A DNA stretch of 64,000 nucleotides from Demequina rhizosphaerae (GTDB lineage: Bacteria; Actinomycetota; Actinomycetes; Actinomycetales; Demequinaceae): assembly GCF_000971255.1 (NCBI RefSeq), contig NZ_BBMC01000011.1, forward strand, positions 1 to 64,000. The letters are read 5' to 3'. The notes under the pieces were generated by a model. It was not told where the DNA came from, searched no databases, and worked only from the letters and a program-made list of their open reading frames with translations. Below, piece after piece: positions 1 to 64,000 of this stretch. A program made the position numbers and the translations under genes. How positions within the stretch are numbered: the stretch's first letter is position 1; each line of letters opens with the position of its first letter.

Positions 1-4
1 GTGA

Positions 5-47
5 TGTGTCGGGACATCGTTCACAGATGTCTCGGGTCATCGTTCAC
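5..47. repeat. Left terminal repeats of the IS, two copies at 23-bp period
   Basis: Copies at 5-24 (TGTGTCGGGACATCGTTCAC) and 28-47 share the GTGAACGATG core when read on the other strand. The inner copy contains the transposase stop codon. They pair with the two copies at the right end. Confidence 0.85.
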
Positions 48-1240
48 AAAGGCCCCTCCTTCGGGAGGGGCCTTTGGTGTTTCTTGGGCTGGTAGTCGCG
101 GGTTTCGTCGAGGTGGTGTTCTGCGATGATCTCGCCGGTGGTGCGGTCGATGACGAGGGTGTCGCGGCCGGCCATGAGGAGCACGATGTCGGTTCCGCGG
201 TGGGCGCGTCCGATGCCGAGGTGGCGTAGCTTGCCGGCCCAGCGCACGGTGATGGTGCCGCCGGGGTCGACGATGTCGTGGCGGACGCGCCAATGGCGCT
301 CGAGGAGCTCGATCGAGGGCTGGTCCTTGGGTAGCGCGGTGTAGGCCTCGGCAGGGGTGCGCCGTGCGAGCGACCGGTGGGGGCGCTCGTGGTTGTAGAC
401 ATGCTGGAAGGTGTGCAACACGTGTTGCATCGCGTCGATCGTGTCGGCGTCGGGCCTGGCCGCGAGCCACTTCTTCAGGGTCTGGTGAAAGCGTTCGATC
501 TTGCCCTGGGTCTGGGGGTGGCCCGGGTGGCCGTTCTTCTGCTTGACGCCTAGGGATGCGATGACGTGCTCGAAGTGGTTGGGGCCGCCTTTGTAGTTGG
601 CGAACCGGGTGGTGTAGATCAGCCCGTTGTCCGTCAGCGTCGACGCTGGTAGACCGTGCTCACGTGCGGTGGTCAGGAACGTGGTGGTCACGATCGGCGC
701 GGTCACGACCGCATGGACGGAGATGTGCAGCAGGAACCGGGAGTGGTCGTCGAGCCAGGAGATGATCTCGACCTCGGTGGCGTCGGCCAGGTGCCAGTGG
801 GTCATGTCGGACTGCCAGCAGCCGTTGGGGGTGGCGGCTTCGAAGCGGGTCCACGACGAGCGGGGACGTTTGCGTGGCTGCGCCGTGACGCGTTCGCCTT
901 CACGCAGGATCCGCCAGATCGTCGACGTCGCCGGCACCGTCAGGTCCTCGCGGGCGAGCCGGTCCGCGATGGACTCCGCCCCCGCATCGAGTCCTTCGCC
1001 CGTCAGCGCGTCGCGCAGCTCCACGATCCTGGCCCGCACCGGTGCGGGCGTGGTCTGCGGCGACGTGCGTGGGGCGCGTGAGCGTGGCTCCAGACCCGCA
1101 ACGCCCTCCGCTCGGTAGCGCGTCAGGAGGGCGTAGATCCACCGTCTGGAGACCTTGAACCGCTGCGCCGCCTCGGCGACGGACAGGCCGCCCTCGACGA
1201 CCGCCAGCACGATGACCCGGTTCTTGTCTGCATCCGCCAT
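44..1240 (-). CDS. IS481-family transposase
   Basis: This 398-aa protein cuts and joins the ends of its own IS. An N-terminal helix-turn-helix (residues about 18-45) is followed by an integrase/DDE core. The likely catalytic residues are D145 in QSDMTHW, D204 in TDNG and E249 in GKIERFHQT, with the usual HPQTQGKIERFH context. A C-terminal beta-rich tail follows. The ATG at 1240 gives the MADADKNR start; an in-frame GTG at 1258 would add six residues and neither has a clear ribosome site. The reading frame is intact, so the element may be active. The last codons lie inside a strong terminator hairpin. Confidence 0.9.
   Translation of the reverse strand: MADADKNRVIVLAVVEGGLSVAEAAQRFKVSRRWIYALLTRYRAEGVAGLEPRSRAPRTSPQTTPAPVRARIVELRDALTGEGLDAGAESIADRLAREDLTVPATSTIWRILREGERVTAQPRKRPRSSWTRFEAATPNGCWQSDMTHWHLADATEVEIISWLDDHSRFLLHISVHAVVTAPIVTTTFLTTAREHGLPASTLTDNGLIYTTRFANYKGGPNHFEHVIASLGVKQKNGHPGHPQTQGKIERFHQTLKKWLAARPDADTIDAMQHVLHTFQHVYNHERPHRSLARRTPAEAYTALPKDQPSIELLERHWRVRHDIVDPGGTITVRWAGKLRHLGIGRAHRGTDIVLLMAGRDTLVIDRTTGEIIAEHHLDETRDYQPKKHQRPLPKEGPL
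48..75 (-). terminator. Hairpin terminator overlapping the transposase 3' end
   Basis: A perfect 12-bp stem (48-59 with 64-75) closes a TTCG loop and is bordered by A and T runs. It can stop transcription in either direction. It encodes the last transposase residues, so the stop codon lies just beyond the stem. Confidence 0.75.
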
Positions 1241-1265
1241 GGCCCATCGTCGAAGCACCAGGCCT

Positions 1266-1308
1266 GTGAACGATGTCGCGACACATCAGTGAACGATGTC
1301 GTGACACC
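1266..1308. repeat. Right terminal repeats of the IS, two copies at 23-bp period
   Basis: GTGAACGATGTCGCGACACA at 1266-1285 and a second copy at 1289-1308 are inverted relative to the left-end pair. The inner right copy matches the outer left copy at 19 of 20 positions. Confidence 0.85.
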
Positions 1309-1330
1309 AGACACCGTCGGGGCTACCACG

Positions 1331-1364
1331 GAAACCCCCTCGTCCAAGCGGACGAGGGGGTTTC
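1331..1364. terminator. Intergenic terminator hairpin
   Basis: A perfect 15-bp stem (1331-1345 with 1350-1364, loop AAGC) starts with GAAACCCCC and ends with GGGGGTTTC. It lies just outside the IS and upstream of the sigma-factor promoter. It probably ended transcription of the gene that stood left of the insertion. Confidence 0.7.
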
Positions 1365-1433
1365 GTCGTTCCCGGGCCGGAACGCGCCGGTCGTCCCCGT
1401 TGTCCGATGTGCGGCGAAGGCCCCGCTTCGTGC

Positions 1434-1439
1434 TAGCGT
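1434..1439 (+). promoter_or_regulatory. -10 box (TAGCGT) of the sigma-factor locus
   Basis: TAGCGT is 8 nt before the ATG at 1448, the spacing typical of leaderless transcripts in actinobacteria. No convincing -35 was found, which would be expected if an alternative sigma factor reads this promoter. Confidence 0.4.
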
Positions 1440-1447
1440 CGCCGACC

Positions 1448-1498
1448 ATGCCCAGCCCACGATCGCGCGCGCAGCTGTCCGCGCCCGCCGCCGCATGA
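1448..1498 (+). CDS. Possible 16-aa leader peptide coupled to the sigma factor
   Basis: A short ORF (MPSPRSRAQLSAPAAA) starts 8 nt after a -10 box, so it could be translated from a leaderless mRNA. Its TGA overlaps the sigma factor ATG in an ATGA junction at 1495-1498. This arrangement would make sigma factor translation depend on the leader. The peptide has no recognised family. The alternative is that it is chance and the sigma factor starts directly. Confidence 0.35.
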   Translation: MPSPRSRAQLSAPAAA

Positions 1499-2061
1499 GC
1501 CTCGGCCCCGCCTTCGAATCCGTCCTCTCCGCCGCCCGTGTGGGCGAGGACTGGGCATGGACCGAGATCTACCGCGACCTCGCCGGTCCCGTGCGCGGCT
1601 ACCTCGCGGGCAAGGGCTCGCCCTCGCCTGAAGACGAGGCCGCGGACACGTTCCTGCACGTCGCGCGGAGCCTGGGCGGCTTCACCGGCGACGAGGGTGC
1701 GTTCCGCTCGTGGGTGTTCTCGATCGCGCACCGGCGCATGGTCGACGCCCACCGTCGGACCGGCCGCCGCCCGGAGTCGCCGGCCGAGGAGGAGACGCTC
1801 GCGGCGCTCGTGCGCGAGGCCGCGCCGAGCGCCGAGCATCACGCGCTGCTCCGCGGGCAGGCCGAGGCGGTCGACCGCCTGCTGCGCCGCCTCAACACGC
1901 GCCAGCGCGAGATCCTGCTCCTGCGCGTGGTCGCGGGCCTGTCCGTGCGCGAGACCGCCGACGTGCTCGGCGCCTCCGAGTCCGCGGTCAAGGTCGCGCA
2001 GCACCGCGCCATCGCGACCCTCCGCCGCGACCTCGATCGAGAAGTTCTGGATCCGGTGTAA
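1495..2061 (+). CDS. ECF-type RNA polymerase sigma factor
   Basis: This 188-aa sigma-70 family protein redirects RNA polymerase to a specific promoter set. Region 2 covers residues about 12-90, including DEAADTFLHVARSLGGF and FRSWVFSIAHRRMVDAHRR. Region 4 covers residues about 125-180 and contains the helix-turn-helix GLSVRETADVLGASESAVKV. No extra C-terminal domain is present. The ATG at 1495 was chosen because region 2 begins just after it. The next gene starts 31 nt downstream and encodes a single-pass protein with the layout of an anti-sigma factor, so the pair probably forms a regulatory unit. The signal and regulon are unknown. Confidence 0.88.
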   Translation: MSLGPAFESVLSAARVGEDWAWTEIYRDLAGPVRGYLAGKGSPSPEDEAADTFLHVARSLGGFTGDEGAFRSWVFSIAHRRMVDAHRRTGRRPESPAEEETLAALVREAAPSAEHHALLRGQAEAVDRLLRRLNTRQREILLLRVVAGLSVRETADVLGASESAVKVAQHRAIATLRRDLDREVLDPV

Positions 2062-2092
2062 CCGATCCGTCGGCCCCGACGATGACAGAGGC

Positions 2093-3220
2093 ATGACGAA
2101 CCGCGACTTCGACGACCGCGACATCGAGCGCCTGCTCGCCGGCAAGCCCACCGAGAACCTCGCCGACACGACCGAGGCGATCGACCAGCTCCGCGCGCTC
2201 GACGTCGCGCCGACGCAGGACGAGGCGCAGCGCGCCGGTGCGACGCTCGCGAGCGTCGCCGCCGCGGCGTCGGCCGAGGCCCCGGCGGCCGCGCCGGTCC
2301 GCCGCTCGAAGGTCCGCGTCCGTACCGCGATCGCGGGTGGTGCAGCGCTGCTGCTCGCCGGCATGGTCGGCGGCACCGCGGCCGCGGACTCCGCCGCCCC
2401 GGGCGATGCCCTGTACGGCCTCGACCGCGCCATCGAGCGCCTCGGCCTCGGTGCCGGCGGCGCCCAGGAGCGCATCGCCGAGGCCCGCGAGGCCGAGGAG
2501 GCCGGCGACACCGAGACCGCGATCGCGCTCGTCGACGAGGCCGTCTCCGAGGTGCTCGGCGAGGATGCCGATGCCGCCGAGGACGAGACCGAGACCACCG
2601 AGGAGTCGACGGAGGAGACCTCCGACGAGTCGACCGGCGACGACGAGGCCGAGACCACCGAGTCGTCGACCGACGAGAGCACCGAGGACACCGACGGCAC
2701 CGACGAGGGCCTCGGCTCCGAGGTCTCCGAGAAGGTCCACGAGTGCCTCCGCGACATCTTCGAGTGGATGGAGACCACCGACGCGACCGGCCGCGAGTTC
2801 GGCCAGGGCGTCGCCGAGCGTCACCGCAACCTCCACGTCGCGTGGCAGGCGGACAGCGAGCGCTGGCAGTCGCGCCACGAGCACAAGGCCGACAAGTCCA
2901 AGAAGGACAAGGCCGACGACGAGGCGATCGTCGAGGACGAGGCCGTCGAGGACGAGGCCGAGGTCGGTACCGGGTCGGAGACCTCCGAGCCCGAGACCAC
3001 CACGAAGCCCCGCCTGACCTCGCCCCAGCGCGACACCGACGAGGACACCGACGACGACCGCGCCAACAACGGCAAGGGCCGCGACCAGGGCGACCGCACC
3101 GGCTCGAAGTGGGACGGCCGCGACGACGACGGCGACCGGGACGGCGACCGCAGCTCGAACGGCTCGAACGGCTCGAACGGCTGGTCCGCCGCCCGCGGCA
3201 TCGGCTTCGGGGCCCGCTAG
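2093..3220 (+). CDS. Single-pass membrane protein, probable anti-sigma partner
   Basis: This 375-aa protein has a soluble N-terminal part (residues 1-75) and one transmembrane segment near residues 80-105 (AIAGGAALLLAGMVGGTAAA). Next comes a short ordered stretch (PGDALYGLDRAIERLGLG) resembling the start of DUF5667-type extracytoplasmic domains. The rest is a very long acidic, Glu/Asp/Thr/Ser-rich and presumably disordered tail ending in Asn/Ser/Gly repeats. Its position directly after an ECF sigma gene and its topology suggest that the cytoplasmic N-terminus holds the sigma factor. No zinc-binding anti-sigma motif (HxxxCxxC) is visible, so this role is inferred. The tail composition is biased but the codon usage is normal for the window. 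Confidence 0.7.
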   Translation: MTNRDFDDRDIERLLAGKPTENLADTTEAIDQLRALDVAPTQDEAQRAGATLASVAAAASAEAPAAAPVRRSKVRVRTAIAGGAALLLAGMVGGTAAADSAAPGDALYGLDRAIERLGLGAGGAQERIAEAREAEEAGDTETAIALVDEAVSEVLGEDADAAEDETETTEESTEETSDESTGDDEAETTESSTDESTEDTDGTDEGLGSEVSEKVHECLRDIFEWMETTDATGREFGQGVAERHRNLHVAWQADSERWQSRHEHKADKSKKDKADDEAIVEDEAVEDEAEVGTGSETSEPETTTKPRLTSPQRDTDEDTDDDRANNGKGRDQGDRTGSKWDGRDDDGDRDGDRSSNGSNGSNGWSAARGIGFGAR

Positions 3221-3233
3221 GCCCCCAAGACGT

Positions 3234-3270
3234 CGACGGCGCCCCGACCCCCTCAGCGGGGGCGCCGTCG
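3234..3270 (+). terminator. Terminator after the sigma/anti-sigma pair
   Basis: A 12-bp perfect stem (3234-3245 with 3259-3270) starts 14 nt after the stop codon. No clear U-tract follows, which is common in this GC range. Confidence 0.6.
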
Positions 3271-3312
3271 AACCGCTCAGCCCCGCCGACCTCCCAGCCG
3301 GCGAACGAGCGT

Positions 3313-3361
3313 GACACCAGCGCCCCGCACGCCCCCCTCAGGTGCGGGGCGCTGGCGTGTC
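3313..3361. terminator. Bidirectional terminator between convergent genes
   Basis: A 14-bp perfect stem (3317-3330 with 3342-3355) extends further with a 2-nt bulge. Its far end touches the stop codon of the minus-strand gene. It serves the convergent genes ending at 3220 and 3360. Confidence 0.6.
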
Positions 3362-3803
3362 AGCGGGCAGGGGAGAGGGCGACGACGTCCGCCTCCGTCG
3401 CGAGCCGTGAGCGCCACAGCGCGACCATCCCGTCGGGCGGGGTGCCGCACGCGGGATCCTCGGCGGGCCGCCGAGGACGGCGCCGCGCGATCTGGTCGTA
3501 GACGCCGTCGCGCAGCGGGCGCGGCACGATGCGCATGGCGCCGGCCGCGCGCCACGGCCACGGCAGCCCGCGCGCGATCCGCGCGAGCGCATCGGTCCTG
3601 ACGCGGCCCTCGACGCCGTCCCACACGACGATGCTCGACGCGGCGATGCCGGCGCCCAGGCCGGCGGCGTCGAGCGCGGCACGGCCGGGTGCGCCCGCGG
3701 ATCCGGCGACGAGGAAGCGGCCGTCGCGGTCGTGGCGCAGCAGCCACGCGACGAAGCCGTTGCACAGGCCGCAGTCGCCGTCGAAGATCACGATCGCCCG
3801 CAT
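3360..3803 (-). CDS. DCC-family (DUF393) thiol-disulfide oxidoreductase-like protein
   Basis: A 147-aa protein whose N-terminus carries the DxDCxxC signature (FDGDCGLCN, residues 8-16) that names the family, with the usual W-rich and DGVYD stretches later. Family members are predicted thioredoxin-fold redox proteins; substrates are unknown. The length fits the family. The start region itself contains one copy of the dispersed 12-mer (3798-3809), so the ATG is part of that motif. The gene lies 21 nt after a flavodoxin-like gene on the same strand, suggesting a small redox-related transcription unit. Confidence 0.8.
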   Translation of the reverse strand: MRAIVIFDGDCGLCNGFVAWLLRHDRDGRFLVAGSAGAPGRAALDAAGLGAGIAASSIVVWDGVEGRVRTDALARIARGLPWPWRAAGAMRIVPRPLRDGVYDQIARRRPRRPAEDPACGTPPDGMVALWRSRLATEADVVALSPAR

Positions 3804-3824
3804 CGTCCCACGGTAGCGGGACGG

Positions 3825-4352
3825 TCAGACGAGACTGGCGGCACGCTCCCTCAGGTGCGCGCCCCACTCGCGCGCGAGGTCGAGCTGGCCCCGCGCTAAC
3901 AGCGCCGCGGGCTCGGACGACGAGGTGTGCATGTGCACGGTGAAGCCGTGCGGGCCGTCGAGCAGCGTGAAGCCGTCCGCCTCGAGCGTGTGGGCGATCG
4001 CCTTGGAGGCGCCGTGGCCCAGCGGTCCCCGGACGCGCGTGTCGAAGGCCGCGCCCAGCCGCGGCCCGCGGGGGAGCGTGGCGAGCCATTCGCGCATCGA
4101 CATGTGGCCCAGGTCCGCCGCCATGTGCTCGGCGCCCTGGGGCTTGGCGCGCGCGGACTCGCGGCTCGCGGCGGTCGGCAGGTTCATGGCGTGGACGGGC
4201 GCGCCCGCGACCACGATGCGCGCCCCGGCGACGATCTCGGGCGTCGCCTGCGACGTGGTGAGCGCGCGGGCGCCCTCGCCGAGCCCGTCCGCGATGGCGG
4301 CGGCGACGGCGGCGGTGTTGCCGTACAGCGATTCGAAGACGACGATGTCCAT
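3825..4352 (-). CDS. Flavodoxin-family protein
   Basis: This 175-aa protein begins with a flavodoxin phosphate-binding loop ([19 protein letters not shown], residues about 5-23) and has a GAPVHAMN segment where the FMN ring would bind. The fold fits the flavodoxin-like family, probably an electron carrier or NAD(P)H-dependent flavin protein, but its partner cannot be named. It lies between the DCC-type gene and the IclR-family regulator, all on the minus strand. The ATG at 4352 is the only start that preserves the first beta strand. Confidence 0.75.
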
Positions 4353-4417
4353 GCCCTCAGCGTGCGCGGGTGCGCGAGGAGCCGCCAGGGACGAAGGTCA
4401 CCCGGCGCGCGGAGCCG

Positions 4418-5140
4418 TCAGGCGATGACGGTGCGCTGGAGCACCTCGGTGAGCTGGCGCGCGGCGTCGATGACGGCGCCCGAGTGCACCGCGCCCGGGG
4501 TCGAGGTGAGGCGCTCGATCGGGCCGGAGATCGACACCGCGGCGATGACCGTGCCGGCCGCGCCCCACACCGGGGCGGACACCGATGCGACGCCGGCCTC
4601 GCGCTCGCTGGCGCTCTCGGCGAAGCCCTGCTGGCGCACGCGGTCGAGGTCGGCGGCGGTGTAGCGCGCGTCCGCGAGTCCCCGGTGCATGCGCTCCGGC
4701 TCGGTCCACGCGAGCAGCACCTTGGCGGCGGAGCCGGCCTTCATCGTCATGGTGGTGCCCACGGGGATCGAGTCGCGCAGGCCGACGGGGCGGTCGGCGG
4801 ACGCGATGCAGATGCGCTCGTCGCCGTGCGGGCGGTACAGCTGCGAGGACTCCCCGGTGCGGTCGCGCAGGACGGTGAGGACGGGCTGGGCGGCGGACAC
4901 GAGGCGGTCCTCGTTCACGGACGCCGCGAGCGACGCGAAGCGCCGTCCCAGGACGAACGCGCCCGAGGCGTCGCGGCCGACCAGGTGGTGGTGCTCGAGG
5001 GCGAGCGCGAGCCGGTGCACCGTGGGGCGGGCGAGATGGGTGGAGGCGACGAGCTCGGCGAGCGTCGCGGGACCCTGCTCGAGGGCCCCGAGGATCGCCG
5101 CCGCCTTGTCAATGACTCCAACACCGCTATGATTGTCCAC
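4418..5140 (-). CDS. ltbR: IclR-family regulator, LtbR/NdgR type
   Basis: This 240-aa repressor has a winged helix-turn-helix at residues about 8-65 ([20 protein letters not shown]) and an IclR effector domain after it. It is divergent from leuCD, which is the conserved place of the actinobacterial leucine/tryptophan regulators LtbR (Corynebacterium) and NdgR (Streptomyces), so repression of leuCD is the likely role. Start is GTG at 5140. A TAGTAT box (5147-5152, minus strand) 6 nt upstream suggests a leaderless mRNA. The leuC -35/-10 region overlaps its first codons. Confidence 0.85.
5106..5133 (+). promoter_or_regulatory. leuCD promoter
   Basis: TTGTCA (5106-5111), a 16-bp spacer and TATGAT (5128-5133) form a good sigma-70-type promoter. 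It overlaps the start of the divergent regulator gene. Transcription would begin near 5140. Confidence 0.55.
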
Positions 5141-5155
5141 GGAGCGATACTAACG

Positions 5156-5170
5156 TCTCAAATCATGAGA
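5156..5170. promoter_or_regulatory. Palindromic operator, probable LtbR site
   Basis: TCTCA-AATCA-TGAGA is a 5+5 inverted repeat between the divergent starts, about 16-30 nt downstream of the predicted leuC transcription start. A repressor bound here would block leuCD. Confidence 0.5.
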
Positions 5171-5194
5171 TGTCGACCTGTGAAGGAGTTCGCG

Positions 5195-6619
5195 ATGGGA
5201 ACCACCCTCGCCGAGAAGCTGTGGGCCAGCCACCTGGTCCGGAAGGGTGAGGACGGTGCCCCCGACCTCATCTACATCGACCTGCACATGTGCCACGAGG
5301 TCACCTCGCCTCAGGCGTTCGAGGGCCTCCGGCTCGCGGGCCGTCAGGTGCGTCGTCCGGATCTCACGATCGCGACCGAGGACCACAACACTCCCACGCT
5401 CGACATCGACCTGCCGATCGCGGACGAGACCTCGCGCAAGCAGGTGAACAAGCTGCGCGAGAACGCGGAGGAGTTCGGCATCCGCATCCACTCCCTGGGC
5501 GACGCCGACCAGGGCATCGTCCACGTCGTCGGCCCGCAGCTGGGCCTCACCATGCCCGGCATGACGGTCGTCTGCGGCGACTCGCACACGTCGACGCACG
5601 GCGCGTTCGGCGCGCTCGCCTTCGGCATCGGCACCTCGGAGGTCGAGCACGTGCTCGCCACCCAGACGCTGCCGCTCAAGCCGTTCAAGACGATGGCGAT
5701 CAACGTCGACGGCACCCTGCCCAAGGGCTCGACCGCGAAGGACATCATCCTCGCGATCATCGCGAAGATCGGCACCGGCGGCGGCCAGGGCTACGTGCTC
5801 GAGTACCGCGGCGAGGCCATCCGCGCGCTCTCCATGGAGGCGCGCATGACCATCTGCAACATGTCGATCGAGGCGGGCGCCCGCGCTGGCATCATCGCGC
5901 CCGACGAGACGACCTTCGCGTACGTCGAGGGCCGTCCCCACGCCCCCGAGGGCGAGGACTGGGACGCCGCCGTCGAGTACTGGCGCACGCTCACCACGGA
6001 CGACGACGCGGTGTTCGACGCCGAGGTCGACCTGAACGCGGCCGACCTCGAGCCGTTCATCACGTGGGGCACCAACCCGGGCCAGGGCCTGCCGCTGTCG
6101 GCGAACGTCCCCAGCCCCGAGGACTTCGCGGAGGAGTCCGACCGCGAGGCCGCCGCCAACGCGCTCGAGTACATGGGTCTCACCCCGGGCACGCCGTTCC
6201 GTGAGATCCCGATCGACACCGTCTTCCTGGGCTCGTGCACCAACGGCCGCATCGAGGACCTCCGGGCCGCCGCCGCGATCATCCAGGGCCGCGAGAAGGC
6301 GCCGCACACGCGCATGCTCGTCGTCCCCGGCTCGGCGCGCGTCCGCCTGCAGGCCGAGGCCGAGGGTCTCGACAAGGTGTTCCTCGACTTCGGTGCCGAG
6401 TGGCGCAACGCTGGCTGCTCGATGTGCCTGGGCATGAACCCGGACCAGCTCAAGCCGCAGGAGCGCTCGGCGTCCACCTCGAACCGCAACTTCGAGGGCC
6501 GCCAGGGCAAGGGCGGCCGCACCCACCTCGTGTCCCCGCTCGTCGCCGCCGCGACCGCGGTGCGCGGCACGCTGTCCAGCCCCGACGACCTGGTCGACGC
6601 CCCCGCGGCGCTCGTCTGA
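5195..6619 (+). CDS. leuC: 3-isopropylmalate dehydratase large subunit
   Basis: LeuC pairs with LeuD to isomerise 2-isopropylmalate to 3-isopropylmalate in leucine synthesis, using a 4Fe-4S cluster. The 474-aa product matches the family length. Iron-sulfur ligands are visible in LGSCTNGR and GCSMCLG near residues 350-415, and the [13 protein letters not shown] block is near residue 130. The ATG at 5195 has a GAAGGAG ribosome site 6 nt upstream. leuD follows after 19 nt. Confidence 0.97.
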
Positions 6620-6638
6620 TCGGACAAGGAGAACCGAC

Positions 6639-7280
6639 ATGGAGAAGTTCACCACGCACACCGGCGTCGGCGTCCCGCTGCGCCGCTCGAACGTCGACAC
6701 CGACCAGATCATCCCCGCGGTCTACCTCAAGCGCATCACGCGCACGGGCTTCGAGGACGCGCTGTTCGCCGCCTGGCGCGGCGACGCCGACTTCATCCTC
6801 AACAAGGACGAGTACAAGGCGGGCTCCGTGCTCGTCGCGGGCCCGGACTTCGGCACCGGCTCGTCCCGCGAGCACGCCGTGTGGGCGCTCAAGGACTACG
6901 GCTTCAAGGTCGTCATCGCCTCGCGCTTCGCGGACATCTTCCGCGGCAACTCCGGCAAGCAGGGCCTCCTCGCGGCGGTCGTGAGCCAGGAGAACGTCGA
7001 GCTGCTGTGGAAGCTGCTGGACGCCGAGCCCGGCAAGGAGATCACCGTCTCGCTCGAGGACCGCACCGTCACCTGCGGCGAGCTCACCGTGCCGTTCGAG
7101 ATCGACGATTACGTCCGCTGGCGCCTCATGGAGGGCCTCGACGACATCGGCCTCACGCTCCAGCACCAGGACGAGATCACGGAGTTCGAGAAGACCCGCG
7201 CCTCGTGGCGCCCGCAGACGCTGCCGGCGAAGCACCTGCCGAGCGTCCACATCGAGGCGGCGCGTCCCGTCGACGCCTGA
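6639..7280 (+). CDS. leuD: 3-isopropylmalate dehydratase small subunit
   Basis: The 213-aa swivelling subunit of isopropylmalate isomerase. The substrate-contacting block [14 protein letters not shown] lies near residues 70-84 and the N-terminal [10 protein letters not shown] motif near residues 17-26, both standard. An AAGGAGA site lies 7 nt before the ATG. A terminator hairpin at 7297-7333 closes the operon. Confidence 0.97.
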
Positions 7281-7296
7281 CCCGCGCATCGTCCGT

Positions 7297-7333
7297 CGAG
7301 GGCCGTACCCGTCATCAGCGGGTGCGGCCCTCG
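7297..7333 (+). terminator. leuCD terminator
   Basis: Arms 7297-7311 and 7319-7333 pair over 15 positions with one G-T wobble around a 7-nt loop. A copy of the dispersed motif (CGCATCGTCC, 7285-7294) lies immediately before it. Confidence 0.65.
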
Positions 7334-7349
7334 CGGCGTCTGCGGGGTC

Positions 7350-8117
7350 CTAGGCCGCCGGTCGCGACGGGGCGGGCGCGGGGGACGATGCGGGGGAGAC
7401 CTTGCGCCACAGCACCGCGAGCACGACCACCGCGACCACGTTGACGAGCGCGAGCGCCATCGACGCGTCCGAGCCGTCCGCGGGGTCGGTCGTGAGGAAC
7501 GACGTGAACACGCTGAGGTCCCACGCGAGATGCACGAGGATCGGCACGACGATGCCGCCCGAGACCCGCCGCGCGGTGTAGAGCACGAATCCCAGCAATG
7601 CCGAGAAGACGACCTGGACCGGGCCCGCGAGGAAGTGCGACAGGCCGAACACCAGCGAGGTCGTCAGCGCGACGCCGAGCTCGCCCATCCGGGACCGCAG
7701 GAACACCACCATGACGCCCCGGTACATGAGCTCCTCGCCGGCCGCGATCATCAGCGTCCCGAGCGCGAGGGCGGCGACCGCGGCGGCGCCCGCCGTCGCG
7801 ACCCGGCCCCAGTCGGCGAGGGCCCCGGCGACCGCGACGATCGCCAGCGACGGGAGCCACACCCAGCGCCGCGCCGGCACGCGGTCCCGCAGCACGTCCG
7901 GCCACCAGCGCTTGACCGTGATGGCGAGCGCGACGATCGCGGTGCCCACGGCATGCACGATCGCGACCTTGAGGCCGGCGTGCGCGTCGGGGAACAGCCG
8001 CTCGGACTGCGACTGCAGGAAGATCACGCTGACGAAGGACGGCACCAGCAGGAACGCGAGCAGCAGGCCCACCAAGCCGGGCCAGGTCATCGTGCGGGGC
8101 TGCGGGTCGCTGGGCAT
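7350..8117 (-). CDS. CPBP-family intramembrane metalloprotease
   Basis: A 255-aa multi-pass membrane protein of the CPBP (Abi/CAAX prenyl protease-like) family. The three diagnostic motifs are present: EELMYRG (residues about 131-137), FGLSHF, and HLAWDLS near the C-terminus, which supply the predicted metal-binding Glu and His residues. Substrates of bacterial members are mostly unknown; some give bacteriocin self-immunity. It is divergent from a second, degenerate CPBP-like gene at 8208. The ATG at 8117 precedes the first hydrophobic helix by about 12 residues. Confidence 0.82.
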   Translation of the reverse strand: MPSDPQPRTMTWPGLVGLLLAFLLVPSFVSVIFLQSQSERLFPDAHAGLKVAIVHAVGTAIVALAITVKRWWPDVLRDRVPARRWVWLPSLAIVAVAGALADWGRVATAGAAAVAALALGTLMIAAGEELMYRGVMVVFLRSRMGELGVALTTSLVFGLSHFLAGPVQVVFSALLGFVLYTARRVSGGIVVPILVHLAWDLSVFTSFLTTDPADGSDASMALALVNVVAVVVLAVLWRKVSPASSPAPAPSRPAA

Positions 8118-8207
8118 GCTCGGATCCTCTCGGCCGGTCGGACCGAACGTAGCAGGCGCGATGCGAGCCGCGGCAGGGGCGACGGTCGATCTGGCATAGT
8201 CGCGCAC

Positions 8208-9044
8208 ATGACCGCGACCGCCCCGGACGTGCCCGCGCTGCGCGCCGACGCGCGCACCTCCGCGCGCATCGTCGCCGCCGCGCTCGTGTGCGGGGCCGCG
8301 GTGCTGCTTTTCGCGGTCCACGTGCGCCCGTGGGGGTACGTGCCGCTCGTCCTGGGAGTGCTGCTCGGCCTCGCCGTCGACCGCCGGCTGGGCCGCGATC
8401 TCGCGCTCATCGCGCTCGGCCAGGCCATCATCTCGACCATCTCGCTCGAGGCCGACCTCTCCGACGGCGGGATGCTCCGCTTCACCGTGGCGCTCGGCCT
8501 CGCGGTGCTCGTCCCCACGCTGATCTCGCGGCTGGCCTTCCGCGACGGCGCGATCACCTTCCCGATCGGCACCGGGCAGCGGTGGAGCCGCACCCAGTGG
8601 ATCTACCTGGCCGTCGTCGTGGCGGTCGGCTACCTCGTGCTGCCGTTCTACTTCATCGGCTCGGGCGCGTACCTCAACTGGCCGGACCTCGACGGCGGGG
8701 GAGAGATCGCGCGCCTGTTCGTGGGCGTCAACGCGGTCGGCCTGTGGGACGAGCTGTTCTTCATCTGCGTCGTGTTCGCGCTGCTGCGCGTCCACTTCCC
8801 GATGGCGCTCGCCAACGTCCTCCAGGCCGTCGTGTTCGTGAGCTTCCTGTGGGAGCTGGGGTACCGCGAGTGGGGGCCGCTGCTCACCATCCCGTTCGCG
8901 CTCGTGCAGGGCTGGATCTTCGCGCGCACGAAGTCGCTGCCGTACGTGGTCACGGTGCACCTGCTGTTCGACGCGATCGTCTTCGGGGTGCTCGTCCACG
9001 CGCACCATCCCGAACTGTTCGACGTGTTCGTGACGGCGCCGTGA
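8208..9044 (+). CDS. CPBP-like membrane protein with altered active-site motif
   Basis: A 278-aa protein with about eight hydrophobic segments and a CPBP-like C-terminal half. The first motif reads WDELFFICVVF instead of EExxxR, so one Glu and the Arg are missing, while VTVHLLFDAIVF retains the final His. It may be inactive as a protease or act on something different. A CATAGT -10 box (8195-8200) 7 nt before the ATG indicates a leaderless mRNA. The stop overlaps the next gene start (GTGA), so it is co-translated with the kinase. Confidence 0.7.
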   Translation: MTATAPDVPALRADARTSARIVAAALVCGAAVLLFAVHVRPWGYVPLVLGVLLGLAVDRRLGRDLALIALGQAIISTISLEADLSDGGMLRFTVALGLAVLVPTLISRLAFRDGAITFPIGTGQRWSRTQWIYLAVVVAVGYLVLPFYFIGSGAYLNWPDLDGGGEIARLFVGVNAVGLWDELFFICVVFALLRVHFPMALANVLQAVVFVSFLWELGYREWGPLLTIPFALVQGWIFARTKSLPYVVTVHLLFDAIVFGVLVHAHHPELFDVFVTAP

Positions 9045-9649
9045 AGCCGGACCTCGTGGGCCGGGCAGAGGCGCTCGCGGCGGACGGCCGCGCGATCGTC
9101 GGGATCGCGGGCATCCCGGGCGCGGGCAAGTCGACGCTGGCCCGCGAGCTCGCCGCCGGGCTCCTCGCCGCCGGCACCTCGGCCGCCTACCTGCCGATGG
9201 ACGGCTTCCACCTGCCCGCGACGGAGCTCGTGCGGCGCGGCCTCGCCGACCGCAAGGGCGCACCCGACACCTTCGACGTCGACGCCTTCGTCGCGCTGCT
9301 GAGGCGCGTCCGTGGCGCCCGGGAGGACGTTCCCGCGCCCGACTACGACCGCGACCTCCACGACGTCGTGCCCGGCCGCCTCGTCGTCCCGGCGGGTGCC
9401 CGCATCGTCGTGACGGAGGGGAACTACCTCGGGCTCGGCGGCGCGTGGGAGGCGGTCCGTCCCGCGCTCGACGCGCTGTGGTTCCTCGACGTCCCGTGGG
9501 ACGTCGCGCGCGAGCGGCTGATCGAGCGCCGCGTCGCGACCGGCCGGCGGAGGGACGATGCGGTGGCGTGGGTCGACGCGGTGGACGCGGCCAACGCGCG
9601 CCTCGTCGAGAGCACGCGGGGGAGCGCGGACCTGGTCATCCCCGGCTGA
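9041..9649 (+). CDS. P-loop nucleoside/sugar kinase-like protein
   Basis: A 202-aa kinase with Walker A GIPGAGKST (residues about 26-34) and a YLPMDGFHLP segment like that of uridine kinase, pantothenate kinase and YggC/FrcK-type proteins. TEGNYLGL is a further hallmark of this subgroup. The phosphorylated substrate cannot be told from sequence. The GTG start overlaps the upstream TGA. It carries one copy of the dispersed 12-mer (9552-9563) inside the coding region. Confidence 0.75.
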   Translation: MKPDLVGRAEALAADGRAIVGIAGIPGAGKSTLARELAAGLLAAGTSAAYLPMDGFHLPATELVRRGLADRKGAPDTFDVDAFVALLRRVRGAREDVPAPDYDRDLHDVVPGRLVVPAGARIVVTEGNYLGLGGAWEAVRPALDALWFLDVPWDVARERLIERRVATGRRRDDAVAWVDAVDAANARLVESTRGSADLVIPG

Positions 9650-9685
9650 CCGCCGGCCCTGCCGACATCCCCCGACCCACCTGAC

Positions 9686-9774
9686 GCAACCGGCGTACCG
9701 GGCAGCCCCCGGCCGCATGTGCCTGGTGCGGAGGCGCGAGGGGTGATCCGCACGCCGGTTGCTGCGGGGGCTGC
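9686..9774. repeat. Interleaved inverted repeats between convergent genes
   Basis: Two perfect stems occur in crossed order. Arm A 9686-9696 pairs with A' 9752-9762 (11 bp). Arm B 9702-9711 pairs with B' 9765-9774 (10 bp). A third stem, 9726-9732 with 9747-9753, lies inside. The A-B-A'-B' order is that of a pseudoknot. It may simply act as a bidirectional terminator for the genes ending at 9649 and 9777. Confidence 0.6.
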
Positions 9775-9776
9775 GG

Positions 9777-10649
9777 TCAGCCGAGCCAGGCTCGCGTGCC
9801 GAAGGACCCCAGCGACTCGGCGACCACGGAGGCCGCGAACGCGATGTCCTCGGGGAGCCGCTCGTCGTCCCGGCCCAGGGACGCGATGCGCCACGTGAGC
9901 GCCCCGTGGAAGAAGTCGCCCGCGCCGAGCGTGTCCACCACGGACGCGACCGGCGGCACCGGGACGGTGCCCGACCCGGCGGGGGAGCGGTAGCGCACCG
10001 GCTCGGCGCCGCGCGTGATGACCGCGGTCTCCGCGCCCAGCCCGGCGAGGCGGTCGAACACCGCGTCGGGCGCTCCGCCGGTGCCGGGCGGCGTGTAGTC
10101 GTCGGACACGACCGCGATGTCGCACGTCTGGACCATGAGGTCGGTGTGGGGCTTGTGGCTGCCGGCGTCGAGGATGACCGGGATGCCGGCGTCGCGGGCG
10201 CGCGCGGCGAGCGGGAGGGAGATCTCGGGGAAGTAGCCGTCCATCAGCACCGCGCCGATCCCGCCGAGCGGCGCCTCCACGTCGGGCGCGAGCCCGCCGG
10301 CGGTCGCCACCCCCGAGGGCGACACCACGGCGCGGTCCCCGGTCGCGACGGTCACCATGATCGACGCGGTCACGGGCGGGCCGTCGTACTGCGCCGCCTC
10401 GATCACGGCGACGCCGCAGCGGGACAGGTCGTCCGCGATCAGCGCGGTGAGGTCGTGCGCGGGAAGCGCGGTCACCAACGTCGGTGCGCCGCCGCATCGT
10501 GCGAAGGCGACGGCGGCGTTCGTCGCGGGGCCGCCCGCGCACACCGAGAACTCGAGCGCGGCGACCTTCTCGTTGGACGAGGGCAGGCGCTCGACCAGCT
10601 GGACGATGTCGAGCGTCGAGAGCCCGGCGAACAGAGCGGCGGCGGTCAC
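9777..10649 (-). CDS. PfkB-family carbohydrate kinase
   Basis: A 290-aa ribokinase/PfkB-fold sugar kinase. The N-terminal GGPATNAAVAFARCGG motif (residues about 39-54) and the C-terminal anion-hole motif VDTLGAGDFFHGAL with the catalytic Asp near residue 240 are both intact. Substrate is not predictable. The GTG at 10649 gives the family-typical start VTAAALFAGL. It is convergent with the P-loop kinase and divergent from murA. Confidence 0.85.
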   Translation of the reverse strand: MTAAALFAGLSTLDIVQLVERLPSSNEKVAALEFSVCAGGPATNAAVAFARCGGAPTLVTALPAHDLTALIADDLSRCGVAVIEAAQYDGPPVTASIMVTVATGDRAVVSPSGVATAGGLAPDVEAPLGGIGAVLMDGYFPEISLPLAARARDAGIPVILDAGSHKPHTDLMVQTCDIAVVSDDYTPPGTGGAPDAVFDRLAGLGAETAVITRGAEPVRYRSPAGSGTVPVPPVASVVDTLGAGDFFHGALTWRIASLGRDDERLPEDIAFAASVVAESLGSFGTRAWLG

Positions 10650-10713
10650 GCCGTCAGCGTAGCGAGGCCGTCGAATGCGGGCGAGACGGCGCCGATGGGG
10701 GAAGATGGTCGGC

Positions 10714-12024
10714 ATGACCGACTCCATCCGGGTGACCGGCGGCCGCCCCCTCACGGGCGAGATCACCGTCCGCGGCGCCAAGAACTTCGTCTCCAAGGCG
10801 ATGGTCGCGGCGCTGCTGGGCTCCACCCCGTCGACCCTGCGCAACGTTCCCGACATCCGCGACGTGTCCGTGGTGTCCTCCCTGCTCCGCCTCCACGGCA
10901 CGGACGTGGACTACGACGTCGAGTCCGGCGTCCTCACGATGGACACCTCGGAGCTCGTGCGCGCCGACGCGGCGCAGATCGCCGCGCACGCCGGCTCGTC
11001 GCGCATCCCGATCCTGCTGTGCGGCCCGCTGCTGCACCGCCTGGGCGAGGCCGTCATCCCCGACCTCGGCGGCTGCCGCATCGGCGACCGCCCCATCGAC
11101 TTCCACCTCGAGATCCTCCAGAAGTTCGGGGCCGAGGTCGAGCAGATGGAGGACGGCCTCTATCTCACCGCGCCGAACGGCCTCAAGGGCATCAAGCACA
11201 AGCTGTCGTACCCCTCGGTGGGCGCGACCGAGCAGCTGCTGCTCACCGCCGTCATGGCCGAGGGCATCACGCACCTCGAGGGCGCCGCCGTCGAGCCGGA
11301 GATCAAGGACCTCATCGACACGCTCCAGAAGATGGGCGCGATCATCTCGGTGTCGACCGACCGCTCGATCACCATCGAGGGCGTCGACCGCCTCCACGGC
11401 TACGACCACGTCGCGCTCACCGACCGCATCGAGGTCGGCTCGTGGGCGTCCGCCGCGCTCGCGACCAAGGGCGACATCTTCGTCCACGGCGCGCAGCAGC
11501 GCACGATGGGCATGTTCCTCAACGTCTTCCGCAAGGTCGGCGGCGAGTTCGAGGTGGTCCGCGACGGCATCCGCTTCTACCACCCGGGCGGCGACCTGCG
11601 CTCGATCGCGCTCCAGACCGACGTGCACCCCGGCTTCATGACCGACTGGCAGCAGCCGCTCGTCGTCGCGCTCACCCAGGCCAAGGGCCTGAGCATCGTC
11701 CACGAGACCGTGTACGAGAACCGCTTCGGCTTCACCGATGCGCTCAACCAGATGGGCGCCCAGGTGCAGCTCTTCCGCGAGTGCCTCGGCGACGTCGCGT
11801 GCCGCTTCGGCGCGCGCAACTTCAAGCATTCCGCGGTGATCTCCGGCCCGACGCCGCTCCAGGCGGCGGAGATCGAGGTCCCGGACCTGCGCGGCGGCTT
11901 CTCCCACCTCATCGCGGCCCTGACCGCCGACGGCACCTCGACGGTGCACGGCATCGGGATCATCGACCGCGGGTACGAGAACTTCCGCGCGAAGCTCGCC
12001 GCACTCGGGGCCGAGGTCGAGTAG
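10714..12024 (+). CDS. murA: UDP-N-acetylglucosamine 1-carboxyvinyltransferase
   Basis: MurA transfers enolpyruvate to UDP-GlcNAc, the first committed step of peptidoglycan synthesis. The 436-aa product has two EPSP-synthase-like lobes. The active-site loop LGGCRIGDRPID near residues 120-131 keeps the catalytic Cys that fosfomycin attacks, rather than the Asp of mycobacteria. An in-frame ATG lies at 10705, but a GGGGGAAG ribosome site 10 nt upstream favours 10714. It heads a compact run with plsC, gpsA and ddl. Confidence 0.95.
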   Translation: MTDSIRVTGGRPLTGEITVRGAKNFVSKAMVAALLGSTPSTLRNVPDIRDVSVVSSLLRLHGTDVDYDVESGVLTMDTSELVRADAAQIAAHAGSSRIPILLCGPLLHRLGEAVIPDLGGCRIGDRPIDFHLEILQKFGAEVEQMEDGLYLTAPNGLKGIKHKLSYPSVGATEQLLLTAVMAEGITHLEGAAVEPEIKDLIDTLQKMGAIISVSTDRSITIEGVDRLHGYDHVALTDRIEVGSWASAALATKGDIFVHGAQQRTMGMFLNVFRKVGGEFEVVRDGIRFYHPGGDLRSIALQTDVHPGFMTDWQQPLVVALTQAKGLSIVHETVYENRFGFTDALNQMGAQVQLFRECLGDVACRFGARNFKHSAVISGPTPLQAAEIEVPDLRGGFSHLIAALTADGTSTVHGIGIIDRGYENFRAKLAALGAEVE

Positions 12025-12027
12025 GCC

Positions 12028-12753
12028 GTGCCCACCCCCGCCTCGCGCTTCTACCGCAACGCCGCGCGTCCCCTGCAGGCGCTCATGACGTCGGCCACCA
12101 AGAAGGACTGGCACGGCGCCGAGCACCTGCCGATGGACACCGGCTTCATCGCGGTCTCCAACCACGTCTCGTACGCGGACCCGCTCACGCTCGCGCACTT
12201 CCTCTACAACAACGGCCACCCGCCGCGGATCCTCGCGAAGGAGAGCCTGTTCCGGGCGCCCTTCATCGGGTGGCTGCTGCGCGGCTTCGACCAGATCCCC
12301 GTGCACCGCGGCACGTCCCGCGCGGCCGAGGCGGTCGACGCGGCCGTCGACGTCCTCGAGCGCGGCGACATGATCGCGATGTTCCCCGAGGGCACCCTCA
12401 CGCGCGACCCCGACCTGTGGCCGATGGTCGGCCGCACGGGCGTGGCCCGCATGGCCCTCTCGACCGGCGTGCCGGTCATCCCCGTCGCCCAGTGGGGCGC
12501 GCATCGTCTCCTGCCGCGCTACGGCAAGATGATCCATCCCATCCCGCGCAAGAAGATCACGGTGGTCGCCGGGCCGGCGATCGACCTGGACGACCTGCGC
12601 GGCGGAGACCTCGACACCGCCACCCTGCGCGACGCCACGGACCGCATCATGGCTACGCTGACGACCATGGTCGCCGACATCCGCGGGGAGACGCCGCCGG
12701 AGCAGCCGTACGACATGCGCAAGAAGGGCGACGGCGGGAGGCCCGCCCGATGA
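12028..12753 (+). CDS. plsC: 1-acyl-sn-glycerol-3-phosphate acyltransferase
   Basis: A 241-aa PlsC-family acyltransferase that adds the second acyl chain to lysophosphatidate. The catalytic NHVSYAD motif (HxxxxD, residues about 45-51) and the FPEGTLT substrate motif (residues about 119-125) are intact. GTG start 3 nt after murA. Its TGA overlaps the gpsA ATG by 4 nt, so phospholipid and glycerol-phosphate synthesis are translationally linked. Confidence 0.92.
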   Translation: MPTPASRFYRNAARPLQALMTSATKKDWHGAEHLPMDTGFIAVSNHVSYADPLTLAHFLYNNGHPPRILAKESLFRAPFIGWLLRGFDQIPVHRGTSRAAEAVDAAVDVLERGDMIAMFPEGTLTRDPDLWPMVGRTGVARMALSTGVPVIPVAQWGAHRLLPRYGKMIHPIPRKKITVVAGPAIDLDDLRGGDLDTATLRDATDRIMATLTTMVADIRGETPPEQPYDMRKKGDGGRPAR

Positions 12754-13751
12754 CCCGCGCCGCGGTCCTCGGCGCCGGCGCGTGGGGCACCACGTACGCC
12801 GCCGTCATGGCCGACGCGGGCACCGATGTCACCCTCTGGGGCAGGGACGATGCGGTGGTCCGGTCCATCCGCGACGACCGCCGGCACGAGGGCGCCATCC
12901 CCGGCGTCGAGCTGCCGGCCGGCATCCGCGCGACCACCGACATCGAGGAGGCGCTCGCGGGCGCCGACGTCGTCGCCGTCGCGGTCCCGGCCCAGCACGC
13001 GCGCCAGATCATCGCGCCGTTCGCGGACCTCGTGCCGTCCGGCGCGGTCGCGGTGTCGCTCATGAAGGGCATCGAGCTCGGCACGCACGCGCGCATGTCC
13101 GAGGTGCTCGCGGAGGTCTGGGACCTGCCCGACGAGCGCGTCGCCGCGGTGTCCGGCCCGAACCTCGCCAAGGAGATCGCGCAGCGTCAGCCGACCGCGA
13201 CCGTCGTCGCGTCCGCCGACGCCGAGGCGGCGGAACTGGTCGCCGCCGCCACCGCATCGTCCTACTTCCGTCCCTACACCAACGACGACGTCGTCGGCGT
13301 CGAGCTGTGCGGCGCCTACAAGAACGTCATCGCCGTGGGCGTGGGCATCACCGACGGCCTGGGCTTCGGCAACAACACCACGGCGACCGTCATCACGCGC
13401 GGCCTCGCGGAGATCACGCGGCTCGGGCTCGCGCTCGGTTCGCGTCCCGAGACCTTCTCCGGGCTCGCGGGCATGGGCGACCTCATCGCGACCTGCGCGT
13501 CGCCGCTCTCGCGCAACCACACGCTGGGCTCGCACCTGGGCCAGGGCCGGACGCTCGACGAGGCGATCGCGCTCACGCGCGGCACCGCCGAGGGCGTGAA
13601 GACCGCGACCGCGGTGCAGGAGCTCGCGCGCGGCGCGGGCGTCGACGTGCCCATCTGCGACGGCGTCGTCACGATGCTCGCGGGCGAGGCCCCGGTCGAG
13701 TCGGTCATCGGCGCGCTGCTGTCCCGTCCGCGCAAGTCGGAGGTCGACTGA
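12750..13751 (+). CDS. gpsA: Glycerol-3-phosphate dehydrogenase [NAD(P)+]
   Basis: A 333-aa enzyme reducing dihydroxyacetone phosphate to sn-glycerol 3-phosphate for phospholipids. The N-terminal dinucleotide fold begins VLGAGAWGTT (residues 6-15). The catalytic Lys lies in CGAYKNVIAVGVG near residue 192, and GNNTTATVITRGLAE is the conserved C-terminal domain block. It overlaps plsC upstream (ATGA) and ddl downstream (TGATG). Two copies of the dispersed motif, one in each orientation, lie in the coding region. Confidence 0.96.
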   Translation: MTRAAVLGAGAWGTTYAAVMADAGTDVTLWGRDDAVVRSIRDDRRHEGAIPGVELPAGIRATTDIEEALAGADVVAVAVPAQHARQIIAPFADLVPSGAVAVSLMKGIELGTHARMSEVLAEVWDLPDERVAAVSGPNLAKEIAQRQPTATVVASADAEAAELVAAATASSYFRPYTNDDVVGVELCGAYKNVIAVGVGITDGLGFGNNTTATVITRGLAEITRLGLALGSRPETFSGLAGMGDLIATCASPLSRNHTLGSHLGQGRTLDEAIALTRGTAEGVKTATAVQELARGAGVDVPICDGVVTMLAGEAPVESVIGALLSRPRKSEVD

Positions 13752-14839
13752 TGGGGAGGCCCACCGTCGCGGTCGTGTTCGGCGGCCGCTCCACCGAGCA
13801 CGGCGTCTCGTGCGTGACCGCGGGCGGCGTGCTCGGCGCGATCGACCGTGACCGCTGGGACGTCGTCGCGATCGGCATCACCCGCGAGGGCCGCTGGACC
13901 CTCGCGTCGTCCGAGCCGGGCGACTGGGCGATCGCCTCCGGCGAGATGCCCACCGTGCCGGCCTCCGACGAGGTCGTGCTGCCGCCCTTCGAGGCCGGCT
14001 CGCGCCTGTGGCGCGTTGCGGGACCCGACGGGCTGCGGGATCTCGGCGAGATCGACGTGGTGTTCCCCCTGCTCCACGGCCCGTTCGGCGAGGACGGCAC
14101 GATCCAGGGCGCGCTCGAGCTGGTCGACGTGCGCTACGTCGGATCCGGCGTGCTCGCGTCCGCGGCGGGCATGGACAAGCAGTTCATGAAGACCGCGTTC
14201 CGCAACGCGGGCCTGCCGGTCGCGCGCGACGTGACCATCACCGCGCATCGCGGACTCGAGGAGCAGCGGCTCGAGGTCGAGGCGCTCGGCCTTCCCGTCT
14301 TCGTCAAGCCCGCGCGCGCGGGCTCGTCCATGGGCATCTCGAAGGTGTCCGACTGGGCCGCGCTCGACGCGGCCGTCGCCGACGCGCAGAAGCACGACCC
14401 CAAGGTGCTGATCGAGGCGGCCGTCGTGGGCCGCGAGGTCGAGACGGCGGTCCTCGCGACCGCGGGCGGGCTGCTCACGTCGCCGGCAGGGGAGATCATC
14501 ACCGGCGGCGACCACGACTTCTACGACTTCGACGCCAAGTACCTCGACGAGGCCGCGGTGACGCTGCTGTGCCCGACCTCGCTCGAGGGCGCCGTCGCTG
14601 CGACCGTCGCCGACTACGCCAAGCGCGCCTTCCTCGCGATCGGTGCCGAATCGCTCGCACGGGTCGACGTGTTCGTCACTGACTCTGGCGACGTCGTGGT
14701 CAACGAGATCAACACGATGCCGGGCTTCACGCCCACGTCGATGTACCCGCGCATGGCCGCGGCCGCCGGGATCTCGTACGGCGAGCTGGTCGAGACGCTG
14801 CTCACGGTCGCGCTCGAGCGTCCCGTCGGCCTGCGCTGA
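13751..14839 (+). CDS. ddl: D-alanine--D-alanine ligase
   Basis: A 362-aa ATP-grasp enzyme that makes D-Ala-D-Ala for peptidoglycan. Recognised blocks are GGRSTEHGVSC (residues 11-21), LLHGPFGEDGTIQG (residues about 108-121), and the metal-binding NEINTMPGFTPTSMYP near residues 318-333. Length is normal. It starts with ATG overlapping the gpsA stop by 1 nt and ends the murA-plsC-gpsA-ddl unit. Confidence 0.96.
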   Translation: MGRPTVAVVFGGRSTEHGVSCVTAGGVLGAIDRDRWDVVAIGITREGRWTLASSEPGDWAIASGEMPTVPASDEVVLPPFEAGSRLWRVAGPDGLRDLGEIDVVFPLLHGPFGEDGTIQGALELVDVRYVGSGVLASAAGMDKQFMKTAFRNAGLPVARDVTITAHRGLEEQRLEVEALGLPVFVKPARAGSSMGISKVSDWAALDAAVADAQKHDPKVLIEAAVVGREVETAVLATAGGLLTSPAGEIITGGDHDFYDFDAKYLDEAAVTLLCPTSLEGAVAATVADYAKRAFLAIGAESLARVDVFVTDSGDVVVNEINTMPGFTPTSMYPRMAAAAGISYGELVETLLTVALERPVGLR

Positions 14840-14865
14840 CCCCTCCGCGCCCCTGACACTCCGAA

Positions 14866-14950
14866 CGGAATCGACCGCGACACGCCGGTCTGGACACGTT
14901 CACACCGCTCGAGGTGCGGCGTGTCGCCGCGAGATCCGTGGCTGCTGTCA
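14866..14950. repeat. Intergenic inverted repeat, family copy 1
   Basis: Arms 14866-14887 and 14917-14940 are imperfect inverted repeats with a perfect 10-bp core (CGACACGCCG at 14878-14887 with 14917-14926). The right arm plus its flank is nearly the same as segments at 46249-46282 and 57758-57795. The structure lies between ddl and a convergent lipoprotein gene and could act as a terminator or a REP-like element. Confidence 0.55.
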
Positions 14951-14964
14951 GGGGGTTGGGGGCT

Positions 14965-15426
14965 TCAGCGGCACTCGAGGCCGTTGGACGGCGCCTTCGC
15001 GACCGCGCGCGACACCTCCGCGAGGAGATCGCCCACCGCGTCCTGCGCGCGCACCTTCGGCACGACCAGCTCGACCGCGGGGGAGCGGCCGAACGACACC
15101 GTCCGCCACGCGTCGCCGTCGTCGAGGATGAGCCAGTCGACGGTGGTGCCGCCGGACTCGACCGACAGGCACTCGTCCGTGGTGGGGCCCGGCGGCTCGA
15201 CGCCGCAGCGCATGACGAACGGGTACTCGTCGCCCCACGCGGCCGTGGCCTGCGACGTCGTCTCGCGGTAGTCGAGCCCGCCCAGCACGTCCGGGACCGC
15301 GAGCATCACGCGCGCGCAGTCGGGGTCCGCCGCGTAGGGCGCCGCGTCGACGGGGTACTGGCTCGCGCAGCCGGCCAGCGGTGCCGCGAGCACGGCGAGC
15401 GCGAGCAGCGGCAGCGGGCGGGGCAT
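14965..15426 (-). CDS. DUF3515 family lipoprotein
   Basis: A 153-aa secreted protein with a signal peptide and lipobox LAGC (Cys at residue 20), followed by a DUF3515-type domain with conserved VDWLILDDGDAWRTVSFGR. Function is unknown. In actinobacteria it lies with great regularity between ddl and thiL, as it does here apart from an inserted accessory block. That placement is the main support for the call. Confidence 0.8.
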   Translation of the reverse strand: MPRPLPLLALAVLAAPLAGCASQYPVDAAPYAADPDCARVMLAVPDVLGGLDYRETTSQATAAWGDEYPFVMRCGVEPPGPTTDECLSVESGGTTVDWLILDDGDAWRTVSFGRSPAVELVVPKVRAQDAVGDLLAEVSRAVAKAPSNGLECR

Positions 15427-15525
15427 GCACCCAGCCTACGGGCGCCTCGCCCGGCTCCCGACCGCGTGTCCGCACCGTCTCGGCGGCCCTGCTGGGGTGT
15501 CCGCGCCGCGGTGTAGCGTTGCCCG

Positions 15526-16881
15526 GTGACCGCGCTCGCCCAGCTCCCGCACCGGCGCGCGTTCTCCCTCGCGTGGCCCGCGATCGTGGGCAACGTCACC
15601 GTCCCGCTCGTGGGGCTGGTCGACACCGCGATGCTCGGCCACTTCTCCGACGCCACCAACATCGGCGCCGTCGCGCTCGGCGCCACCGTGCTGAGCGCGA
15701 TCATGTGGCTCACGGGCTTCCTGCGCACCGGCACCACGTCGCTCGTGGGCCGGGCGCTCGGCGCCGGGAGGGACGATGCGGCGGTCGCCCACGCGCAGCG
15801 CGCGGCGATGGTGGCGGTCGCGATCGGCGGGGGAGCGCTGCTCCTGCAGTGGGTCGCGATCCCCGGGATCATGGCGATCCTCGCGCCGGCGGGCGAGGTG
15901 CGCGACCTCGCGATCCAGTACGCGTGGATCCGCATGGCCTCGGTGCCCGCGGCGCTGCTCACGATGGTGATCTCGGGCTGGTTCGTCGGCGCGGGGGACA
16001 CGCGCCGGCCCCTGGCGATCGTGGCCACCGTCAACGTCGTCAACCTCGGGCTCGACGTGGCCTTCGTGGGCGGGCTCGGCTGGGGCGCGGCGGGTGCCGC
16101 CTCGGCGACCGCGATCGCCGAGTGGCTCGGGCTCGCGCTCGCCCTCGCGCTGTGGTGGCGCGCCGCATCGTCCCCGGTCCGCGCCGCGGTGCGGCGGTGG
16201 CGGGGGCGCGGGCTGCGCTCCGGGTGGCGGCGCCTCGCCGCGATGAACACGGACCTCTTCGTGCGCACCGCGATCCTGTACGCGGTGCTGACGTTCGTCA
16301 CCGCGTACGGCGCGCGCCTCGGTCCCGAGATCCTGGCCGCGAACGCGATCCTCATGCAGCTGATGCTGCTCGCGAGCTACGGGCAGGACGGCTACGCGCA
16401 CGCCGCCGAGGCGATGGTCTCGCGCGAGATCGGCCGTCGCGACGTGCCCGCGTTCCATCGGGCGGTCGCGGCCTCGGCGCTGCCGGCCGTCGCGATCGGC
16501 GCGGTGTTCAGCCTGCTGTACCTCGTCGCGTCGGGGCCGTTCATCGCCGTGCTCACCTCGCTGCCGGAGGTCACCGAGGCCGCGGACGAGTACATCGGGT
16601 GGGTCGTGTGGCTGCCGCTGGCCTCGTCCCTCGCGTACCTCTTCGACGGCGTGTTCCTCGGCTCGGGGCGCACACGCGCGATGGCGGTGACCATGGCGGA
16701 GTCGGCGCTGCTGGTGTTCGTGCCCGCGCTGCTGATCGGGCTGGAGTGGATCGGCGACGCCCCGAACCACGACCTCTGGCGCGCGTTCCTCCTGTTCAAC
16801 GTCGCCCGCGGCGTCTTCCTCGGCATCGCGTACGTGCGTCTCACCCGCCGCGGAGCGTGGCTCGAGGGCGCCCACGCCTGA
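15526..16881 (+). CDS. MATE-family efflux transporter (DinF-like)
   Basis: A 451-aa, 12-helix antiporter. The start RRAFSLAWPAIVGNVTVPLVG and VDTAMLGHFS (residues about 27-36) match the DinF branch of MATE exporters. Such proteins export cationic or toxic compounds using a sodium or proton gradient; the substrate is unknown. GTG start with a TAGCGT box (15514-15519) 6 nt upstream, so probably leaderless. Two copies of the dispersed 12-mer lie in the gene, in opposite orientations. Confidence 0.88.
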   Translation: MTALAQLPHRRAFSLAWPAIVGNVTVPLVGLVDTAMLGHFSDATNIGAVALGATVLSAIMWLTGFLRTGTTSLVGRALGAGRDDAAVAHAQRAAMVAVAIGGGALLLQWVAIPGIMAILAPAGEVRDLAIQYAWIRMASVPAALLTMVISGWFVGAGDTRRPLAIVATVNVVNLGLDVAFVGGLGWGAAGAASATAIAEWLGLALALALWWRAASSPVRAAVRRWRGRGLRSGWRRLAAMNTDLFVRTAILYAVLTFVTAYGARLGPEILAANAILMQLMLLASYGQDGYAHAAEAMVSREIGRRDVPAFHRAVAASALPAVAIGAVFSLLYLVASGPFIAVLTSLPEVTEAADEYIGWVVWLPLASSLAYLFDGVFLGSGRTRAMAVTMAESALLVFVPALLIGLEWIGDAPNHDLWRAFLLFNVARGVFLGIAYVRLTRRGAWLEGAHA

Positions 16882-16932
16882 GCCCGCGCGGCGCCCCGAG
16901 GCCTGGGGCACCGGAAGTGGGGCCGTGCGACA

Positions 16933-16996
16933 TGTCAAACACTCTTGACATCATGTCAAGCGCGGCTTACCTTCGAGATGTCAAGAACCTTTGACA
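16933..16996. promoter_or_regulatory. Promoter with two TGTCAA-N6-TTGACA operators
   Basis: A TTGACA -35 (16945-16950), 17-bp spacer and TACCTT -10 (16968-16973) form a strong promoter. Perfect inverted repeats TGTCAA-N6-TTGACA lie at 16933-16950 (covering the -35) and 16979-16996 (at the start site), with an extra half-site at 16954-16959. This is a textbook autorepression layout for the XRE regulator two genes below. Confidence 0.75.
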
Positions 16997-17008
16997 TCGG
17001 GGGATGCC

Positions 17009-17455
17009 ATGACCATGACCGAACGCACCGTGTGGGCCACGCTCGTCGTGTTCCCGCTCGTGGGGATCGTCTACTTCACGGTCATCCTCACGCAGGCCGC
17101 GGACCGCTCCGTCGCGGAGATCTCGTGGGTCACGCCCATGCTGTGGGCGTGGGGCTCGCTGATCGTGTTCATCATCCTCGGCACCATCGCCTCCGCGATC
17201 GCGACCGCGATCCAGGCGGAGGTCGCGGGGGAGAAGGCGGAGTTCGAGGACGGCGACGAGCGCGACAAGCAGATCGAGCGCCTCGGCAACGCCCGGGCCT
17301 ACGGGATGTCGTCGTTCGGCGGCCTCGTGGCGACCATCCTGCTGATGCTCGACGTCGACCGATTCTGGGCGGCGAACACGCTGTTCCTCGCCGGCCTGAT
17401 CGCGGGCCTGATCGCGGCGGGCAGCCGTGCCTACGCGTACCGGAAGGGCCTGTGA
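17009..17455 (+). CDS. Four-helix membrane protein paired with an XRE regulator
   Basis: A 148-aa protein with about four hydrophobic segments and a charged middle loop (residues about 72-95, [19 protein letters not shown]). Its size and its pairing with a short XRE regulator resemble DUF2178-type membrane proteins, but the family assignment is tentative. ATG at 17009 is followed by a second ATG two codons later. It overlaps the regulator gene (TGATG), so the two are co-translated under the double operator upstream. It may sense a signal for, or be the sole target of, the regulator. Confidence 0.7.
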
Positions 17456-17679
17456 TGGGCCGTTCCACCAAGGTCACCAACGCGATCCGCGCGCTGCGGT
17501 TCGCGCACGGGGAGATGACCCAGGCCGAGCTGGCGGAGCGCATCGGCGTCACCCGCCAGACGGTCATCGCCATCGAGCAGGGGCGCTACTCGCCGTCGCT
17601 CGAGATGGCCTTCCAGATCGCGCGGGCCCTCGAGGTCCCGCTCGACGCGGTCTTCCAGTATCCCGACGAGGCGGCCTAG
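17455..17679 (+). CDS. XRE-family transcriptional regulator
   Basis: A 74-aa protein made only of a lambda-repressor-type helix-turn-helix (residues about 8-62: [20 protein letters not shown], then [19 protein letters not shown]). This compact form is common in regulators co-transcribed with small membrane proteins. It most likely binds the two inverted repeats at 16933-16996 and represses its own operon. ATG chosen; an in-frame GTG lies one codon earlier. Confidence 0.85.
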
Positions 17680-17737
17680 CCCCCGTCCCTGGAGAACCCT
17701 TCCCGCGAGCCTGGCACGTCGGCTGGCGGATGCCGGA

Positions 17738-17749
17738 GAGAGCGCTCTC
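17738..17749. promoter_or_regulatory. Perfect palindrome GAGAGCGCTCTC
   Basis: This 12-bp palindrome, 17 nt before a short leader ORF, has the AGCGCT core of LacI/GalR-type operators. It differs from the CGAACCGGTTCG operators in front of the LacI gene at 60296, so another regulator would be involved. Confidence 0.4.
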
Positions 17750-17766
17750 ACACCTGGGGAGTCACC

Positions 17767-17841
17767 ATGTCCCTCACCCGTACCACCGACCCTCGCACGC
17801 GCGCGCCGCGGACGGCGCCCGACCGGGCGGCGCGACCATGA
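17767..17841 (+). CDS. Possible 24-aa leader peptide before the MDR pair
   Basis: A short basic ORF (MSLTRTTDPRTRAPRTAPDR...) with a GGGGAG ribosome site 8 nt upstream. Its TGA overlaps the ATG of the next gene (ATGA at 17838-17841). The coupling suggests real translation. No family is recognised. Confidence 0.35.
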   Translation: MSLTRTTDPRTRAPRTAPDRAARP

Positions 17842-18824
17842 CCGCCGCGCTCCCGGCGACGATGCGCGCGGTGGTCCAGCACGCCTACGGCGGCGTCGAG
17901 CAGCTCGCGCTCGCCGACGTCCCGGTCCCGCGCCCCGGTGCCGAGGACGCCCTGGTCCGCGTGGAGGCCGCATCTCTCAACCCGGCCGACGCCTTCCTCA
18001 TGCAGGGGACCCCGCGCCTCCTGCGGCTCTCCTCCGGGCTGCGCCGCCCGCGCCGCCCCATCCGCGGCAACGATCTCGCCGGCACGGTGGTCGCGGTCGG
18101 GGATCGGGTCACCGACCTCCGGCCCGGCGACCGGGTGTTCGGGGAGTCGCGCGGCTCGCTCGCGGAGCTCGCGGTCTCACCTGCCGCGGGCCTCGCTCCG
18201 CTGCCGGCCGAGGTGCCCGCCGAGGCCGGCGCGGCCGCGGTCATGACCGGGCTCGCCGCGATGCACGGCCTGCGTGCGGCGCGCGTCGCGGCCGGGCAGA
18301 CGCTGCTGGTCAACGGGGCGTCCGGAGGTATCGGGCACATGGCGGTCCAGCTCGCCGTCGCCCAGGGCGCGACCGTCACGGCCGTGTGCTCCACGCGCAA
18401 CACGGACTGGGTGCGCGGGCTCGGCGCCGCCCGGGTCGTGGACTACACGCGCACGTCGATCCTCGAGCTCGATGAGCGGTTCGACGTGGTGTTCGACAAC
18501 GTCGGGAATCACGCCCTGCGCGACCTTCTGGGGCTGGTCCGGGAGGGCGGCGTGCTGCTGCCCAACTCGGGCGAGCCCGGGCCCGACGGCGGGCCGCTGC
18601 GCCGCGTGCTGCGAGCCAGATGGCTCGACCTCGTGACCCGCCACCGGGTGGTCACGTTCTACTCGACGGCCAACAGGGCCGACCTGGAGTCCCTCGCGGT
18701 CATGCTGGTCGCGGGCGCGCTCCGTCCTCATCTCGACTCCGTCCACCCGCTCGATGCGGCGGCGGACGCCATGGCGCGGGTGACCTCCCGTCATGCCTCA
18801 GGAAAGGTGGTGGTGACGCCATGA
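17838..18824 (+). CDS. MDR-family zinc-independent alcohol dehydrogenase/quinone oxidoreductase
   Basis: A 328-aa medium-chain dehydrogenase. An N-terminal GroES-like domain (residues about 25-120, with SLNPADAFLMQG) precedes a Rossmann fold beginning LLVNGASGGIGHMAVQLA (residues about 155-172). The catalytic-zinc Cys/His residues of true alcohol dehydrogenases are absent, so an NADPH:quinone reductase-like role is likely; the substrate is unknown. It overlaps its downstream paralogue by 4 nt. The pair looks like a tandem duplication that has diverged. Confidence 0.82.
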   Translation: MTAALPATMRAVVQHAYGGVEQLALADVPVPRPGAEDALVRVEAASLNPADAFLMQGTPRLLRLSSGLRRPRRPIRGNDLAGTVVAVGDRVTDLRPGDRVFGESRGSLAELAVSPAAGLAPLPAEVPAEAGAAAVMTGLAAMHGLRAARVAAGQTLLVNGASGGIGHMAVQLAVAQGATVTAVCSTRNTDWVRGLGAARVVDYTRTSILELDERFDVVFDNVGNHALRDLLGLVREGGVLLPNSGEPGPDGGPLRRVLRARWLDLVTRHRVVTFYSTANRADLESLAVMLVAGALRPHLDSVHPLDAAADAMARVTSRHASGKVVVTP

Positions 18825-19795
18825 AGGCTGTGACCTACGACAAGTACGCGGGACCCGAGACGCACGAGCTGCGCGAGATCCCCATGCCCGAGCCCGGCGA
18901 GGGCCAGGTCCGGATCCGCGTGACGGCGGCCGGCCTCAACCCGTGGGACTGGCACCTCTACCGCGGCGACCCGTGGCTCGCGCGCTTCTCGAGCGGCCTG
19001 TTCTCGCCCGGCGAGCGCGTCGTCGGCGCCGACGTAGCCGGCACCGTCGACGCGGTGGGCGCGGGAGTCGAGGGCTTCGAGGCCGGCGACCGGGTCTTCG
19101 GCTTCGTCGGCTACGGCGCGGTCGCGGACTACGTGATCGCTGACGCCGGCAAGATCGCGCACACGCCGCTCACCGCCACCGACGAGGAGGCGGCGGCGGT
19201 GCCGATCGGCGGGATCACCGCGCTCGGCGGCTTCGAGGACGGCGGCGGCTGCGAGGGCAGGCGCGTCCTCGTGATCGGCGCCTCCGGCGGCGTGGGGCAC
19301 ATGGCGGTCCAGGTCGCGAAGGTCCTCGGCGCGAGCCGCGTGGTCGCCGTGTGCTCGGGCCCCAACGCCGCGATGGTCGAGGAGCTCGGCGCCGACCGCG
19401 TCATCGACTACACGCGGGAGGACGTGCTCGACTGCGGCGAGACCTTCGACGTCGTCTACGACACCGTGGGCACGACGCGCCTCACCCGCCTCAAGAGGAT
19501 CATCGCGGCGGACGGCGTGTACCTCGCCGCCGGCGGCCTGGGGGGCGGCCCGCTGCTCGGCCCCGCGTGGGCGATCTTCTCGTCGAAGGCGATCAGCCCG
19601 CTCGCCCGCAGGCGCGTCGTGGTGGTCGGCACCGAGCCGTCCCACGAGAACCTCACGCGCATGGCCGACATGATCGAGGAGGGCAGGGTCCGCCCCGTCA
19701 TCGCCGAGACCTACCCGCTCGACCACACCGCCGAGGCCCTCGCGCGCCTCGAGGCGCAGCACGTGGCCGGCAAGCTCGTGGTGCAGGTGGCCTGA
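18821..19795 (+). CDS. MDR-family NAD(P)-dependent oxidoreductase
   Basis: A 324-aa quinone-oxidoreductase-like protein with the same domain order as its neighbour: GroES-like part (GLNPWDWHLYRG near residue 43) and Rossmann motif VIGASGGVGHMAVQVAK near residues 150-166. No structural or catalytic zinc ligands are visible. ATG overlaps the upstream stop (ATGA). Both genes probably respond to the same signal at the palindrome upstream. Confidence 0.82.
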   Translation: MKAVTYDKYAGPETHELREIPMPEPGEGQVRIRVTAAGLNPWDWHLYRGDPWLARFSSGLFSPGERVVGADVAGTVDAVGAGVEGFEAGDRVFGFVGYGAVADYVIADAGKIAHTPLTATDEEAAAVPIGGITALGGFEDGGGCEGRRVLVIGASGGVGHMAVQVAKVLGASRVVAVCSGPNAAMVEELGADRVIDYTREDVLDCGETFDVVYDTVGTTRLTRLKRIIAADGVYLAAGGLGGGPLLGPAWAIFSSKAISPLARRRVVVVGTEPSHENLTRMADMIEEGRVRPVIAETYPLDHTAEALARLEAQHVAGKLVVQVA

Positions 19796-19805
19796 GCGGG
19801 GCGCC

Positions 19806-20141
19806 TCACCGCACCGGCTTCGGCGGCAGCGTCGACACGTAGGCGAGAGCCTGGTCGACCAGCCCGTCGAGGCCGGGGCCCGCGAGCGGCAGCGCGACGT
19901 ACTCGCGCATCGTCCGCCCGGCCGGCGCGAAGGGCTCCGCGTCGTCCCGGGCGCGGGCCGCCTCGAGGTCCGCCGCGGCCAGCTTGAACGTGGCGCGGTC
20001 ACCGTACAGCGCCATGAACATGTTCCCGTGGACGAAGGCGGCCAGCTGCCCGAACATCGGGCGCACCTCCACGCCCGGCGCGTCGGGCACGAGCGCCCGG
20101 AACGCGGCGCGGTGGGCCTCGGTGGGTCGCGGCATCTCCAT
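19806..20141 (-). CDS. TfoX N-terminal domain protein
   Basis: A 111-aa protein consisting of the TfoX/Sxy N-terminal domain (VRPMFGQLAAFVHGNMFMAL near residues 26-45). In gamma-proteobacteria the full-length Sxy/TfoX activates competence; single-domain actinobacterial versions have no established role. It is convergent with the MDR pair. One copy of the dispersed motif lies in its coding region (19906-19915) and another just upstream (20197-20208). Confidence 0.8.
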   Translation of the reverse strand: MEMPRPTEAHRAAFRALVPDAPGVEVRPMFGQLAAFVHGNMFMALYGDRATFKLAAADLEAARARDDAEPFAPAGRTMREYVALPLAGPGLDGLVDQALAYVSTLPPKPVR

Positions 20142-20225
20142 GGCACGATGCTCGCGCAACCTCCGCGCGGCCGCGACCCGGGCGCGTGGCCGGGTCCCGC
20201 ATCGTCCCGCCCTACGCTTGACGCC

Positions 20226-21167
20226 ATGACGACGATCGGCGAGATGGGGGAGGACGCGCTCATCGCGGCCTTCGCCCCGCGGCTTCCCGTGACCGACTCC
20301 GAGATCCTGGGCCCCGGCGACGACGCGGCGGTGCTCGCGGTCGACGGCGACCTCGTGGTGTCCTCGGACATCCTCATGGAGGACCGCCACTTCCGCATGG
20401 ACTGGTCCAGCCCCGAGGACGTGGGCTGGCGCGCCGCGATGCAGAACCTCGCCGACATCGACGCGATGGGCGCCGTCCCCACCGCGCTCCAGATCACGCT
20501 CGCCGCGCCGCCGTCGCTCGACGCCGACTGGGTGATGCGCTTCGCGGACGGGCTGCGCGAGGCGTGCGAGCCGCACGGCGTCGGCGTGATCGGCGGGGAC
20601 CTCTCCGGCGCGCGCGAGGTCTCGGTGTGCGTCACCGTGCTGGGGGAGACCCACGGCACCGAGCCCGTGACGCGGGACGATGCGGCGCCCGGCCAGGTCG
20701 TGGCGGTGTCCGCGCCGCTCGGGGCGGCCGCGGCGGGCTACGTGCAGCTCACCGAGGGACGACGGATCGACGAGGAGACGATCGGGCTGTTCCTGCGGCC
20801 GCGTCCGCGCATCGGCGCGGGCCTCGAGGCCGCGCTGCACGGCGCGACCGCGCTCATGGACATCTCGGACGGCCTGCTGCGGGACGCGGCCCGGATCGCG
20901 CGGCGCTCCGAGGTGGGGATCGCGATCCGATCCGAGGACGTGCCGGTGCACGAGGGCGCGCGCTTCGCGGCGCTCGAGCTGCAGATCGACCCGCGGCCGT
21001 GGGCGCTCACCGGCGGCGAGGACCACCACATGCTCGCGGTGTTCCCGAGCGAGGGCGCGGTGCCGGCCGGCTGGACCGTCATCGGCGAGACCACCGACGC
21101 GTTCGCCGGCGTGCGGGTCGACGGCGAGGTGCCGGACGCGTTCGGCTGGGACCACTTCGGGGGCTGA
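20226..21167 (+). CDS. thiL: Thiamine-monophosphate kinase
   Basis: ThiL phosphorylates thiamine monophosphate to the cofactor thiamine diphosphate. The 313-aa protein shows the usual N-terminal GPGDDAAVLAV (residues about 29-39), the metal site NLADIDAMGAVP (residues about 75-86), GGDLSGA, and ISDGLLRDAARIA. A TACGCT box (20213-20218) 7 nt before the ATG indicates a leaderless mRNA. In many actinobacteria thiL follows ddl and DUF3515 directly; here about 5 kb of accessory genes separates them. Confidence 0.95.
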   Translation: MTTIGEMGEDALIAAFAPRLPVTDSEILGPGDDAAVLAVDGDLVVSSDILMEDRHFRMDWSSPEDVGWRAAMQNLADIDAMGAVPTALQITLAAPPSLDADWVMRFADGLREACEPHGVGVIGGDLSGAREVSVCVTVLGETHGTEPVTRDDAAPGQVVAVSAPLGAAAAGYVQLTEGRRIDEETIGLFLRPRPRIGAGLEAALHGATALMDISDGLLRDAARIARRSEVGIAIRSEDVPVHEGARFAALELQIDPRPWALTGGEDHHMLAVFPSEGAVPAGWTVIGETTDAFAGVRVDGEVPDAFGWDHFGG

Positions 21168-21242
21168 GGCGTCGGCCTCGCCCGCCGCTCCGGCGCGAGC
21201 CGGGCGGCGCGGAGGCGCCCGCCGCATCGTCCGGGCATACGA

Positions 21243-21273
21243 AAACGGACGCCCAGCGGGTGGGCGTCCGTTT
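21243..21273 (-). terminator. rpmB terminator
   Basis: A 13-bp perfect stem (21243-21255 with 21261-21273) is followed on the minus strand by a T-rich end. It lies 50 nt beyond the rpmB stop and also faces the end of thiL. Confidence 0.75.
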
Positions 21274-21323
21274 CGGGGATAGGCGGCGTCAGCCGCGCCG
21301 ATGCGCGCGTGAGCGCGCAACCA

Positions 21324-21515
21324 TCAGATGGCGCGCTGGACCTTGCCGGCCTTGAGGCACGAGGTGCACACGTTGAGGCGCTTCGGGGTGCCCGCGACCA
21401 CGGCACGGACGCGCTGGATGTTCGGGTTCCAGCGGCGCTTCGTGCGGCGGTGCGAGTGCGAGATGTTGTGACCGAAGGACGGTCCCTTGGCGCAGACGTC
21501 GCAGGTTGCAGCCAC
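21324..21515 (-). CDS. rpmB: 50S ribosomal protein bL28
   Basis: A 63-aa bL28 with the zinc-ribbon Cys pairs CDVC (residues 5-8) and CTSC (residues 51-54), so it is the zinc-binding paralogue. [18 protein letters not shown] is the conserved core. GTG start at 21515 with an AGGAG ribosome site 7 nt upstream. It is divergent from the DAK/YloV gene, the common actinobacterial arrangement. Confidence 0.95.
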
Positions 21516-21537
21516 GATAGTTCTCCTAGTTTCCGGC

Positions 21538-21560
21538 GCGGATCGACGTGATCGATCCGC
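21538..21560 (-). promoter_or_regulatory. rpmB leader hairpin
   Basis: A perfect 9-bp stem (21538-21546 with 21552-21560, loop CGTGA) lies 11 nt upstream of the ribosome site, inside the presumed 5' untranslated region. A TACCCT -10 box lies at 21597-21602 on the minus strand. It could mediate feedback by L28. Confidence 0.4.
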
Positions 21561-21736
21561 AAAGCTTGAGGGCCCGGGTGCTCGGGCAACCGCACTAGGG
21601 TAACCGAGAACCCGCGAATGCGGCAAACCGGCGCGCTGCCGGGAACCGCTGGGCGGGATGCCGACGCTGTCGGCGGGCCGTGACACGATAGTACGCGAGC
21701 GGCGAGTCGGAGCCGTTCCAGTGCCGGAGGTGACCC

Positions 21737-23251
21737 GTGAGCGAAGCGCATGCGCTGCGCCGCTGGCTGGGCTCCGGGCTCGACGCCGTCCACCGCTCGC
21801 GTGGCCACCTCGACGCCATCAACGTCTTCCCCGTCGCGGACTCGGACACCGGCACCAACGTCTTCCTCACCCTCCAGGAGGGCAACCGCGCGATCGCGCG
21901 CCTGCCCGCCGACGCGTCCCATCGTGACGTCGCCGCGGCCTTCGCCCGTGGCGCCCTCATGGGCGCGCGCGGCAACTCCGGGGTGATCGTCAGCCAGTAC
22001 CTCAGCGCGCTGCTGCGGGTGATCGACGCCAAGGGCGGCCTCGAGAGCGTGGACGCCCGCGGGCTGTCGCTCGCGCTCGGCCGCGCCGCGGAGGCCGCCT
22101 ACGCCGCGGTCGGCGCGCCGGTCGAGGGAACGATCCTCACGGTCGCCCGGGCCGCGGCCCGCGCCGCCAACGGGGTCGCGACGTCCGGCGGCACCCGCGA
22201 GGAGGTCATCGTCGCGGCCGTCGACGGCGCGCGTCAGGGCCTCGCGCGCACCACCGAGCAGCTCCCGAGCGCCCGCGCCGCGGGCGTGGTCGACGCGGGC
22301 GCCGCTGCGCTCGTGCTCCAGCTCGAGATGCTCGCCGAGGCCATCGCCGGCAAGGACGCCCTCGTCGACCATCCCGCGGTCGCATGGGAGCTGCCGGGCC
22401 GCCACCACCACGTCGTGCAGCCGGGCCACCCCGCGCACGGCGAGGAGGATGGCGGCGCCTACGAGGTGATGTTCGTCGCCGAGCGCGAGGAGGACGCCCG
22501 TGCCGGCGTGGTCGAGAGCCTCGGCGAGATCGGCGACTCCGTCACCGTGACGAGCGCGCACGGCCTCATCCAGGCGCACGTCCACACCGATCATCCGGCG
22601 CGTGCGGTCACGATCGCCGAGGGCCTCGACGCCCACCAGATCGTCGTCCGCTCGATCACCCTGAGCATGGTCCACGACCGGGCCGCGACCGGCGTGGTCG
22701 CGCTCACCACCTGCCCGGGCCTCGCGGAGCCTCTCGCCGACGCGGGCGCCGTCGTGCTCGTGGTGCCGGAGCCCTCGTCGCTGCGCAAGCGCGACCTCAA
22801 CCGCGCCGTGCGGGACGCCTCCGGGGCCGAGGCCATCGTGGTGGCGGGCAACCCGTCGCTGCTCGCGACCGCGCGCGCCCTCGCGGACAAGCGCGGCAAG
22901 CCCCGGCTCGTCGTCATCGAGGCCTCGCACGAGGCGCACGTCATCGCCGCCGTCGCCGCCTCGGCGCTCGCCACCCCTGGAGAGGACGTGGCGGCGCTCA
23001 TGCGCGAGGCGGTCGCGGCGACCACCGTCGGGCAGAGCACCGGCGACGCGCTCGACGAGGACCTCGACGTGCTCGTCGGCTCCCGCACCGAGGTGGTGAC
23101 GCTCGTGCTCGCGCGCGGCATCGACGACGCGGTGGGCGACGAGGCCCGCCTCTCGATCGAGGCGCGCTCGCCGGGCGCCGACGTCGCCGTGTACCCGGGA
23201 GGCCAGGAGTGGCCGCCCATCCTCATCGGCGTGGAGTCCGCGCCCGCATGA
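21737..23251 (+). CDS. DAK2 domain fusion protein, YloV/FakA family
   Basis: A 504-aa protein. The N-terminal dihydroxyacetone-kinase-type nucleotide domain has [13 protein letters not shown] (residues about 29-41) and GARGNSGVI (residues about 77-85). The C-terminal half is the DegV-like/EDD region of FakA-type fatty acid kinases. It probably phosphorylates fatty acids bound by a DegV partner encoded elsewhere; this is inferred from family knowledge. GTG start with GGAGGTG 5 nt upstream. It overlaps recG by 4 nt. Confidence 0.85.
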
Positions 23252-25476
23252 CCGGCCGCCTCGAGGAGCCGTTGACGAAGGTGCTGGGCGCCCGCACGGC
23301 GGGATCGCTGGGCAAGCTCGGGCTCGAGACCGTCGGCGACCTCCTGCGCCACTACCCGCGCCGCTACGGCGCGCCCGGCGAGTTCACGCCGCTCGCGGAG
23401 CTGCGGCAGGGCGAGCACGTCACCGTGATGGCCGAGGTCCGCACCGCGACCGTCCGGCAGATGCGCTCGCGCGGCGGCGCGATGCTCGAGGCGGTCGTCA
23501 CCGACGGCCGCGACAGCCTCCAGCTCATGTTCTTCGCCAAGCGTGCCGGCGTGCTGCGCATGCACGAGGACAAGCTGCGCCCGGGAAGGCGCGGGCTGTT
23601 CACCGGCACGGTGGGCGACTACCGCGGGCGCCGCCAGCTCACCCACCCCGACTACCTCATCGTCGGAGTCGACGCGGCCGACGAGGACGAGGCCCTCGCC
23701 GAGGCGTCCCGTCCGATCCCGCTCTATCCGGCGGCGGCCGCGGTGCCCACGTGGCGCATCGGCCGCGCCGTGCGGGCCGTCCTCGACCCGCTCGTCGAGG
23801 CGGACGTGCCCGACCCCATCCCGGAGGAGATCCGCGCGCGCCGGGGCCTGCCGACGCTGCTCGAGGCGCTGCGGCTCGTGCACGTCCCCGAGTCCGACGC
23901 AGACCACCGGCGCGGGCGCGCGCGCCTGCGCTTCGAGGAGGCGCTCGTCCTCCAGACGGCGCTCGCGAGGCGCCGCGCGGACCACGACGCGCTGTCGGCG
24001 GTCCCGCGCCCGGCGCGCCCCGGCGGTCTCGTGGAGGCGCTCGACGAGCGGCTCCCGTACGACCTCACCGCCGGCCAGGTGGCGGTGGGCGAGTCGATCG
24101 CCGCCGACCTCGCGCGGGACACCCCGATGCTGCGGTTGCTCCAGGGCGACGTCGGCGCGGGCAAGACGGTGGTCGCGCTGCGCGCCATGCTCCAGGTGGT
24201 GGACGCCGGGGGACAGGCCGCCCTGCTCGCGCCCACCGAGGTGCTCGCGGCCCAGCACGCGCGGTCGCTGCGCGCGCTGCTCGGCCCGCTCGCCGACGGC
24301 GGCATGCTCACCGCCGCCGACGACGCCACCCGCGTCACGCTGCTCACCGGTTCGCAGGGCTCGCGCGAGCGCCGCGCCGCGCTCGCGGAGGCCGCCTCGG
24401 GGGCCGCCGGCATCGTGGTCGGCACGCACGCGCTGCTGAGCGACACGGTGCAGTTCGCGGACCTCGGCCTGGTCGTGGTCGACGAGCAGCACCGGTTCGG
24501 CGTCGAGCAGCGCGACGCGCTGCGGGCCCGCGGCGAGCGCGTGCCGCACACCCTCGTCATGACCGCGACGCCGATCCCGCGCACGGTCGCCATGACCGTG
24601 TTCGGCGACCTCGAGACCTCGGTGCTGAGCGACCGGCCCGCCGGCCGCCAGGAGACGGTCACACATCTCGTCCCGGCCGGCAACGCCTCGTGGGTCCAGC
24701 GCGTGTGGTCCCGCGTGCGCGAGGAGGTCGACAACGGCGGCCGCGCATACGTCGTCTGCCCGCGCATCGACGGCGACACCGAGGAGGAGGCCGAGGACGT
24801 CCCGCTCGACGCGCTCGAGGAGGACGATGCGGCGGCCGGGGGCGACGCATCGTCCCGCCCGCCGCTCGCGGCGGTCCTCGAGGTGGCCGAGGCGCTGCGG
24901 ACCACCCCCGCGCTCGCCGGTCTCGACGTCGGCGTGATGCACGGGCGGCTGTCCTCCGACGAGAAGGACACGGCGATGCGGCGCTTCGCGTCGGGCGAGG
25001 CGCCCGTCCTCGTCGCGACCACGGTGATCGAGGTCGGCGTCGACGTGCCCGAGGCGACCGCGATGGTCGTCCTCGACGCCCAGCACTTCGGCATCTCCCA
25101 GCTGCATCAGCTGCGCGGCCGCGTCGGGCGAGGCGACCGCGCGAGCCTGTGCCTGCTGGTGTCGCACGCCGAGGACGGCACCGTCGCGCACGAGCGCCTC
25201 GCCGCGCTCGCGGCCACCGCGGACGGCTTCGAGCTCGCCGAGAAGGACCTCGAGCTGCGGCGCGAGGGCGACGTGCTGGGCGCGGCCCAGTCCGGCGGCC
25301 GCAACTCGCTGCGCCTGCTGCGCGTGGTGCGCGACGCCGGGCTGATCGAGGAGGCGCGGGCCGAGGCGGCGGCGCTGGTCGCCGACGACCCCTCGCTGGG
25401 CGCGCACCCCGCCCTCGCGGATACGATCGCCGACATGCTGGACGACGAGCGCGAGGACTTCCTATCGCGATCGTGA
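23248..25476 (+). CDS. recG: ATP-dependent DNA helicase RecG
   Basis: A 742-aa helicase that remodels stalled forks and branched DNA. An N-terminal wedge/OB domain is followed by helicase motifs: Walker A GDVGAGKT near residue 304, motif II DEQH near residue 412, TATPIPRT, and QLRGRVGRG near residue 625. An acidic, Ala-rich insert near residues 507-545 is non-conserved and holds two copies of the dispersed motif head to head (24822-24832 and 24846-24856). It overlaps the genes on both sides, forming an operon from YloV to the SLOG gene. Confidence 0.95.
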   Translation: MTGRLEEPLTKVLGARTAGSLGKLGLETVGDLLRHYPRRYGAPGEFTPLAELRQGEHVTVMAEVRTATVRQMRSRGGAMLEAVVTDGRDSLQLMFFAKRAGVLRMHEDKLRPGRRGLFTGTVGDYRGRRQLTHPDYLIVGVDAADEDEALAEASRPIPLYPAAAAVPTWRIGRAVRAVLDPLVEADVPDPIPEEIRARRGLPTLLEALRLVHVPESDADHRRGRARLRFEEALVLQTALARRRADHDALSAVPRPARPGGLVEALDERLPYDLTAGQVAVGESIAADLARDTPMLRLLQGDVGAGKTVVALRAMLQVVDAGGQAALLAPTEVLAAQHARSLRALLGPLADGGMLTAADDATRVTLLTGSQGSRERRAALAEAASGAAGIVVGTHALLSDTVQFADLGLVVVDEQHRFGVEQRDALRARGERVPHTLVMTATPIPRTVAMTVFGDLETSVLSDRPAGRQETVTHLVPAGNASWVQRVWSRVREEVDNGGRAYVVCPRIDGDTEEEAEDVPLDALEEDDAAAGGDASSRPPLAAVLEVAEALRTTPALAGLDVGVMHGRLSSDEKDTAMRRFASGEAPVLVATTVIEVGVDVPEATAMVVLDAQHFGISQLHQLRGRVGRGDRASLCLLVSHAEDGTVAHERLAALAATADGFELAEKDLELRREGDVLGAAQSGGRNSLRLLRVVRDAGLIEEARAEAAALVADDPSLGAHPALADTIADMLDDEREDFLSRS

Positions 25477-26012
25477 CGCGTCGCCTCGACGCGTCGCGCG
25501 GCCTCCGGATCGTGTCCGGCGGCCAGAGCGGCGTGGATCGAGCCGCGCTGGAGGCCGCGGCCGAGCTGGGGCTCGAGTACGGCGGCTGGTGCCCCGCCGG
25601 CGGGTGGGCCGAGGACATGCCGACCGCGCCCGGCGTGCGCGCGCTGTACCCCGTGCTGCGCGAGACGCTCTCGCGGGATCCGGCGGAGCGCACCGCGCTC
25701 AACGTGCGCGAGGCCGGCGCGGTGCTCGTCATCGTCACCGAGGGCTCGACGTCGCCCGGCACGGGCATCACGCTGCGCGCCGCGGAGCGGCTGGACCGGC
25801 CCACCGCGATCGTGCCGATCGACCTGCGCCGGCCCCTCGAGGGCGCCAAGGCCGCGCGCGACACGCTTGCGGAGCTGCTCGCGGAGGTGCCCGGGACGCC
25901 GCCGAGCCTCGACGTGGCGGGGCCGCGCGAGTCCGAGGCGCCCGGCATCCGCGTCGCCGCGCGGGCGCTGCTGCTCGAGATCCTCGCGCCGTTCGAGACG
26001 TTCGAGCCCTAG
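25473..26012 (+). CDS. Putative molybdenum-carrier/SLOG-domain protein
   Basis: A 179-aa protein with IVSGGQSGVDRAALEAA near residues 11-27 and EGSTSPGTGITL near residues 90-101, features of the predicted molybdenum-cofactor carrier family, which belongs to the SLOG nucleotide-binding superfamily. The real ligand is unknown. GTG start overlaps the recG stop. Its place between recG and rsmD is not part of the usual cluster and may be an insertion together with the next gene. Confidence 0.7.
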   Translation: MTRRLDASRGLRIVSGGQSGVDRAALEAAAELGLEYGGWCPAGGWAEDMPTAPGVRALYPVLRETLSRDPAERTALNVREAGAVLVIVTEGSTSPGTGITLRAAERLDRPTAIVPIDLRRPLEGAKAARDTLAELLAEVPGTPPSLDVAGPRESEAPGIRVAARALLLEILAPFETFEP

Positions 26013-26130
26013 CATTCGGGCCGCCGCGATCGCGGGCCCGTGGCGGGGTGCGGGGCATCCGCCCTGGCAGCCGTGCCGGGTCCGAACAAGCCTTGCGAGG
26101 TCCCGGCTGAGAGCGTTTACAGTTCTGCGT

Positions 26131-27375
26131 ATGACGGAAGCCATCAGCGCCGATCGTCAGCTGTCCGCGCTCCGCGACCTCGCCGAGCGCGAGCTGTCCA
26201 GCGGGATCCTGCCCTTCTGGGAGGCGCACGCCTTCGCCGAGGACGGGACCCTCCGCGGCGGCGTCAGCGACGATCTCGACTACCTCGACGACCTGCCCCG
26301 CCACGCGGTGCTGGCCGCCCGCATCCTGTGGACCTTCTCGGCCGCGGCCGAGGCGCTCCCCGCCGAGCGGGAGCGCCACCTCGCGACCGCGCGCCGCGCC
26401 CTCGACGTCCTCGTCGGCCCCATGTGGGACCCGCAGCACGGCGGCGTCTTCTGGTCGCTCGGCGCCGACGGCGCGGTGCTCGACGACCGCAAGCAGGTCT
26501 ACGCGCAGGCCTTCACGATCTACGGTCTCGCCCGTTGGGCCCGGGTCGCCGGCGACGAGGAGGCGCTCGACCGGGCGCTGTGGCTCGCGGGTGCGCTCGA
26601 CGCCTCGGCCCGCGACCTCGAGTTCGGCGGCTACGTCGAGGCGCTCGCGCGCGACTGGTCGGCGACGTCGCGGCTCGCGCTGTCGGAGCTCGACCCCGAC
26701 GTGCCGAAGTCGATGAACACCAACCTCCACGTGCTCGAGGGGCTCGCCGAGCTGCTGCGCACCTCGGCCGACCTCGCCGTGCGCGAGTCGCTCGAGACGC
26801 TGCTGCGGACCACGCTCGACTGCATCGTCGCGGACGCGCCGTTCGCGCACTGCCGGCTGTACTTCGACGAGTCCTGGGACCCGTGCTCCGACGGCGTCTC
26901 CTACGGCCACGACATCGAGACCTCGTGGCTCCTGTGGGACGCGTGGGAGGTGCTCGCTCGGCACGGCGTCGCGGACGCCGACCTCGAATGGCGCACCCGC
27001 GAGGCCTCTCTGGGCCTGGCCGAGGCGGTCCGCGCACGCGGCGTCGACGCCGACGGCGCGGTCCTGTACGCCGGCACCCCGGACGGCCCGACAGACCTCG
27101 ACCGCCACTGGTGGCCGCAGGCCGAGGGGGTCGTGGGCTGGCTCAACGCCTTCCAGCTCGGCGGCCGCGCCGAGGACCGCCGCGCCGCGATCAAGACCTG
27201 GGACTTCATCGAGACCCACGTCAAGGATCACGCGAACGGCGAGTGGTTCGCGCGCCTCGGTCCCGACAACCGGCCGCTGTCCGGCGGCACCGGCGACCTC
27301 AAGATGGGGCCCTGGAAGTGCCCGTACCACAACGCCCGAGCGTGCCTGGAGGTCCTCCGCCGCATCGAGGCGTGA
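26131..27375 (+). CDS. AGE-family epimerase/isomerase (cellobiose 2-epimerase-like)
   Basis: A 414-aa (alpha/alpha)6-barrel sugar epimerase. Diagnostic blocks are SMNTNLHVLEG (residues about 191-201), SYGHDIETSWLL (residues about 257-268), WWPQAEG and WKCPYHN near the C-terminus, supplying the catalytic His residues. These resemble cellobiose/mannose 2-epimerases more than GlcNAc 2-epimerases, but the substrate is not proven. TACAGT (26118-26123) 7 nt before the ATG implies a leaderless mRNA. Confidence 0.85.
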   Translation: MTEAISADRQLSALRDLAERELSSGILPFWEAHAFAEDGTLRGGVSDDLDYLDDLPRHAVLAARILWTFSAAAEALPAERERHLATARRALDVLVGPMWDPQHGGVFWSLGADGAVLDDRKQVYAQAFTIYGLARWARVAGDEEALDRALWLAGALDASARDLEFGGYVEALARDWSATSRLALSELDPDVPKSMNTNLHVLEGLAELLRTSADLAVRESLETLLRTTLDCIVADAPFAHCRLYFDESWDPCSDGVSYGHDIETSWLLWDAWEVLARHGVADADLEWRTREASLGLAEAVRARGVDADGAVLYAGTPDGPTDLDRHWWPQAEGVVGWLNAFQLGGRAEDRRAAIKTWDFIETHVKDHANGEWFARLGPDNRPLSGGTGDLKMGPWKCPYHNARACLEVLRRIEA

Positions 27376-27391
27376 CCCCTAGGCTGGGGGC

Positions 27392-27985
27392 GTGACCAGG
27401 ATCATCGCGGGCCGCTGGGGAGGTCGCCGCATCGCGGTGCCGCCCCGCGGCACCCGTCCCACGACCGACCGCGTCCGCGAGGCGGTGTTCAGCCGCCTCG
27501 ACCACGGCGACCACCTGCGCGGGGCACGCGTGCTGGACCTGTTCGCGGGCTCGGGCGCGCTCGGCTTCGAGGCGCTCAGCCGCGGGGCCGCGCATGCGAC
27601 GCTCGTCGAGGCGGACGCGCGCGCGGTGGGTGTGCTGCGCTCGAACGCCCGCGACCTCTCCGCCGGTCAGGACGCGCGGGTGGTCAAGGAGCGCGTGCGC
27701 CCCTTCCTGTCGCGCGACGGCGAGCCGTGGGACGTCATCCTGCTCGACCCTCCCTACGACATCGCACCCGGCGAGCTCGCCGCGGTGCTCGAGTCCGTGG
27801 GGGAGAGGCTCGTGCCCGGCGGGCTCGTGGTGCTCGAATGGGCGTCGCGCGCGGGCGCCGCGCCGTGGCCCGCCTCGCTCGTGCCGGTCGCGTCGAAGGC
27901 CTACGGCGAGACCGCGATCCACTACGCGCGTCGCGCGGCCCCGGAGTTGGACGACGATGCGGACGGCGGTAGCGTCGAGCCATGA
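27392..27985 (+). CDS. rsmD: 16S rRNA (guanine966-N2)-methyltransferase
   Basis: A 197-aa SAM-dependent methyltransferase acting on 16S rRNA. Present are the N-terminal RIIAGRWGGRRI, the SAM motif VLDLFAGSGALGFEALSRG (residues about 46-64) and the catalytic DPPYD near residue 120. GTG start, 6 nt after a TAGGCT box. It overlaps coaD by 4 nt, the standard rsmD-coaD pair. Confidence 0.93.
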   Translation: MTRIIAGRWGGRRIAVPPRGTRPTTDRVREAVFSRLDHGDHLRGARVLDLFAGSGALGFEALSRGAAHATLVEADARAVGVLRSNARDLSAGQDARVVKERVRPFLSRDGEPWDVILLDPPYDIAPGELAAVLESVGERLVPGGLVVLEWASRAGAAPWPASLVPVASKAYGETAIHYARRAAPELDDDADGGSVEP

Positions 27986-28470
27986 CAACGGCAGTCTTCC
28001 CCGGCTCCTTCGACCCGGTGACCTGGGGTCACGTCGACATCGCGACGAGGGCGCGCTCGATGTTCTCCAAGGTCGTCATCGCCGTCGCCCACAACTCGAC
28101 CAAGACGCCGCTGCTCGACCTCGAGACCCGCGTGGCGCTCGCGAAGCGCGCGACCGAGCCGCTCGACGGCGTCGAGGTGGTCCCGGTCGAGGGGCTCCTC
28201 GTGGACTTCTGCAAGGGCATCGGCGCCGGCGTGATCGTCAAGGGCCTGCGCGGCGGCGCGGACTACGACTACGAGCGGCCCATGGCGCTCATGAACCGCT
28301 CTCTCACCGGCATCGAGACGGTCTTCATCACGGGTGACAACGCGCTCAGCCACGTCGCCTCGTCGCTCGTGCGCGACGTCGCCCGCCACGGCGGCGCGAT
28401 CGGCCGCTACGTGCCCGACGGCGTCGTGGACGCGGTCGGGGCGGCCCTCGCGGCCGAGCGCGCCGGCTGA
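27982..28470 (+). CDS. coaD: Phosphopantetheine adenylyltransferase
   Basis: A 162-aa enzyme for the penultimate step of coenzyme A synthesis. The nucleotidyltransferase motif FPGSFDPVTWGH (residues 6-17) and KGLRGGADYDYE (residues about 88-99) are intact, and VASSLVR occupies the place of the usual ISSTxVK. Length is normal. It is the last gene of the thiL-to-coaD region and is followed by 410 bp of repeat-rich non-coding DNA. Confidence 0.96.
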   Translation: MTTAVFPGSFDPVTWGHVDIATRARSMFSKVVIAVAHNSTKTPLLDLETRVALAKRATEPLDGVEVVPVEGLLVDFCKGIGAGVIVKGLRGGADYDYERPMALMNRSLTGIETVFITGDNALSHVASSLVRDVARHGGAIGRYVPDGVVDAVGAALAAERAG

Positions 28471-28500
28471 GGGCTCCTCGCGCGCCGCGCCCCGGCCCGC

Positions 28501-28730
28501 CCGCAATGGGTAGCTCATGGTCGGTTCCGCGGGCTCCGCGCGCCGCATGGGTAGATGGTGGTCGCTCCGGCGAGCCGAAGCGACGCGGAGTCGCGCGGCG
28601 CGGAGGCCGGCGTGCGGGGAGGCCGGCGTGCGGGGAGGCCGGCAGGCGGAGCGGCCGAGCGGCGCACCGACAATGAGCCACCCATGAGGCGCCGGAACCC
28701 CCGGAAACCGACCACCATCTACCCATGCGG
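28501..28730. repeat. Composite inverted-repeat element between coaD and yceD
   Basis: The 410-bp gap 28471-28880 holds no gene. A perfect 22-bp inverted repeat (28543-28564 with 28709-28730) encloses 144 bp. Two further diverged copies of the same ATGGGTxGxTxxT unit lie at about 28506-28527 and 28670-28687 (inverted). Between them are tandem repeats. The arrangement looks like a small non-autonomous element or a long structured RNA. No terminal duplication was recognised. Confidence 0.6.
28604..28651. repeat. 16-bp tandem repeats
   Basis: AGGCCGGCGTGCGGGG occurs at 28604-28619 and 28620-28635, followed by a diverged third unit to about 28651. They lie inside the inverted-repeat element. Confidence 0.75.
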
Positions 28731-28880
28731 GCGAGGGCGGCCTCACGCGCGTGCGAGAATGGAGCCTCGGCCGGCTCGATGAGTTGGCCGAATCCGCCCG
28801 CATCGCGTACAGTTGTGGGCTGGCCCTGCCGACAGGTGCGGGCCGAGGTCCCCGCGGACCGGAACGACCAGGAGGCGCGT

Positions 28881-29438
28881 GTGGCTCACACTTCACGCCC
28901 TGCACCCTCGCCGTACACCTTCTCAGTTCGAGACATCGTGCGGCGCCCGGGTGCGCAGAGGCTTGTCTCCGAGGTCTTCCCGGCCCCCGCGGTCCTCGGC
29001 ACCGATCTGATCGCAGTGCCCGAAGGTGCGGAGGTGAGGCTCGAGCTGAGCCTCGAATCCGTGCAGGAGGGCATCTGGGTCTCCGGAACCGTCAATGGGA
29101 CGGCGATCGGGGAGTGCGGACGGTGCCTGGACGAGGTGCGGCAAGAGATCGCCGCTCCGGTCCAAGGACTGTTCGAGTACCCCGACTCGCGCACCGCTGG
29201 CGAGGAGGAGGGCTCGGAGGACGTCTTCGAGTTCGACGGTGAGAACCTCGAGCTCGAAGAGGTGGTGCGAGACGCGGTGGTGACGAGCCTCCCGTTCACG
29301 CCCCTGTGTGACCCGGACTGCCCGGGGCTGTGCGACCAGTGCGGTGCACGGCTCGCGGACGACCCGGATCACGCGCATGAGGTGCTGGACCCGAGGTGGG
29401 CCGCCCTGAAGAGTTTGACCGACGAGAAAGAGAGTTAG
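28881..29438 (+). CDS. yceD: YceD family protein (DUF177)
   Basis: A 185-aa protein with a conserved four-Cys C-terminal pattern ([13 protein letters not shown], residues about 138-150) plus [10 protein letters not shown] near residue 77, typical of DUF177/YceD. It always accompanies rpmF and is tied to ribosome assembly and rRNA metabolism in other bacteria. GTG start with AGGAGG 5 nt upstream. TACAGT at 28808-28813 may be its -10 box. Confidence 0.88.
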
Positions 29439-29440
29439 CC

Positions 29441-29635
29441 GTGGCTGTTCCGAAGCGCAAGATGTCGCGCAGCAACACGCGTGCACGTCGCTCGCAGTGG
29501 AAGACGACCGCTGCCAACCTTTCGACGTGCCCCCAGTGCAAGGCCGACAAGCTGCAGCACACCGCGTGCCCGTCGTGCGGTGCCTACAACGGGCGCCAGT
29601 ACGTCGAGGCGCTGCGCACCGAGCACGCTGGCTGA
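29441..29635 (+). CDS. rpmF: 50S ribosomal protein bL32
   Basis: A 64-aa bL32. The start [20 protein letters not shown] is the family signature and the zinc-binding Cys pairs CPQC and CPSC (residues about 27-43) are intact. GTG start directly after yceD. Initiation at GTG is fixed by the conserved AVPKRK sequence. Confidence 0.96.
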
Positions 29636-29666
29636 GGCACCACGCCTCACGGCGTGAAGTACGAGC

Positions 29667-30362
29667 ATGAGCATTCCAGGGCAGCAGGCAGCTGACGCCC
29701 TGATCAGCAGGTTGGGTGTCCACGTGGACCCCGACCTGCTGGTGCTCGCGCTCACCCACCGCTCGTTCGCCTACGAGGCCGGAGGCCTCCCGACGAACGA
29801 GCGTTTGGAGTTTCTGGGCGACTCCGTCCTCGGCATCGTCGTGACGGACCGCCTCTACCACGCGCACCCCGACCTCCCCGAGGGCGAGCTCGCGAAGATG
29901 CGGGCCGCCTGCGTCTCGCAGCGTGCCCTCGCGATCGTCGCGCGCGACATCGGCCTGGGGCCCTGCATCCTGCTGGGCAAGGGCGAGAAGGCCACGGGCG
30001 GCAACGACAAGGACTCGATCCTCTGCGACGCCTTCGAGGCGATCCTCGGCGCCGTCTACCTCACGCACGGCATCGACACCGCCCGCGAGGTCGTCCTCCG
30101 GCTCGTCGGCCCCAGCCTCGAGGCGGCCGCCACCTCCGGCGTCGCCCTCGACTGGAAGACGTCGCTGCAGGAGGCCTGCGCCGAGCGCGGCCTCGGCAGC
30201 CCCGTCTACGAGGTCGTCGGCGAGGGCCCCGACCACGCGCGCCGCTTCACCGCCACCGTCCTCATCGCGGGCGAGCCCAAGGGCAGCGGCACCGGCACCG
30301 CCAAGAAGCACGCCGAGCAGGATGCCGCCGCGGAGGCGTACGCCGTCCTCACCGAGGCGTGA
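29667..30362 (+). CDS. rnc: Ribonuclease III
   Basis: A 231-aa double-strand RNase. The catalytic signature ERLEFLGDSVLG (residues about 47-58) with its Glu/Asp residues is present, as is the second acidic site DAFEAILGAVYL. A C-terminal dsRNA-binding domain covers residues about 160-230 (TAKKHAEQDAAAEAYAVL). It processes rRNA and mRNA duplexes. It precedes mutM by 15 nt. Confidence 0.95.
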   Translation: MSIPGQQAADALISRLGVHVDPDLLVLALTHRSFAYEAGGLPTNERLEFLGDSVLGIVVTDRLYHAHPDLPEGELAKMRAACVSQRALAIVARDIGLGPCILLGKGEKATGGNDKDSILCDAFEAILGAVYLTHGIDTAREVVLRLVGPSLEAAATSGVALDWKTSLQEACAERGLGSPVYEVVGEGPDHARRFTATVLIAGEPKGSGTGTAKKHAEQDAAAEAYAVLTEA

Positions 30363-30377
30363 TGCCCGGGCCCGCCC

Positions 30378-31307
30378 TTGCCTGAGCTTCCCGAGGTCGA
30401 GACCGTCCGTCTCGGCCTCTCCTCGCTCGTCACCGGCGCCCGCATCGTGCGCGCGGACGTCCTCCGCGACTCGTGCGTCCGCCTCCTCCCCGGCGGCCCG
30501 GCCGAGTTCGCCGCCGAGGTCCAGGGCCTCGCGCTGTCGCGCTGGGTGAGGCGCGGCAAGTTCCTGTGGGCCGAGCTCGCGCCCGAGCCCGGGGACGATG
30601 CGCCCCTCCTCGCGCTGTCCGCGCACCTGGGCATGTCCGGCCAGTTCCGCGTCCACAGCGACGTCCCCGAGCCGCACCGCCACTGCCGCGCGCGGCTCAC
30701 GCTCGCCGGCCCCGATCTCACCCTCGACTTCCTCGACCAGCGCACGTTCGGCTACCTGCACGTCGAGCCGCTCGTCCCCACGCCCGACGGCGGGCCCGGG
30801 GGACAGGGCACCCCGCTGCCGCTCCTGCCGGCCTCGGTCGCGCACATCGGCCGCGACGCGCTCGATCCCGCGCTGGACGATGCGGCGGCCGCGCGGGCGC
30901 TGCGGCGCGGCAGCCGCGGCATCAAGCAGGTGCTGCTCGACCAGACGGTCGTCAGCGGCCTGGGCAACATCTACGCGGACGAGGCGCTGTGGCTCGCTCG
31001 CGTCCACCCCGAGCGTCCCGCGCACGCCGTCACCGCATCGTCCGCGCGCACGCTGCTGGACGCCGCCCGGGAGGTGATGGGCCGCGCCCTCGCCCAGGGC
31101 GGCACGTCCTTCGACGCGCTGTACGTCAACGTCAACGGCGAGTCCGGCTACTTCTCGCGCTCGCTCGAGGCGTATGGCCGCGCTGGCGAGCCGTGCACCC
31201 GCTGCGGCTCGCCGCTGCGCCGGGAGACGATCGGCGGGCGCTCGACCCACTGGTGCCCCCGCTGCCAGCGCCGGTGGAGCGCGCGTCGCAAGGGTCCCGG
31301 GTCCTAG
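30378..31307 (+). CDS. mutM: Formamidopyrimidine-DNA glycosylase
   Basis: A 309-aa base-excision repair enzyme removing oxidised purines. The protein begins PELPEVETVR, in which Pro becomes the catalytic N-terminal residue after Met removal; this fixes an unusual TTG start at 30378. The H2TH region (SGLGNIYADEALW near residue 193) and a C-terminal zinc finger (CxxC...CxxC, residues about 274-298) are intact. Three copies of the dispersed 12-mer or its variants lie in the coding region. Confidence 0.95.
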   Translation: MPELPEVETVRLGLSSLVTGARIVRADVLRDSCVRLLPGGPAEFAAEVQGLALSRWVRRGKFLWAELAPEPGDDAPLLALSAHLGMSGQFRVHSDVPEPHRHCRARLTLAGPDLTLDFLDQRTFGYLHVEPLVPTPDGGPGGQGTPLPLLPASVAHIGRDALDPALDDAAAARALRRGSRGIKQVLLDQTVVSGLGNIYADEALWLARVHPERPAHAVTASSARTLLDAAREVMGRALAQGGTSFDALYVNVNGESGYFSRSLEAYGRAGEPCTRCGSPLRRETIGGRSTHWCPRCQRRWSARRKGPGS

Positions 31308-31328
31308 GACCGGGGTAGCATTCTCCTT

Positions 31329-31946
31329 ATGTCTGACATCACCGTGCTGGTCCTCGACGACCACGAGGTCGTCCGCCGTGGCATCTGCGACATCCTCGAG
31401 CGTGCGGACGGCATCGCCGTCGTGGCCGAGGCCTCGACCGTCGCCCAGGCCGTGCGCCGCGCCGAGGCGGTGCGCCCCCAGGTGATCCTGTCCGACCTGC
31501 GCCTGCCCGACGGCACCGGCCTCGACGTGATCAACCACGTGCGCGCGAAGCTGCCCGAGACCCACATCGTCGTGCTCACCAGCTACGACGACGACGAGGC
31601 GCGTGCCGCCGCCCGCAACGCCGGCGCGGACGTGTTCCTCGCCAAGACCGCCGACTCGCACGAGGTCCTCAAGGCCGTCCGCGACGCCGCGAGCGGCCGC
31701 GAGCACGGCCAGCACATCTCGGTGCACGAGGACGACGTGGTCGCGCGCCTCACCCCGATGGAGCGCCGCGTGCTCGACCTCGTCGGCGCGGGCCTCGCGA
31801 ACCGCGAGATCGCGGAGAAGCTCGGCATCGCCGAGAAGACCGTGAAGAACCACGTCACGAGCGTGCTCGCCAAGATGGGCCTGCAGCGCCGCACGCAGGT
31901 GGTCGCGTGGGCGACCGCGAAGCGCGCGCACTCCTTCCGCGGCTAG
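31329..31946 (+). CDS. DevR/DosR-like response regulator
   Basis: A 205-aa NarL/FixJ-family regulator. The receiver domain (residues 1-120) has acidic LDDHEVV, phosphoacceptor Asp in LSDLRLPDG (about residue 56) and the switch Lys in LAKTAD. The C-terminal LuxR helix-turn-helix (residues about 140-195) contains GLANREIAEKLGIAEKTVKN and LAKMGLQRRTQ, strikingly close to DevR/DosR of mycobacteria. A TAGCAT box 7 nt before the ATG suggests leaderless expression. It is convergent, 9 nt apart, with a DevS-like kinase. Confidence 0.88.
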   Translation: MSDITVLVLDDHEVVRRGICDILERADGIAVVAEASTVAQAVRRAEAVRPQVILSDLRLPDGTGLDVINHVRAKLPETHIVVLTSYDDDEARAAARNAGADVFLAKTADSHEVLKAVRDAASGREHGQHISVHEDDVVARLTPMERRVLDLVGAGLANREIAEKLGIAEKTVKNHVTSVLAKMGLQRRTQVVAWATAKRAHSFRG

Positions 31947-31955
31947 CGGCAGGGC

Positions 31956-33581
31956 TCAGCCCGCGGCCTCCACGTTCCACTCCGCGACCGTGCCGGGCCG
32001 GGGCACGCCCGGGCGCGACGGCGCGAGCGTGAAGGTGCCGTTGCGGCGCAGCGCGCGGTTCGCGAGGTTCGACGTGCCGGAGTGGCGGTTGGTCGCGCCG
32101 CCGGGCCCGATCCCGTCGTCCACCACGGACACCACGAGCCGGCGGTCGGCGCCCGAGATCTCCATGTAGACGGACGTGGCCTCCGAGTGGCGCGCGACGT
32201 TCGACAGCATCTCGCGGACCACCGCGACGACGTCGTCCGACAGCGACGGCTCTCCCGCGATCGCGTGCGACACCTCCGCCCAGTCGACCTTGACGCGCGG
32301 CGCGAAGCCCATCGAGTCCGTCGCCATGACGATCTCGCGGCGGATGCGCTCCGAGATGGGCTCGGACGTGCGCTGCCCCGCGAGCGAGCTCATGACGCCG
32401 CGGACCTCGTGCTGCGCGCGCTTGACGTGATCGAGGGTGCGCATGAGCCGCGCCGCGAGGCGCGGCTCGACGTCGTGGGCGACCGCCTCGAGCTGCATCG
32501 CGGTCGCGAAGAGCTCCTGCGAGACGAAGTCGTGGAGGTCGTCGGCGAGGCGCTGGCGCTCCTCGAGCAGCGTCGTCTTGCTCTTCACGTGCGAGAGCTC
32601 GGCGACGGACAGAGCCATCGCGGCCTGCGTCGCGAAGCGCTGCGCGATCTCGAGGTCCTCGGCGGTGAAGGACGCCATGCCGCGGTCGCGCCACAGCATG
32701 AGCAGGCCGACGGGACGGTGCTCGGCGCTCAGGGGGGCGTACATCGTGGGCCCGAAGGACTGGACCGCGTCGAGCACGATCGAGCCCGGCGGCTCGGTCG
32801 ACGTCACGCCCTGGCCCGAGCGGATCACCTCGATCGCGCGGCCCTCGGCCGGCAGCTCGAGGCCCAGCAGCTCGGGCCCGCGGGGCCCGGACGTGATCTC
32901 CATCGTCCAGCTGCCGTCGACGCCGGGCAGCACGAGTGCGGCGTTGATGGCGCCCGCGAGGTCCTTCGCGGACTCGACGATGGTCTCGAAGACGTCCTCG
33001 TCGCCAGGGTCCGCCAGCAGGGCCGTGGTGATGTCCTGCGAGGCGGTCAGCCAACGCTCGCGCGCGAGCGCCTTCTGGTACAGCTGCGCGTTGTCGATCG
33101 CGACGGACGCGGCGGCGGCGAGCGCCTCGACCGCGGCCTCGTCGTCCGCCGTGAACTCGCCGGGCTTGCTCGCGAGGTAGAGGTAGCCGAACACGCTGCC
33201 GCGGACCTTGAGCGCCGTGCCGAGGAAGGACCCCATCGGCGGGTGGTGCCTCGGCATGCCCTGGAACGCCGGGTGCTGCGTGAGGTCCGCGAGCACGAGC
33301 GTGCCCTCGTCGGGGATCTGCCCCAGCACGCCCACCGCGTTGGGTGCGCGCTGGATGTGCTCCCACACGCCGGACGGGATGCCCTTGTAGTGGAATTCGA
33401 CGCTGATGCCCTCCTCGTCGAGCACGTTGATCGCGGCGTACTTCGCGCCGGTCTGGTCGATCAGCGCCGTGAGGAACATGTCGAGCGTGTGGGCGAGATC
33501 GAGCTCGAGGTTGAGCGAGACGATCGCGTCGGTCATCGCGTCCGACAAGCGCGACTCCTTCCGGGGGGCAGGTTCAGTCAT
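31956..33581 (-). CDS. DevS-like two-GAF sensor histidine kinase
   Basis: A 541-aa cytoplasmic kinase with two GAF domains (residues about 28-165 and 185-335), a HisKA_3 dimerisation helix with the phospho-acceptor His in ADDLHDFVSQELFAT near residue 350, and an HATPase domain with SVVDDGIGPGG near residue 500. The first GAF domain contains MPRHHPPMGSFLG, like mycobacterial DevS/DosT, which sense oxygen or redox state through heme; heme binding here is not shown. It overlaps the cydC stop by 8 nt, so it is the last gene of the cyd operon. Confidence 0.86.
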   Translation of the reverse strand: MTEPAPRKESRLSDAMTDAIVSLNLELDLAHTLDMFLTALIDQTGAKYAAINVLDEEGISVEFHYKGIPSGVWEHIQRAPNAVGVLGQIPDEGTLVLADLTQHPAFQGMPRHHPPMGSFLGTALKVRGSVFGYLYLASKPGEFTADDEAAVEALAAAASVAIDNAQLYQKALARERWLTASQDITTALLADPGDEDVFETIVESAKDLAGAINAALVLPGVDGSWTMEITSGPRGPELLGLELPAEGRAIEVIRSGQGVTSTEPPGSIVLDAVQSFGPTMYAPLSAEHRPVGLLMLWRDRGMASFTAEDLEIAQRFATQAAMALSVAELSHVKSKTTLLEERQRLADDLHDFVSQELFATAMQLEAVAHDVEPRLAARLMRTLDHVKRAQHEVRGVMSSLAGQRTSEPISERIRREIVMATDSMGFAPRVKVDWAEVSHAIAGEPSLSDDVVAVVREMLSNVARHSEATSVYMEISGADRRLVVSVVDDGIGPGGATNRHSGTSNLANRALRRNGTFTLAPSRPGVPRPGTVAEWNVEAAG

Positions 33582-35220
33582 CGAGGCTCACCACCGAGTC
33601 CGCAAGGTCGAGGAGCGAGAGGTCGTGGGTGACGAGCACCACCGTACGGCCCTGCGCCCGCATCCGTGTCACGAACGCCCGCAGCGCGTCGGCTCCGGCG
33701 TCGTCGAGATGCTCCGCGGGCTCGTCCACGAGCGCCACCGGCGCGGGCGCCAGACCGGCCCGCGCGAGCAGCAGCCGGCGCCTCTCGCCGCCGGACACCG
33801 ACCGCCCGCCCGCGCCCAGCTCGGTCGCCAGGCCCGCGGGCAGACCGCGCACCCAGCCGTCGAGCCCGACGAGCGTGAGCGCGTCCCACGCCTCGTCCTC
33901 GGTGACGTCGCCGCGCGCGACGCGGAGGTTCTCGAGCACGGTGGTCCCGAACACGTGCGCGTCCTCGGCGGTCATCGCGACCACCGTGCCCGTGTCGGCG
34001 GGCGAGGACGGCCTTCCGTCGAGCGTGACGGCGCCCGCGGCGGGCGGCAGCGCGCCCGCGATCGTGGTGAGCAGCGTGGTCTTGCCCACCCCCGAGCGGC
34101 CGACGACCGCGAGCACCTGGCCCGGGTCGACCCGGGCGCTCACGGGCGGGGTGGGCTCCATGCCCGGCCACGCGACGCTGAGGGCGTCGAGCGCGAGGGA
34201 CGATGCGGCGGGCACCTCGCGCGGCCCGGTCGCCTCGTCGGCGGGCGTCTCGTCGACCATCTCCGCGAGGCGTCGCGCGGCGGCGGCCGAGCGGAAGTAC
34301 TGCATGATCGCGGCCGGCACCGCCCCGACGGCCTCGAAGGCGGCGAGGGGGAGCAGCGCGACCACGGCGGCGCTCGGGCCGTCCAGGTCGCCCCGCTGCA
34401 CCGCGAGGACGCCGAGGGCGACCAGCGCGACGAGCGCGAGGCCCGAGAACAGCGCCTGGAAGCCGGCGGCCCAGGCCGCGGGCCGGGCGGCGAGCTCGTG
34501 CGCGTGCTCGGCGTCGCGGTCGGCGCCGCGCAGCGCCGCGGCGGCGTCGTCGAGCGTGCCCCACACGCGGTGCTCGGTCGCGCCGTCCATCGCGGACAGC
34601 GCGGCCGCCGACACCTCGGCGTGCGCGCGTGCCCCGGCCACCGCCGCGATGCGCGCGGAGCGGGCCGTGAGGATCGCCGGCACCACGCCCGCGAGCACGA
34701 GGCACACGGCCAGCGCGAGGCCCGCGAGCGGCAGCAGGAAGGCGACGATGGCGACCGAGATCGCGGACACGGTCACGGCGACCCCGAGCGGGATGATCGC
34801 GCGCACCACGGCGTCGCCGATCGCGTCGAGGTCGGCGCCCATGCGCGCGACGATGTCGCCGCGACGCAGCCCCAGCACGGTGCGGGCGCCCGAGCGCGCG
34901 AGCCGGTCGTACGCGCGCTCCCGCAGCGTCACGACGCCCCGGAGCGCCGCATCGTGCGACGCGAGCCGCTCGAGGTACCGGAACACGCCGCGAGAGATGC
35001 CGAAGAAGCGCACCACGGTCGCGGCCAGGGCGACGTCGGCGGGCGACGGCATCTGCGCGGCCTTGGCGATGAGCCACGCCGCGACCGCGGCGAGGCCGAC
35101 CGCGGAGCCGAGGGCCATGGTGCCCGCGAGGATCGCCCGCACGATCGCCCACCGGCGCACGCCGGTGTCGCGGATCGCCGCGCGCAGCAGGGCGAGGTCG
35201 GAGGCGTCCCGGCGGCTCAT
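33574..35220 (-). CDS. cydC: Thiol reductant ABC exporter subunit CydC
   Basis: A 548-aa half-transporter with six membrane helices (residues about 15-310) and an ATPase domain. Walker A is GRSGVGKTT near residue 368, the signature is SVSGGERRR, and Walker B is VALVDEPAEHLD. With CydD it exports cysteine/glutathione needed to assemble cytochrome bd. ATG at 35220 overlaps cydD by 4 nt. Two copies of the dispersed motif or near-variants lie inside. Confidence 0.9.
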   Translation of the reverse strand: MSRRDASDLALLRAAIRDTGVRRWAIVRAILAGTMALGSAVGLAAVAAWLIAKAAQMPSPADVALAATVVRFFGISRGVFRYLERLASHDAALRGVVTLRERAYDRLARSGARTVLGLRRGDIVARMGADLDAIGDAVVRAIIPLGVAVTVSAISVAIVAFLLPLAGLALAVCLVLAGVVPAILTARSARIAAVAGARAHAEVSAAALSAMDGATEHRVWGTLDDAAAALRGADRDAEHAHELAARPAAWAAGFQALFSGLALVALVALGVLAVQRGDLDGPSAAVVALLPLAAFEAVGAVPAAIMQYFRSAAAARRLAEMVDETPADEATGPREVPAASSLALDALSVAWPGMEPTPPVSARVDPGQVLAVVGRSGVGKTTLLTTIAGALPPAAGAVTLDGRPSSPADTGTVVAMTAEDAHVFGTTVLENLRVARGDVTEDEAWDALTLVGLDGWVRGLPAGLATELGAGGRSVSGGERRRLLLARAGLAPAPVALVDEPAEHLDDAGADALRAFVTRMRAQGRTVVLVTHDLSLLDLADSVVSLDD

Positions 35221-36809
35221 GGCGCCACCTCCGCGCGGGCGGCGGTGACCTCGACGACCGCGTCGGCGGCCTCGAGGACCTCGGCCTCGTGGGTCGCGAC
35301 GACGACGGTCGCGCCCGCGTCGGCGAGCGCCCGCATGCGTGCGATCACCTCGGCGCGGGAGGCGCGGTCGAGGTGCGAGGTGGGCTCGTCGAGCAGGACG
35401 AGCGGACGTCCCGAGTCGAACGCCCGGTCGAGCGCGCGCCGCTGACGCTGGCCCAGCGACAGGGTGCGGCCGGCGGGGCCCAGGTCGGGGCGCTGCGGCA
35501 CCCACGCCACCTGGGCGAGCCACGAGGCCTCGTCGACCGCCGCATCGTCCGTCAGCACGGGGTCGCCGCCCACGGCGACGGTGCCCGCGTCGGGCGCGAG
35601 CAGGCCGGTGAGCGCGAGCAGCGCGGTGGACTTGCCCTCGCCGTTGGGGCCGCGCAGCGCCGTGACGGCGCCGGGAGCCGCGACGAGGCCGAGCGCGGCG
35701 GGGGCGAGGCGCGTGCCGTCGGGGGTGGCGACGGCGAGGCCGGTCACCTCGATCGCGCGGCCGCGCACGTCAGGGGCGGCGCCCAGCGACCGGCGGGCAC
35801 GTGCCGGGTCCTTCTCGTCGAGCAGCGTGAACGCGGCATCGGCGGCCGCGAGGCCGTCCGCGGAGGCGTGGAAGTGGGTGCCGACGTTGCGCAGCGGCAG
35901 GTAGACCTCGGGCGCCAGGACGAGCACCGCGAGGGCTGTCTCGATGCCGATCTCGCCGGCGATGAGCCGGAAGCCCATGGTGACGGCCACGATCGCGACG
36001 GCCAGCGTCGTGAGGAGCTCGAGCACCATGCCCGAGAGGAACGCGACCCGCAGCGAGCCCATCGTGGCGCGGCGCTGCGCGTCGCCGAGCTCGCGCACGC
36101 GGGCCGCGGGGCCCCGCTCGCGGCCCAGGGCCTTGAGCGTGGGCAGGCCCTCGATGAGGTCGAGGGTGCGGGCGCCCAGGCGCTGCATCGCCTCGAGGTG
36201 CTTGGCGGAGCGCTCCTGCGTCACCAGCCCGACGAGGATCATGAACATCGGCACGAGGGGCAGCGTGACGAGCACGATGACGGCGGACAGCCAGTCGAGG
36301 CCCAGCACCACGACGAGCATCACCGGCGTGACGGTGACGGCGAGGGCGAGCTGGGGGAGGTAGCGCACGAAGTACGGCAGCAGGTCGTCGAGCCCGCGGG
36401 TGACGAGGGTGGCGACCTCCGCGGTGCGGCCGCCGGCGGACCAGCGCGGGCCGCGGGTGGCGACGTGGTCGACGACCATCTCGCGCAGCTGCGAGATCAC
36501 GCGGACGCCGGCGCGGTGCGCGAGGCGCTCCTGGAGCCACGCGACGGCGGTGCGGGCGGCCACGACGGCCGCGAGGACGGTGAGGCCCGTCGCGAGGGTG
36601 CGGGCACCCTCGGGGACGATGCGGCCCCACCAGTGGAGGCCGTCGTCGGCGAGGGGGACGGGGGAGAGGACCGGCGCGAGGAGGCGGGCGATGACCAGGG
36701 CCTGCACGAGGATGAGCAGTGCCGTGACAAAGCCCAGGCCCGCCGTCACGAGGATGTGGCGGCGGGCCGGGCCGATCCTGCGGACGAGCCGCGGATCGAG
36801 AGGCTTCAT
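35217..36809 (-). CDS. cydD: Thiol reductant ABC exporter subunit CydD
   Basis: A 530-aa half-transporter with membrane part at residues about 15-310 and a C-terminal ATPase. Walker A is GPNGEGKST and the signature reads LSLGQRQRR instead of LSGGQ, so the second glycine is replaced. Walker B LVLLDEPTSHLD is normal. The deviation may make one ATP site weak, as seen in other asymmetric ABC dimers. ATG at 36809, 8 nt after cydB. Confidence 0.9.
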   Translation of the reverse strand: MKPLDPRLVRRIGPARRHILVTAGLGFVTALLILVQALVIARLLAPVLSPVPLADDGLHWWGRIVPEGARTLATGLTVLAAVVAARTAVAWLQERLAHRAGVRVISQLREMVVDHVATRGPRWSAGGRTAEVATLVTRGLDDLLPYFVRYLPQLALAVTVTPVMLVVVLGLDWLSAVIVLVTLPLVPMFMILVGLVTQERSAKHLEAMQRLGARTLDLIEGLPTLKALGRERGPAARVRELGDAQRRATMGSLRVAFLSGMVLELLTTLAVAIVAVTMGFRLIAGEIGIETALAVLVLAPEVYLPLRNVGTHFHASADGLAAADAAFTLLDEKDPARARRSLGAAPDVRGRAIEVTGLAVATPDGTRLAPAALGLVAAPGAVTALRGPNGEGKSTALLALTGLLAPDAGTVAVGGDPVLTDDAAVDEASWLAQVAWVPQRPDLGPAGRTLSLGQRQRRALDRAFDSGRPLVLLDEPTSHLDRASRAEVIARMRALADAGATVVVATHEAEVLEAADAVVEVTAARAEVAP

Positions 36810-36817
36810 CGAGCGGG

Positions 36818-37840
36818 TCAGCCCTTCATGAAGGTCAGCTCGTTGTGCTCCGGGATGTGCTCCATCGACAGGCGCTTCCGGAACACCCAGTAGGTCCACG
36901 ACTGGTACGCGAGCACGACCGGGGTCATGATGACCGCGACCCACGTCATGACCGTGAGCGTGTAGTCGGTCGAGGAGGCGTTGTCGATGGTGAGCGAGTT
37001 CGCCTCGTCGATCGCCGGCATCACGTTCGGGTACATCGCGCCGAAGATCAGCACCACCGCGCCGACGATCGCGACGGCGTTGGCGATGAACGCCCAGCCG
37101 AAGCGGCCCCGGAGGGTCGAGAACCACGCGCCGACCAGCGCGACCGCGGCGAGGGCGACGGCCGCCCAGGTCCACGTGTTGCGCGAGTAGGCCAGCTGCG
37201 CCCACACGGCCCACACGCCGGCGACCGCGACGGCCGCGAGCGACGCCTTGCGGGCGAAGGCCTCGGAGCGCTCGCGGATCTCGCCGTCGGTCTTGAGCGA
37301 CAGGAAGATCGCGCCGTGCGACAGGAAGATCGCGAGGGTCACCGCGCCGCCGAGGAGGGCGAACGGGCTGAGCAGGTCGAAGAAGTTGCCCACGTACTGG
37401 TGGTCGGCGTCGAGGTTGACGCCGCGGACCAGGTTGGCGAACGCGACGCCCCACAGGATCGCGGGGACCCACGCGGAGCCGATGATGACCCAGTCCCAGC
37501 GGCCGCGCCACGTCTCGTCGTTGATCTTGCCGCGGTACTCGATGGCGACCGCGCGCACGATCAGCGCGAGCAGGATGAGCAGGAGCGGCAGGTAGAAGCC
37601 GGAGAACATCGTGGCGTACCACTCGGGGAACGCGGCGAAGGTCGCGCCGCCCGCGGTGAGCAGCCACACCTCGTTGCCGTCCCACACGGGCCCGATGGTG
37701 TTGAGCACCACGCGGCGCCCCTTGTTGGACCTTCCGATGATCGGCATGAGCATGCCGACGCCGAAGTCGAAGCCCTCGAGCACGAGGTAGCCGGTCCACA
37801 GGACCGCGATGAGGATGAACCAGACGAGTGCGAGATCCAT
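36818..37840 (-). CDS. cydB: Cytochrome bd ubiquinol/menaquinol oxidase subunit II
   Basis: A 340-aa membrane subunit with about eight helices. LEGFDFGVGML near residues 21-31, GPVWDGNEVWLL near residue 50 and FLSHGAIFLSLKTDGE near residue 172 are hallmarks of CydB. With CydA it forms the high-affinity terminal oxidase. ATG at 37840, 13 nt after cydA. Confidence 0.95.
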   Translation of the reverse strand: MDLALVWFILIAVLWTGYLVLEGFDFGVGMLMPIIGRSNKGRRVVLNTIGPVWDGNEVWLLTAGGATFAAFPEWYATMFSGFYLPLLLILLALIVRAVAIEYRGKINDETWRGRWDWVIIGSAWVPAILWGVAFANLVRGVNLDADHQYVGNFFDLLSPFALLGGAVTLAIFLSHGAIFLSLKTDGEIRERSEAFARKASLAAVAVAGVWAVWAQLAYSRNTWTWAAVALAAVALVGAWFSTLRGRFGWAFIANAVAIVGAVVLIFGAMYPNVMPAIDEANSLTIDNASSTDYTLTVMTWVAVIMTPVVLAYQSWTYWVFRKRLSMEHIPEHNELTFMKG

Positions 37841-37853
37841 GAGCGGGGACTCC

Positions 37854-39329
37854 TTAGTACGCGAACGACAGCGGCGTGGACTGGTCGTCGTCCTTGCGGA
37901 CCACGGGCTCGGCCACCTCCGGCGCGCCCTCGACGGCGTAGCGCTGGATGAGGCGGAACCAGAAGACGCCGAGGATGGCGTACACCACCGTGAACGTGAT
38001 CATCGAGGTGAGCACCTCGCCGGCGCTCACCGAGCTCGAGTACCCGAACATCGTCATGAGCATGATCTGGTCGGACCCGGTCGGGTTCGGCGCGACCACG
38101 AAGGGCTGGCGTCCCATCTCCGTGAAGATCCAGCCGAAGCTCGCCGCGAGGTAGGGCATCGGCAGGGACACGAGCGCGAGCGTCTTCATCCACCCCGGCA
38201 GCTCGGTGCGCTTCTTCCGGGTGAACCAGAAGATGCCGAGCGCGAGGGCCGCGGAGAAGGCCGCGAGGCCGATCATGAGGCGGAAGGACCAGTACGTCAC
38301 CGCGAGGTTCGGGCGGTACTCGATCTCCTCGCCGTCCGGCGTGGTCGCGCCGTAGCGCTCCGCGTACTGCTCCTGGAGCTCCTCGAGCCCGTCGATCTCC
38401 GCGTTCCAGTCGCCGGTCGCCATGTACGACAGCAGGCCGGGGATCTCGATGAGGTGCGTCACCGAGTCGGGGTCGTCGCCCGCCAGGTTGCCGATCGCGA
38501 GGATCGAGAACGGCGCGGGCTGCTCGGAGTGGACGAGGCCCTCGGCGGCGGCCATCTTGATCGGCTGCTGCTCGAACATGAGCTTCGCCTGGAGGTCGCC
38601 GGTGATGATCACCGCGAGGCCCGAGAGGATCATCACGCCCGCGCCGAAGCGCGCGGCGGTGCGGTACATGCCGATGTCCTTGTGCTGCGCGTCCTCGCGG
38701 TGCTTGCGGACCATCCAGTACACGGCGATGCCGCTGACGAACGTGCCGGCGACGAGGAACGCCGTCGCGATGACGTGCGGGAACGCCACCAGGGTGGTGT
38801 TGTTCGTCAGCACCGCCACGATGTCGTTCATCTCGGCGCGGCCGGTCTCGGCGTTGTACTCCGCGCCGACCGGGTGCTGCATCCACGAGTTCGCCGCGAT
38901 GATGAAGTACGCGGACAGCACGGTGCCGATCGAGAAGCACCACACCGTGAGCAGGTGCAGCTTCTTGGGCAGCCGGTCCCAGCCGAAGATCCACAGGCCC
39001 AGGAACGTCGACTCGAGGAAGAACGCGAGCAGCGCCTCCATCGCGAGCGGGGCGCCGAAGACGTCCCCGACGAAGCGCGAGTACTCGGACCAGTTCATGC
39101 CGAACTGGAACTCCTGCACGATGCCGGTGGCGACGCCGAGCGCGAAGTTGATGAGCAGCAGCTTGCCGTAGAACTTGGTCAGACGCAGCCACTTCTCCTT
39201 CCCGGTGCGCACCCATGCGGTCTGCATGATCGCGACGAGGACGGACAGGCCGATCGTCAGGGGGACGAGGATGAAGTGGTAGACGGTCGTGATGCCGAAC
39301 TGCCACCGTGCAAGCTCGAGAGCTTCCAT
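37854..39329 (-). CDS. cydA: Cytochrome bd oxidase subunit I
   Basis: A 491-aa heme-carrying subunit that reduces oxygen to water at low oxygen. RWQFGITTVYHF near the N-terminus holds the heme ligand His, and MGRQPFVV near residue 400 replaces the usual GRQPW. The quinol-binding Q-loop is of the short type. ATG at 39329 with AGGAGG 10 nt upstream. An in-frame GTG at 39386 would add an unlikely basic extension. First gene of cydABDC-kinase. Confidence 0.95.
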   Translation of the reverse strand: MEALELARWQFGITTVYHFILVPLTIGLSVLVAIMQTAWVRTGKEKWLRLTKFYGKLLLINFALGVATGIVQEFQFGMNWSEYSRFVGDVFGAPLAMEALLAFFLESTFLGLWIFGWDRLPKKLHLLTVWCFSIGTVLSAYFIIAANSWMQHPVGAEYNAETGRAEMNDIVAVLTNNTTLVAFPHVIATAFLVAGTFVSGIAVYWMVRKHREDAQHKDIGMYRTAARFGAGVMILSGLAVIITGDLQAKLMFEQQPIKMAAAEGLVHSEQPAPFSILAIGNLAGDDPDSVTHLIEIPGLLSYMATGDWNAEIDGLEELQEQYAERYGATTPDGEEIEYRPNLAVTYWSFRLMIGLAAFSAALALGIFWFTRKKRTELPGWMKTLALVSLPMPYLAASFGWIFTEMGRQPFVVAPNPTGSDQIMLMTMFGYSSSVSAGEVLTSMITFTVVYAILGVFWFRLIQRYAVEGAPEVAEPVVRKDDDQSTPLSFAY

Positions 39330-39391
39330 GGGACGGGGACCTCCTAGGTGTTCTAAGGGGAAAACTACTCGGGCGCGCGTTTTCACGCACC

Positions 39392-39405
39392 AGGACCTAG
39401 GTCCC
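39392..39405 (-). promoter_or_regulatory. DosR/DevR-box-like palindrome upstream of cydA
   Basis: Read on the minus strand this is GGGACCTAGGTCCT, matching the GGGAC-N4-GTCC arms of the mycobacterial DosR box (GGGACTWWAGTCCC). The core GGACCTAGGTCC is a perfect 12-bp palindrome, 64 nt upstream of the cydA ATG. A DevR-like regulator and DevS-like kinase lie at the far end of the same operon. Confidence 0.5.
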
Positions 39406-39723
39406 TGTCGAGGTCACGACTGCGCATCGGACCAGCACGGTTGCGGCGGCCCCCCACGGCCCCGCGACGCGCCCCGCAGAGGGGTGGTTTCCCGCTTTCG
39501 CAGGCCGCTGTGACACAATGTCCCATAGGTCAGGTGCCCAGCCACACCGGGTGCCAACCGCGCGACAGACGCAGCGAGGACGCAGCTGCCAGTCCCGACC
39601 GATCCCGCAGGCCTACAGGCCGCGAGCGGAGAAAACGGGGATGGGCGCTCGAGATCGCCGCTGTCCGCCGCGACCAGCAGACTTCCGTGGCCACGGATCG
39701 TGAGCCGCGAACGACGATGAGGT

Positions 39724-39747
39724 CGGGACCGTGTGTGGACGGTCCCG
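39724..39747 (+). promoter_or_regulatory. rne leader hairpin
   Basis: A perfect 8-bp stem (39724-39731 with 39740-39747, loop TGTGTGGA) ends 16 nt before the rne start. RNase E genes of other bacteria are autoregulated through leader hairpins, so this is a candidate, though it could also be a terminator or attenuator. Confidence 0.45.
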
Positions 39748-39763
39748 ATTCGAGGTACCCGCC

Positions 39764-42292
<2,529 letters not shown>

Positions 42293-42371
42293 GACGACAG
42301 CAGCTCGTGTTCGAGGCGCGCCGTACGGCGCGCCTCGACGCGTCTCCGGACGAGATCCGCGTCCGATCCCC

Positions 42372-42490
42372 GGAGACCTCTCCACGCACGCCTCGCCCTG
42401 ACCGCCCGTATGCGGCCGGACGCGGCCGTGGCGACGTGCACATCCGGGTCCTCGCGTGGAGCAGCGCCTCACGTGCGTGGAGAGGTCTCC
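42372..42490. repeat. 19-bp perfect inverted repeat with 81-nt spacer
   Basis: GGAGACCTCTCCACGCACG (42372-42390) is exactly complementary to 42472-42490. The spacer is GC-rich and could fold further. It begins 80 nt after the rne stop and ends 145 nt before the rplU promoter. Confidence 0.75.
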
Positions 42491-42634
42491 GTCCCGCATC
42501 GTCCACCCGGGACGGGGAGCACGGGTGCCGCACCGACGCACCGGGTAGAATCACGTCGGTGCCCCGTCCCGTCGGCATGCCACGGTCATTCCGTGCGCAG
42601 CGCCGGGAGGGCAGGGGTGCGCGACACTCCCGGT

Positions 42635-42664
42635 TTGACCCGTGGTGGGTCGAGCGGGTACATT
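42635..42664 (+). promoter_or_regulatory. rplU-rpmA promoter
   Basis: TTGACC (42635-42640), an 18-bp spacer and TACATT (42659-42664) form a good sigma-70-type promoter. Transcription would start near 42671, leaving a leader of about 107 nt that includes a small CCCC-TCGC-GGGG hairpin. Confidence 0.65.
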
Positions 42665-42777
42665 TGTACGTCGGCGCGCCGAGCGCTGAGGCCCTGCCTG
42701 CGCCCTCTGGGGAGCGGCTGCGGCAGGAAATCTGACCCCTCGCGGGGTACAACAACGAGTTTCACGAGGAATAGATC

Positions 42778-43086
42778 ATGGTGTACGCGATTGTGAAGGC
42801 TGGTGGCCGCCAGGAGAAGGTCTCCGTGGGCGACATCGTCGTGGTCGACCGTCTGAAGGCTGACGCCGGTTCGACCGTCGAGCTCGCGCCGGTGCTGCTC
42901 GTCGACGGTGACAAGGTCACCGCCGACGCGAAGGCGCTGGCCAAGGTCAAGGTGACGGCCGAGGTCGTGCGCGACGAGCGCGGCCCGAAGATCGACATCC
43001 TCAAGTACAAGAACAAGACCGGCTACCGGAAGCGCATTGGTCACCGTCAGGACCTCACGCGCCTCAAGGTCACCGGTATCAAGTAA
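42778..43086 (+). CDS. rplU: 50S ribosomal protein bL21
   Basis: A 102-aa bL21 with the standard N-terminus [18 protein letters not shown] and C-terminal [15 protein letters not shown]. It is co-transcribed with rpmA, 14 nt downstream. A GAGGAA ribosome site lies 6 nt before the ATG. Codon use is less GC-extreme than its neighbours, as expected of a highly expressed gene. Confidence 0.97.
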
Positions 43087-43100
43087 GCGAGGAGACACTC

Positions 43101-43352
43101 ATGGCACACAAGAAGGGCGCGAGCTCCTCGCGCAACGGTCGTGACTCGAACGCCCAGTACCTGGGCGTGAAGCGCTTCGGTGGCGAGGTCGTCAACGCGG
43201 GCGAGATCATCGTTCGCCAGCGTGGCACCCACTTCCACCCGGGCAACAACGTCGGTCGCGGCAAGGATGACACCCTGTTCGCGCTGGCCGCCGGTTCGGT
43301 CCAGTTCGCTCAGCGTCGTGGCCGCAAGGTCGTCGACATCGTCGAGGCGTAA
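43101..43352 (+). CDS. rpmA: 50S ribosomal protein bL27
   Basis: An 83-aa bL27 beginning [20 protein letters not shown], so it lacks the cleavable N-terminal extension of Firmicutes. [18 protein letters not shown] is the conserved core near the peptidyl-transferase centre. GAGGAGA ribosome site upstream. A terminator follows at 43374. Confidence 0.97.
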
Positions 43353-43373
43353 GCACTCGACACCCACACTTCG

Positions 43374-43413
43374 GTCAGGGGCGCGCCGCGAGGCAGCGCC
43401 CCTGACTTGTTTC
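43374..43413 (+). terminator. rplU-rpmA terminator
   Basis: An 11-bp perfect stem (43374-43384 with 43396-43406) is followed by TTGTTTC, the best intrinsic terminator of the window. Confidence 0.85.
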
Positions 43414-43483
43414 TAGGCTGGGGACGATGCGGGGCTCACCCCCGCGAGCATCGTCGCCCCGCCGCATCCTCCAGGAGGCACCC

Positions 43484-45010
43484 ATGGCATCGTTCGTCGA
43501 CCGCGTGACGCTCCACGTCACGGCGGGCAACGGCGGCCACGGCGTCGCCTCCGTCCACCGCGAGAAGTTCAAGCCGCTGGGCGGACCCGACGGCGGCAAC
43601 GGCGGCCGCGGCGGCTCCGTCGTGCTCGTGGTCGACCCGCAGGTCACCACACTGCTCGACTACCACCACGCGCCGCACCGCACCGCGGAGAACGGCAAGC
43701 AGGGCGCCGGCGACATGCGCCACGGCGCCAACGCGCCGGACCTGCGCCTCGGCGTCCCCAGCGGCACGATCGTCAAGACGAAGGACGGCGAGGTCCTCGC
43801 CGACCTCGTCGGCGACGGCGCGGAGTTCGTGATCGCGCAGGGCGGCCGCGGCGGCCTCGGCAACGCCGCGCTCGCCACGCAGAAGCGCAAGGCCCCCGGC
43901 TTCGCGCTGCTGGGCGAGCCCGGCGACGAGGCCTCGGTCATCCTCGAGCTCAAGTCCATCGCGGACGTCGCGCTCGTGGGCTTCCCCAGCGCCGGCAAGT
44001 CCTCGATCATCGCCGCGATGAGCCGCGTGCGTCCCAAGATCGCGGACTACCCCTTCACCACGCTCGTGCCCAACCTCGGCGTCGTCGAGGCCGGCGGCAC
44101 CAAGTTCACCATCGCGGACGTGCCGGGCCTCATCGAGGGCGCCTCCGAGGGCAAGGGGCTGGGCCACGACTTCCTGCGCCACATCGAGCGCTGCTCGGTC
44201 ATCGCGCACGTGCTCGACACCGCGACCCTGGAGTCCGACCGCGACCCGCTGCGCGACCTCGACATCATCTCGAAGGAGCTGCGCGCGTACTCGGGCGACG
44301 AGGCCATCAGCGGCGTCCCGCTCGCCGAGCGCCCCCAGATCGTCATCCTCAACAAGATCGACGTGCCGGACGGCCGCGACCTCGCGGAGATCGTGCGCCC
44401 CGACCTCGAGGAGCGCGGCATGCCGATCTTCGAGGTCAGCGCCGTGAGCCACGAGGGCCTGCGCGAGCTCGGCTTCGCGCTCGCGAAGATGGTCGACGAG
44501 GAGCGCGCCAAGGTCCCGGTGCTCGAGAAGGCGCCCATCGTCATCCGCCCCAAGGCCGTGGACGAGTCCGGCTTCACCGTCAAGCACGTGCGCGACGGCG
44601 CCGAGGACTACTACCAGGTGCGCGGCACCAAGGTCGAGCGCTGGGTCAAGCAGACCAACTTTGCCAACGACGAGGCGGTCGGCTACCTCGCCGACCGCCT
44701 GGCCAAGGCCGGCGTCGAGGACGCGCTGTTCAAGGCCGGCGCCACCCCGGGCTGCGAGGTCGTCATCGGCCCGCGCCAGGGCGGCATCATCTTCGACTGG
44801 GAGCCGACCATGATGGCCGGGGCGGAGCTGCTCGGCCAGCGCGGCTCCGACCTGCGCATCGAGCAGCACGAGCGCCACCACCGCGCCACGCGTGCCGAGA
44901 AGCGCCAGGAGTTCAAGGAGAAGATGGACGCGCGCAGCGCGGCCCGCGAGGAGCTGTGGACCGAGCGCGACGCGGGCCACTGGACCGACCCGTCCCAGGA
45001 CGACGAGTAG
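43484..45010 (+). CDS. obg: GTPase Obg (CgtA)
   Basis: A 508-aa Obg GTPase involved in late 50S assembly and growth control. The glycine-rich Obg fold covers residues 1-158 ([13 protein letters not shown]-like). The GTPase domain has G1 GFPSAGKSS near residue 166, G3 DVPG, and G4 NKID near residue 289. The C-terminal OCT domain covers residues about 340-425 and a charged tail follows. ATG at 43484 has AGGAGG 5 nt upstream. Obg follows L27 as in most bacteria. Confidence 0.96.
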
Positions 45011-45044
45011 CCTTCTCCCAGGTATCCGTCCCCCGGGAGGTCAT

Positions 45045-46160
45045 GTGAGCGAGGCGCGCGCGATCGTCGCCCAGGCACGGCGCATCGTCGTCAAGGTCGG
45101 GTCGTCGTCGCTCACCGGTGCCGATGGCCAGCTCGACGAGGCGCGCCTCGGCGCGCTCGTCGACGTGCTCGGCGAGGCCCGGACCTCGGGCCGCGAGGTC
45201 CTGCTGGTGACGTCCGGCTCGATCGCGGCGGGCATCGGCCCGCTCGGGCTGGTGGCCCGCCCCACCAACCTCGAGCTGCAGCAGGCCGCCGCGTCGGTGG
45301 GCCAGGGCAAGCTGGTGCACGCCTACACCGTCGCTTTCGCGCGGTACGGCCTCACGGTGGGCCAGGTGCTGCTCACCGCGGACGACATGGTCCGCCGCGC
45401 CCACTACGGCAACGCGCGCCGCGCGCTCGAGTCGCTGCTCGCGCTCGGCGTGGTGCCGATCATCAACGAGAACGACACGGTCGCCACCGACGAGATCCGC
45501 TTCGGCGACAACGATCGCCTCGCGGCGCTCGTCGCGACCGCGGTCCGCGCGGACGCGCTCGTGCTGCTCACGGACGTCGACGCGCTCTACACGGCCGCCC
45601 CGGACACGCCGGGAGCGCGCCGCATCGCCGACGTGCACGGACCCGACGACCTCCACGGCATCGACATCTCTCGCCGCGGCTCGGCCGTGGGCACCGGCGG
45701 CATGATCACCAAGATCGAGGCCGCGTCCCTCGCCACCAACTCCGGCGTCCACGTGGTCCTCGCGTGCGCGGACGATGCGGCGCGGGCCGTCGCGGGCGAG
45801 GACGTGGGCACGCTATTCCGGCCCACGGGCAAGCCCGAGACCACGCGCCTGCAGTGGCTCGCCGACGCGGCCAAGACCCGCGGCGGCATCGTGCTCGACG
45901 ACGGCGCGGTGCGCGCGCTGCGCGGCCGCCAGGCGTCGCTGCTCGCGGCCGGCGTGGTGGAGATCCGCGGAGACTTCGAGGCGGGGGAGCCCGTCGACCT
46001 CCTCGCGCGCGACGGCTCACTCGTCGCGCGCGGCTTCGCCGGCTTCTCCTCCGAGGAGGCCGACCGCATGAAGGGCCTGTCGACCGAGGCACTCGGCGAG
46101 GTGCTGGGCGAGGCCTTCGCGCGCGAGCTCATCCACATCGACCACCTGGTCGTCCTCTAG
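45045..46160 (+). CDS. proB: Glutamate 5-kinase
   Basis: A 371-aa enzyme phosphorylating glutamate in proline synthesis. The amino-acid kinase domain (residues 1-260) has VVKVGSSSLTG, the INENDTVATDE loop and GTGGMITKIEAA. The C-terminal PUA domain covers residues about 280-365 (RGGIVLDDGAVRALRG). GTG start with GGGAGG 4 nt upstream. proA lies further on, separated by a P-type ATPase gene. Confidence 0.95.
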   Translation: MSEARAIVAQARRIVVKVGSSSLTGADGQLDEARLGALVDVLGEARTSGREVLLVTSGSIAAGIGPLGLVARPTNLELQQAAASVGQGKLVHAYTVAFARYGLTVGQVLLTADDMVRRAHYGNARRALESLLALGVVPIINENDTVATDEIRFGDNDRLAALVATAVRADALVLLTDVDALYTAAPDTPGARRIADVHGPDDLHGIDISRRGSAVGTGGMITKIEAASLATNSGVHVVLACADDAARAVAGEDVGTLFRPTGKPETTRLQWLADAAKTRGGIVLDDGAVRALRGRQASLLAAGVVEIRGDFEAGEPVDLLARDGSLVARGFAGFSSEEADRMKGLSTEALGEVLGEAFARELIHIDHLVVL

Positions 46161-46183
46161 AGCGCACCGCCTGCGGCCGATTT

Positions 46184-46282
46184 CCGACAGCCGGCACGGA
46201 TCGCGCGACGACACGCCGACCTGAGCACCGCATCGTCCCTCCGTCGCCGGTGTGTCGCGATCGATTCCGTGCGCGCTGTCGG
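46184..46282. repeat. Intergenic inverted repeat, family copy 2
   Basis: Long imperfect arms (46184-46217 with about 46249-46282) start with CCGACAG and end with CTGTCGG. The loop carries one exact copy of the dispersed 12-mer (46228-46239). The right arm closely matches segments at 14917-14950 and 57758-57795. Confidence 0.6.
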
Positions 46283-46355
46283 CAATGGCGGGACTCCTCG
46301 CGCGCCGTCCCCCCTCATGTCCCTAGACTCGAGACGTTGAGGCAGGGGGCCTGGT

Positions 46356-49103
46356 ATGAGCACGGAATCGGCAGAGCGGGCGGCGACCGCGTGGTGGTCC
46401 AAGGAGCCGGCGGACGCCGCCGCGGAGCTGGGGGTGGGGCTCGACGGCCTCACCGCGGTCGAGGCGAGCGAGCGCTACTCGCGCTACGGGCCCAACGAGC
46501 TGACCGCCGCGCAGGCCGCGACGCTGTGGCAGCTCGCGCTGCGCCAGCTCGCGGACCCCATGAACCTCATGCTCATCGCGGTCACCGCGATCTCCGCCGC
46601 GATCGGCGAGGTGTCGACGGCGATCATGGTGGGCCTGCTCGTCGTCTTCAACGTGTGGTCCGGCGCGAGCCAGGAGCGCAAGGCCCAGGCGAGCGTGGAC
46701 GCGCTCGCGACGATGCAGGTGCCGCAGGTCCGCGTCCGCCGCGACGGCGGTGTCGTCGCGATCCCGGCACCCGAGCTCGTGCCCGGGGACATCATCGAGC
46801 TCGAGGCGGGCGACATCGTGCCCGCCGACGCGCGCATCGTCCGCGCGACCACGCTGGAGACGCAGGAGTCGGCGCTCACCGGCGAGAGCGCGCCGATCGA
46901 GAAGGGCGCGGCCGCGCTGCCGGATCCCGCGACCGCGCTCGGCGACCGCACCTCGATGCTGTTCCAGAACACGTCCGTGACGCGCGGCACCGCGACGGCG
47001 CTCGTGGTCGCCACCGGCATGGCGACGGAGATGGGCGCGATCGCGACGATGCTGTCGACCGTCGAGCGCGTCCAGTCGCCGCTCCAGCGCGAGCTCTCCG
47101 CGCTCACCCGCATCATCGGCGCGGTGGCGTGGGGCGCGGTCGTGCTCATCGTCGGCCTCGGCATCACGCGCGGCCAGTCGTTCAGCGAGCTGATGTTCCT
47201 CGGCACCGCGGTCGCGATCTCCGCGATCCCCACCGGTCTGCCGACGTTCGTCCAGGGCATGCTGTCGTGGGGCGCCTCCCGGCTCGCCGAGGCGAAGGCG
47301 GTCGTGGCCTCGCTCAACGACGTCGAGACGCTCGGCGCGACGAGCGCGATCTGCTCGGACAAGACCGGCACGCTCACGATGAACCAGATGATGGCGCGCA
47401 GCGTGTGGGTGGGCGGCGAGACGTTCACCGTCGACGGCTCCGGGTACTCGTTCGAGGGCCGGGTGCGCCGCACGCAGGGCGACGAGATCCCGCTCGGCGC
47501 CCCCATCGCGTACGCGCTCGCGCTGCCCAACGACGCGACCGTGAGCGCCGACGGCGTGGTCGTGGGCGACCCGACCGAGGCGGCCTTCGTGGTCCTCGCC
47601 CAGAAGCTCGGCGTCGACGTGCCGGAGGCGCAGCGCCGCTTCCCGCGCGAGGCCGAGGTGCCGTTCGACTCGGACTACAAGTTCATGGCGACGTTCCACC
47701 ACGTCGAGTGGCAGGGGGAGCGGCGGCTGGTGGGCGTCGTCAAGGGCGCCCCGGACGTGCTGCTGGCGCGCTCGTCGCGCGCGTACCTACCGACGCGGGA
47801 CACCGTGCCGGTCGCCGAGCTCGCGGATGCCGTGACTGAGGAGATCGAGTTCCGCTCGTCGCAGGGCCTGCGCACGCTTGCGCTCGCGCTGCGCGTGTAC
47901 GAGGAGGCGGAGGAGGCCGCCGTGCTCGCCGACCCGATGGCGGCGGTGAGCGAGCTCGGGTTCGTCGCGGTCGTCGGCATCGTCGACCCGCTGCGGCCCG
48001 AGGCGAAGGTCGCGGTCGACGAGGCGCACGCCGCCGGCATCGACGTGCGGATGATCACCGGCGACCACGTCGTCACGGCCGCCGCGATCGGGCGCGAGCT
48101 CGACCTGCCGGGGGAGGGGCTGTCGGGCGCCGAGTTCGCGGCCCTGAGCGACGACGAGGTCGACGCGCGGCTCGACGAGCTGTCCGTCTTCGGGCGCGTC
48201 ACCCCGCAGGACAAGCTCCGGTTGGTGCAGCGGCTCCAGGCGCGCGGCGAGGTCGTCGCCATGACCGGCGACGCGGTGAACGATGCGGCGGCGATCAAGC
48301 AGGCCGACGTCGGGGTGGCCATGGGGTCGGGCTCCGAGGTCACCAAGCAGGCCGCGAAGCTCGTGCTCACCGACGACAACTTCGCGACGCTCGTCGGTGC
48401 GGTCAAGCTCGGCCGGGTCGTCTACGCGAAGATCACGTCGTACCTCACGTTCCAGCTGTCGCAGCTCATCGCGCTGCTGATGCTCTTCGTCGTCGCGAGC
48501 CTCATCGACCTCAACGACGGCGTCGCGCTCACGCCCGTCATGGTGCTGGTGCTCAACTTCGCGGTCTCGATCTTCGCGGTGCTCGTCATCCTGTTCGAGC
48601 CCGAGCCGCCGGGGCTGATGCAGCGGCCGCCGCGCGACCCGTCGGCGGGGATCGCGTCGCCGCGCAACGTGGTGCGGTGGCTCATCTACGGCGGCGCGCT
48701 GTTCGTCGCGGCGCTCGTGCCGCTGCTGGCCGGCCAGGACGAGCTGTCGCCCGACGAGGCCTCGCAGCCGATGACGATGGCCTTCGTCATCGTCGCGCTC
48801 GGCACGCTCACCACGGGCCTGCAGCTGCGCCGCGACCCCGAGACGGGCCTCACGGCGCCCTGGGGGCGCGGGACGCGCATGCTGCTGTGGCCGCTCGCGT
48901 TCATCGTCCTCGCCACCGAGCTCGACTTCATGCACGACTGGCTGTACACGTCGTCGCTCACCGGCTGGGAGTGGCTCGCCTGCATCGGGCTCACGCTCGC
49001 GGTGATGGTGGTGGTCGAGGTCGACAAGGCGTTCCGCCGGCGCCGGCAGGAGAAGGTCGCGCCCACCGTCGCGGAGGCCGTGGCTCCCGCGCGGGGCCGC
49101 TGA
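46356..49103 (+). CDS. P2-type cation-transporting ATPase with atypical ion sites
   Basis: A 915-aa P-type ATPase. The actuator loop has LTGESAPIEKG near residue 178, the phosphorylation motif is CSDKTGTLTMN near residue 334, and the hinge reads TGDAVNDAAAIKQADVG instead of TGDGVNDAPALK. In M4 the usual PEGLP is IPTGLP. In M6 the Asp of the NLVTDGLPA motif is missing (LNFAVSIFA). Both are calcium ligands in SERCA, so calcium transport is doubtful and the substrate is open. A TAGACT box at 46324-46329 may drive it. It splits the proB-proA pair. Confidence 0.88.
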   Translation: MSTESAERAATAWWSKEPADAAAELGVGLDGLTAVEASERYSRYGPNELTAAQAATLWQLALRQLADPMNLMLIAVTAISAAIGEVSTAIMVGLLVVFNVWSGASQERKAQASVDALATMQVPQVRVRRDGGVVAIPAPELVPGDIIELEAGDIVPADARIVRATTLETQESALTGESAPIEKGAAALPDPATALGDRTSMLFQNTSVTRGTATALVVATGMATEMGAIATMLSTVERVQSPLQRELSALTRIIGAVAWGAVVLIVGLGITRGQSFSELMFLGTAVAISAIPTGLPTFVQGMLSWGASRLAEAKAVVASLNDVETLGATSAICSDKTGTLTMNQMMARSVWVGGETFTVDGSGYSFEGRVRRTQGDEIPLGAPIAYALALPNDATVSADGVVVGDPTEAAFVVLAQKLGVDVPEAQRRFPREAEVPFDSDYKFMATFHHVEWQGERRLVGVVKGAPDVLLARSSRAYLPTRDTVPVAELADAVTEEIEFRSSQGLRTLALALRVYEEAEEAAVLADPMAAVSELGFVAVVGIVDPLRPEAKVAVDEAHAAGIDVRMITGDHVVTAAAIGRELDLPGEGLSGAEFAALSDDEVDARLDELSVFGRVTPQDKLRLVQRLQARGEVVAMTGDAVNDAAAIKQADVGVAMGSGSEVTKQAAKLVLTDDNFATLVGAVKLGRVVYAKITSYLTFQLSQLIALLMLFVVASLIDLNDGVALTPVMVLVLNFAVSIFAVLVILFEPEPPGLMQRPPRDPSAGIASPRNVVRWLIYGGALFVAALVPLLAGQDELSPDEASQPMTMAFVIVALGTLTTGLQLRRDPETGLTAPWGRGTRMLLWPLAFIVLATELDFMHDWLYTSSLTGWEWLACIGLTLAVMVVVEVDKAFRRRRQEKVAPTVAEAVAPARGR

Positions 49104-49152
49104 CCGGGGGAGATGGTGCCAGCCACCCCTGGGCAGGCACCGTCGAGGCTCC

Positions 49153-49158
49153 TAGACT
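49153..49158 (+). promoter_or_regulatory. -10 box (TAGACT) of proA
   Basis: TAGACT lies 8 nt before the proA ATG, indicating a leaderless transcript. The same CCTAGACTCGAG string occurs before the P-type ATPase gene (from 46322), so both may use the same kind of promoter. Confidence 0.45.
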
Positions 49159-49166
49159 CGAGTGCC

Positions 49167-50450
49167 ATGACCGAGACCGCGATCCCCACCGATGTCGAGT
49201 CCGCCGTCCTCGAGGCCTGCCGCCGCGCCAAGCTCGCCTCCCGCGCGCTCGCGACCGCCACGACGACCGTGAAGAACGACGCGCTCCATGCGATGGCCGA
49301 TGCGCTCGTCGCCCAGGCGGCGCGCATCGTCGAGGCCAACGCGAAAGACCTCGAGCGGGGTCGCGCGAACGACATGTCCCCGGGCCTGCTCGACCGGCTC
49401 GCGCTCGACGAGGGCCGCATCGCGAAGATCGCCGAGGCGCTGCGCTACGTCGCGACGCTGCCCGACCCGGTGGGGGAGATCAAGCGCGGCTCGACGCTGC
49501 CCAACGGCATCCGCCTCATCCAGAAGGCCGTGCCGATGGGTGTGGTCGGCATGATCTACGAGGCACGACCCAACGTCACGGTCGACGCCGCGGGCCTGTC
49601 GCTCAAGTCCGGCAACGCCGCGGTGCTGCGCGGCGGCTCGGCCGCGGCGAGCTCGAACGAGGTGATCGTCGAGGTGCTGCAGGACGCGCTCGAGACCGTC
49701 GGCCTGCCCCGCGACGCGGTGCAGTCGATCGACGCCTACGGCCGTGAGGGCGCCCGCGTGCTCATGAACGCGCGCGGCCTCGTCGACGTCCTCGTGCCGC
49801 GCGGCGGCCGCGATCTCATCCAGACGGTGGTGCGCGAGTCGACCGTGCCCGCGATCGAGACGGGCGAGGGCAACTGCCACGTCTACCTCGACGCGTCGGC
49901 GCCGCTCGAGCGCGCGGCGGCGATCGTGCTCAACTCCAAGACGCACCGCGTGGGCGTGTGCAACGCCGCGGAGACCCTCCTCGTCCACAAGGACGCCGCC
50001 GACAACCTGCCGATGATCCTCGAGCAGCTGCACGAGGCCGGCGTGACCATCCACGCCGACGACGCCGCCGCGGACCTCGCGCCGGCGAACGTGCCGACCG
50101 TGGCCGCGACGGAGGAGGACTGGGCCACCGAGTACCTGTCGCTGGACCTCGCCGTGAAGGTCGTCGACTCGATGGACGAGGCGATCGCGCACATCGCCCG
50201 CTACTCGACCGGCCACACCGAGGCGATCGTCACGAACGACATCGACGCGGCCCAGCACTTCGTCGCGCACATCGACTCCGCCGCGGTCATGGTGAACGCG
50301 TCGACACGGTTCACGGACGGCGGCGAGTTCGGCCTCGGCGCGGAGATCGGCATCTCCACGCAGAAGCTGCACGCGCGCGGACCGATGGGGCTCGGCGAGC
50401 TCACCACGACGACGTGGGTGGCCTACGGCGAGGGGCACGTCCGCCCCTGA
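49167..50450 (+). CDS. proA: Gamma-glutamyl phosphate reductase
   Basis: A 427-aa enzyme of the aldehyde dehydrogenase superfamily that makes glutamate semialdehyde for proline synthesis. [20 protein letters not shown] near residue 131 and the active-site Cys in [14 protein letters not shown] near residue 271 are intact, and [16 protein letters not shown] lies near the end. ATG at 49167 is the first codon after the -10 box at leaderless distance. Confidence 0.96.
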
Positions 50451-50521
50451 CGCGGCCGGGCCGTCCCCGCATCGTCCCCAGCGGTGCCATAATCGCGGGA
50501 GACAACAGGAGGAGTCCCCCC

Positions 50522-50668
50522 ATGATCACCGAGGCCGTCGAGACCACGTCGCACGTCGTCAACGAGCTCCCCATCCCCGCGCCCGCGATCGGGCTGCTGG
50601 CCTTCACGGGCCTGATGGCGCTGCTGTTCGTGACGTACGCGTTCCGGAGCGTCGGCACGCGCCACTGA
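50522..50668 (+). CDS. 48-aa single-pass membrane peptide
   Basis: A short protein with one transmembrane helix at residues about 19-42 (APAIGLLAFTGLMALLFVTY), charged at both ends. A strong AGGAGGAG site 7 nt before the ATG supports translation. A CATAAT box lies at 50488-50493. Small proteins of this type occur between proA and nadD in related actinobacteria; the function is unknown. One copy of the dispersed 12-mer is immediately upstream. Confidence 0.75.
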   Translation: MITEAVETTSHVVNELPIPAPAIGLLAFTGLMALLFVTYAFRSVGTRH

Positions 50669-50669
50669 C

Positions 50670-51266
50670 GTGGAGGCGCCCCTCGCACGAGTGGGCGTGC
50701 TCGGCGGCACGTTCGATCCGATCCATCACGGCCACCTCGCCGCGGCCTCGGAGGTCTGCGCGCGCCTGGGGCTCGATCAGATCCTGCTGACGCCGGCGTA
50801 CTCGCAGCCGTTCAAGCAGGGGATCGACACCGCGTCGCCCGCGCACCGGCTCGCGATGTGCGAGCTGGCCGCGGCGGAGGACGAGCGGTTCGCCGTGTCG
50901 CCAGTCGACATCGAGCGCGGAGGCGTCACCTACACGGTCGACACGCTCGCGGACCTGCGCGAGCAGCGGCCCGACGCGGAGCTGTTCTTCATCACCGGGG
51001 CCGATGCGCTGGCACGGCTCGACGAGTGGAAGGACGCCGAGCGGCTGCCCGGTCTCGCGACCTTCGTGGGAGTGACACGGCCCGGTCATTCGTTGGACGA
51101 GTCGGAATGGCCACATATCCTGGTGGAGACCCCTTCACTGGCGATATCGTCGACCGATGTGCGTCGCCGGGTGAGGGCCGGGTTGCCGATCCGCTACCTT
51201 GTACCCCGATCCGTGGCCGACTACATCGCCATGAACGGGCTCTACTACGGAGGACTTGATGACTGA
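50670..51266 (+). CDS. nadD: Nicotinate-nucleotide adenylyltransferase
   Basis: A 198-aa NAD biosynthesis enzyme. The nucleotidyltransferase motif GGTFDPIHHGH (residues 12-22) and the C-terminal ISSTDVRRRVRAG (residues about 158-170) are intact, with the usual FFITGADAL in between. GTG start 1 nt after the small membrane peptide stop. Its end overlaps the next gene by 8 nt. Confidence 0.95.
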   Translation: MEAPLARVGVLGGTFDPIHHGHLAAASEVCARLGLDQILLTPAYSQPFKQGIDTASPAHRLAMCELAAAEDERFAVSPVDIERGGVTYTVDTLADLREQRPDAELFFITGADALARLDEWKDAERLPGLATFVGVTRPGHSLDESEWPHILVETPSLAISSTDVRRRVRAGLPIRYLVPRSVADYIAMNGLYYGGLDD

Positions 51267-52932
51267 CCAGGGAAGGCCTTTGTCGCGCCGAGAGCGTCGA
51301 GAGGCCGAGGTCAGGAAGGCCGCCCCGGATCAGCCCACGACCCCCATCCCGTCGACGGTGGCCGGGCCCCCGACCCACCCCGACGGAACTCCGCTCACCC
51401 GCAAGGAGCGCCGCGCGCTCGAGCGCGGCGAGCACGGCGTCGAGACGTGGACCCAGGAGGAGGAGCTCATCGCGACGGGCCAGCTGCCCGCGATGACGCC
51501 CGACCTCCTCGAGGCGCAGGAGATGATCGCGCGCCGTCGTGCGGAGCGCGCCGCCGCGCCCGTGGCGGAGGAGCCCGTCGCGGAGCCCGAGTCCGCGCCC
51601 GAGTCCGCAGTCGAGGCGGAGACGGTCGCGGAGACCCAGGCGGAGCCCGAGGCTGAGGCCCCCGTCGAGCCGGAGCCGGTCATGGAGGCCCAGCCGGAGC
51701 CGGAGCCCGTTGCGGAGCCTGAGCCTGAGCCTGTCGCCGACGTGGAGCCCGAGCCGGAGCCCGAGCCCGCGGCCCCCGTCTGGGAGCCCGAGGTCATCGC
51801 GCAGGCGGAGACGCAGCCCATGGCGGAGCCGATCGCCGAGCCGATCGCCACTGCCGAGCCGGAGCCTGAGACCCAGCCTGAGGCCGAGGCCGAGCCGGAG
51901 CCCGAGCTTCCCACCGAGGAGCCCACGCCCACGGGCGCGATCGACACGATCCCCGAGGAGTACCGCCACCTCTTCCCGCCGGGCTCGCTCCAGGCGCGCC
52001 GCCTCGAGGAGCGCGCCGCGCGCGGTGAGACCGCCACGCCTCCCACCGGCACGCCCGAGACCCCCGCGGTGCAGGATGCCGGCGACGACCCGGCCGCCGA
52101 GATCCGCCGCCTCACGGCCGAGGCCATGGCCGGCATCACCCGCGCCCAGCAGGCGCGCCGCGCGCCCGCGCCGGAGGCCCTCGAGCCTCCGGAGGAGACC
52201 CCGGAGGCGCCCGCCGAGGACACCGCCGCAGACGAGCCCGTCGCCGAGGACGTCGCTGCCGAGCCCGAGCCGCAGCCCGACGCTCCGGAGCCCGGCGTCC
52301 TCGAGGAGGACGTCGAGACCGAGATCCTCGACCCCGCCGACGTCTACGCGCAGGCGGAGTCCGCCAGCGCCCCGGACGGCGAGACGGACCTCGAGGAGGA
52401 CGCCGAGGAGACCGCCTACGCGCCGGCCCTCGCCGCCGAGCTCGCAGGCGCGAGCCTGCCGCAGCGCGGCACCGCGGTGACGGAGGCGCCCGCGCCCGCC
52501 GAGACGGAGACCGCCACGGCGGCGACGCCCTCGGGCGGGTCGGCGATCGTGCCCGCGGGCATGCGCCACGTGTCCCAGGCGAGCGCGTCCGCGCCCACGC
52601 GCTGGGAGTCGCACCCGCTCGCGCAGGCCCAGCCGCGCGAGGTGGCCGACTACGCCCCGTCCGAGGACATCCCGATCCCGGACTTCACCAAGATCATGCA
52701 CGGCTACGCGTCGACGTCGTCGTCGGCGGGCACGGCACCCGCGGGCGAGGTCGGCGACGAGCCCTCCGGCACGGACCTGCCCGGCATGCCCGGCGACGAG
52801 TACCCGCGCCGCCCGCAGCCCGACGCCCCGGACGAGGGCGCGCATCACTTCGCGTGGGCGCACCTCGCCGTCATCGGCGCGGTCGCCTTCCTGCTCGGCG
52901 TGCTCGTCTGGCACCTCACGGGGAACGCCTGA
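51259..52932 (+). CDS. Glu/Pro/Ala-rich tail-anchored membrane protein
   Basis: A 557-aa protein of unknown function. A basic N-terminus (LSRRERREAEVRKA) and a second basic patch (LTRKERRALERGE) are followed by long low-complexity Glu-Pro repeats (EPEPEP type, residues about 95-230) and further acidic linkers. The only membrane segment is at the extreme C-terminus (LAVIGAVAFLLGVLVWHL). It is therefore a cytoplasmic protein anchored by its tail. ATG at 51259 with GGAGGA 5 nt upstream. It sits between nadD and rsfS and overlaps both. Confidence 0.75.
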   Translation: MTDQGRPLSRRERREAEVRKAAPDQPTTPIPSTVAGPPTHPDGTPLTRKERRALERGEHGVETWTQEEELIATGQLPAMTPDLLEAQEMIARRRAERAAAPVAEEPVAEPESAPESAVEAETVAETQAEPEAEAPVEPEPVMEAQPEPEPVAEPEPEPVADVEPEPEPEPAAPVWEPEVIAQAETQPMAEPIAEPIATAEPEPETQPEAEAEPEPELPTEEPTPTGAIDTIPEEYRHLFPPGSLQARRLEERAARGETATPPTGTPETPAVQDAGDDPAAEIRRLTAEAMAGITRAQQARRAPAPEALEPPEETPEAPAEDTAADEPVAEDVAAEPEPQPDAPEPGVLEEDVETEILDPADVYAQAESASAPDGETDLEEDAEETAYAPALAAELAGASLPQRGTAVTEAPAPAETETATAATPSGGSAIVPAGMRHVSQASASAPTRWESHPLAQAQPREVADYAPSEDIPIPDFTKIMHGYASTSSSAGTAPAGEVGDEPSGTDLPGMPGDEYPRRPQPDAPDEGAHHFAWAHLAVIGAVAFLLGVLVWHLTGNA

Positions 52933-53294
52933 TGGCCGCCACCGCGAGGGCCCTCGAGCTGGTCCAGGCCGCAGCCGCCGCCGCGGACGCGAGGAAGGCG
53001 GAGGACATCCTCGCCCTCGACGTGTCCGCGCACCTGCCGCTGTCCGACGCGTTCGTCATCGCCTCCGCCTCCAACGAGCGTCAGGTGGCCGCGATCGCCG
53101 AGGCCGTCGAGGAGGAGCTGCACCGCCACGGTGCCAAGGCGATCCGCCGCGAGGGCGTGCGCGAGGGGCGCTGGGCGCTGCTCGACTTCAACGACGTGAT
53201 CGTCCATGTCATGCACGACGAGGAGCGCGGCTACTACGAGCTCGAGCGTCTGTGGAAGGACTGCCCGGTCATCGAGCTGCAGCTCGGCGAGTGA
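52932..53294 (+). CDS. rsfS: Ribosomal silencing factor RsfS
   Basis: A 120-aa RsfS/DUF143 protein that blocks 50S-30S joining under starvation by binding uL14. The core is KAEDILALDVSAHLPLSDAF with VREGRWALLDFNDVIVHVMH. ATG overlaps the upstream stop (TGATG), and its own end overlaps the next gene by 4 nt. Confidence 0.93.
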   Translation: MAATARALELVQAAAAAADARKAEDILALDVSAHLPLSDAFVIASASNERQVAAIAEAVEEELHRHGAKAIRREGVREGRWALLDFNDVIVHVMHDEERGYYELERLWKDCPVIELQLGE

Positions 53295-53911
53295 CCCGCG
53301 TCTTCCTCGTCCGCCACGGACAGACGGACTGGAACCGCGAGGGGCGGCTCCAGGGGTCGACCGACATCCCGCTCAACGCGACGGGGCGCGCGCAGGCCCG
53401 TGCCGCCGCATCGTCCCTCTGGCCGGCCCTCGAGGGCGAGCCCGTCGTGGTGTCCTCGGCCCTCGGGCGTGCCGTGGAGACGGCACGCATCCTCGTGGGG
53501 GACCGACCCGCGTCGATCCACCAGGACGCGCGCCTGGGCGAGCGCCGCTACGGCCCCTGGGAGGGCCTGGACGCCCACGAGCGGGCGACGCGCTTCCCCG
53601 ACGACCACGCCGCGTGGAAGGCCGGCTACGAGCCCGACTTCGACGGCTACGAGACCCATGCCGAGGTCGCCGCGCGCACCACGGCCGCGGTCGACGAGTG
53701 GGTCGCGAGGGTGCCGGGCGACCTCGTGCTCGTCGCGCACGGCTCGTCGGGCCGCATGATGCTGCTCGCGCTGCTCGGGCTCCCGCTGGAGGGACGCACC
53801 CTCGGCAGCCTTCACAACGCCGCCTGGTCGCGCCTCGTGCCGTCGTCCGCCGGCGGCTGGTCGCTCGAGAGCCACAACGTGGGCGCGCCGCCCGTGGAGG
53901 TGGCGCCGTGA
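53291..53911 (+). CDS. Histidine phosphatase family protein, GpgP-like
   Basis: A 206-aa phosphoglycerate-mutase-type phosphatase. The catalytic RHGQTDWN (residues 8-15) and the second His in VAHGSSGRMMLL are intact. Right after rsfS is the place of glucosyl-3-phosphoglycerate phosphatase (GpgP) in mycobacteria, so this or the next gene may have that role. GTG start overlapping rsfS; the end overlaps its paralogue by 4 nt. Confidence 0.85.
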   Translation: MTRVFLVRHGQTDWNREGRLQGSTDIPLNATGRAQARAAASSLWPALEGEPVVVSSALGRAVETARILVGDRPASIHQDARLGERRYGPWEGLDAHERATRFPDDHAAWKAGYEPDFDGYETHAEVAARTTAAVDEWVARVPGDLVLVAHGSSGRMMLLALLGLPLEGRTLGSLHNAAWSRLVPSSAGGWSLESHNVGAPPVEVAP

Positions 53912-54537
53912 CCGTCCTCGTCCTCATGCGCCACGGGCGCACGGGCTACAACGCCGAGGGCCGCCTGCAGGGCTCGCTCGACGTGCCGCTGGGGGAGGAG
54001 GGGCGCCTGCAGGCGCGCGACGCCGCGGCGGTGATCCACGCCGCGTACGGCACGCCCGACCGCATCGTCTGCTCGCCGCTCCTGCGCGCCGCCGACACCG
54101 CGGCCGAGCTGTCCGCCGTCACCGGCGTGCCCGCCCGCCCGGATCCGCGCCTCACGCAGCGTTCGTACGGCGAGTGGGAGGGGCTCACGCTCGACGAGGT
54201 GCGCGAGCGCTGGCCCCGCGAGTACGACCGCCGCCACCAGGGCCTCGACCCGCGCATCCAGGGCTGGGGCAAGGCCGTCGACGTCTCCGCCCGGGTCGCC
54301 GAGGGCCTCGCCGAGGCGTGCGAGGGAGCGCGTCTCGTGGTGGCCGTGAGCCACGGCTCCGCGATCATGCTCGGCTCGCTCGCGCTGCTCGGCCTCGACG
54401 TCCACTCGACCGTCCTCGGCAAGCTCCCGCACGCCCACTGGAACGTCCTGGAGTCGACCGGCGACCGCTGGTCCGTCGCGCGCTACGGATTGTCGATCGC
54501 GTCGTCGCTGGTAGACGAGTCGGCCGACGCCGATTAA
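53908..54537 (+). CDS. Histidine phosphatase family protein (second copy)
   Basis: A 209-aa paralogue of the preceding protein with MRHGRTGYNAEGRLQG (residues 7-22) and VAVSHGSAIMLGSLAL holding the catalytic His residues. RSYGEWEGLTLDEV is a typical family segment. The two copies are clearly diverged, so they probably act on different phosphates. GTG start overlaps the upstream stop. Confidence 0.85.
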   Translation: MTVLVLMRHGRTGYNAEGRLQGSLDVPLGEEGRLQARDAAAVIHAAYGTPDRIVCSPLLRAADTAAELSAVTGVPARPDPRLTQRSYGEWEGLTLDEVRERWPREYDRRHQGLDPRIQGWGKAVDVSARVAEGLAEACEGARLVVAVSHGSAIMLGSLALLGLDVHSTVLGKLPHAHWNVLESTGDRWSVARYGLSIASSLVDESADAD

Positions 54538-54558
54538 CACTTCGCTAAGAATCTGGGC

Positions 54559-54564
54559 TAGTAT
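54559..54564 (+). promoter_or_regulatory. -10 box (TAGTAT) of tRNA-Ala
   Basis: TAGTAT lies 39 nt before the tRNA, with TTAACA (54534-54539) as a possible -35 at a rather long 19-bp spacing. Confidence 0.45.
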
Positions 54565-54603
54565 CTATCTCGCTCTCAGGAGCACGGAATCCGCAAGGAT
54601 GAC

Positions 54604-54676
54604 GGGGCTGTGGCGCAGCTGGTAGCGCACCTGCATGGCATGCAGGGGGTCAGGGGTTCGAGTCCCCTCAGCTCCA
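54604..54676 (+). tRNA. tRNA-Ala (anticodon GGC)
   Basis: A 73-nt cloverleaf. The acceptor GGGGCTG pairs with CAGCTCC (one G-U), and the discriminator is A. The D arm contains GCGCAGCTGGTAGCGC, the anticodon arm is CCTGC-ATGGCAT-GCAGG giving anticodon GGC, and the T arm has GGTTCGAGTCC. The 3' CCA is not encoded (CGA follows). Confidence 0.95.
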
Positions 54677-54702
54677 CGAAGTGTTGAGACAGCACTTGAC
54701 GG

Positions 54703-54734
54703 AAGGCCGCTCCTCGGAGCGGCCTTTCGTGTTT
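54703..54734 (+). terminator. tRNA-Ala terminator
   Basis: An 11-bp perfect stem (54703-54713 with 54716-54726, 2-nt spacer) is followed by TTCGTGTTT. It lies 27 nt after the tRNA. Confidence 0.75.
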
Positions 54735-54788
54735 CCCGGGCGCCTCGCGCCGTCGCATGGGACGATGCGGCGGTACAGGAGGTGCTCC

Positions 54789-55220
54789 ATGGCCGGGCCC
54801 GAATCGATGCGGCGGACCGACGACGACGTCGACGCGTTCCTCGCCGCGGGCCCGCGTGCCGAGCTCCTGCTGGCGGTCGACGCGGCGCTGCGCGCCGGCA
54901 TGCCCGGCGTGTCCCGGACCCTCTGGCGCGGCGTGTTCTGGGGCGGCACGGAGCAGGCGATCGTCGGCTACGGCGACATCGCGCAGCCGCGGCCGCGCGG
55001 CGAGCCGGTGGAGTGGTTCCTCATCGGGCTCGCGGAGCAGAAGAACCACGTGAGCCTCTACGTCAACGCCGTCGCGGACGGGGCGTATCTCGCGCACCGG
55101 TACGCCGACCGCCTGGGCCGGGTGAAGGTCGGGGCGGCGGCCGTCAACTTCAGACGCCTCGAGGATGTGGACCTCGACGTGGTCGCCGAGATGGCGCGCG
55201 AGGCGGTCGTGCTGTCGTGA
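54789..55220 (+). CDS. DUF1801 (YdhG-like) domain protein
   Basis: A 143-aa protein with the DUF1801 layout: DDDVDAFLAAGP at the start, GYGDIAQPRPRGEPVEWFLIGL in the middle, and a basic VNFRRLEDVDLDVV end. The function of the family is unknown. ATG at 54789 with an AGGAGGTG site 4 nt upstream. An exact copy of the dispersed 12-mer (54759-54770) lies just before the ribosome site. Confidence 0.75.
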   Translation: MAGPESMRRTDDDVDAFLAAGPRAELLLAVDAALRAGMPGVSRTLWRGVFWGGTEQAIVGYGDIAQPRPRGEPVEWFLIGLAEQKNHVSLYVNAVADGAYLAHRYADRLGRVKVGAAAVNFRRLEDVDLDVVAEMAREAVVLS

Positions 55221-55271
55221 CGTGCGGCGCCGGGGCCGGCGCGATGTAGCCTCAACGCACAGGAGGCCTCG

Positions 55272-56828
55272 ATGACGACCACCGCACCACCGCACGCCGA
55301 CCGCATGGACCCGGCCCGCGCATCGTCCCTCGTAGCGCTCGCGCGCGGCGGTGGGGAGCCGCTCGAGGCGAGGTGCCCCTGGGACGGCTCGGTGCTCGCC
55401 GAGGTGCCCACGTCGCGACCGGCCGACGTCGCCCTAGCGGTGGACGAGGCGCGGGTCGCCCAGCGCGCCTGGGCCGCCACGCCCATCCGCGAGCGGGCGG
55501 CCGTCATGCGCCGCGTCGCGAGCCTGGTGTGGGGGCGCGCGGACGACCTCCTCGACATCGTCCAGCTCGAGTCCGGCAAGAGCCGCGTCAGCGCCTTCGA
55601 GGAGGTCGCGGACGTCGCGCTCAACGCCGCCCACTACGCGCGGCACGGCGCGCGCCTGCTGCGCGACCGGCGCCGCCCCGGCGCGCTGCCCGTCGTCACG
55701 CGGACCACCGAGCACCACCGGCCCTGCGGAGTCGTCGGCATCATCGCGCCGTGGAACTACCCGCTCACGCTCGCGGTCTCGGACGCGATGCCCGCGCTGA
55801 TCGCGGGCAACGCGGTGGTGCTCAAGCCCGACTCCCAGACGCCCCTGTCCGCGCTCGCGGGCCTCGAGCTGCTGCGCGACGCGGGCCTGCCCGCCGGCGT
55901 CATGCAGGTGGTCGTCGGCGACGGGCCGACCGTGGGCGGGGCCCTCGTCGACGCGGTCGACTTCGTGATGTTCACCGGCTCGACCGCGACCGGGAGGAAG
56001 GTCGCCGCGCGCTGCGGCGAGCGTCTGATCGGGTGCTCGATGGAGCTCGGCGGCAAGAACCCCATGCTCGTGCTGTCCGACGCGGACCCCGAGCGGGCTG
56101 CGGCCGGCGCCATCCCCGCGTGCTTCTCCAACTCGGGCCAGCTGTGCGTGTCCGTCGAGCGGATCTACGTCGCGGACGAGGTCCACGACGCTTTCGTCGA
56201 CGCGTTCGTGCGGCGCACCCGCGCGATGAGCCTGGGCGTCGGGACGGGCTGGGAGATCGACATGGCGTCGCTCGCGTCCGAGGCGCACCTCGCGACCGTG
56301 CGGGCGCACGTGGACGATGCGGTGGCGAAGGGCGCGACGGTCCTCGCCGGCGGCCGCGCACGGCCCGACCTGGGCCCGACCGTGTACGAGCCGACGATCC
56401 TCGCGGGCGTGACGGACGACATGCGCTGCGCGCGCGAGGAGACCTTCGGGCCGGTGGTGGCGGTGCATCGCGTCGCCTCGGACGACGAGGCGGTCGCGCG
56501 CGCCAACGACACCGTGTACGGGCTCAACGCCGCGGTGTGGTCCCGGCGGCGCGGCACCGCGGTCGCGGCGCGGATCGAGGCCGGCACGGTCAACGTGAAC
56601 GAGGGCTACTCGGCCGCGTGGGGGTCGCTCGGCGCGCCCATGGGCGGCTGGAAGGACTCCGGGCTGGGCCGCCGCCACGGCACCGCCGGCATCCTCAAGT
56701 ACACGCAGGCGCAGACCATCGCCGACCACCGCGGGCCCGTGATCGCGCCGTTCGACGGCATGGCGAACGACGCGTACGCGCGGGCGATGACCGCGGCGGT
56801 GCGGCTGCTCGGCCGGATCCGGCCTTAG
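55272..56828 (+). CDS. Succinic semialdehyde dehydrogenase-like aldehyde dehydrogenase
   Basis: A 518-aa NAD(P)-dependent aldehyde dehydrogenase. The cofactor motif FTGSTATGR (residues about 235-243), general-base Glu in MELGGKNP (about residue 257) and catalytic Cys in NSGQLCVSVERI (about residue 291) are intact. The overall type resembles actinobacterial GabD2 succinic semialdehyde dehydrogenases; the substrate is inferred. AGGAGG lies 6 nt upstream. An SDR follows after 9 nt, likely in one operon. Confidence 0.85.
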   Translation: MTTTAPPHADRMDPARASSLVALARGGGEPLEARCPWDGSVLAEVPTSRPADVALAVDEARVAQRAWAATPIRERAAVMRRVASLVWGRADDLLDIVQLESGKSRVSAFEEVADVALNAAHYARHGARLLRDRRRPGALPVVTRTTEHHRPCGVVGIIAPWNYPLTLAVSDAMPALIAGNAVVLKPDSQTPLSALAGLELLRDAGLPAGVMQVVVGDGPTVGGALVDAVDFVMFTGSTATGRKVAARCGERLIGCSMELGGKNPMLVLSDADPERAAAGAIPACFSNSGQLCVSVERIYVADEVHDAFVDAFVRRTRAMSLGVGTGWEIDMASLASEAHLATVRAHVDDAVAKGATVLAGGRARPDLGPTVYEPTILAGVTDDMRCAREETFGPVVAVHRVASDDEAVARANDTVYGLNAAVWSRRRGTAVAARIEAGTVNVNEGYSAAWGSLGAPMGGWKDSGLGRRHGTAGILKYTQAQTIADHRGPVIAPFDGMANDAYARAMTAAVRLLGRIRP

Positions 56829-56837
56829 GGGGGCACG

Positions 56838-57656
56838 ATGACACGAGGGACGGACCTGCACGGTGCGCGGATGCTCGTCACGGGCGGCGGCTCGGGAATC
56901 GGCCGGCTCATGGCGCTCGAGGCCGCGCGCCGCGGGGCGACGGTCGTGATCTGGGACCGCGACGCCGCCGCGGCGTCGGAGGTGGTCGGCGAGCTCCACG
57001 CGCTCGGCGCGGACGCGATCTCGGCCCGGGTCGACGTGACCGACCGTGCCGCCGTCGACGCCGCGGCCGCCGCCGCGGGCGCCGTCGACATCGTCGTGAA
57101 CAACGCCGGCGTCGTCTCCGGCGCGCCGCTGCTCGAGGCCTCCGACGAGGCGATCGAGCACACGTTCCAGGTCAACACGCTCGCGCTGTACTGGGTGACG
57201 CGCGCGTTCCTGCCCGGGATGCTGGCGCGCGACAGGGGAGCGGTGGTGACGATCGCGTCGGCCGCGGGCCTCGTCGGCGTCGCGCGCCAGACCGACTACG
57301 CGGCCTCGAAGTGGGCCGCGGTCGGCTTCGCCGAGTCGCTCCGCGCGGAGCTGAGGATCGCCGGGTCGTCGGTGCGGACGCTCGTGGCGTGCCCGTACTA
57401 CATCGACACCGGCATGTTCGCGGGGGTCCGCTCGCGCTTCCCGCGGCTGCTGCCGATCCTGCGGCCCGAGGACGTGGCGCGGCGGGTGATCGACGGGATC
57501 GAGCGCGGCCGCGAGCAGATCGTCATGCCGCCGCTGGTGCGGGTCGTGCCGGTGGTGCGTGCGCTTCCCGCGCGCGGCTTCGACGCGGTCGTGGACCTCT
57601 TCGGGATCAACCGCGCGATGGAGGGCTTCCGGGGCCGCGAGGGCGCCTCGCGCTGA
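56838..57656 (+). CDS. Short-chain dehydrogenase/reductase (RDH10-like)
   Basis: A 272-aa classical SDR. The cofactor motif TGGGSGIGR (residues about 15-23), NNAG (residues about 88-91) and the catalytic Ser/Tyr/Lys set (SAAGL...YAASK near residue 155) are intact. The C-terminal part with VACPYYIDTGMF matches SDRs related to retinol dehydrogenase 10. Together with the aldehyde dehydrogenase it could convert an alcohol to an acid in two steps, but the substrate is unknown. Confidence 0.85.
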   Translation: MTRGTDLHGARMLVTGGGSGIGRLMALEAARRGATVVIWDRDAAAASEVVGELHALGADAISARVDVTDRAAVDAAAAAAGAVDIVVNNAGVVSGAPLLEASDEAIEHTFQVNTLALYWVTRAFLPGMLARDRGAVVTIASAAGLVGVARQTDYAASKWAAVGFAESLRAELRIAGSSVRTLVACPYYIDTGMFAGVRSRFPRLLPILRPEDVARRVIDGIERGREQIVMPPLVRVVPVVRALPARGFDAVVDLFGINRAMEGFRGREGASR

Positions 57657-57695
57657 GCGCGCGGGGCGCCGGTCCGACGTGCCGCCGGGCCCGGC

Positions 57696-57755
57696 CGCCG
57701 CATCGTCCTCCCGACCGCCGCATCGTCCCCTCGGCCGCCGCATCGTCCCCCCTGC
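57696..57755. repeat. Three 20-bp tandem units carrying the dispersed motif
   Basis: CCGCCGCATCGTCC begins at 57695, 57715 and 57735, exactly 20 bp apart, each followed by a variable pyrimidine-rich end. It is the only place where the motif is tandem. It is followed directly by the half-repeat at 57758. Confidence 0.8.
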
Positions 57756-57757
57756 CG

Positions 57758-57795
57758 CGGCGTGTCGCGGCGAGGTCCGTGCGCGCCGTCGCGGG
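57758..57795. repeat. Intergenic repeat, family copy 3 (single arm)
   Basis: CGGCGTGTCGCGGCGAGGTC and the following bases resemble the right arms of the repeats at 14917-14950 and 46249-46282. No matching left arm was found here; the motif triplet stands in its place. Confidence 0.5.
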
Positions 57796-57822
57796 CGCTG
57801 CCTTCGACGCCGCCGCGTGAAG

Positions 57823-57843
57823 TGTTATAGTTCATCTATAACA
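57823..57843. promoter_or_regulatory. Operator/promoter of the DUF1648-GntR operon
   Basis: TGTTATAG-TTCAT-CTATAACA is a perfect 8-bp inverted repeat. It includes a TATAGT -10 box (57826-57831). It is the expected binding site of the YtrA-type GntR regulator encoded in the same operon, giving autorepression. Confidence 0.65.
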
Positions 57844-57863
57844 ACTGACGAGGAGTGGGTGAC

Positions 57864-58853
57864 GTGGACAAGGCCATCTCGAGGGCGCTCGGCGCGGGCG
57901 TCGTGACGCCGGTCGTGGCGACGGCTGCCGCGGTCGCGGTCGAGCTCGCGGTGATGGGCGACCTGCCCGACCCGGTCGCGACCCACTGGGGGACAGGCGG
58001 TCCCGACGGGTTCTCGGCCGCATGGACGGTGCCGCTCATGACCGCGCTCACCGCGGGCATGCTGCCGCTCATCCTCGGCACGTCGGCGCTGCTCGCCCTC
58101 CGGCGCGGCGAGCGCGGCTTCACGCTCCGCCTGCTGCCCGCGGTCGCCGCGGGGCTGTCGGTGTACCTCGGCGCGCTGCTCGCGGGGACGCTCGTCATCC
58201 AGCGCGGCCTCGAGACGGCCCAGGACGCGCCCGGCGTGGGCTCGATCATGCTCGTCGCGCTGCCCGCAGGCGCGGTGGTCGGCGTCCTGGCGTGGCTCGC
58301 GCAGCCCCGCGAGACCGCATCCGTCGCGGCGCCCTCGCCGGCGTCGCCCCTCGCGCTGCAGCCGGGAGAGCGCGCCGTGTGGCTCGGCCGCGCCGAGATG
58401 ACGCCGTGGGCGCTGGCCTTCATCGTCCTCGCCACGCTCGCCGCGTGGACCGGCGCGGCCCTCATGTGGCTCGCCGGCGACACGGTCGCGTCCGCCATCA
58501 TCACGGGCGTCGCCGTGCTGCTCACGGCGCTCGCGGCCACGTTCACCGTCGCCCACGTGCGCATCGACGCCTCGGGGCTCACCGTCACCACCGGGGTGCG
58601 GCTGGTGCGCCTGCGGGTGCCCGCCGAGGACGTGGCCTCCGTGGCCGCGATCGACGTCCACGGCCTTGCGCAGTACGGCGGCTACGGGATCCGTCAGATC
58701 CCCGGCGCGACCGCCGTGGTCCTGCGCCCGGGCCCGGCCATCGAGGTCGCGCGCCGGTCCGGGCGGAGGTTCGTGGTCACCGTGGACGATGCGCCGACCG
58801 CCGCGTCGCTGCTCGCCGCCGCGGGGGAGGCCGCCCATGCTGCTCAGGATTGA
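57864..58853 (+). CDS. DUF1648-containing membrane protein
   Basis: A 329-aa membrane protein with about six hydrophobic segments. The N-terminal part LPDPVATHWGTGGPDGFS (residues about 32-49) is the DUF1648 signature. The C-terminal soluble part (residues about 230-325) resembles a PH-like domain. Function is unknown; such genes are usually paired with a small GntR regulator, as here. GTG at 57864 has GAGGAG 8 nt upstream; a GTG at 57855 overlaps that site and was rejected. Confidence 0.78.
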   Translation: MDKAISRALGAGVVTPVVATAAAVAVELAVMGDLPDPVATHWGTGGPDGFSAAWTVPLMTALTAGMLPLILGTSALLALRRGERGFTLRLLPAVAAGLSVYLGALLAGTLVIQRGLETAQDAPGVGSIMLVALPAGAVVGVLAWLAQPRETASVAAPSPASPLALQPGERAVWLGRAEMTPWALAFIVLATLAAWTGAALMWLAGDTVASAIITGVAVLLTALAATFTVAHVRIDASGLTVTTGVRLVRLRVPAEDVASVAAIDVHGLAQYGGYGIRQIPGATAVVLRPGPAIEVARRSGRRFVVTVDDAPTAASLLAAAGEAAHAAQD

Positions 58854-59193
58854 CCCCGCCTCGAGCCAGCCGCTCTACGACCAGATCGCGGACGACGTGC
58901 GCCGGCAGGCGTCCGCCGGCACGCTCCGCGCGGGCGACCGGCTGCCGCCCGCGCGCGAGGTCGCCGAGGCGCTCGACGTCAACCTCCACACCGTCCTCAA
59001 GGCGTACCAGCTGCTGCGCGACGAGGGCCTCGTCGAGATGCGGCGCGGGCGCGGCGCCGTCGTCTCCGCGCATGCCGCGGCGCTCGCCGCGCTGCGGGAC
59101 GATGCGCTGGCCCTGGCCGCGCGCGCCCGCGAGCTGGGGGTGGGCGTCGAGGCCGTCGCCGCGCTCGTGAGGGCCGCGGCCGAGGAGTCCTGA
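58837..59193 (+). CDS. GntR-family regulator, YtrA subfamily
   Basis: A 118-aa regulator. The winged helix-turn-helix covers residues about 10-75 (GDRLPPAREVAEALDVNLHT) and the short C-terminal helix is that of the YtrA subfamily, without an effector domain. It overlaps the DUF1648 gene by 17 nt. It most likely represses the operon via the palindrome at 57823-57843. Confidence 0.85.
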   Translation: MLLRIDPASSQPLYDQIADDVRRQASAGTLRAGDRLPPAREVAEALDVNLHTVLKAYQLLRDEGLVEMRRGRGAVVSAHAAALAALRDDALALAARARELGVGVEAVAALVRAAAEES

Positions 59194-59251
59194 GCGTCCC
59201 GCAGGACGGCCCCGGCGCCTGAGGGAGTACTGAGCGTCCCGGCGGCGGGGG

Positions 59252-60103
59252 TCAGGCGTCGAGCAGGCCGAGCGCGGCGAACGCCTCCGCGAGGCCGTCG
59301 CGGTCGGGCGACGCCGCGACGTGGTCGGCCAGGTCGAGCAGCTCGGGCGCCGAGCCCTCGATCGCGACGCTCACTCCCGCGTACTCGAGCATCTCGAGGT
59401 CGTTCGGCCCGTCGCCGAACGCGACCACCTGCTCGCGCGCGAGCCCGAGCCGGTCGACGACCGCGGCGATGCCCACCGCCTTGTGCACGTCCGCGAGGAA
59501 CATCTCGCCCGCGCCGGGGCCGAGGTCGGGGATCGAGCTGGGGATCACGGCCACCTCGGGGCCCACGAGCGCGGCGATCTCCGGCAGCGGCGACTCCGCG
59601 TGGAAGCTCGTGATCTTGCCGAAGGCCACGCCGGAGAGGTCCTCGGTCGGGTGCAGGGCCGACGTCACGTCGCGCCGGCCGCGCTCCTCCGCCTGCGAGT
59701 GGACGCTGCGGCGGGGCAGGTAGGCGGTCATCGCCTCGATGGTCGCCGGGCGCGCGTGTGTCGCGTCGGGGGCCTCGAGGAAGTACATCGCGCCGTGCGC
59801 GTCGAGCACCTCGATCGCGCGCGCCGCGAGGGCGGCGGGGAAGCGCGTGTCGAGCAGCACCTCGTCGCCGAGGACCGCGTACGCGCCCGCTCCCGCGACG
59901 AAGCCGTCGAAGCCCGCTGCCGTGATGTGGTCGGGCAGCAGCGACACCGGTCGGCCGGTGCACAGCAGCACGAGGTGGCCCGCCTCCCGGGCCGCGCGGA
60001 CCGCGTCGGCGTGCGCGTCGGGGACGCGGCCGTGGTGGGCGTAGGTGCCGTCGACGTCGAGGAAGATCGCGCGGCGGGACGAGGCGGGGGCGGGGTCCGT
60101 CAC
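59252..60103 (-). CDS. HAD-family (Cof-type) phosphatase
   Basis: A 283-aa HAD-IIB hydrolase. Motif I FLDVDGTY (usual DVDGTL, residues about 14-21), motif II LLCTGRP and motif IV GDGPNDLEMLEYAG near residue 231 are present. Such enzymes act on sugar phosphates or FMN; the substrate is unknown. GTG at 60103 lies 7 nt after a TAGGCT box on the minus strand. It is divergent from the LacI regulator of a sugar importer, which fits a sugar-phosphate substrate. Confidence 0.82.
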   Translation of the reverse strand: MTDPAPASSRRAIFLDVDGTYAHHGRVPDAHADAVRAAREAGHLVLLCTGRPVSLLPDHITAAGFDGFVAGAGAYAVLGDEVLLDTRFPAALAARAIEVLDAHGAMYFLEAPDATHARPATIEAMTAYLPRRSVHSQAEERGRRDVTSALHPTEDLSGVAFGKITSFHAESPLPEIAALVGPEVAVIPSSIPDLGPGAGEMFLADVHKAVGIAAVVDRLGLAREQVVAFGDGPNDLEMLEYAGVSVAIEGSAPELLDLADHVAASPDRDGLAEAFAALGLLDA

Positions 60104-60204
60104 GCCGACCAGCCTACGGGCGCGGGGGCCCCGTTCCGCACCCGCGAGGGCCGGGGGATCGGCGGGGCGCGAAGTCACGATTCGGTCACGGGGGAAATTC
60201 GGGC

Positions 60205-60261
60205 TTGCACTGTCGAACCGGTTCGCTGTAGTTTCGTTCGCGTTGAATCGAACCGGTTCGA
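60205..60261 (+). promoter_or_regulatory. lacI/ABC promoter with two CGAACCGGTTCG operators
   Basis: The perfect 12-bp palindrome CGAACCGGTTCG occurs at 60214-60225 and 60249-60260, centres 35 bp apart. The first sits between a TTGCAC -35 (60205-60210) and a TGTAGT -10 (60227-60232); the second lies downstream of the start site. This is the layout of LacI-family autorepression. Confidence 0.75.
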
Positions 60262-60295
60262 CAGTCTCGTTCGACGGAGAAGGAGCACAGCCTCG

Positions 60296-61324
60296 ATGGT
60301 GACCATCGGCGATGTCGCGAAGGCCGCGGGAGTGTCCCGCAGCACCGCCTCGTACGCGCTCAGCGGCAAGCGGACCATCTCGCCCGCGGTGGTCCAGCGG
60401 GTGCTCGACGCGGTCGACGAGCTCGGCTACATCCCCAACGCGGGGGCCCGCGCGCTCGCCACGTCGCACACCAAGGTGATCGGTCTCCTCGGACGCTTCC
60501 TCGACGACGAGTTCGCCCCCGCGATGCTGCAGTACATCCTCGGCGTCACCAACCGGGCGCGCGAGCTCGGCTACGACACGCTGCTCGTATCCGAGGAGGA
60601 CGGCGTGCACGCGCTCCAGCGCCTCTCGTCGTCGCGCATGGTCGACGGCTTCGTCCTCCTTAACGTCGCCGAGCGCGACAGCCGCCTCGAGGTCCTCCGC
60701 AAGGCGATGCAGCCCGGCGCCACGGTGGGTCTGCCCGCCGAGTGCGACGGCGTCGACGTGTTCGACCTCGACTTCATCGAGAGCGGCCGGCTCATGGTCC
60801 AGACGATGCACGACGCGGGTCATCGCGAGCTCATCCTCGTGTCGCAGCCGGTCCACGTCGTCGAGCGCGGCGGCGCCTACGTGTGGCGCCTCGCCGACGG
60901 CGCCCGGGAGCGGGCGGCGGAGCTCGGGATGACCCTGCACCACCACCACGGCGACTCGAGCCAGCCGGGGATCGGCAAGGACCTCAACGAGGTCCTCGAC
61001 CGCCACCCCGACGCGACCGGGCTGCTGCTCAACAACGAGGCCGCGGCGGCGGCGCTGCCGTCGGTGCTGGCCGCGCGCGGGCTCGCGGCGCCCGACGACA
61101 TCTCCGTCATCGGCCGCTACTCGGACGACTTCGCCCGCACCTTCTCGCTTCCGTTCACGGCGATCGACAGCGCCGCGGACGAGCTGGGGCGACGCGCTGT
61201 GCAGCAGCTCGTCGCTCGAATCGAGGCCGGCCCCGACGGGACCGCGCCTCACCTTGTCGACCTGATCCCGCCCATCGTCAACGACCGCGGATCCATCGCC
61301 GCACCACCATCCCTTCGGGGCTGA
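60296..61324 (+). CDS. LacI-family transcriptional regulator
   Basis: A 342-aa repressor. The LacI helix-turn-helix and hinge are at residues 3-60 (TIGDVAKAAGVSRSTASYAL, then PNAGARALAT), followed by a periplasmic-binding-protein-like sugar domain. It should bind the CGAACCGGTTCG pair upstream and release on binding a sugar imported by the genes that follow. AGGAG lies 10 nt before the ATG; an alternative GTG is one codon later. Confidence 0.92.
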   Translation: MVTIGDVAKAAGVSRSTASYALSGKRTISPAVVQRVLDAVDELGYIPNAGARALATSHTKVIGLLGRFLDDEFAPAMLQYILGVTNRARELGYDTLLVSEEDGVHALQRLSSSRMVDGFVLLNVAERDSRLEVLRKAMQPGATVGLPAECDGVDVFDLDFIESGRLMVQTMHDAGHRELILVSQPVHVVERGGAYVWRLADGARERAAELGMTLHHHHGDSSQPGIGKDLNEVLDRHPDATGLLLNNEAAAAALPSVLAARGLAAPDDISVIGRYSDDFARTFSLPFTAIDSAADELGRRAVQQLVARIEAGPDGTAPHLVDLIPPIVNDRGSIAAPPSLRG

Positions 61325-61368
61325 ATCATCCGACCCTTCCCCGGGGGTCACCGTTCAAGGAGGAACGC

Positions 61369-62640
61369 ATGAGGAACACCAGCACCAAGGCCGCCGTCGC
61401 GTTCGCGACCGCGGCGCTCGCAGCGGGCACGCTCGCCGGCTGCTCGTCCGATGCCAGCAGCGACGGCTCGTCGGCCAGCGGCGGCGCGGAGGCCGGCGGC
61501 ACGTACACGTGGTGGGACCCGTACCCCCAGCACGAGGACGGCTCGGACTGGGCCAACCGCGTCCAGGCCTGCGGCGACGAGGCCGGCGTGACGATCGAGC
61601 GCACCGCCTACGACACGACCGCGCTCACCAACCAGCTGCTGCTGTCGGCGCAGGAGGGCACCGCCCCGGACGTCGTCCTGCTCGACAACCCCGCGGTCTC
61701 GACGCTCGCGGACACGGGCGCCATCATCACGATGGACGAGCTCGGCTTCGACACGAGCGACATCGACGAGAACCTGCTCGCCGCGGGCGTCGTCGACGGG
61801 GTCGCGTACGGCATCCCGATCGGCGCCAACACCCTCGCGCTCTACTACAACCAGGAGATCCTCGACGCGGCCGGCGTCGACCCGGCATCGATCACCGACT
61901 GGGACTCGCTCAACGCGGCCCTCGAGGCGATCGACGGCGCGGGCAGCCGCGCCATCACGTTCGCCGGCATCGGCACCGAGGAGGGCTCGTTCCAGTTCCT
62001 GCCCTGGTTCTGGGGCGCCGGTGCGGACCTGACCGAGCTCAACTCGGCCGCGGGTGTCGAGGCCGTCCAGCTCTGGGTGGACTGGCTCGACAAGGGCTGG
62101 GCGCCGCAGTCGGCGATCCAGAACTCGCAGAACACCGCGTGGGAGGAGTTCCTCGACGGCAAGACCGGCTTCGTCGAGAACGGCACCTGGCAGGTCAACT
62201 CGGCCGCGGACGCGGGCTTCGAGACCGGCTACATCACCATCCCGGCCAAGGACGGCGGCGCCGCCCCGGCCCCGACCGGCGGCGAGTTCGTCATGGCGCC
62301 CGCGCAGAGCGACTCCGCGCGCTACGAGGTCACCACGAAGATCGTCGAGTGCATGACGACGCCCGAGGGCTTCGTCGAGACCGCCGACACGTTCGCGTAC
62401 TACATCCCGCCGACCGCCGACGGTCAGGCCGCGTTCCTCGAGGAGCACCCGGACCTGTCCGTGTGGGTCGACGCCGTCAAGGCGGCCAAGGGTCGTACGA
62501 GCGACAACCTGGGCACCGACTACCCGCTGATCTCGGAGCAGCTCTGGACCGCGGTCCAGGCCGCGATGTCCGGCGCCTCGAGCGCGCAGGACGCCATGGA
62601 CGCCGCGCAGGACGCCGCGGCGGCCGCGACCGGCGAGTAG
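61369..62640 (+). CDS. Sugar ABC transporter substrate-binding lipoprotein
   Basis: A 423-aa family 1 extracellular solute-binding protein. Signal peptide and lipobox LAGC (Cys near residue 25) are followed by a Ser/Gly-rich linker and a two-lobed binding domain; NTLALYYNQEILDAAGVDP is typical. It captures a sugar outside the cell for the permeases downstream. AAGGAGGAA lies 6 nt before the ATG. A hairpin after the stop may raise its expression over the permeases. Confidence 0.92.
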   Translation: MRNTSTKAAVAFATAALAAGTLAGCSSDASSDGSSASGGAEAGGTYTWWDPYPQHEDGSDWANRVQACGDEAGVTIERTAYDTTALTNQLLLSAQEGTAPDVVLLDNPAVSTLADTGAIITMDELGFDTSDIDENLLAAGVVDGVAYGIPIGANTLALYYNQEILDAAGVDPASITDWDSLNAALEAIDGAGSRAITFAGIGTEEGSFQFLPWFWGAGADLTELNSAAGVEAVQLWVDWLDKGWAPQSAIQNSQNTAWEEFLDGKTGFVENGTWQVNSAADAGFETGYITIPAKDGGAAPAPTGGEFVMAPAQSDSARYEVTTKIVECMTTPEGFVETADTFAYYIPPTADGQAAFLEEHPDLSVWVDAVKAAKGRTSDNLGTDYPLISEQLWTAVQAAMSGASSAQDAMDAAQDAAAAATGE

Positions 62641-62654
62641 CAGCACCCGTTCAC

Positions 62655-62688
62655 GGGCGTGGGGCGGGCATCCGTCCGCCCCACGCCC
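62655..62688 (+). terminator. Intra-operon hairpin after the binding-protein gene
   Basis: A 13-bp perfect stem (62655-62667 with 62676-62688, 8-nt loop) lies between the lipoprotein and permease genes. Such hairpins cause partial termination or protect the upstream mRNA. Confidence 0.65.
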
Positions 62689-62707
62689 CGACCCCCCGAG
62701 GACCCGC

Positions 62708-63670
62708 ATGACCACCACCATCGGCCGTCGCGCCACCGGAAGCGGCTCGCCCACGGCGAGCGGCGACCGCAAGGGCGCTCACGCCCGCCGGATCCACGGC
62801 TCGCCGTGGATCGCCGTCGGCTTCGCCGCCCCGCTGGTGATCTACCTGATCGCCTTCTACGCCTACCCGCTGATCCGGAGCGTCGACCTCTCGGTCCACG
62901 ACTACAACATCCGCGCGTTCGTCCAGGGCAACGCGGAGTTCGTCGGCCTCGAGAACTACGTCGACGTCATCCAGTCGGACCTCTTCCCGACCGCGCTGTG
63001 GAACACGTTCCTCTTCGTCGGCGTCTCGATCCTCTTCCAGTACGCCATCGGACTCGCGCTCGCGGTCTTCTTCCGCAACAGCTTCCGGCTGTCCGGCTTC
63101 CTGCGCGCGCTCTTCCTCGTGCCGTGGCTGCTGCCGCTCATCGTCTCGGCCTCGACGTGGGCGTGGATGATGAACTCCGACTCCGGCATCATCAACTCGT
63201 TCCTCGGGGCCTTCGGCATGGAGCCGATCAACTGGATCACGTCGCCCGACACGGCGCTGCTCGCGGTCATCATCGCGAACATCTGGCTCGGCATCCCGTT
63301 CAACCTGGTGATCCTCTACTCGGGCCTCCAGAACATCCCCGGAGAGGTCTACGAGGCGGCGTCGCTCGACGGTGCCGGCGCGTGGAAGATCTTCTGGCGG
63401 ATCACGTTCCCGCTGCTGCGCCCCGTCTCGGCGATCACGATCCTGCTGGGGCTCGTCTACACCCTCAAGGTCGTCGACATCGTCTGGATCATGACGAAGG
63501 GTGGACCGGCCAACAGCTCGCTCACCCTCGCCGTGTGGTCGTACCGCGAGGCCTTCGGCACCGGCCAGCCCGCGTTCTCGCCGGCCTCCGCGATCGGCAA
63601 CCTGCTCATCGTCATCGCGCTGGTGTTCGGCCTCTTCTACGTCCGCCTCCAGCGCCGAGAGGAGCACTGA
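62708..63670 (+). CDS. Sugar ABC transporter permease (MalF type)
   Basis: A 320-aa permease with six helices. The ATPase-contacting EAA loop is EAASLDGAGAWKIFWRITFP near residues 217-236. The cytoplasmic N-terminal extension of about 30 residues is typical of the UgpA/MalF group. It is followed after 1 nt by the second permease. No ATPase gene is in view; many actinobacterial importers share a distant MsiK-type ATPase. Confidence 0.93.
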   Translation: MTTTIGRRATGSGSPTASGDRKGAHARRIHGSPWIAVGFAAPLVIYLIAFYAYPLIRSVDLSVHDYNIRAFVQGNAEFVGLENYVDVIQSDLFPTALWNTFLFVGVSILFQYAIGLALAVFFRNSFRLSGFLRALFLVPWLLPLIVSASTWAWMMNSDSGIINSFLGAFGMEPINWITSPDTALLAVIIANIWLGIPFNLVILYSGLQNIPGEVYEAASLDGAGAWKIFWRITFPLLRPVSAITILLGLVYTLKVVDIVWIMTKGGPANSSLTLAVWSYREAFGTGQPAFSPASAIGNLLIVIALVFGLFYVRLQRREEH

Positions 63671-63671
63671 C

Positions 63672-64000
63672 ATGGCGCTCAACGCTCACGGACGGCCCCG
63701 ACGGACGTGGTGGAAGACCGCGCTCGGGATCTTCTTCACCCTGCTGATGCTCTTCCCCGTCTACTGGATGGTCAATGTCTCGCTGACGCAGCGCAGCGAC
63801 CTGCGGAACGACCCGCCCAACATCCTGCCGCTCGATCCCACGTTCGAGGGCTACCAGGCGGTCTTCGACCAGCAGCTGCCCGCGCTGGGAATCAGCCTGC
63901 TCATCGGCTTCGGCTGCGTGGTGCTGACCGTGGCGCTCGCGGCGCCCGCCGGCTACGCGATCGCGCTGCTGCGCCTGCGCGGCGGCCGCACCCTGAACTT
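63672..64000 (+). CDS. Sugar ABC transporter permease (MalG type), partial
   Basis: The first 109 residues of a carbohydrate permease, cut by the window end. One transmembrane helix (GIFFTLLMLFPVYWMVNVSL) is followed by the periplasmic loop and a second helix pair ending in GYAIALLRLRGG. ATG at 63672, just after the stop of the first permease. It forms the heterodimeric membrane channel with its neighbour. Confidence 0.9.
   Translation, partial: MALNAHGRPRRTWWKTALGIFFTLLMLFPVYWMVNVSLTQRSDLRNDPPNILPLDPTFEGYQAVFDQQLPALGISLLIGFGCVVLTVALAAPAGYAIALLRLRGGRTLN

Follow-up and report, generated by a model that had tools for sequence, protein, structure and literature searches.

A short DNA word, CGCATCGTCC, recurs throughout this Demequina genome, and it probably acts as a DNA uptake sequence of which related species have their own dialects, here in an actinobacterium. 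The 3.03-Mb genome holds 1,371 copies of the 10-mer (683+688), in agreement with the original prediction that the motif is dispersed. The 11-mer CCGCATCGTCC occurs 349+341 times, compared to 0+1 for the reversed-word control. In 264 kb sampled, CGCATCGTCC was the top over-represented 10-mer, with 152 copies against 8.4 expected. Like the uptake words of Neisseriaceae (DUS) and Pasteurellaceae (USS), it falls within 9–12 nt and is enriched to hundreds to thousands of copies in its own genome. Single-mismatch forms were modestly enriched as well, most clearly the form in which G replaces T at position 8 (23 vs 8.3), which is the neighbouring dialect. Within the window, by which we mean the whole 64-kb stretch of DNA that was analysed, the 14-mer CCGCCGCATCGTCC was found 43 times when up to 2 mismatches were allowed, compared to 6.06 expected, and 0/100 shuffles reached 43. 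The exact 10-mer core is present in 35 copies, of which three lie in a tandem array described further below and the others are the following:

3799..3808, plus strand, motif core copy
7285..7294, plus strand, motif core copy
7383..7392, minus strand, motif core copy
9553..9562, minus strand, motif core copy
12845..12854, minus strand, motif core copy
13253..13262, plus strand, motif core copy
15771..15780, minus strand, motif core copy
16164..16173, plus strand, motif core copy
19906..19915, plus strand, motif core copy
20198..20207, plus strand, motif core copy
20675..20684, minus strand, motif core copy
21223..21232, plus strand, motif core copy
24822..24831, minus strand, motif core copy, inverted pair with 24846
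24846..24855, plus strand, motif core copy, inverted pair with 24822
30593..30602, minus strand, motif core copy
30875..30884, minus strand, motif core copy
31034..31043, plus strand, motif core copy
34198..34207, minus strand, motif core copy
35541..35550, plus strand, motif core copy
36614..36623, minus strand, motif core copy
42495..42504, plus strand, motif core copy
43422..43431, minus strand, motif core copy
45770..45779, minus strand, motif core copy
46229..46238, plus strand, motif core copy, between the arms of a two-armed intergenic element
46833..46842, plus strand, motif core copy
50468..50477, plus strand, motif core copy
53407..53416, plus strand, motif core copy, shared unchanged with D. 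maris, D. soli and D. iriomotensis and reading GGCATCGTCC in D. lignilytica
54760..54769, minus strand, motif core copy
55319..55328, plus strand, motif core copy
56312..56321, minus strand, motif core copy
58784..58793, minus strand, motif core copy, shared unchanged with D. maris and D. soli, reading GGCATCGTCC in D. lignilytica and D. sediminis and GGCGTCGTCG in D. iriomotensis
59097..59106, minus strand, motif core copy

The word is one of a set of species dialects that share a core, as is typical of DUS and USS. We counted words in 44 Demequina genomes and assigned dialect groups by thresholds set in this analysis. CGCATCGTCC is the dialect of 15/44 genomes (T type; 711–1,564 copies), CGCATCGGCC is the foremost word in 6/44 (G type; 667–1,203 copies), the pooled word RGCATCGKCC is foremost in 13/44 (536–1,395 copies), and 10/44 are low in all three words. 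Since the pooled word also reaches 508–523 copies in two T-type genomes (G020 and G063), the weakest members of the group of 13 (from 536 copies) are uncertain. By this grouping 34/44 genomes are rich in a GCATCGKCC-type word, to which G009 adds AGCGTCGGGC. The words enriched in relatives, namely CGCATCGGCC, A/GGCATCGGCC, GGCATCGTCC and AGCGTCGGGC, are 1–4 bases off the word of this genome. CGCATCGGCC is the top 10-mer in G016 and G014, and de novo scans returned AGCATCGGCC in G010, GGCATCGGCC in G008, G036 and G021, and GCATCGTCCC in G026, while GGCATCGTCC has 5 copies in 12.9 kb at the D. sediminis locus. AGCGTCGGGC reaches 908 copies in G009 and 254 in G012, and no other genome has more than 52; a 60-kb scan of G012 missed this word, which G012 and G009 have in common. 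Weak words were found in G003 (GCGTCGGCGT, 23 vs 4.3 in 120 kb), G035 and G062, and de novo scans of G018 (120 kb), G027 (60 kb) and G001 (40 kb) gave no clear word. When the labels were placed on a pilT-region tree of 34 genomes, 9 dialect changes were counted compared to 17.9 with shuffled labels, with 0/200 shuffles as low; dialect follows the tree yet switches.

The enrichment of CGCATCGTCC is a feature of the genus: counts were made in 297 genomes of the order, and the 274 that are not Demequina have 0–102 copies. For other families, 40 kb from each of 10 genomes was scanned de novo, a sample size at which the G016 control reached a z of just 5.2, so that words in other families could be missed. 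One genome of another family in the same order, G038 (L255-L256), carried CGGCGTCGTA 10 times compared to 0.4 expected (z 10.0), similar to the 10.1 obtained for the word of the present genome at the same sample size. The copies fall in 10 different 2-kb bins of the 40 kb, and CGGCGTCGTA is possibly a word of G038's own.

The competence machinery expected of organisms with DUS or USS is present. ComEC (PF03772) was detected in 43/44 Demequina genomes and PilT in 44/44. In this genome, a type IVa-like pilus cluster lies in one run with pilT, pilC, pilins and genes that we take, from sequence and gene order, to be pilB, pilD, pilM, pilN and pilO; comEA-comEC lies in a separate run, comEA having been checked in this genome only. 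ComEC and PilT also occur in genomes where no word was recognised, so the machinery does not co-vary with the motif. ComEC was matched in two pieces in G009, G026 and G060; the split may mean gene loss, and with it loss of competence, or a sequencing error, and those genomes still carry words. A specific extracellular receptor such as ComP is a further mark of DUS and USS, and as a candidate we considered a lone minor pilin of ~134–143 aa, encoded beside a GNAT acetyltransferase and/or metE in 17/18 places fetched. Its profile was matched at 90 bits or above in 24/34 motif-bearing and 7/10 low genomes, and a comparison with solved structures gave no match (best E 0.27). This candidate for a ComP-like receptor is acidic, and its presence does not track the motif.

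From these observations we infer that the word steers uptake, with a surface protein as its reader and biased recombination as its driver. The core CGCATCGTCC, often with CC at −4/−3, would be a short non-palindromic self-recognition word, and the type IV pilus and com machinery would prefer external DNA that carries it. Word-bearing fragments would be taken up and recombined more often, the word would accumulate in genes and gaps via point substitution, and the accumulated copies would then be retained. With many Demequina lineages each having its own dialect, gene exchange between species would be limited.

The closest known parallels are the Neisseriaceae and Pasteurellaceae, two Gram-negative proteobacterial families, which a 2025 paper gives as the only ones known with uptake words (PMC12616744). 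In the Neisseriaceae, the DUS study of Frye et al. (2013) describes eight dialects of a 10-mer at roughly 900–5,900 copies with a shared core, and inverted DUS pairs that are common at terminators (PMC3630211). The Demequina words agree with that description in being over-represented 10-mers with a shared core and variants of one to few bases, in a distribution that matches phylogeny with two dialects at times in one genome, and in occupying coding and intergenic sites, some of them overlapping dyad pairs (PMC3630211). They resemble Pasteurellaceae USS in that a short word is enriched in the genomes that own it, in the existence of dialects, and in a type IV pilus with ComEC; the word and the phylum are different, and function has been shown there whereas it is deduced in Demequina (PMC12616744). 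Micrococcus luteus is likewise actinobacterial, with natural transformation and ComEA and ComEC, but uses Flp/Tad pili, unlike Demequina with its type IVa-like pilus cluster, and the excerpt of that study mentions no uptake word (PMC6370729). Unlike Neisseriaceae DUS, the Demequina word is unrelated, belongs to Actinomycetota and has an uptake role proposed from sequence; inverted pairs are not in excess here, and counts are below those of most Neisseriaceae. Demequina is also a single-membrane bacterium, unlike Neisseriaceae. Among the papers listed from the open-access literature, preprints aside, we found no uptake or transformation data for Demequina and no report of an uptake word in Actinobacteria.

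Very abundant short words are also known from cyanobacteria, where HIP1 is a palindromic octamer that is not known to have a dialect family. By analogy, the Demequina word might be a highly iterated word with another function, such as a DNA modification mark, nucleoid organisation or a self mark in phage defence. We consider such a function unlikely, as the CGCATCGTCC core is not a palindrome, and the species dialects and the conserved ComEC and PilT fit uptake better.

The distribution of copies between strands bears on another alternative. Both strands carry the word with no replichore bias, as in DUS and USS, judging from one 200-kb run in which the origin was not placed: there we counted 56 plus and 62 minus copies, near-even across ten 20-kb bins. 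In 344 kb the strands hold 90/98 copies. Three 20-kb stretches of G034 gave 8 plus and 19 minus (p 0.05), and the whole G034 genome 603/600. A Chi-like recombination hotspot or an oriented signal (KOPS), read by RecBCD/AdnAB-type nucleases or FtsK, would also be abundant, non-palindromic and variable between species. Chi words are typically 5–8 bases long, and E. coli Chi has a strand bias of 75:25. The uneven G034 stretches would suit such a signal, and Chi words too vary between species (PMC3630211). However, no orientation skew along the replichore was seen in the 200-kb run (origin not placed), where the 56/62 split rejects 75:25 (p 2e-7) unless the origin or terminus lies mid-run, and at 10 bases the word exceeds the typical length of Chi. 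A Chi-like signal is the strongest single rival to an uptake sequence; it is disfavoured by the local strand balance, and we regard it as improbable.

The placement of copies is similar to that of DUS and USS in including coding and intergenic sites, tolerated frames and denser gaps. Genes were predicted by a home-made hexamer gene finder. The 344 kb analysed contain 188 copies, of which 129 are within predicted genes, 57 intergenic and 2 on edges, corresponding to 0.42 per kb in genes and 1.70 per kb in gaps; in G034, gaps were not denser (0.40 vs 0.44; 60 kb). The spread of copies is slightly more even than expected by chance (variance/mean of 0.86 over 68 bins, each of 5 kb), with a mean of 1.0 copy in the 4 bins with GC below 0.69 and 2.9 in the other 64. 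Intergenic copies per kb in divergent, tandem and convergent gaps were 1.55, 1.75 and 2.20 here, 0.30, 2.92 and 4.23 in G014, and 1.57, 0.38 and 3.12 in G016, the counts in the last two being small. An excess of inverted pairs at terminators, which is usual for DUS and USS without defining them, was not seen in this genome, where 3 inverted pairs at ≤60 bp compare to ~3.1 expected if copies are placed uniformly; G014 has 5 compared to 0.9. Overlapping dyad pairs at a 6-bp offset were found in G014 (2), G016 (1) and G010 (1). A terminator or hairpin role was rejected, given the lack of inverted-pair excess here and the presence of copies in divergent, tandem and convergent gaps alike.

Within genes, the word is confined largely to a few reading frames. 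Of 129 genic copies, 69 have the reading frame that gives Asp-Asp-Ala from the opposite strand, and another 36 have the Ala-Ser-Ser frame; together with Arg-Ile-Val, these frames hold 118/129. Asp-Asp-Ala is written GAC GAT GCG at 73/122 sites, though GAT makes up just 7.1% of Asp codons, and Ala-Ser-Ser is written GCA TCG TCC at 37/80 sites, though GCA makes up just 3.3% of Ala codons. The motif overrides codon usage, and the pressure is on DNA, not protein.

To follow individual copies across species we used an orthologous alignment, in which 58/187 copies could be aligned with relatives; in it, genomes later placed in group R are labelled 'low' or G, and D. lignilytica is assigned to T type because its 12.9 kb contain 6 copies. 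In T-dialect genomes, 26/37 aligned orthologous sites were exact. In G-dialect genomes, 41 aligned sites held the T word 2 times and the G word 2 times, and in the remaining genomes neither word was found at 35 aligned sites (0/35). Across five T-type genomes, motif 10-mers were identical at 25/37 sites, compared to 85/370 for flanking 10-mers. No indel was present within the motif at 102/113 aligned orthologous sites, indicating that copies arise mainly by substitution, and an insertion element was rejected on the same grounds.

This result bears on another reading, in which the word is a short repeat such as a REP, MITE or intergenic palindrome, mobile or amplified, and spreads by copying. 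A two-armed element does exist here with one motif copy between its arms, G063, G004 and G022 have more direct arrays than expected, and 11/113 aligned sites have an indel in the motif. Against this, most copies (129/188) are genic, and flanks are unconserved beyond CC at −4/−3, which is weakly favoured in this genome, G014 and G010. The longer conserved element at sites empty in relatives that characterises REP and MITE was not found. We consider the mobile-repeat reading mostly refuted, and very unlikely to account for the word.

The window also contains a triplet of motif copies:

57690..57758, plus strand, tandem array with a 20-bp unit, 3.5 copies and 87% matches (Tandem Repeats Finder)
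57699..57708, plus strand, array copy 1, motif core CGCATCGTCC; 14-mer at 57695-57708
57719..57728, plus strand, array copy 2, motif core CGCATCGTCC; 14-mer at 57715-57728
57739..57748, plus strand, array copy 3, motif core CGCATCGTCC; 14-mer at 57735-57748

The three copies had been noted in the original prediction, and the exact starts of the 14-mer CCGCCGCATCGTCC at 57695, 57715 and 57735, all on the plus strand, together with the Tandem Repeats Finder array, bear this out. Their predicted location between an SDR gene and a GntR operon was likewise correct: the array-bearing gap of 198 bp has the SDR gene (PF00106, 56838-57656 in the window) on one side and, on the other, a DUF1648 gene (PF07853) followed by a GntR gene (PF00392). 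The best matches of the DUF1648 protein are in Demequina maris (80%), D. soli (73%) and D. iriomotensis (66%), in line with the window coming from a species of Demequina (Micrococcales, Actinomycetota). In D. maris the same two genes flank a gap of 89 bp, compared to 198 bp here, which lacks the array and has 0 motif copies. Also upstream of the DUF1648-GntR pair, at 57824-57842, is an operator-like GntR-type sequence, GTTATAGTTCATCTATAAC.

The array had further been described as fused to an intergenic repeat, of which one half stands: a single arm of a two-armed palindromic intergenic element follows array copy 3 at 57762-57782, and the other arm is absent. Complete elements, with arms GTGTCGCG-N6-TCCGTGC, some of them with 1–2 mismatches, are at 14863-14941 and 46194-46272. 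A similar palindrome lies in the D. lignilytica gap (L035 ~5,800-5,920). Outside predicted genes, a 200-kb part of this genome contains 7 copies of a different, CTGTTTTAGGAATTCCTAAAACAG-like palindrome; its AGGAATTCCT core was found neither in the window and three other stretches here nor in stretches of eight relatives. The positions of the 7 copies are:

G000:C14 53469, 55057, 80107, 80190, 122767, 136530, 136635, CTGTTTTAGGAATTCCTAAAACAG-like palindrome

We examined the spacing of direct pairs across the whole genome, with expectations that assume uniform placement of motif copies. There are 22 direct pairs with a spacer of 0–30 bp between cores, compared to ~9.6 expected, and their start-to-start periods range from 14 to 39. 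A period of 20 occurs in 3/22, two of them in the triplet and one at G000:C13:76275-76304, the only other instance of the 20-bp phase in the genome. Pairs at most 1.5 bp from a helical multiple number 8/22, compared to 10/31 of the possible spacings, and helical phasing of the array was rejected. The proposal that 20-bp phasing reflects cooperative binding found no support. Short arrays of identical or near-identical units occur in other species, with periods of 15, 17, 21, 25 and 27 among the matches listed. Direct pairs are far above expectation in G063 (111 vs ~9.5) and G004 (78 vs ~5.6), and direct arrays are also above expectation in G022; plain uptake drive does not explain the pair excess in G063 and G004. 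The sisters of G063 and G004 on the pilT-region tree, G027 and G001, are both motif-low.

Slippage or local duplication, which had been put forward as the alternative, fits the array because the D. maris gap is 89 bp without a copy and arrays of other species vary in period. The triplet is best read as a tandem local duplication of one motif copy and its neighbourhood, not as a phased binding site; for a word that acts in uptake, it would be one spot where a copy and its surroundings were duplicated in tandem. That it is instead a phased cooperative site for a regulator of the DUF1648-GntR operon is hardly credible: the spacing does equal two helical turns and the array does lie upstream of the operon, but 20 bp accounts for just 3/22 spacings, and the GTTATAGTTCATCTATAAC operator persists without the array, identical in D. 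maris, D. soli, D. iriomotensis and D. sediminis and as a one-base variant in D. lignilytica.

On balance, we lean towards the view that Demequina independently evolved a multi-dialect uptake-sequence system with its own reader, the first of its kind in Actinomycetota and beyond the Neisseriaceae and Pasteurellaceae. As a third instance, unrelated to these two and found in a high-GC actinobacterium, it would mean that bacteria have repeatedly evolved self-marking of their DNA, and the origin of self-marking would become testable via sister species with different words. If this is true, the dialect switches along the Demequina tree would be natural experiments in the co-change of a DNA word and its reader and in species isolation. 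The lead in G038 suggests that the habit may extend wider in Micrococcales. Lastly, such a system would imply natural transformation in Demequina, and with it a genetic tool for the genus.
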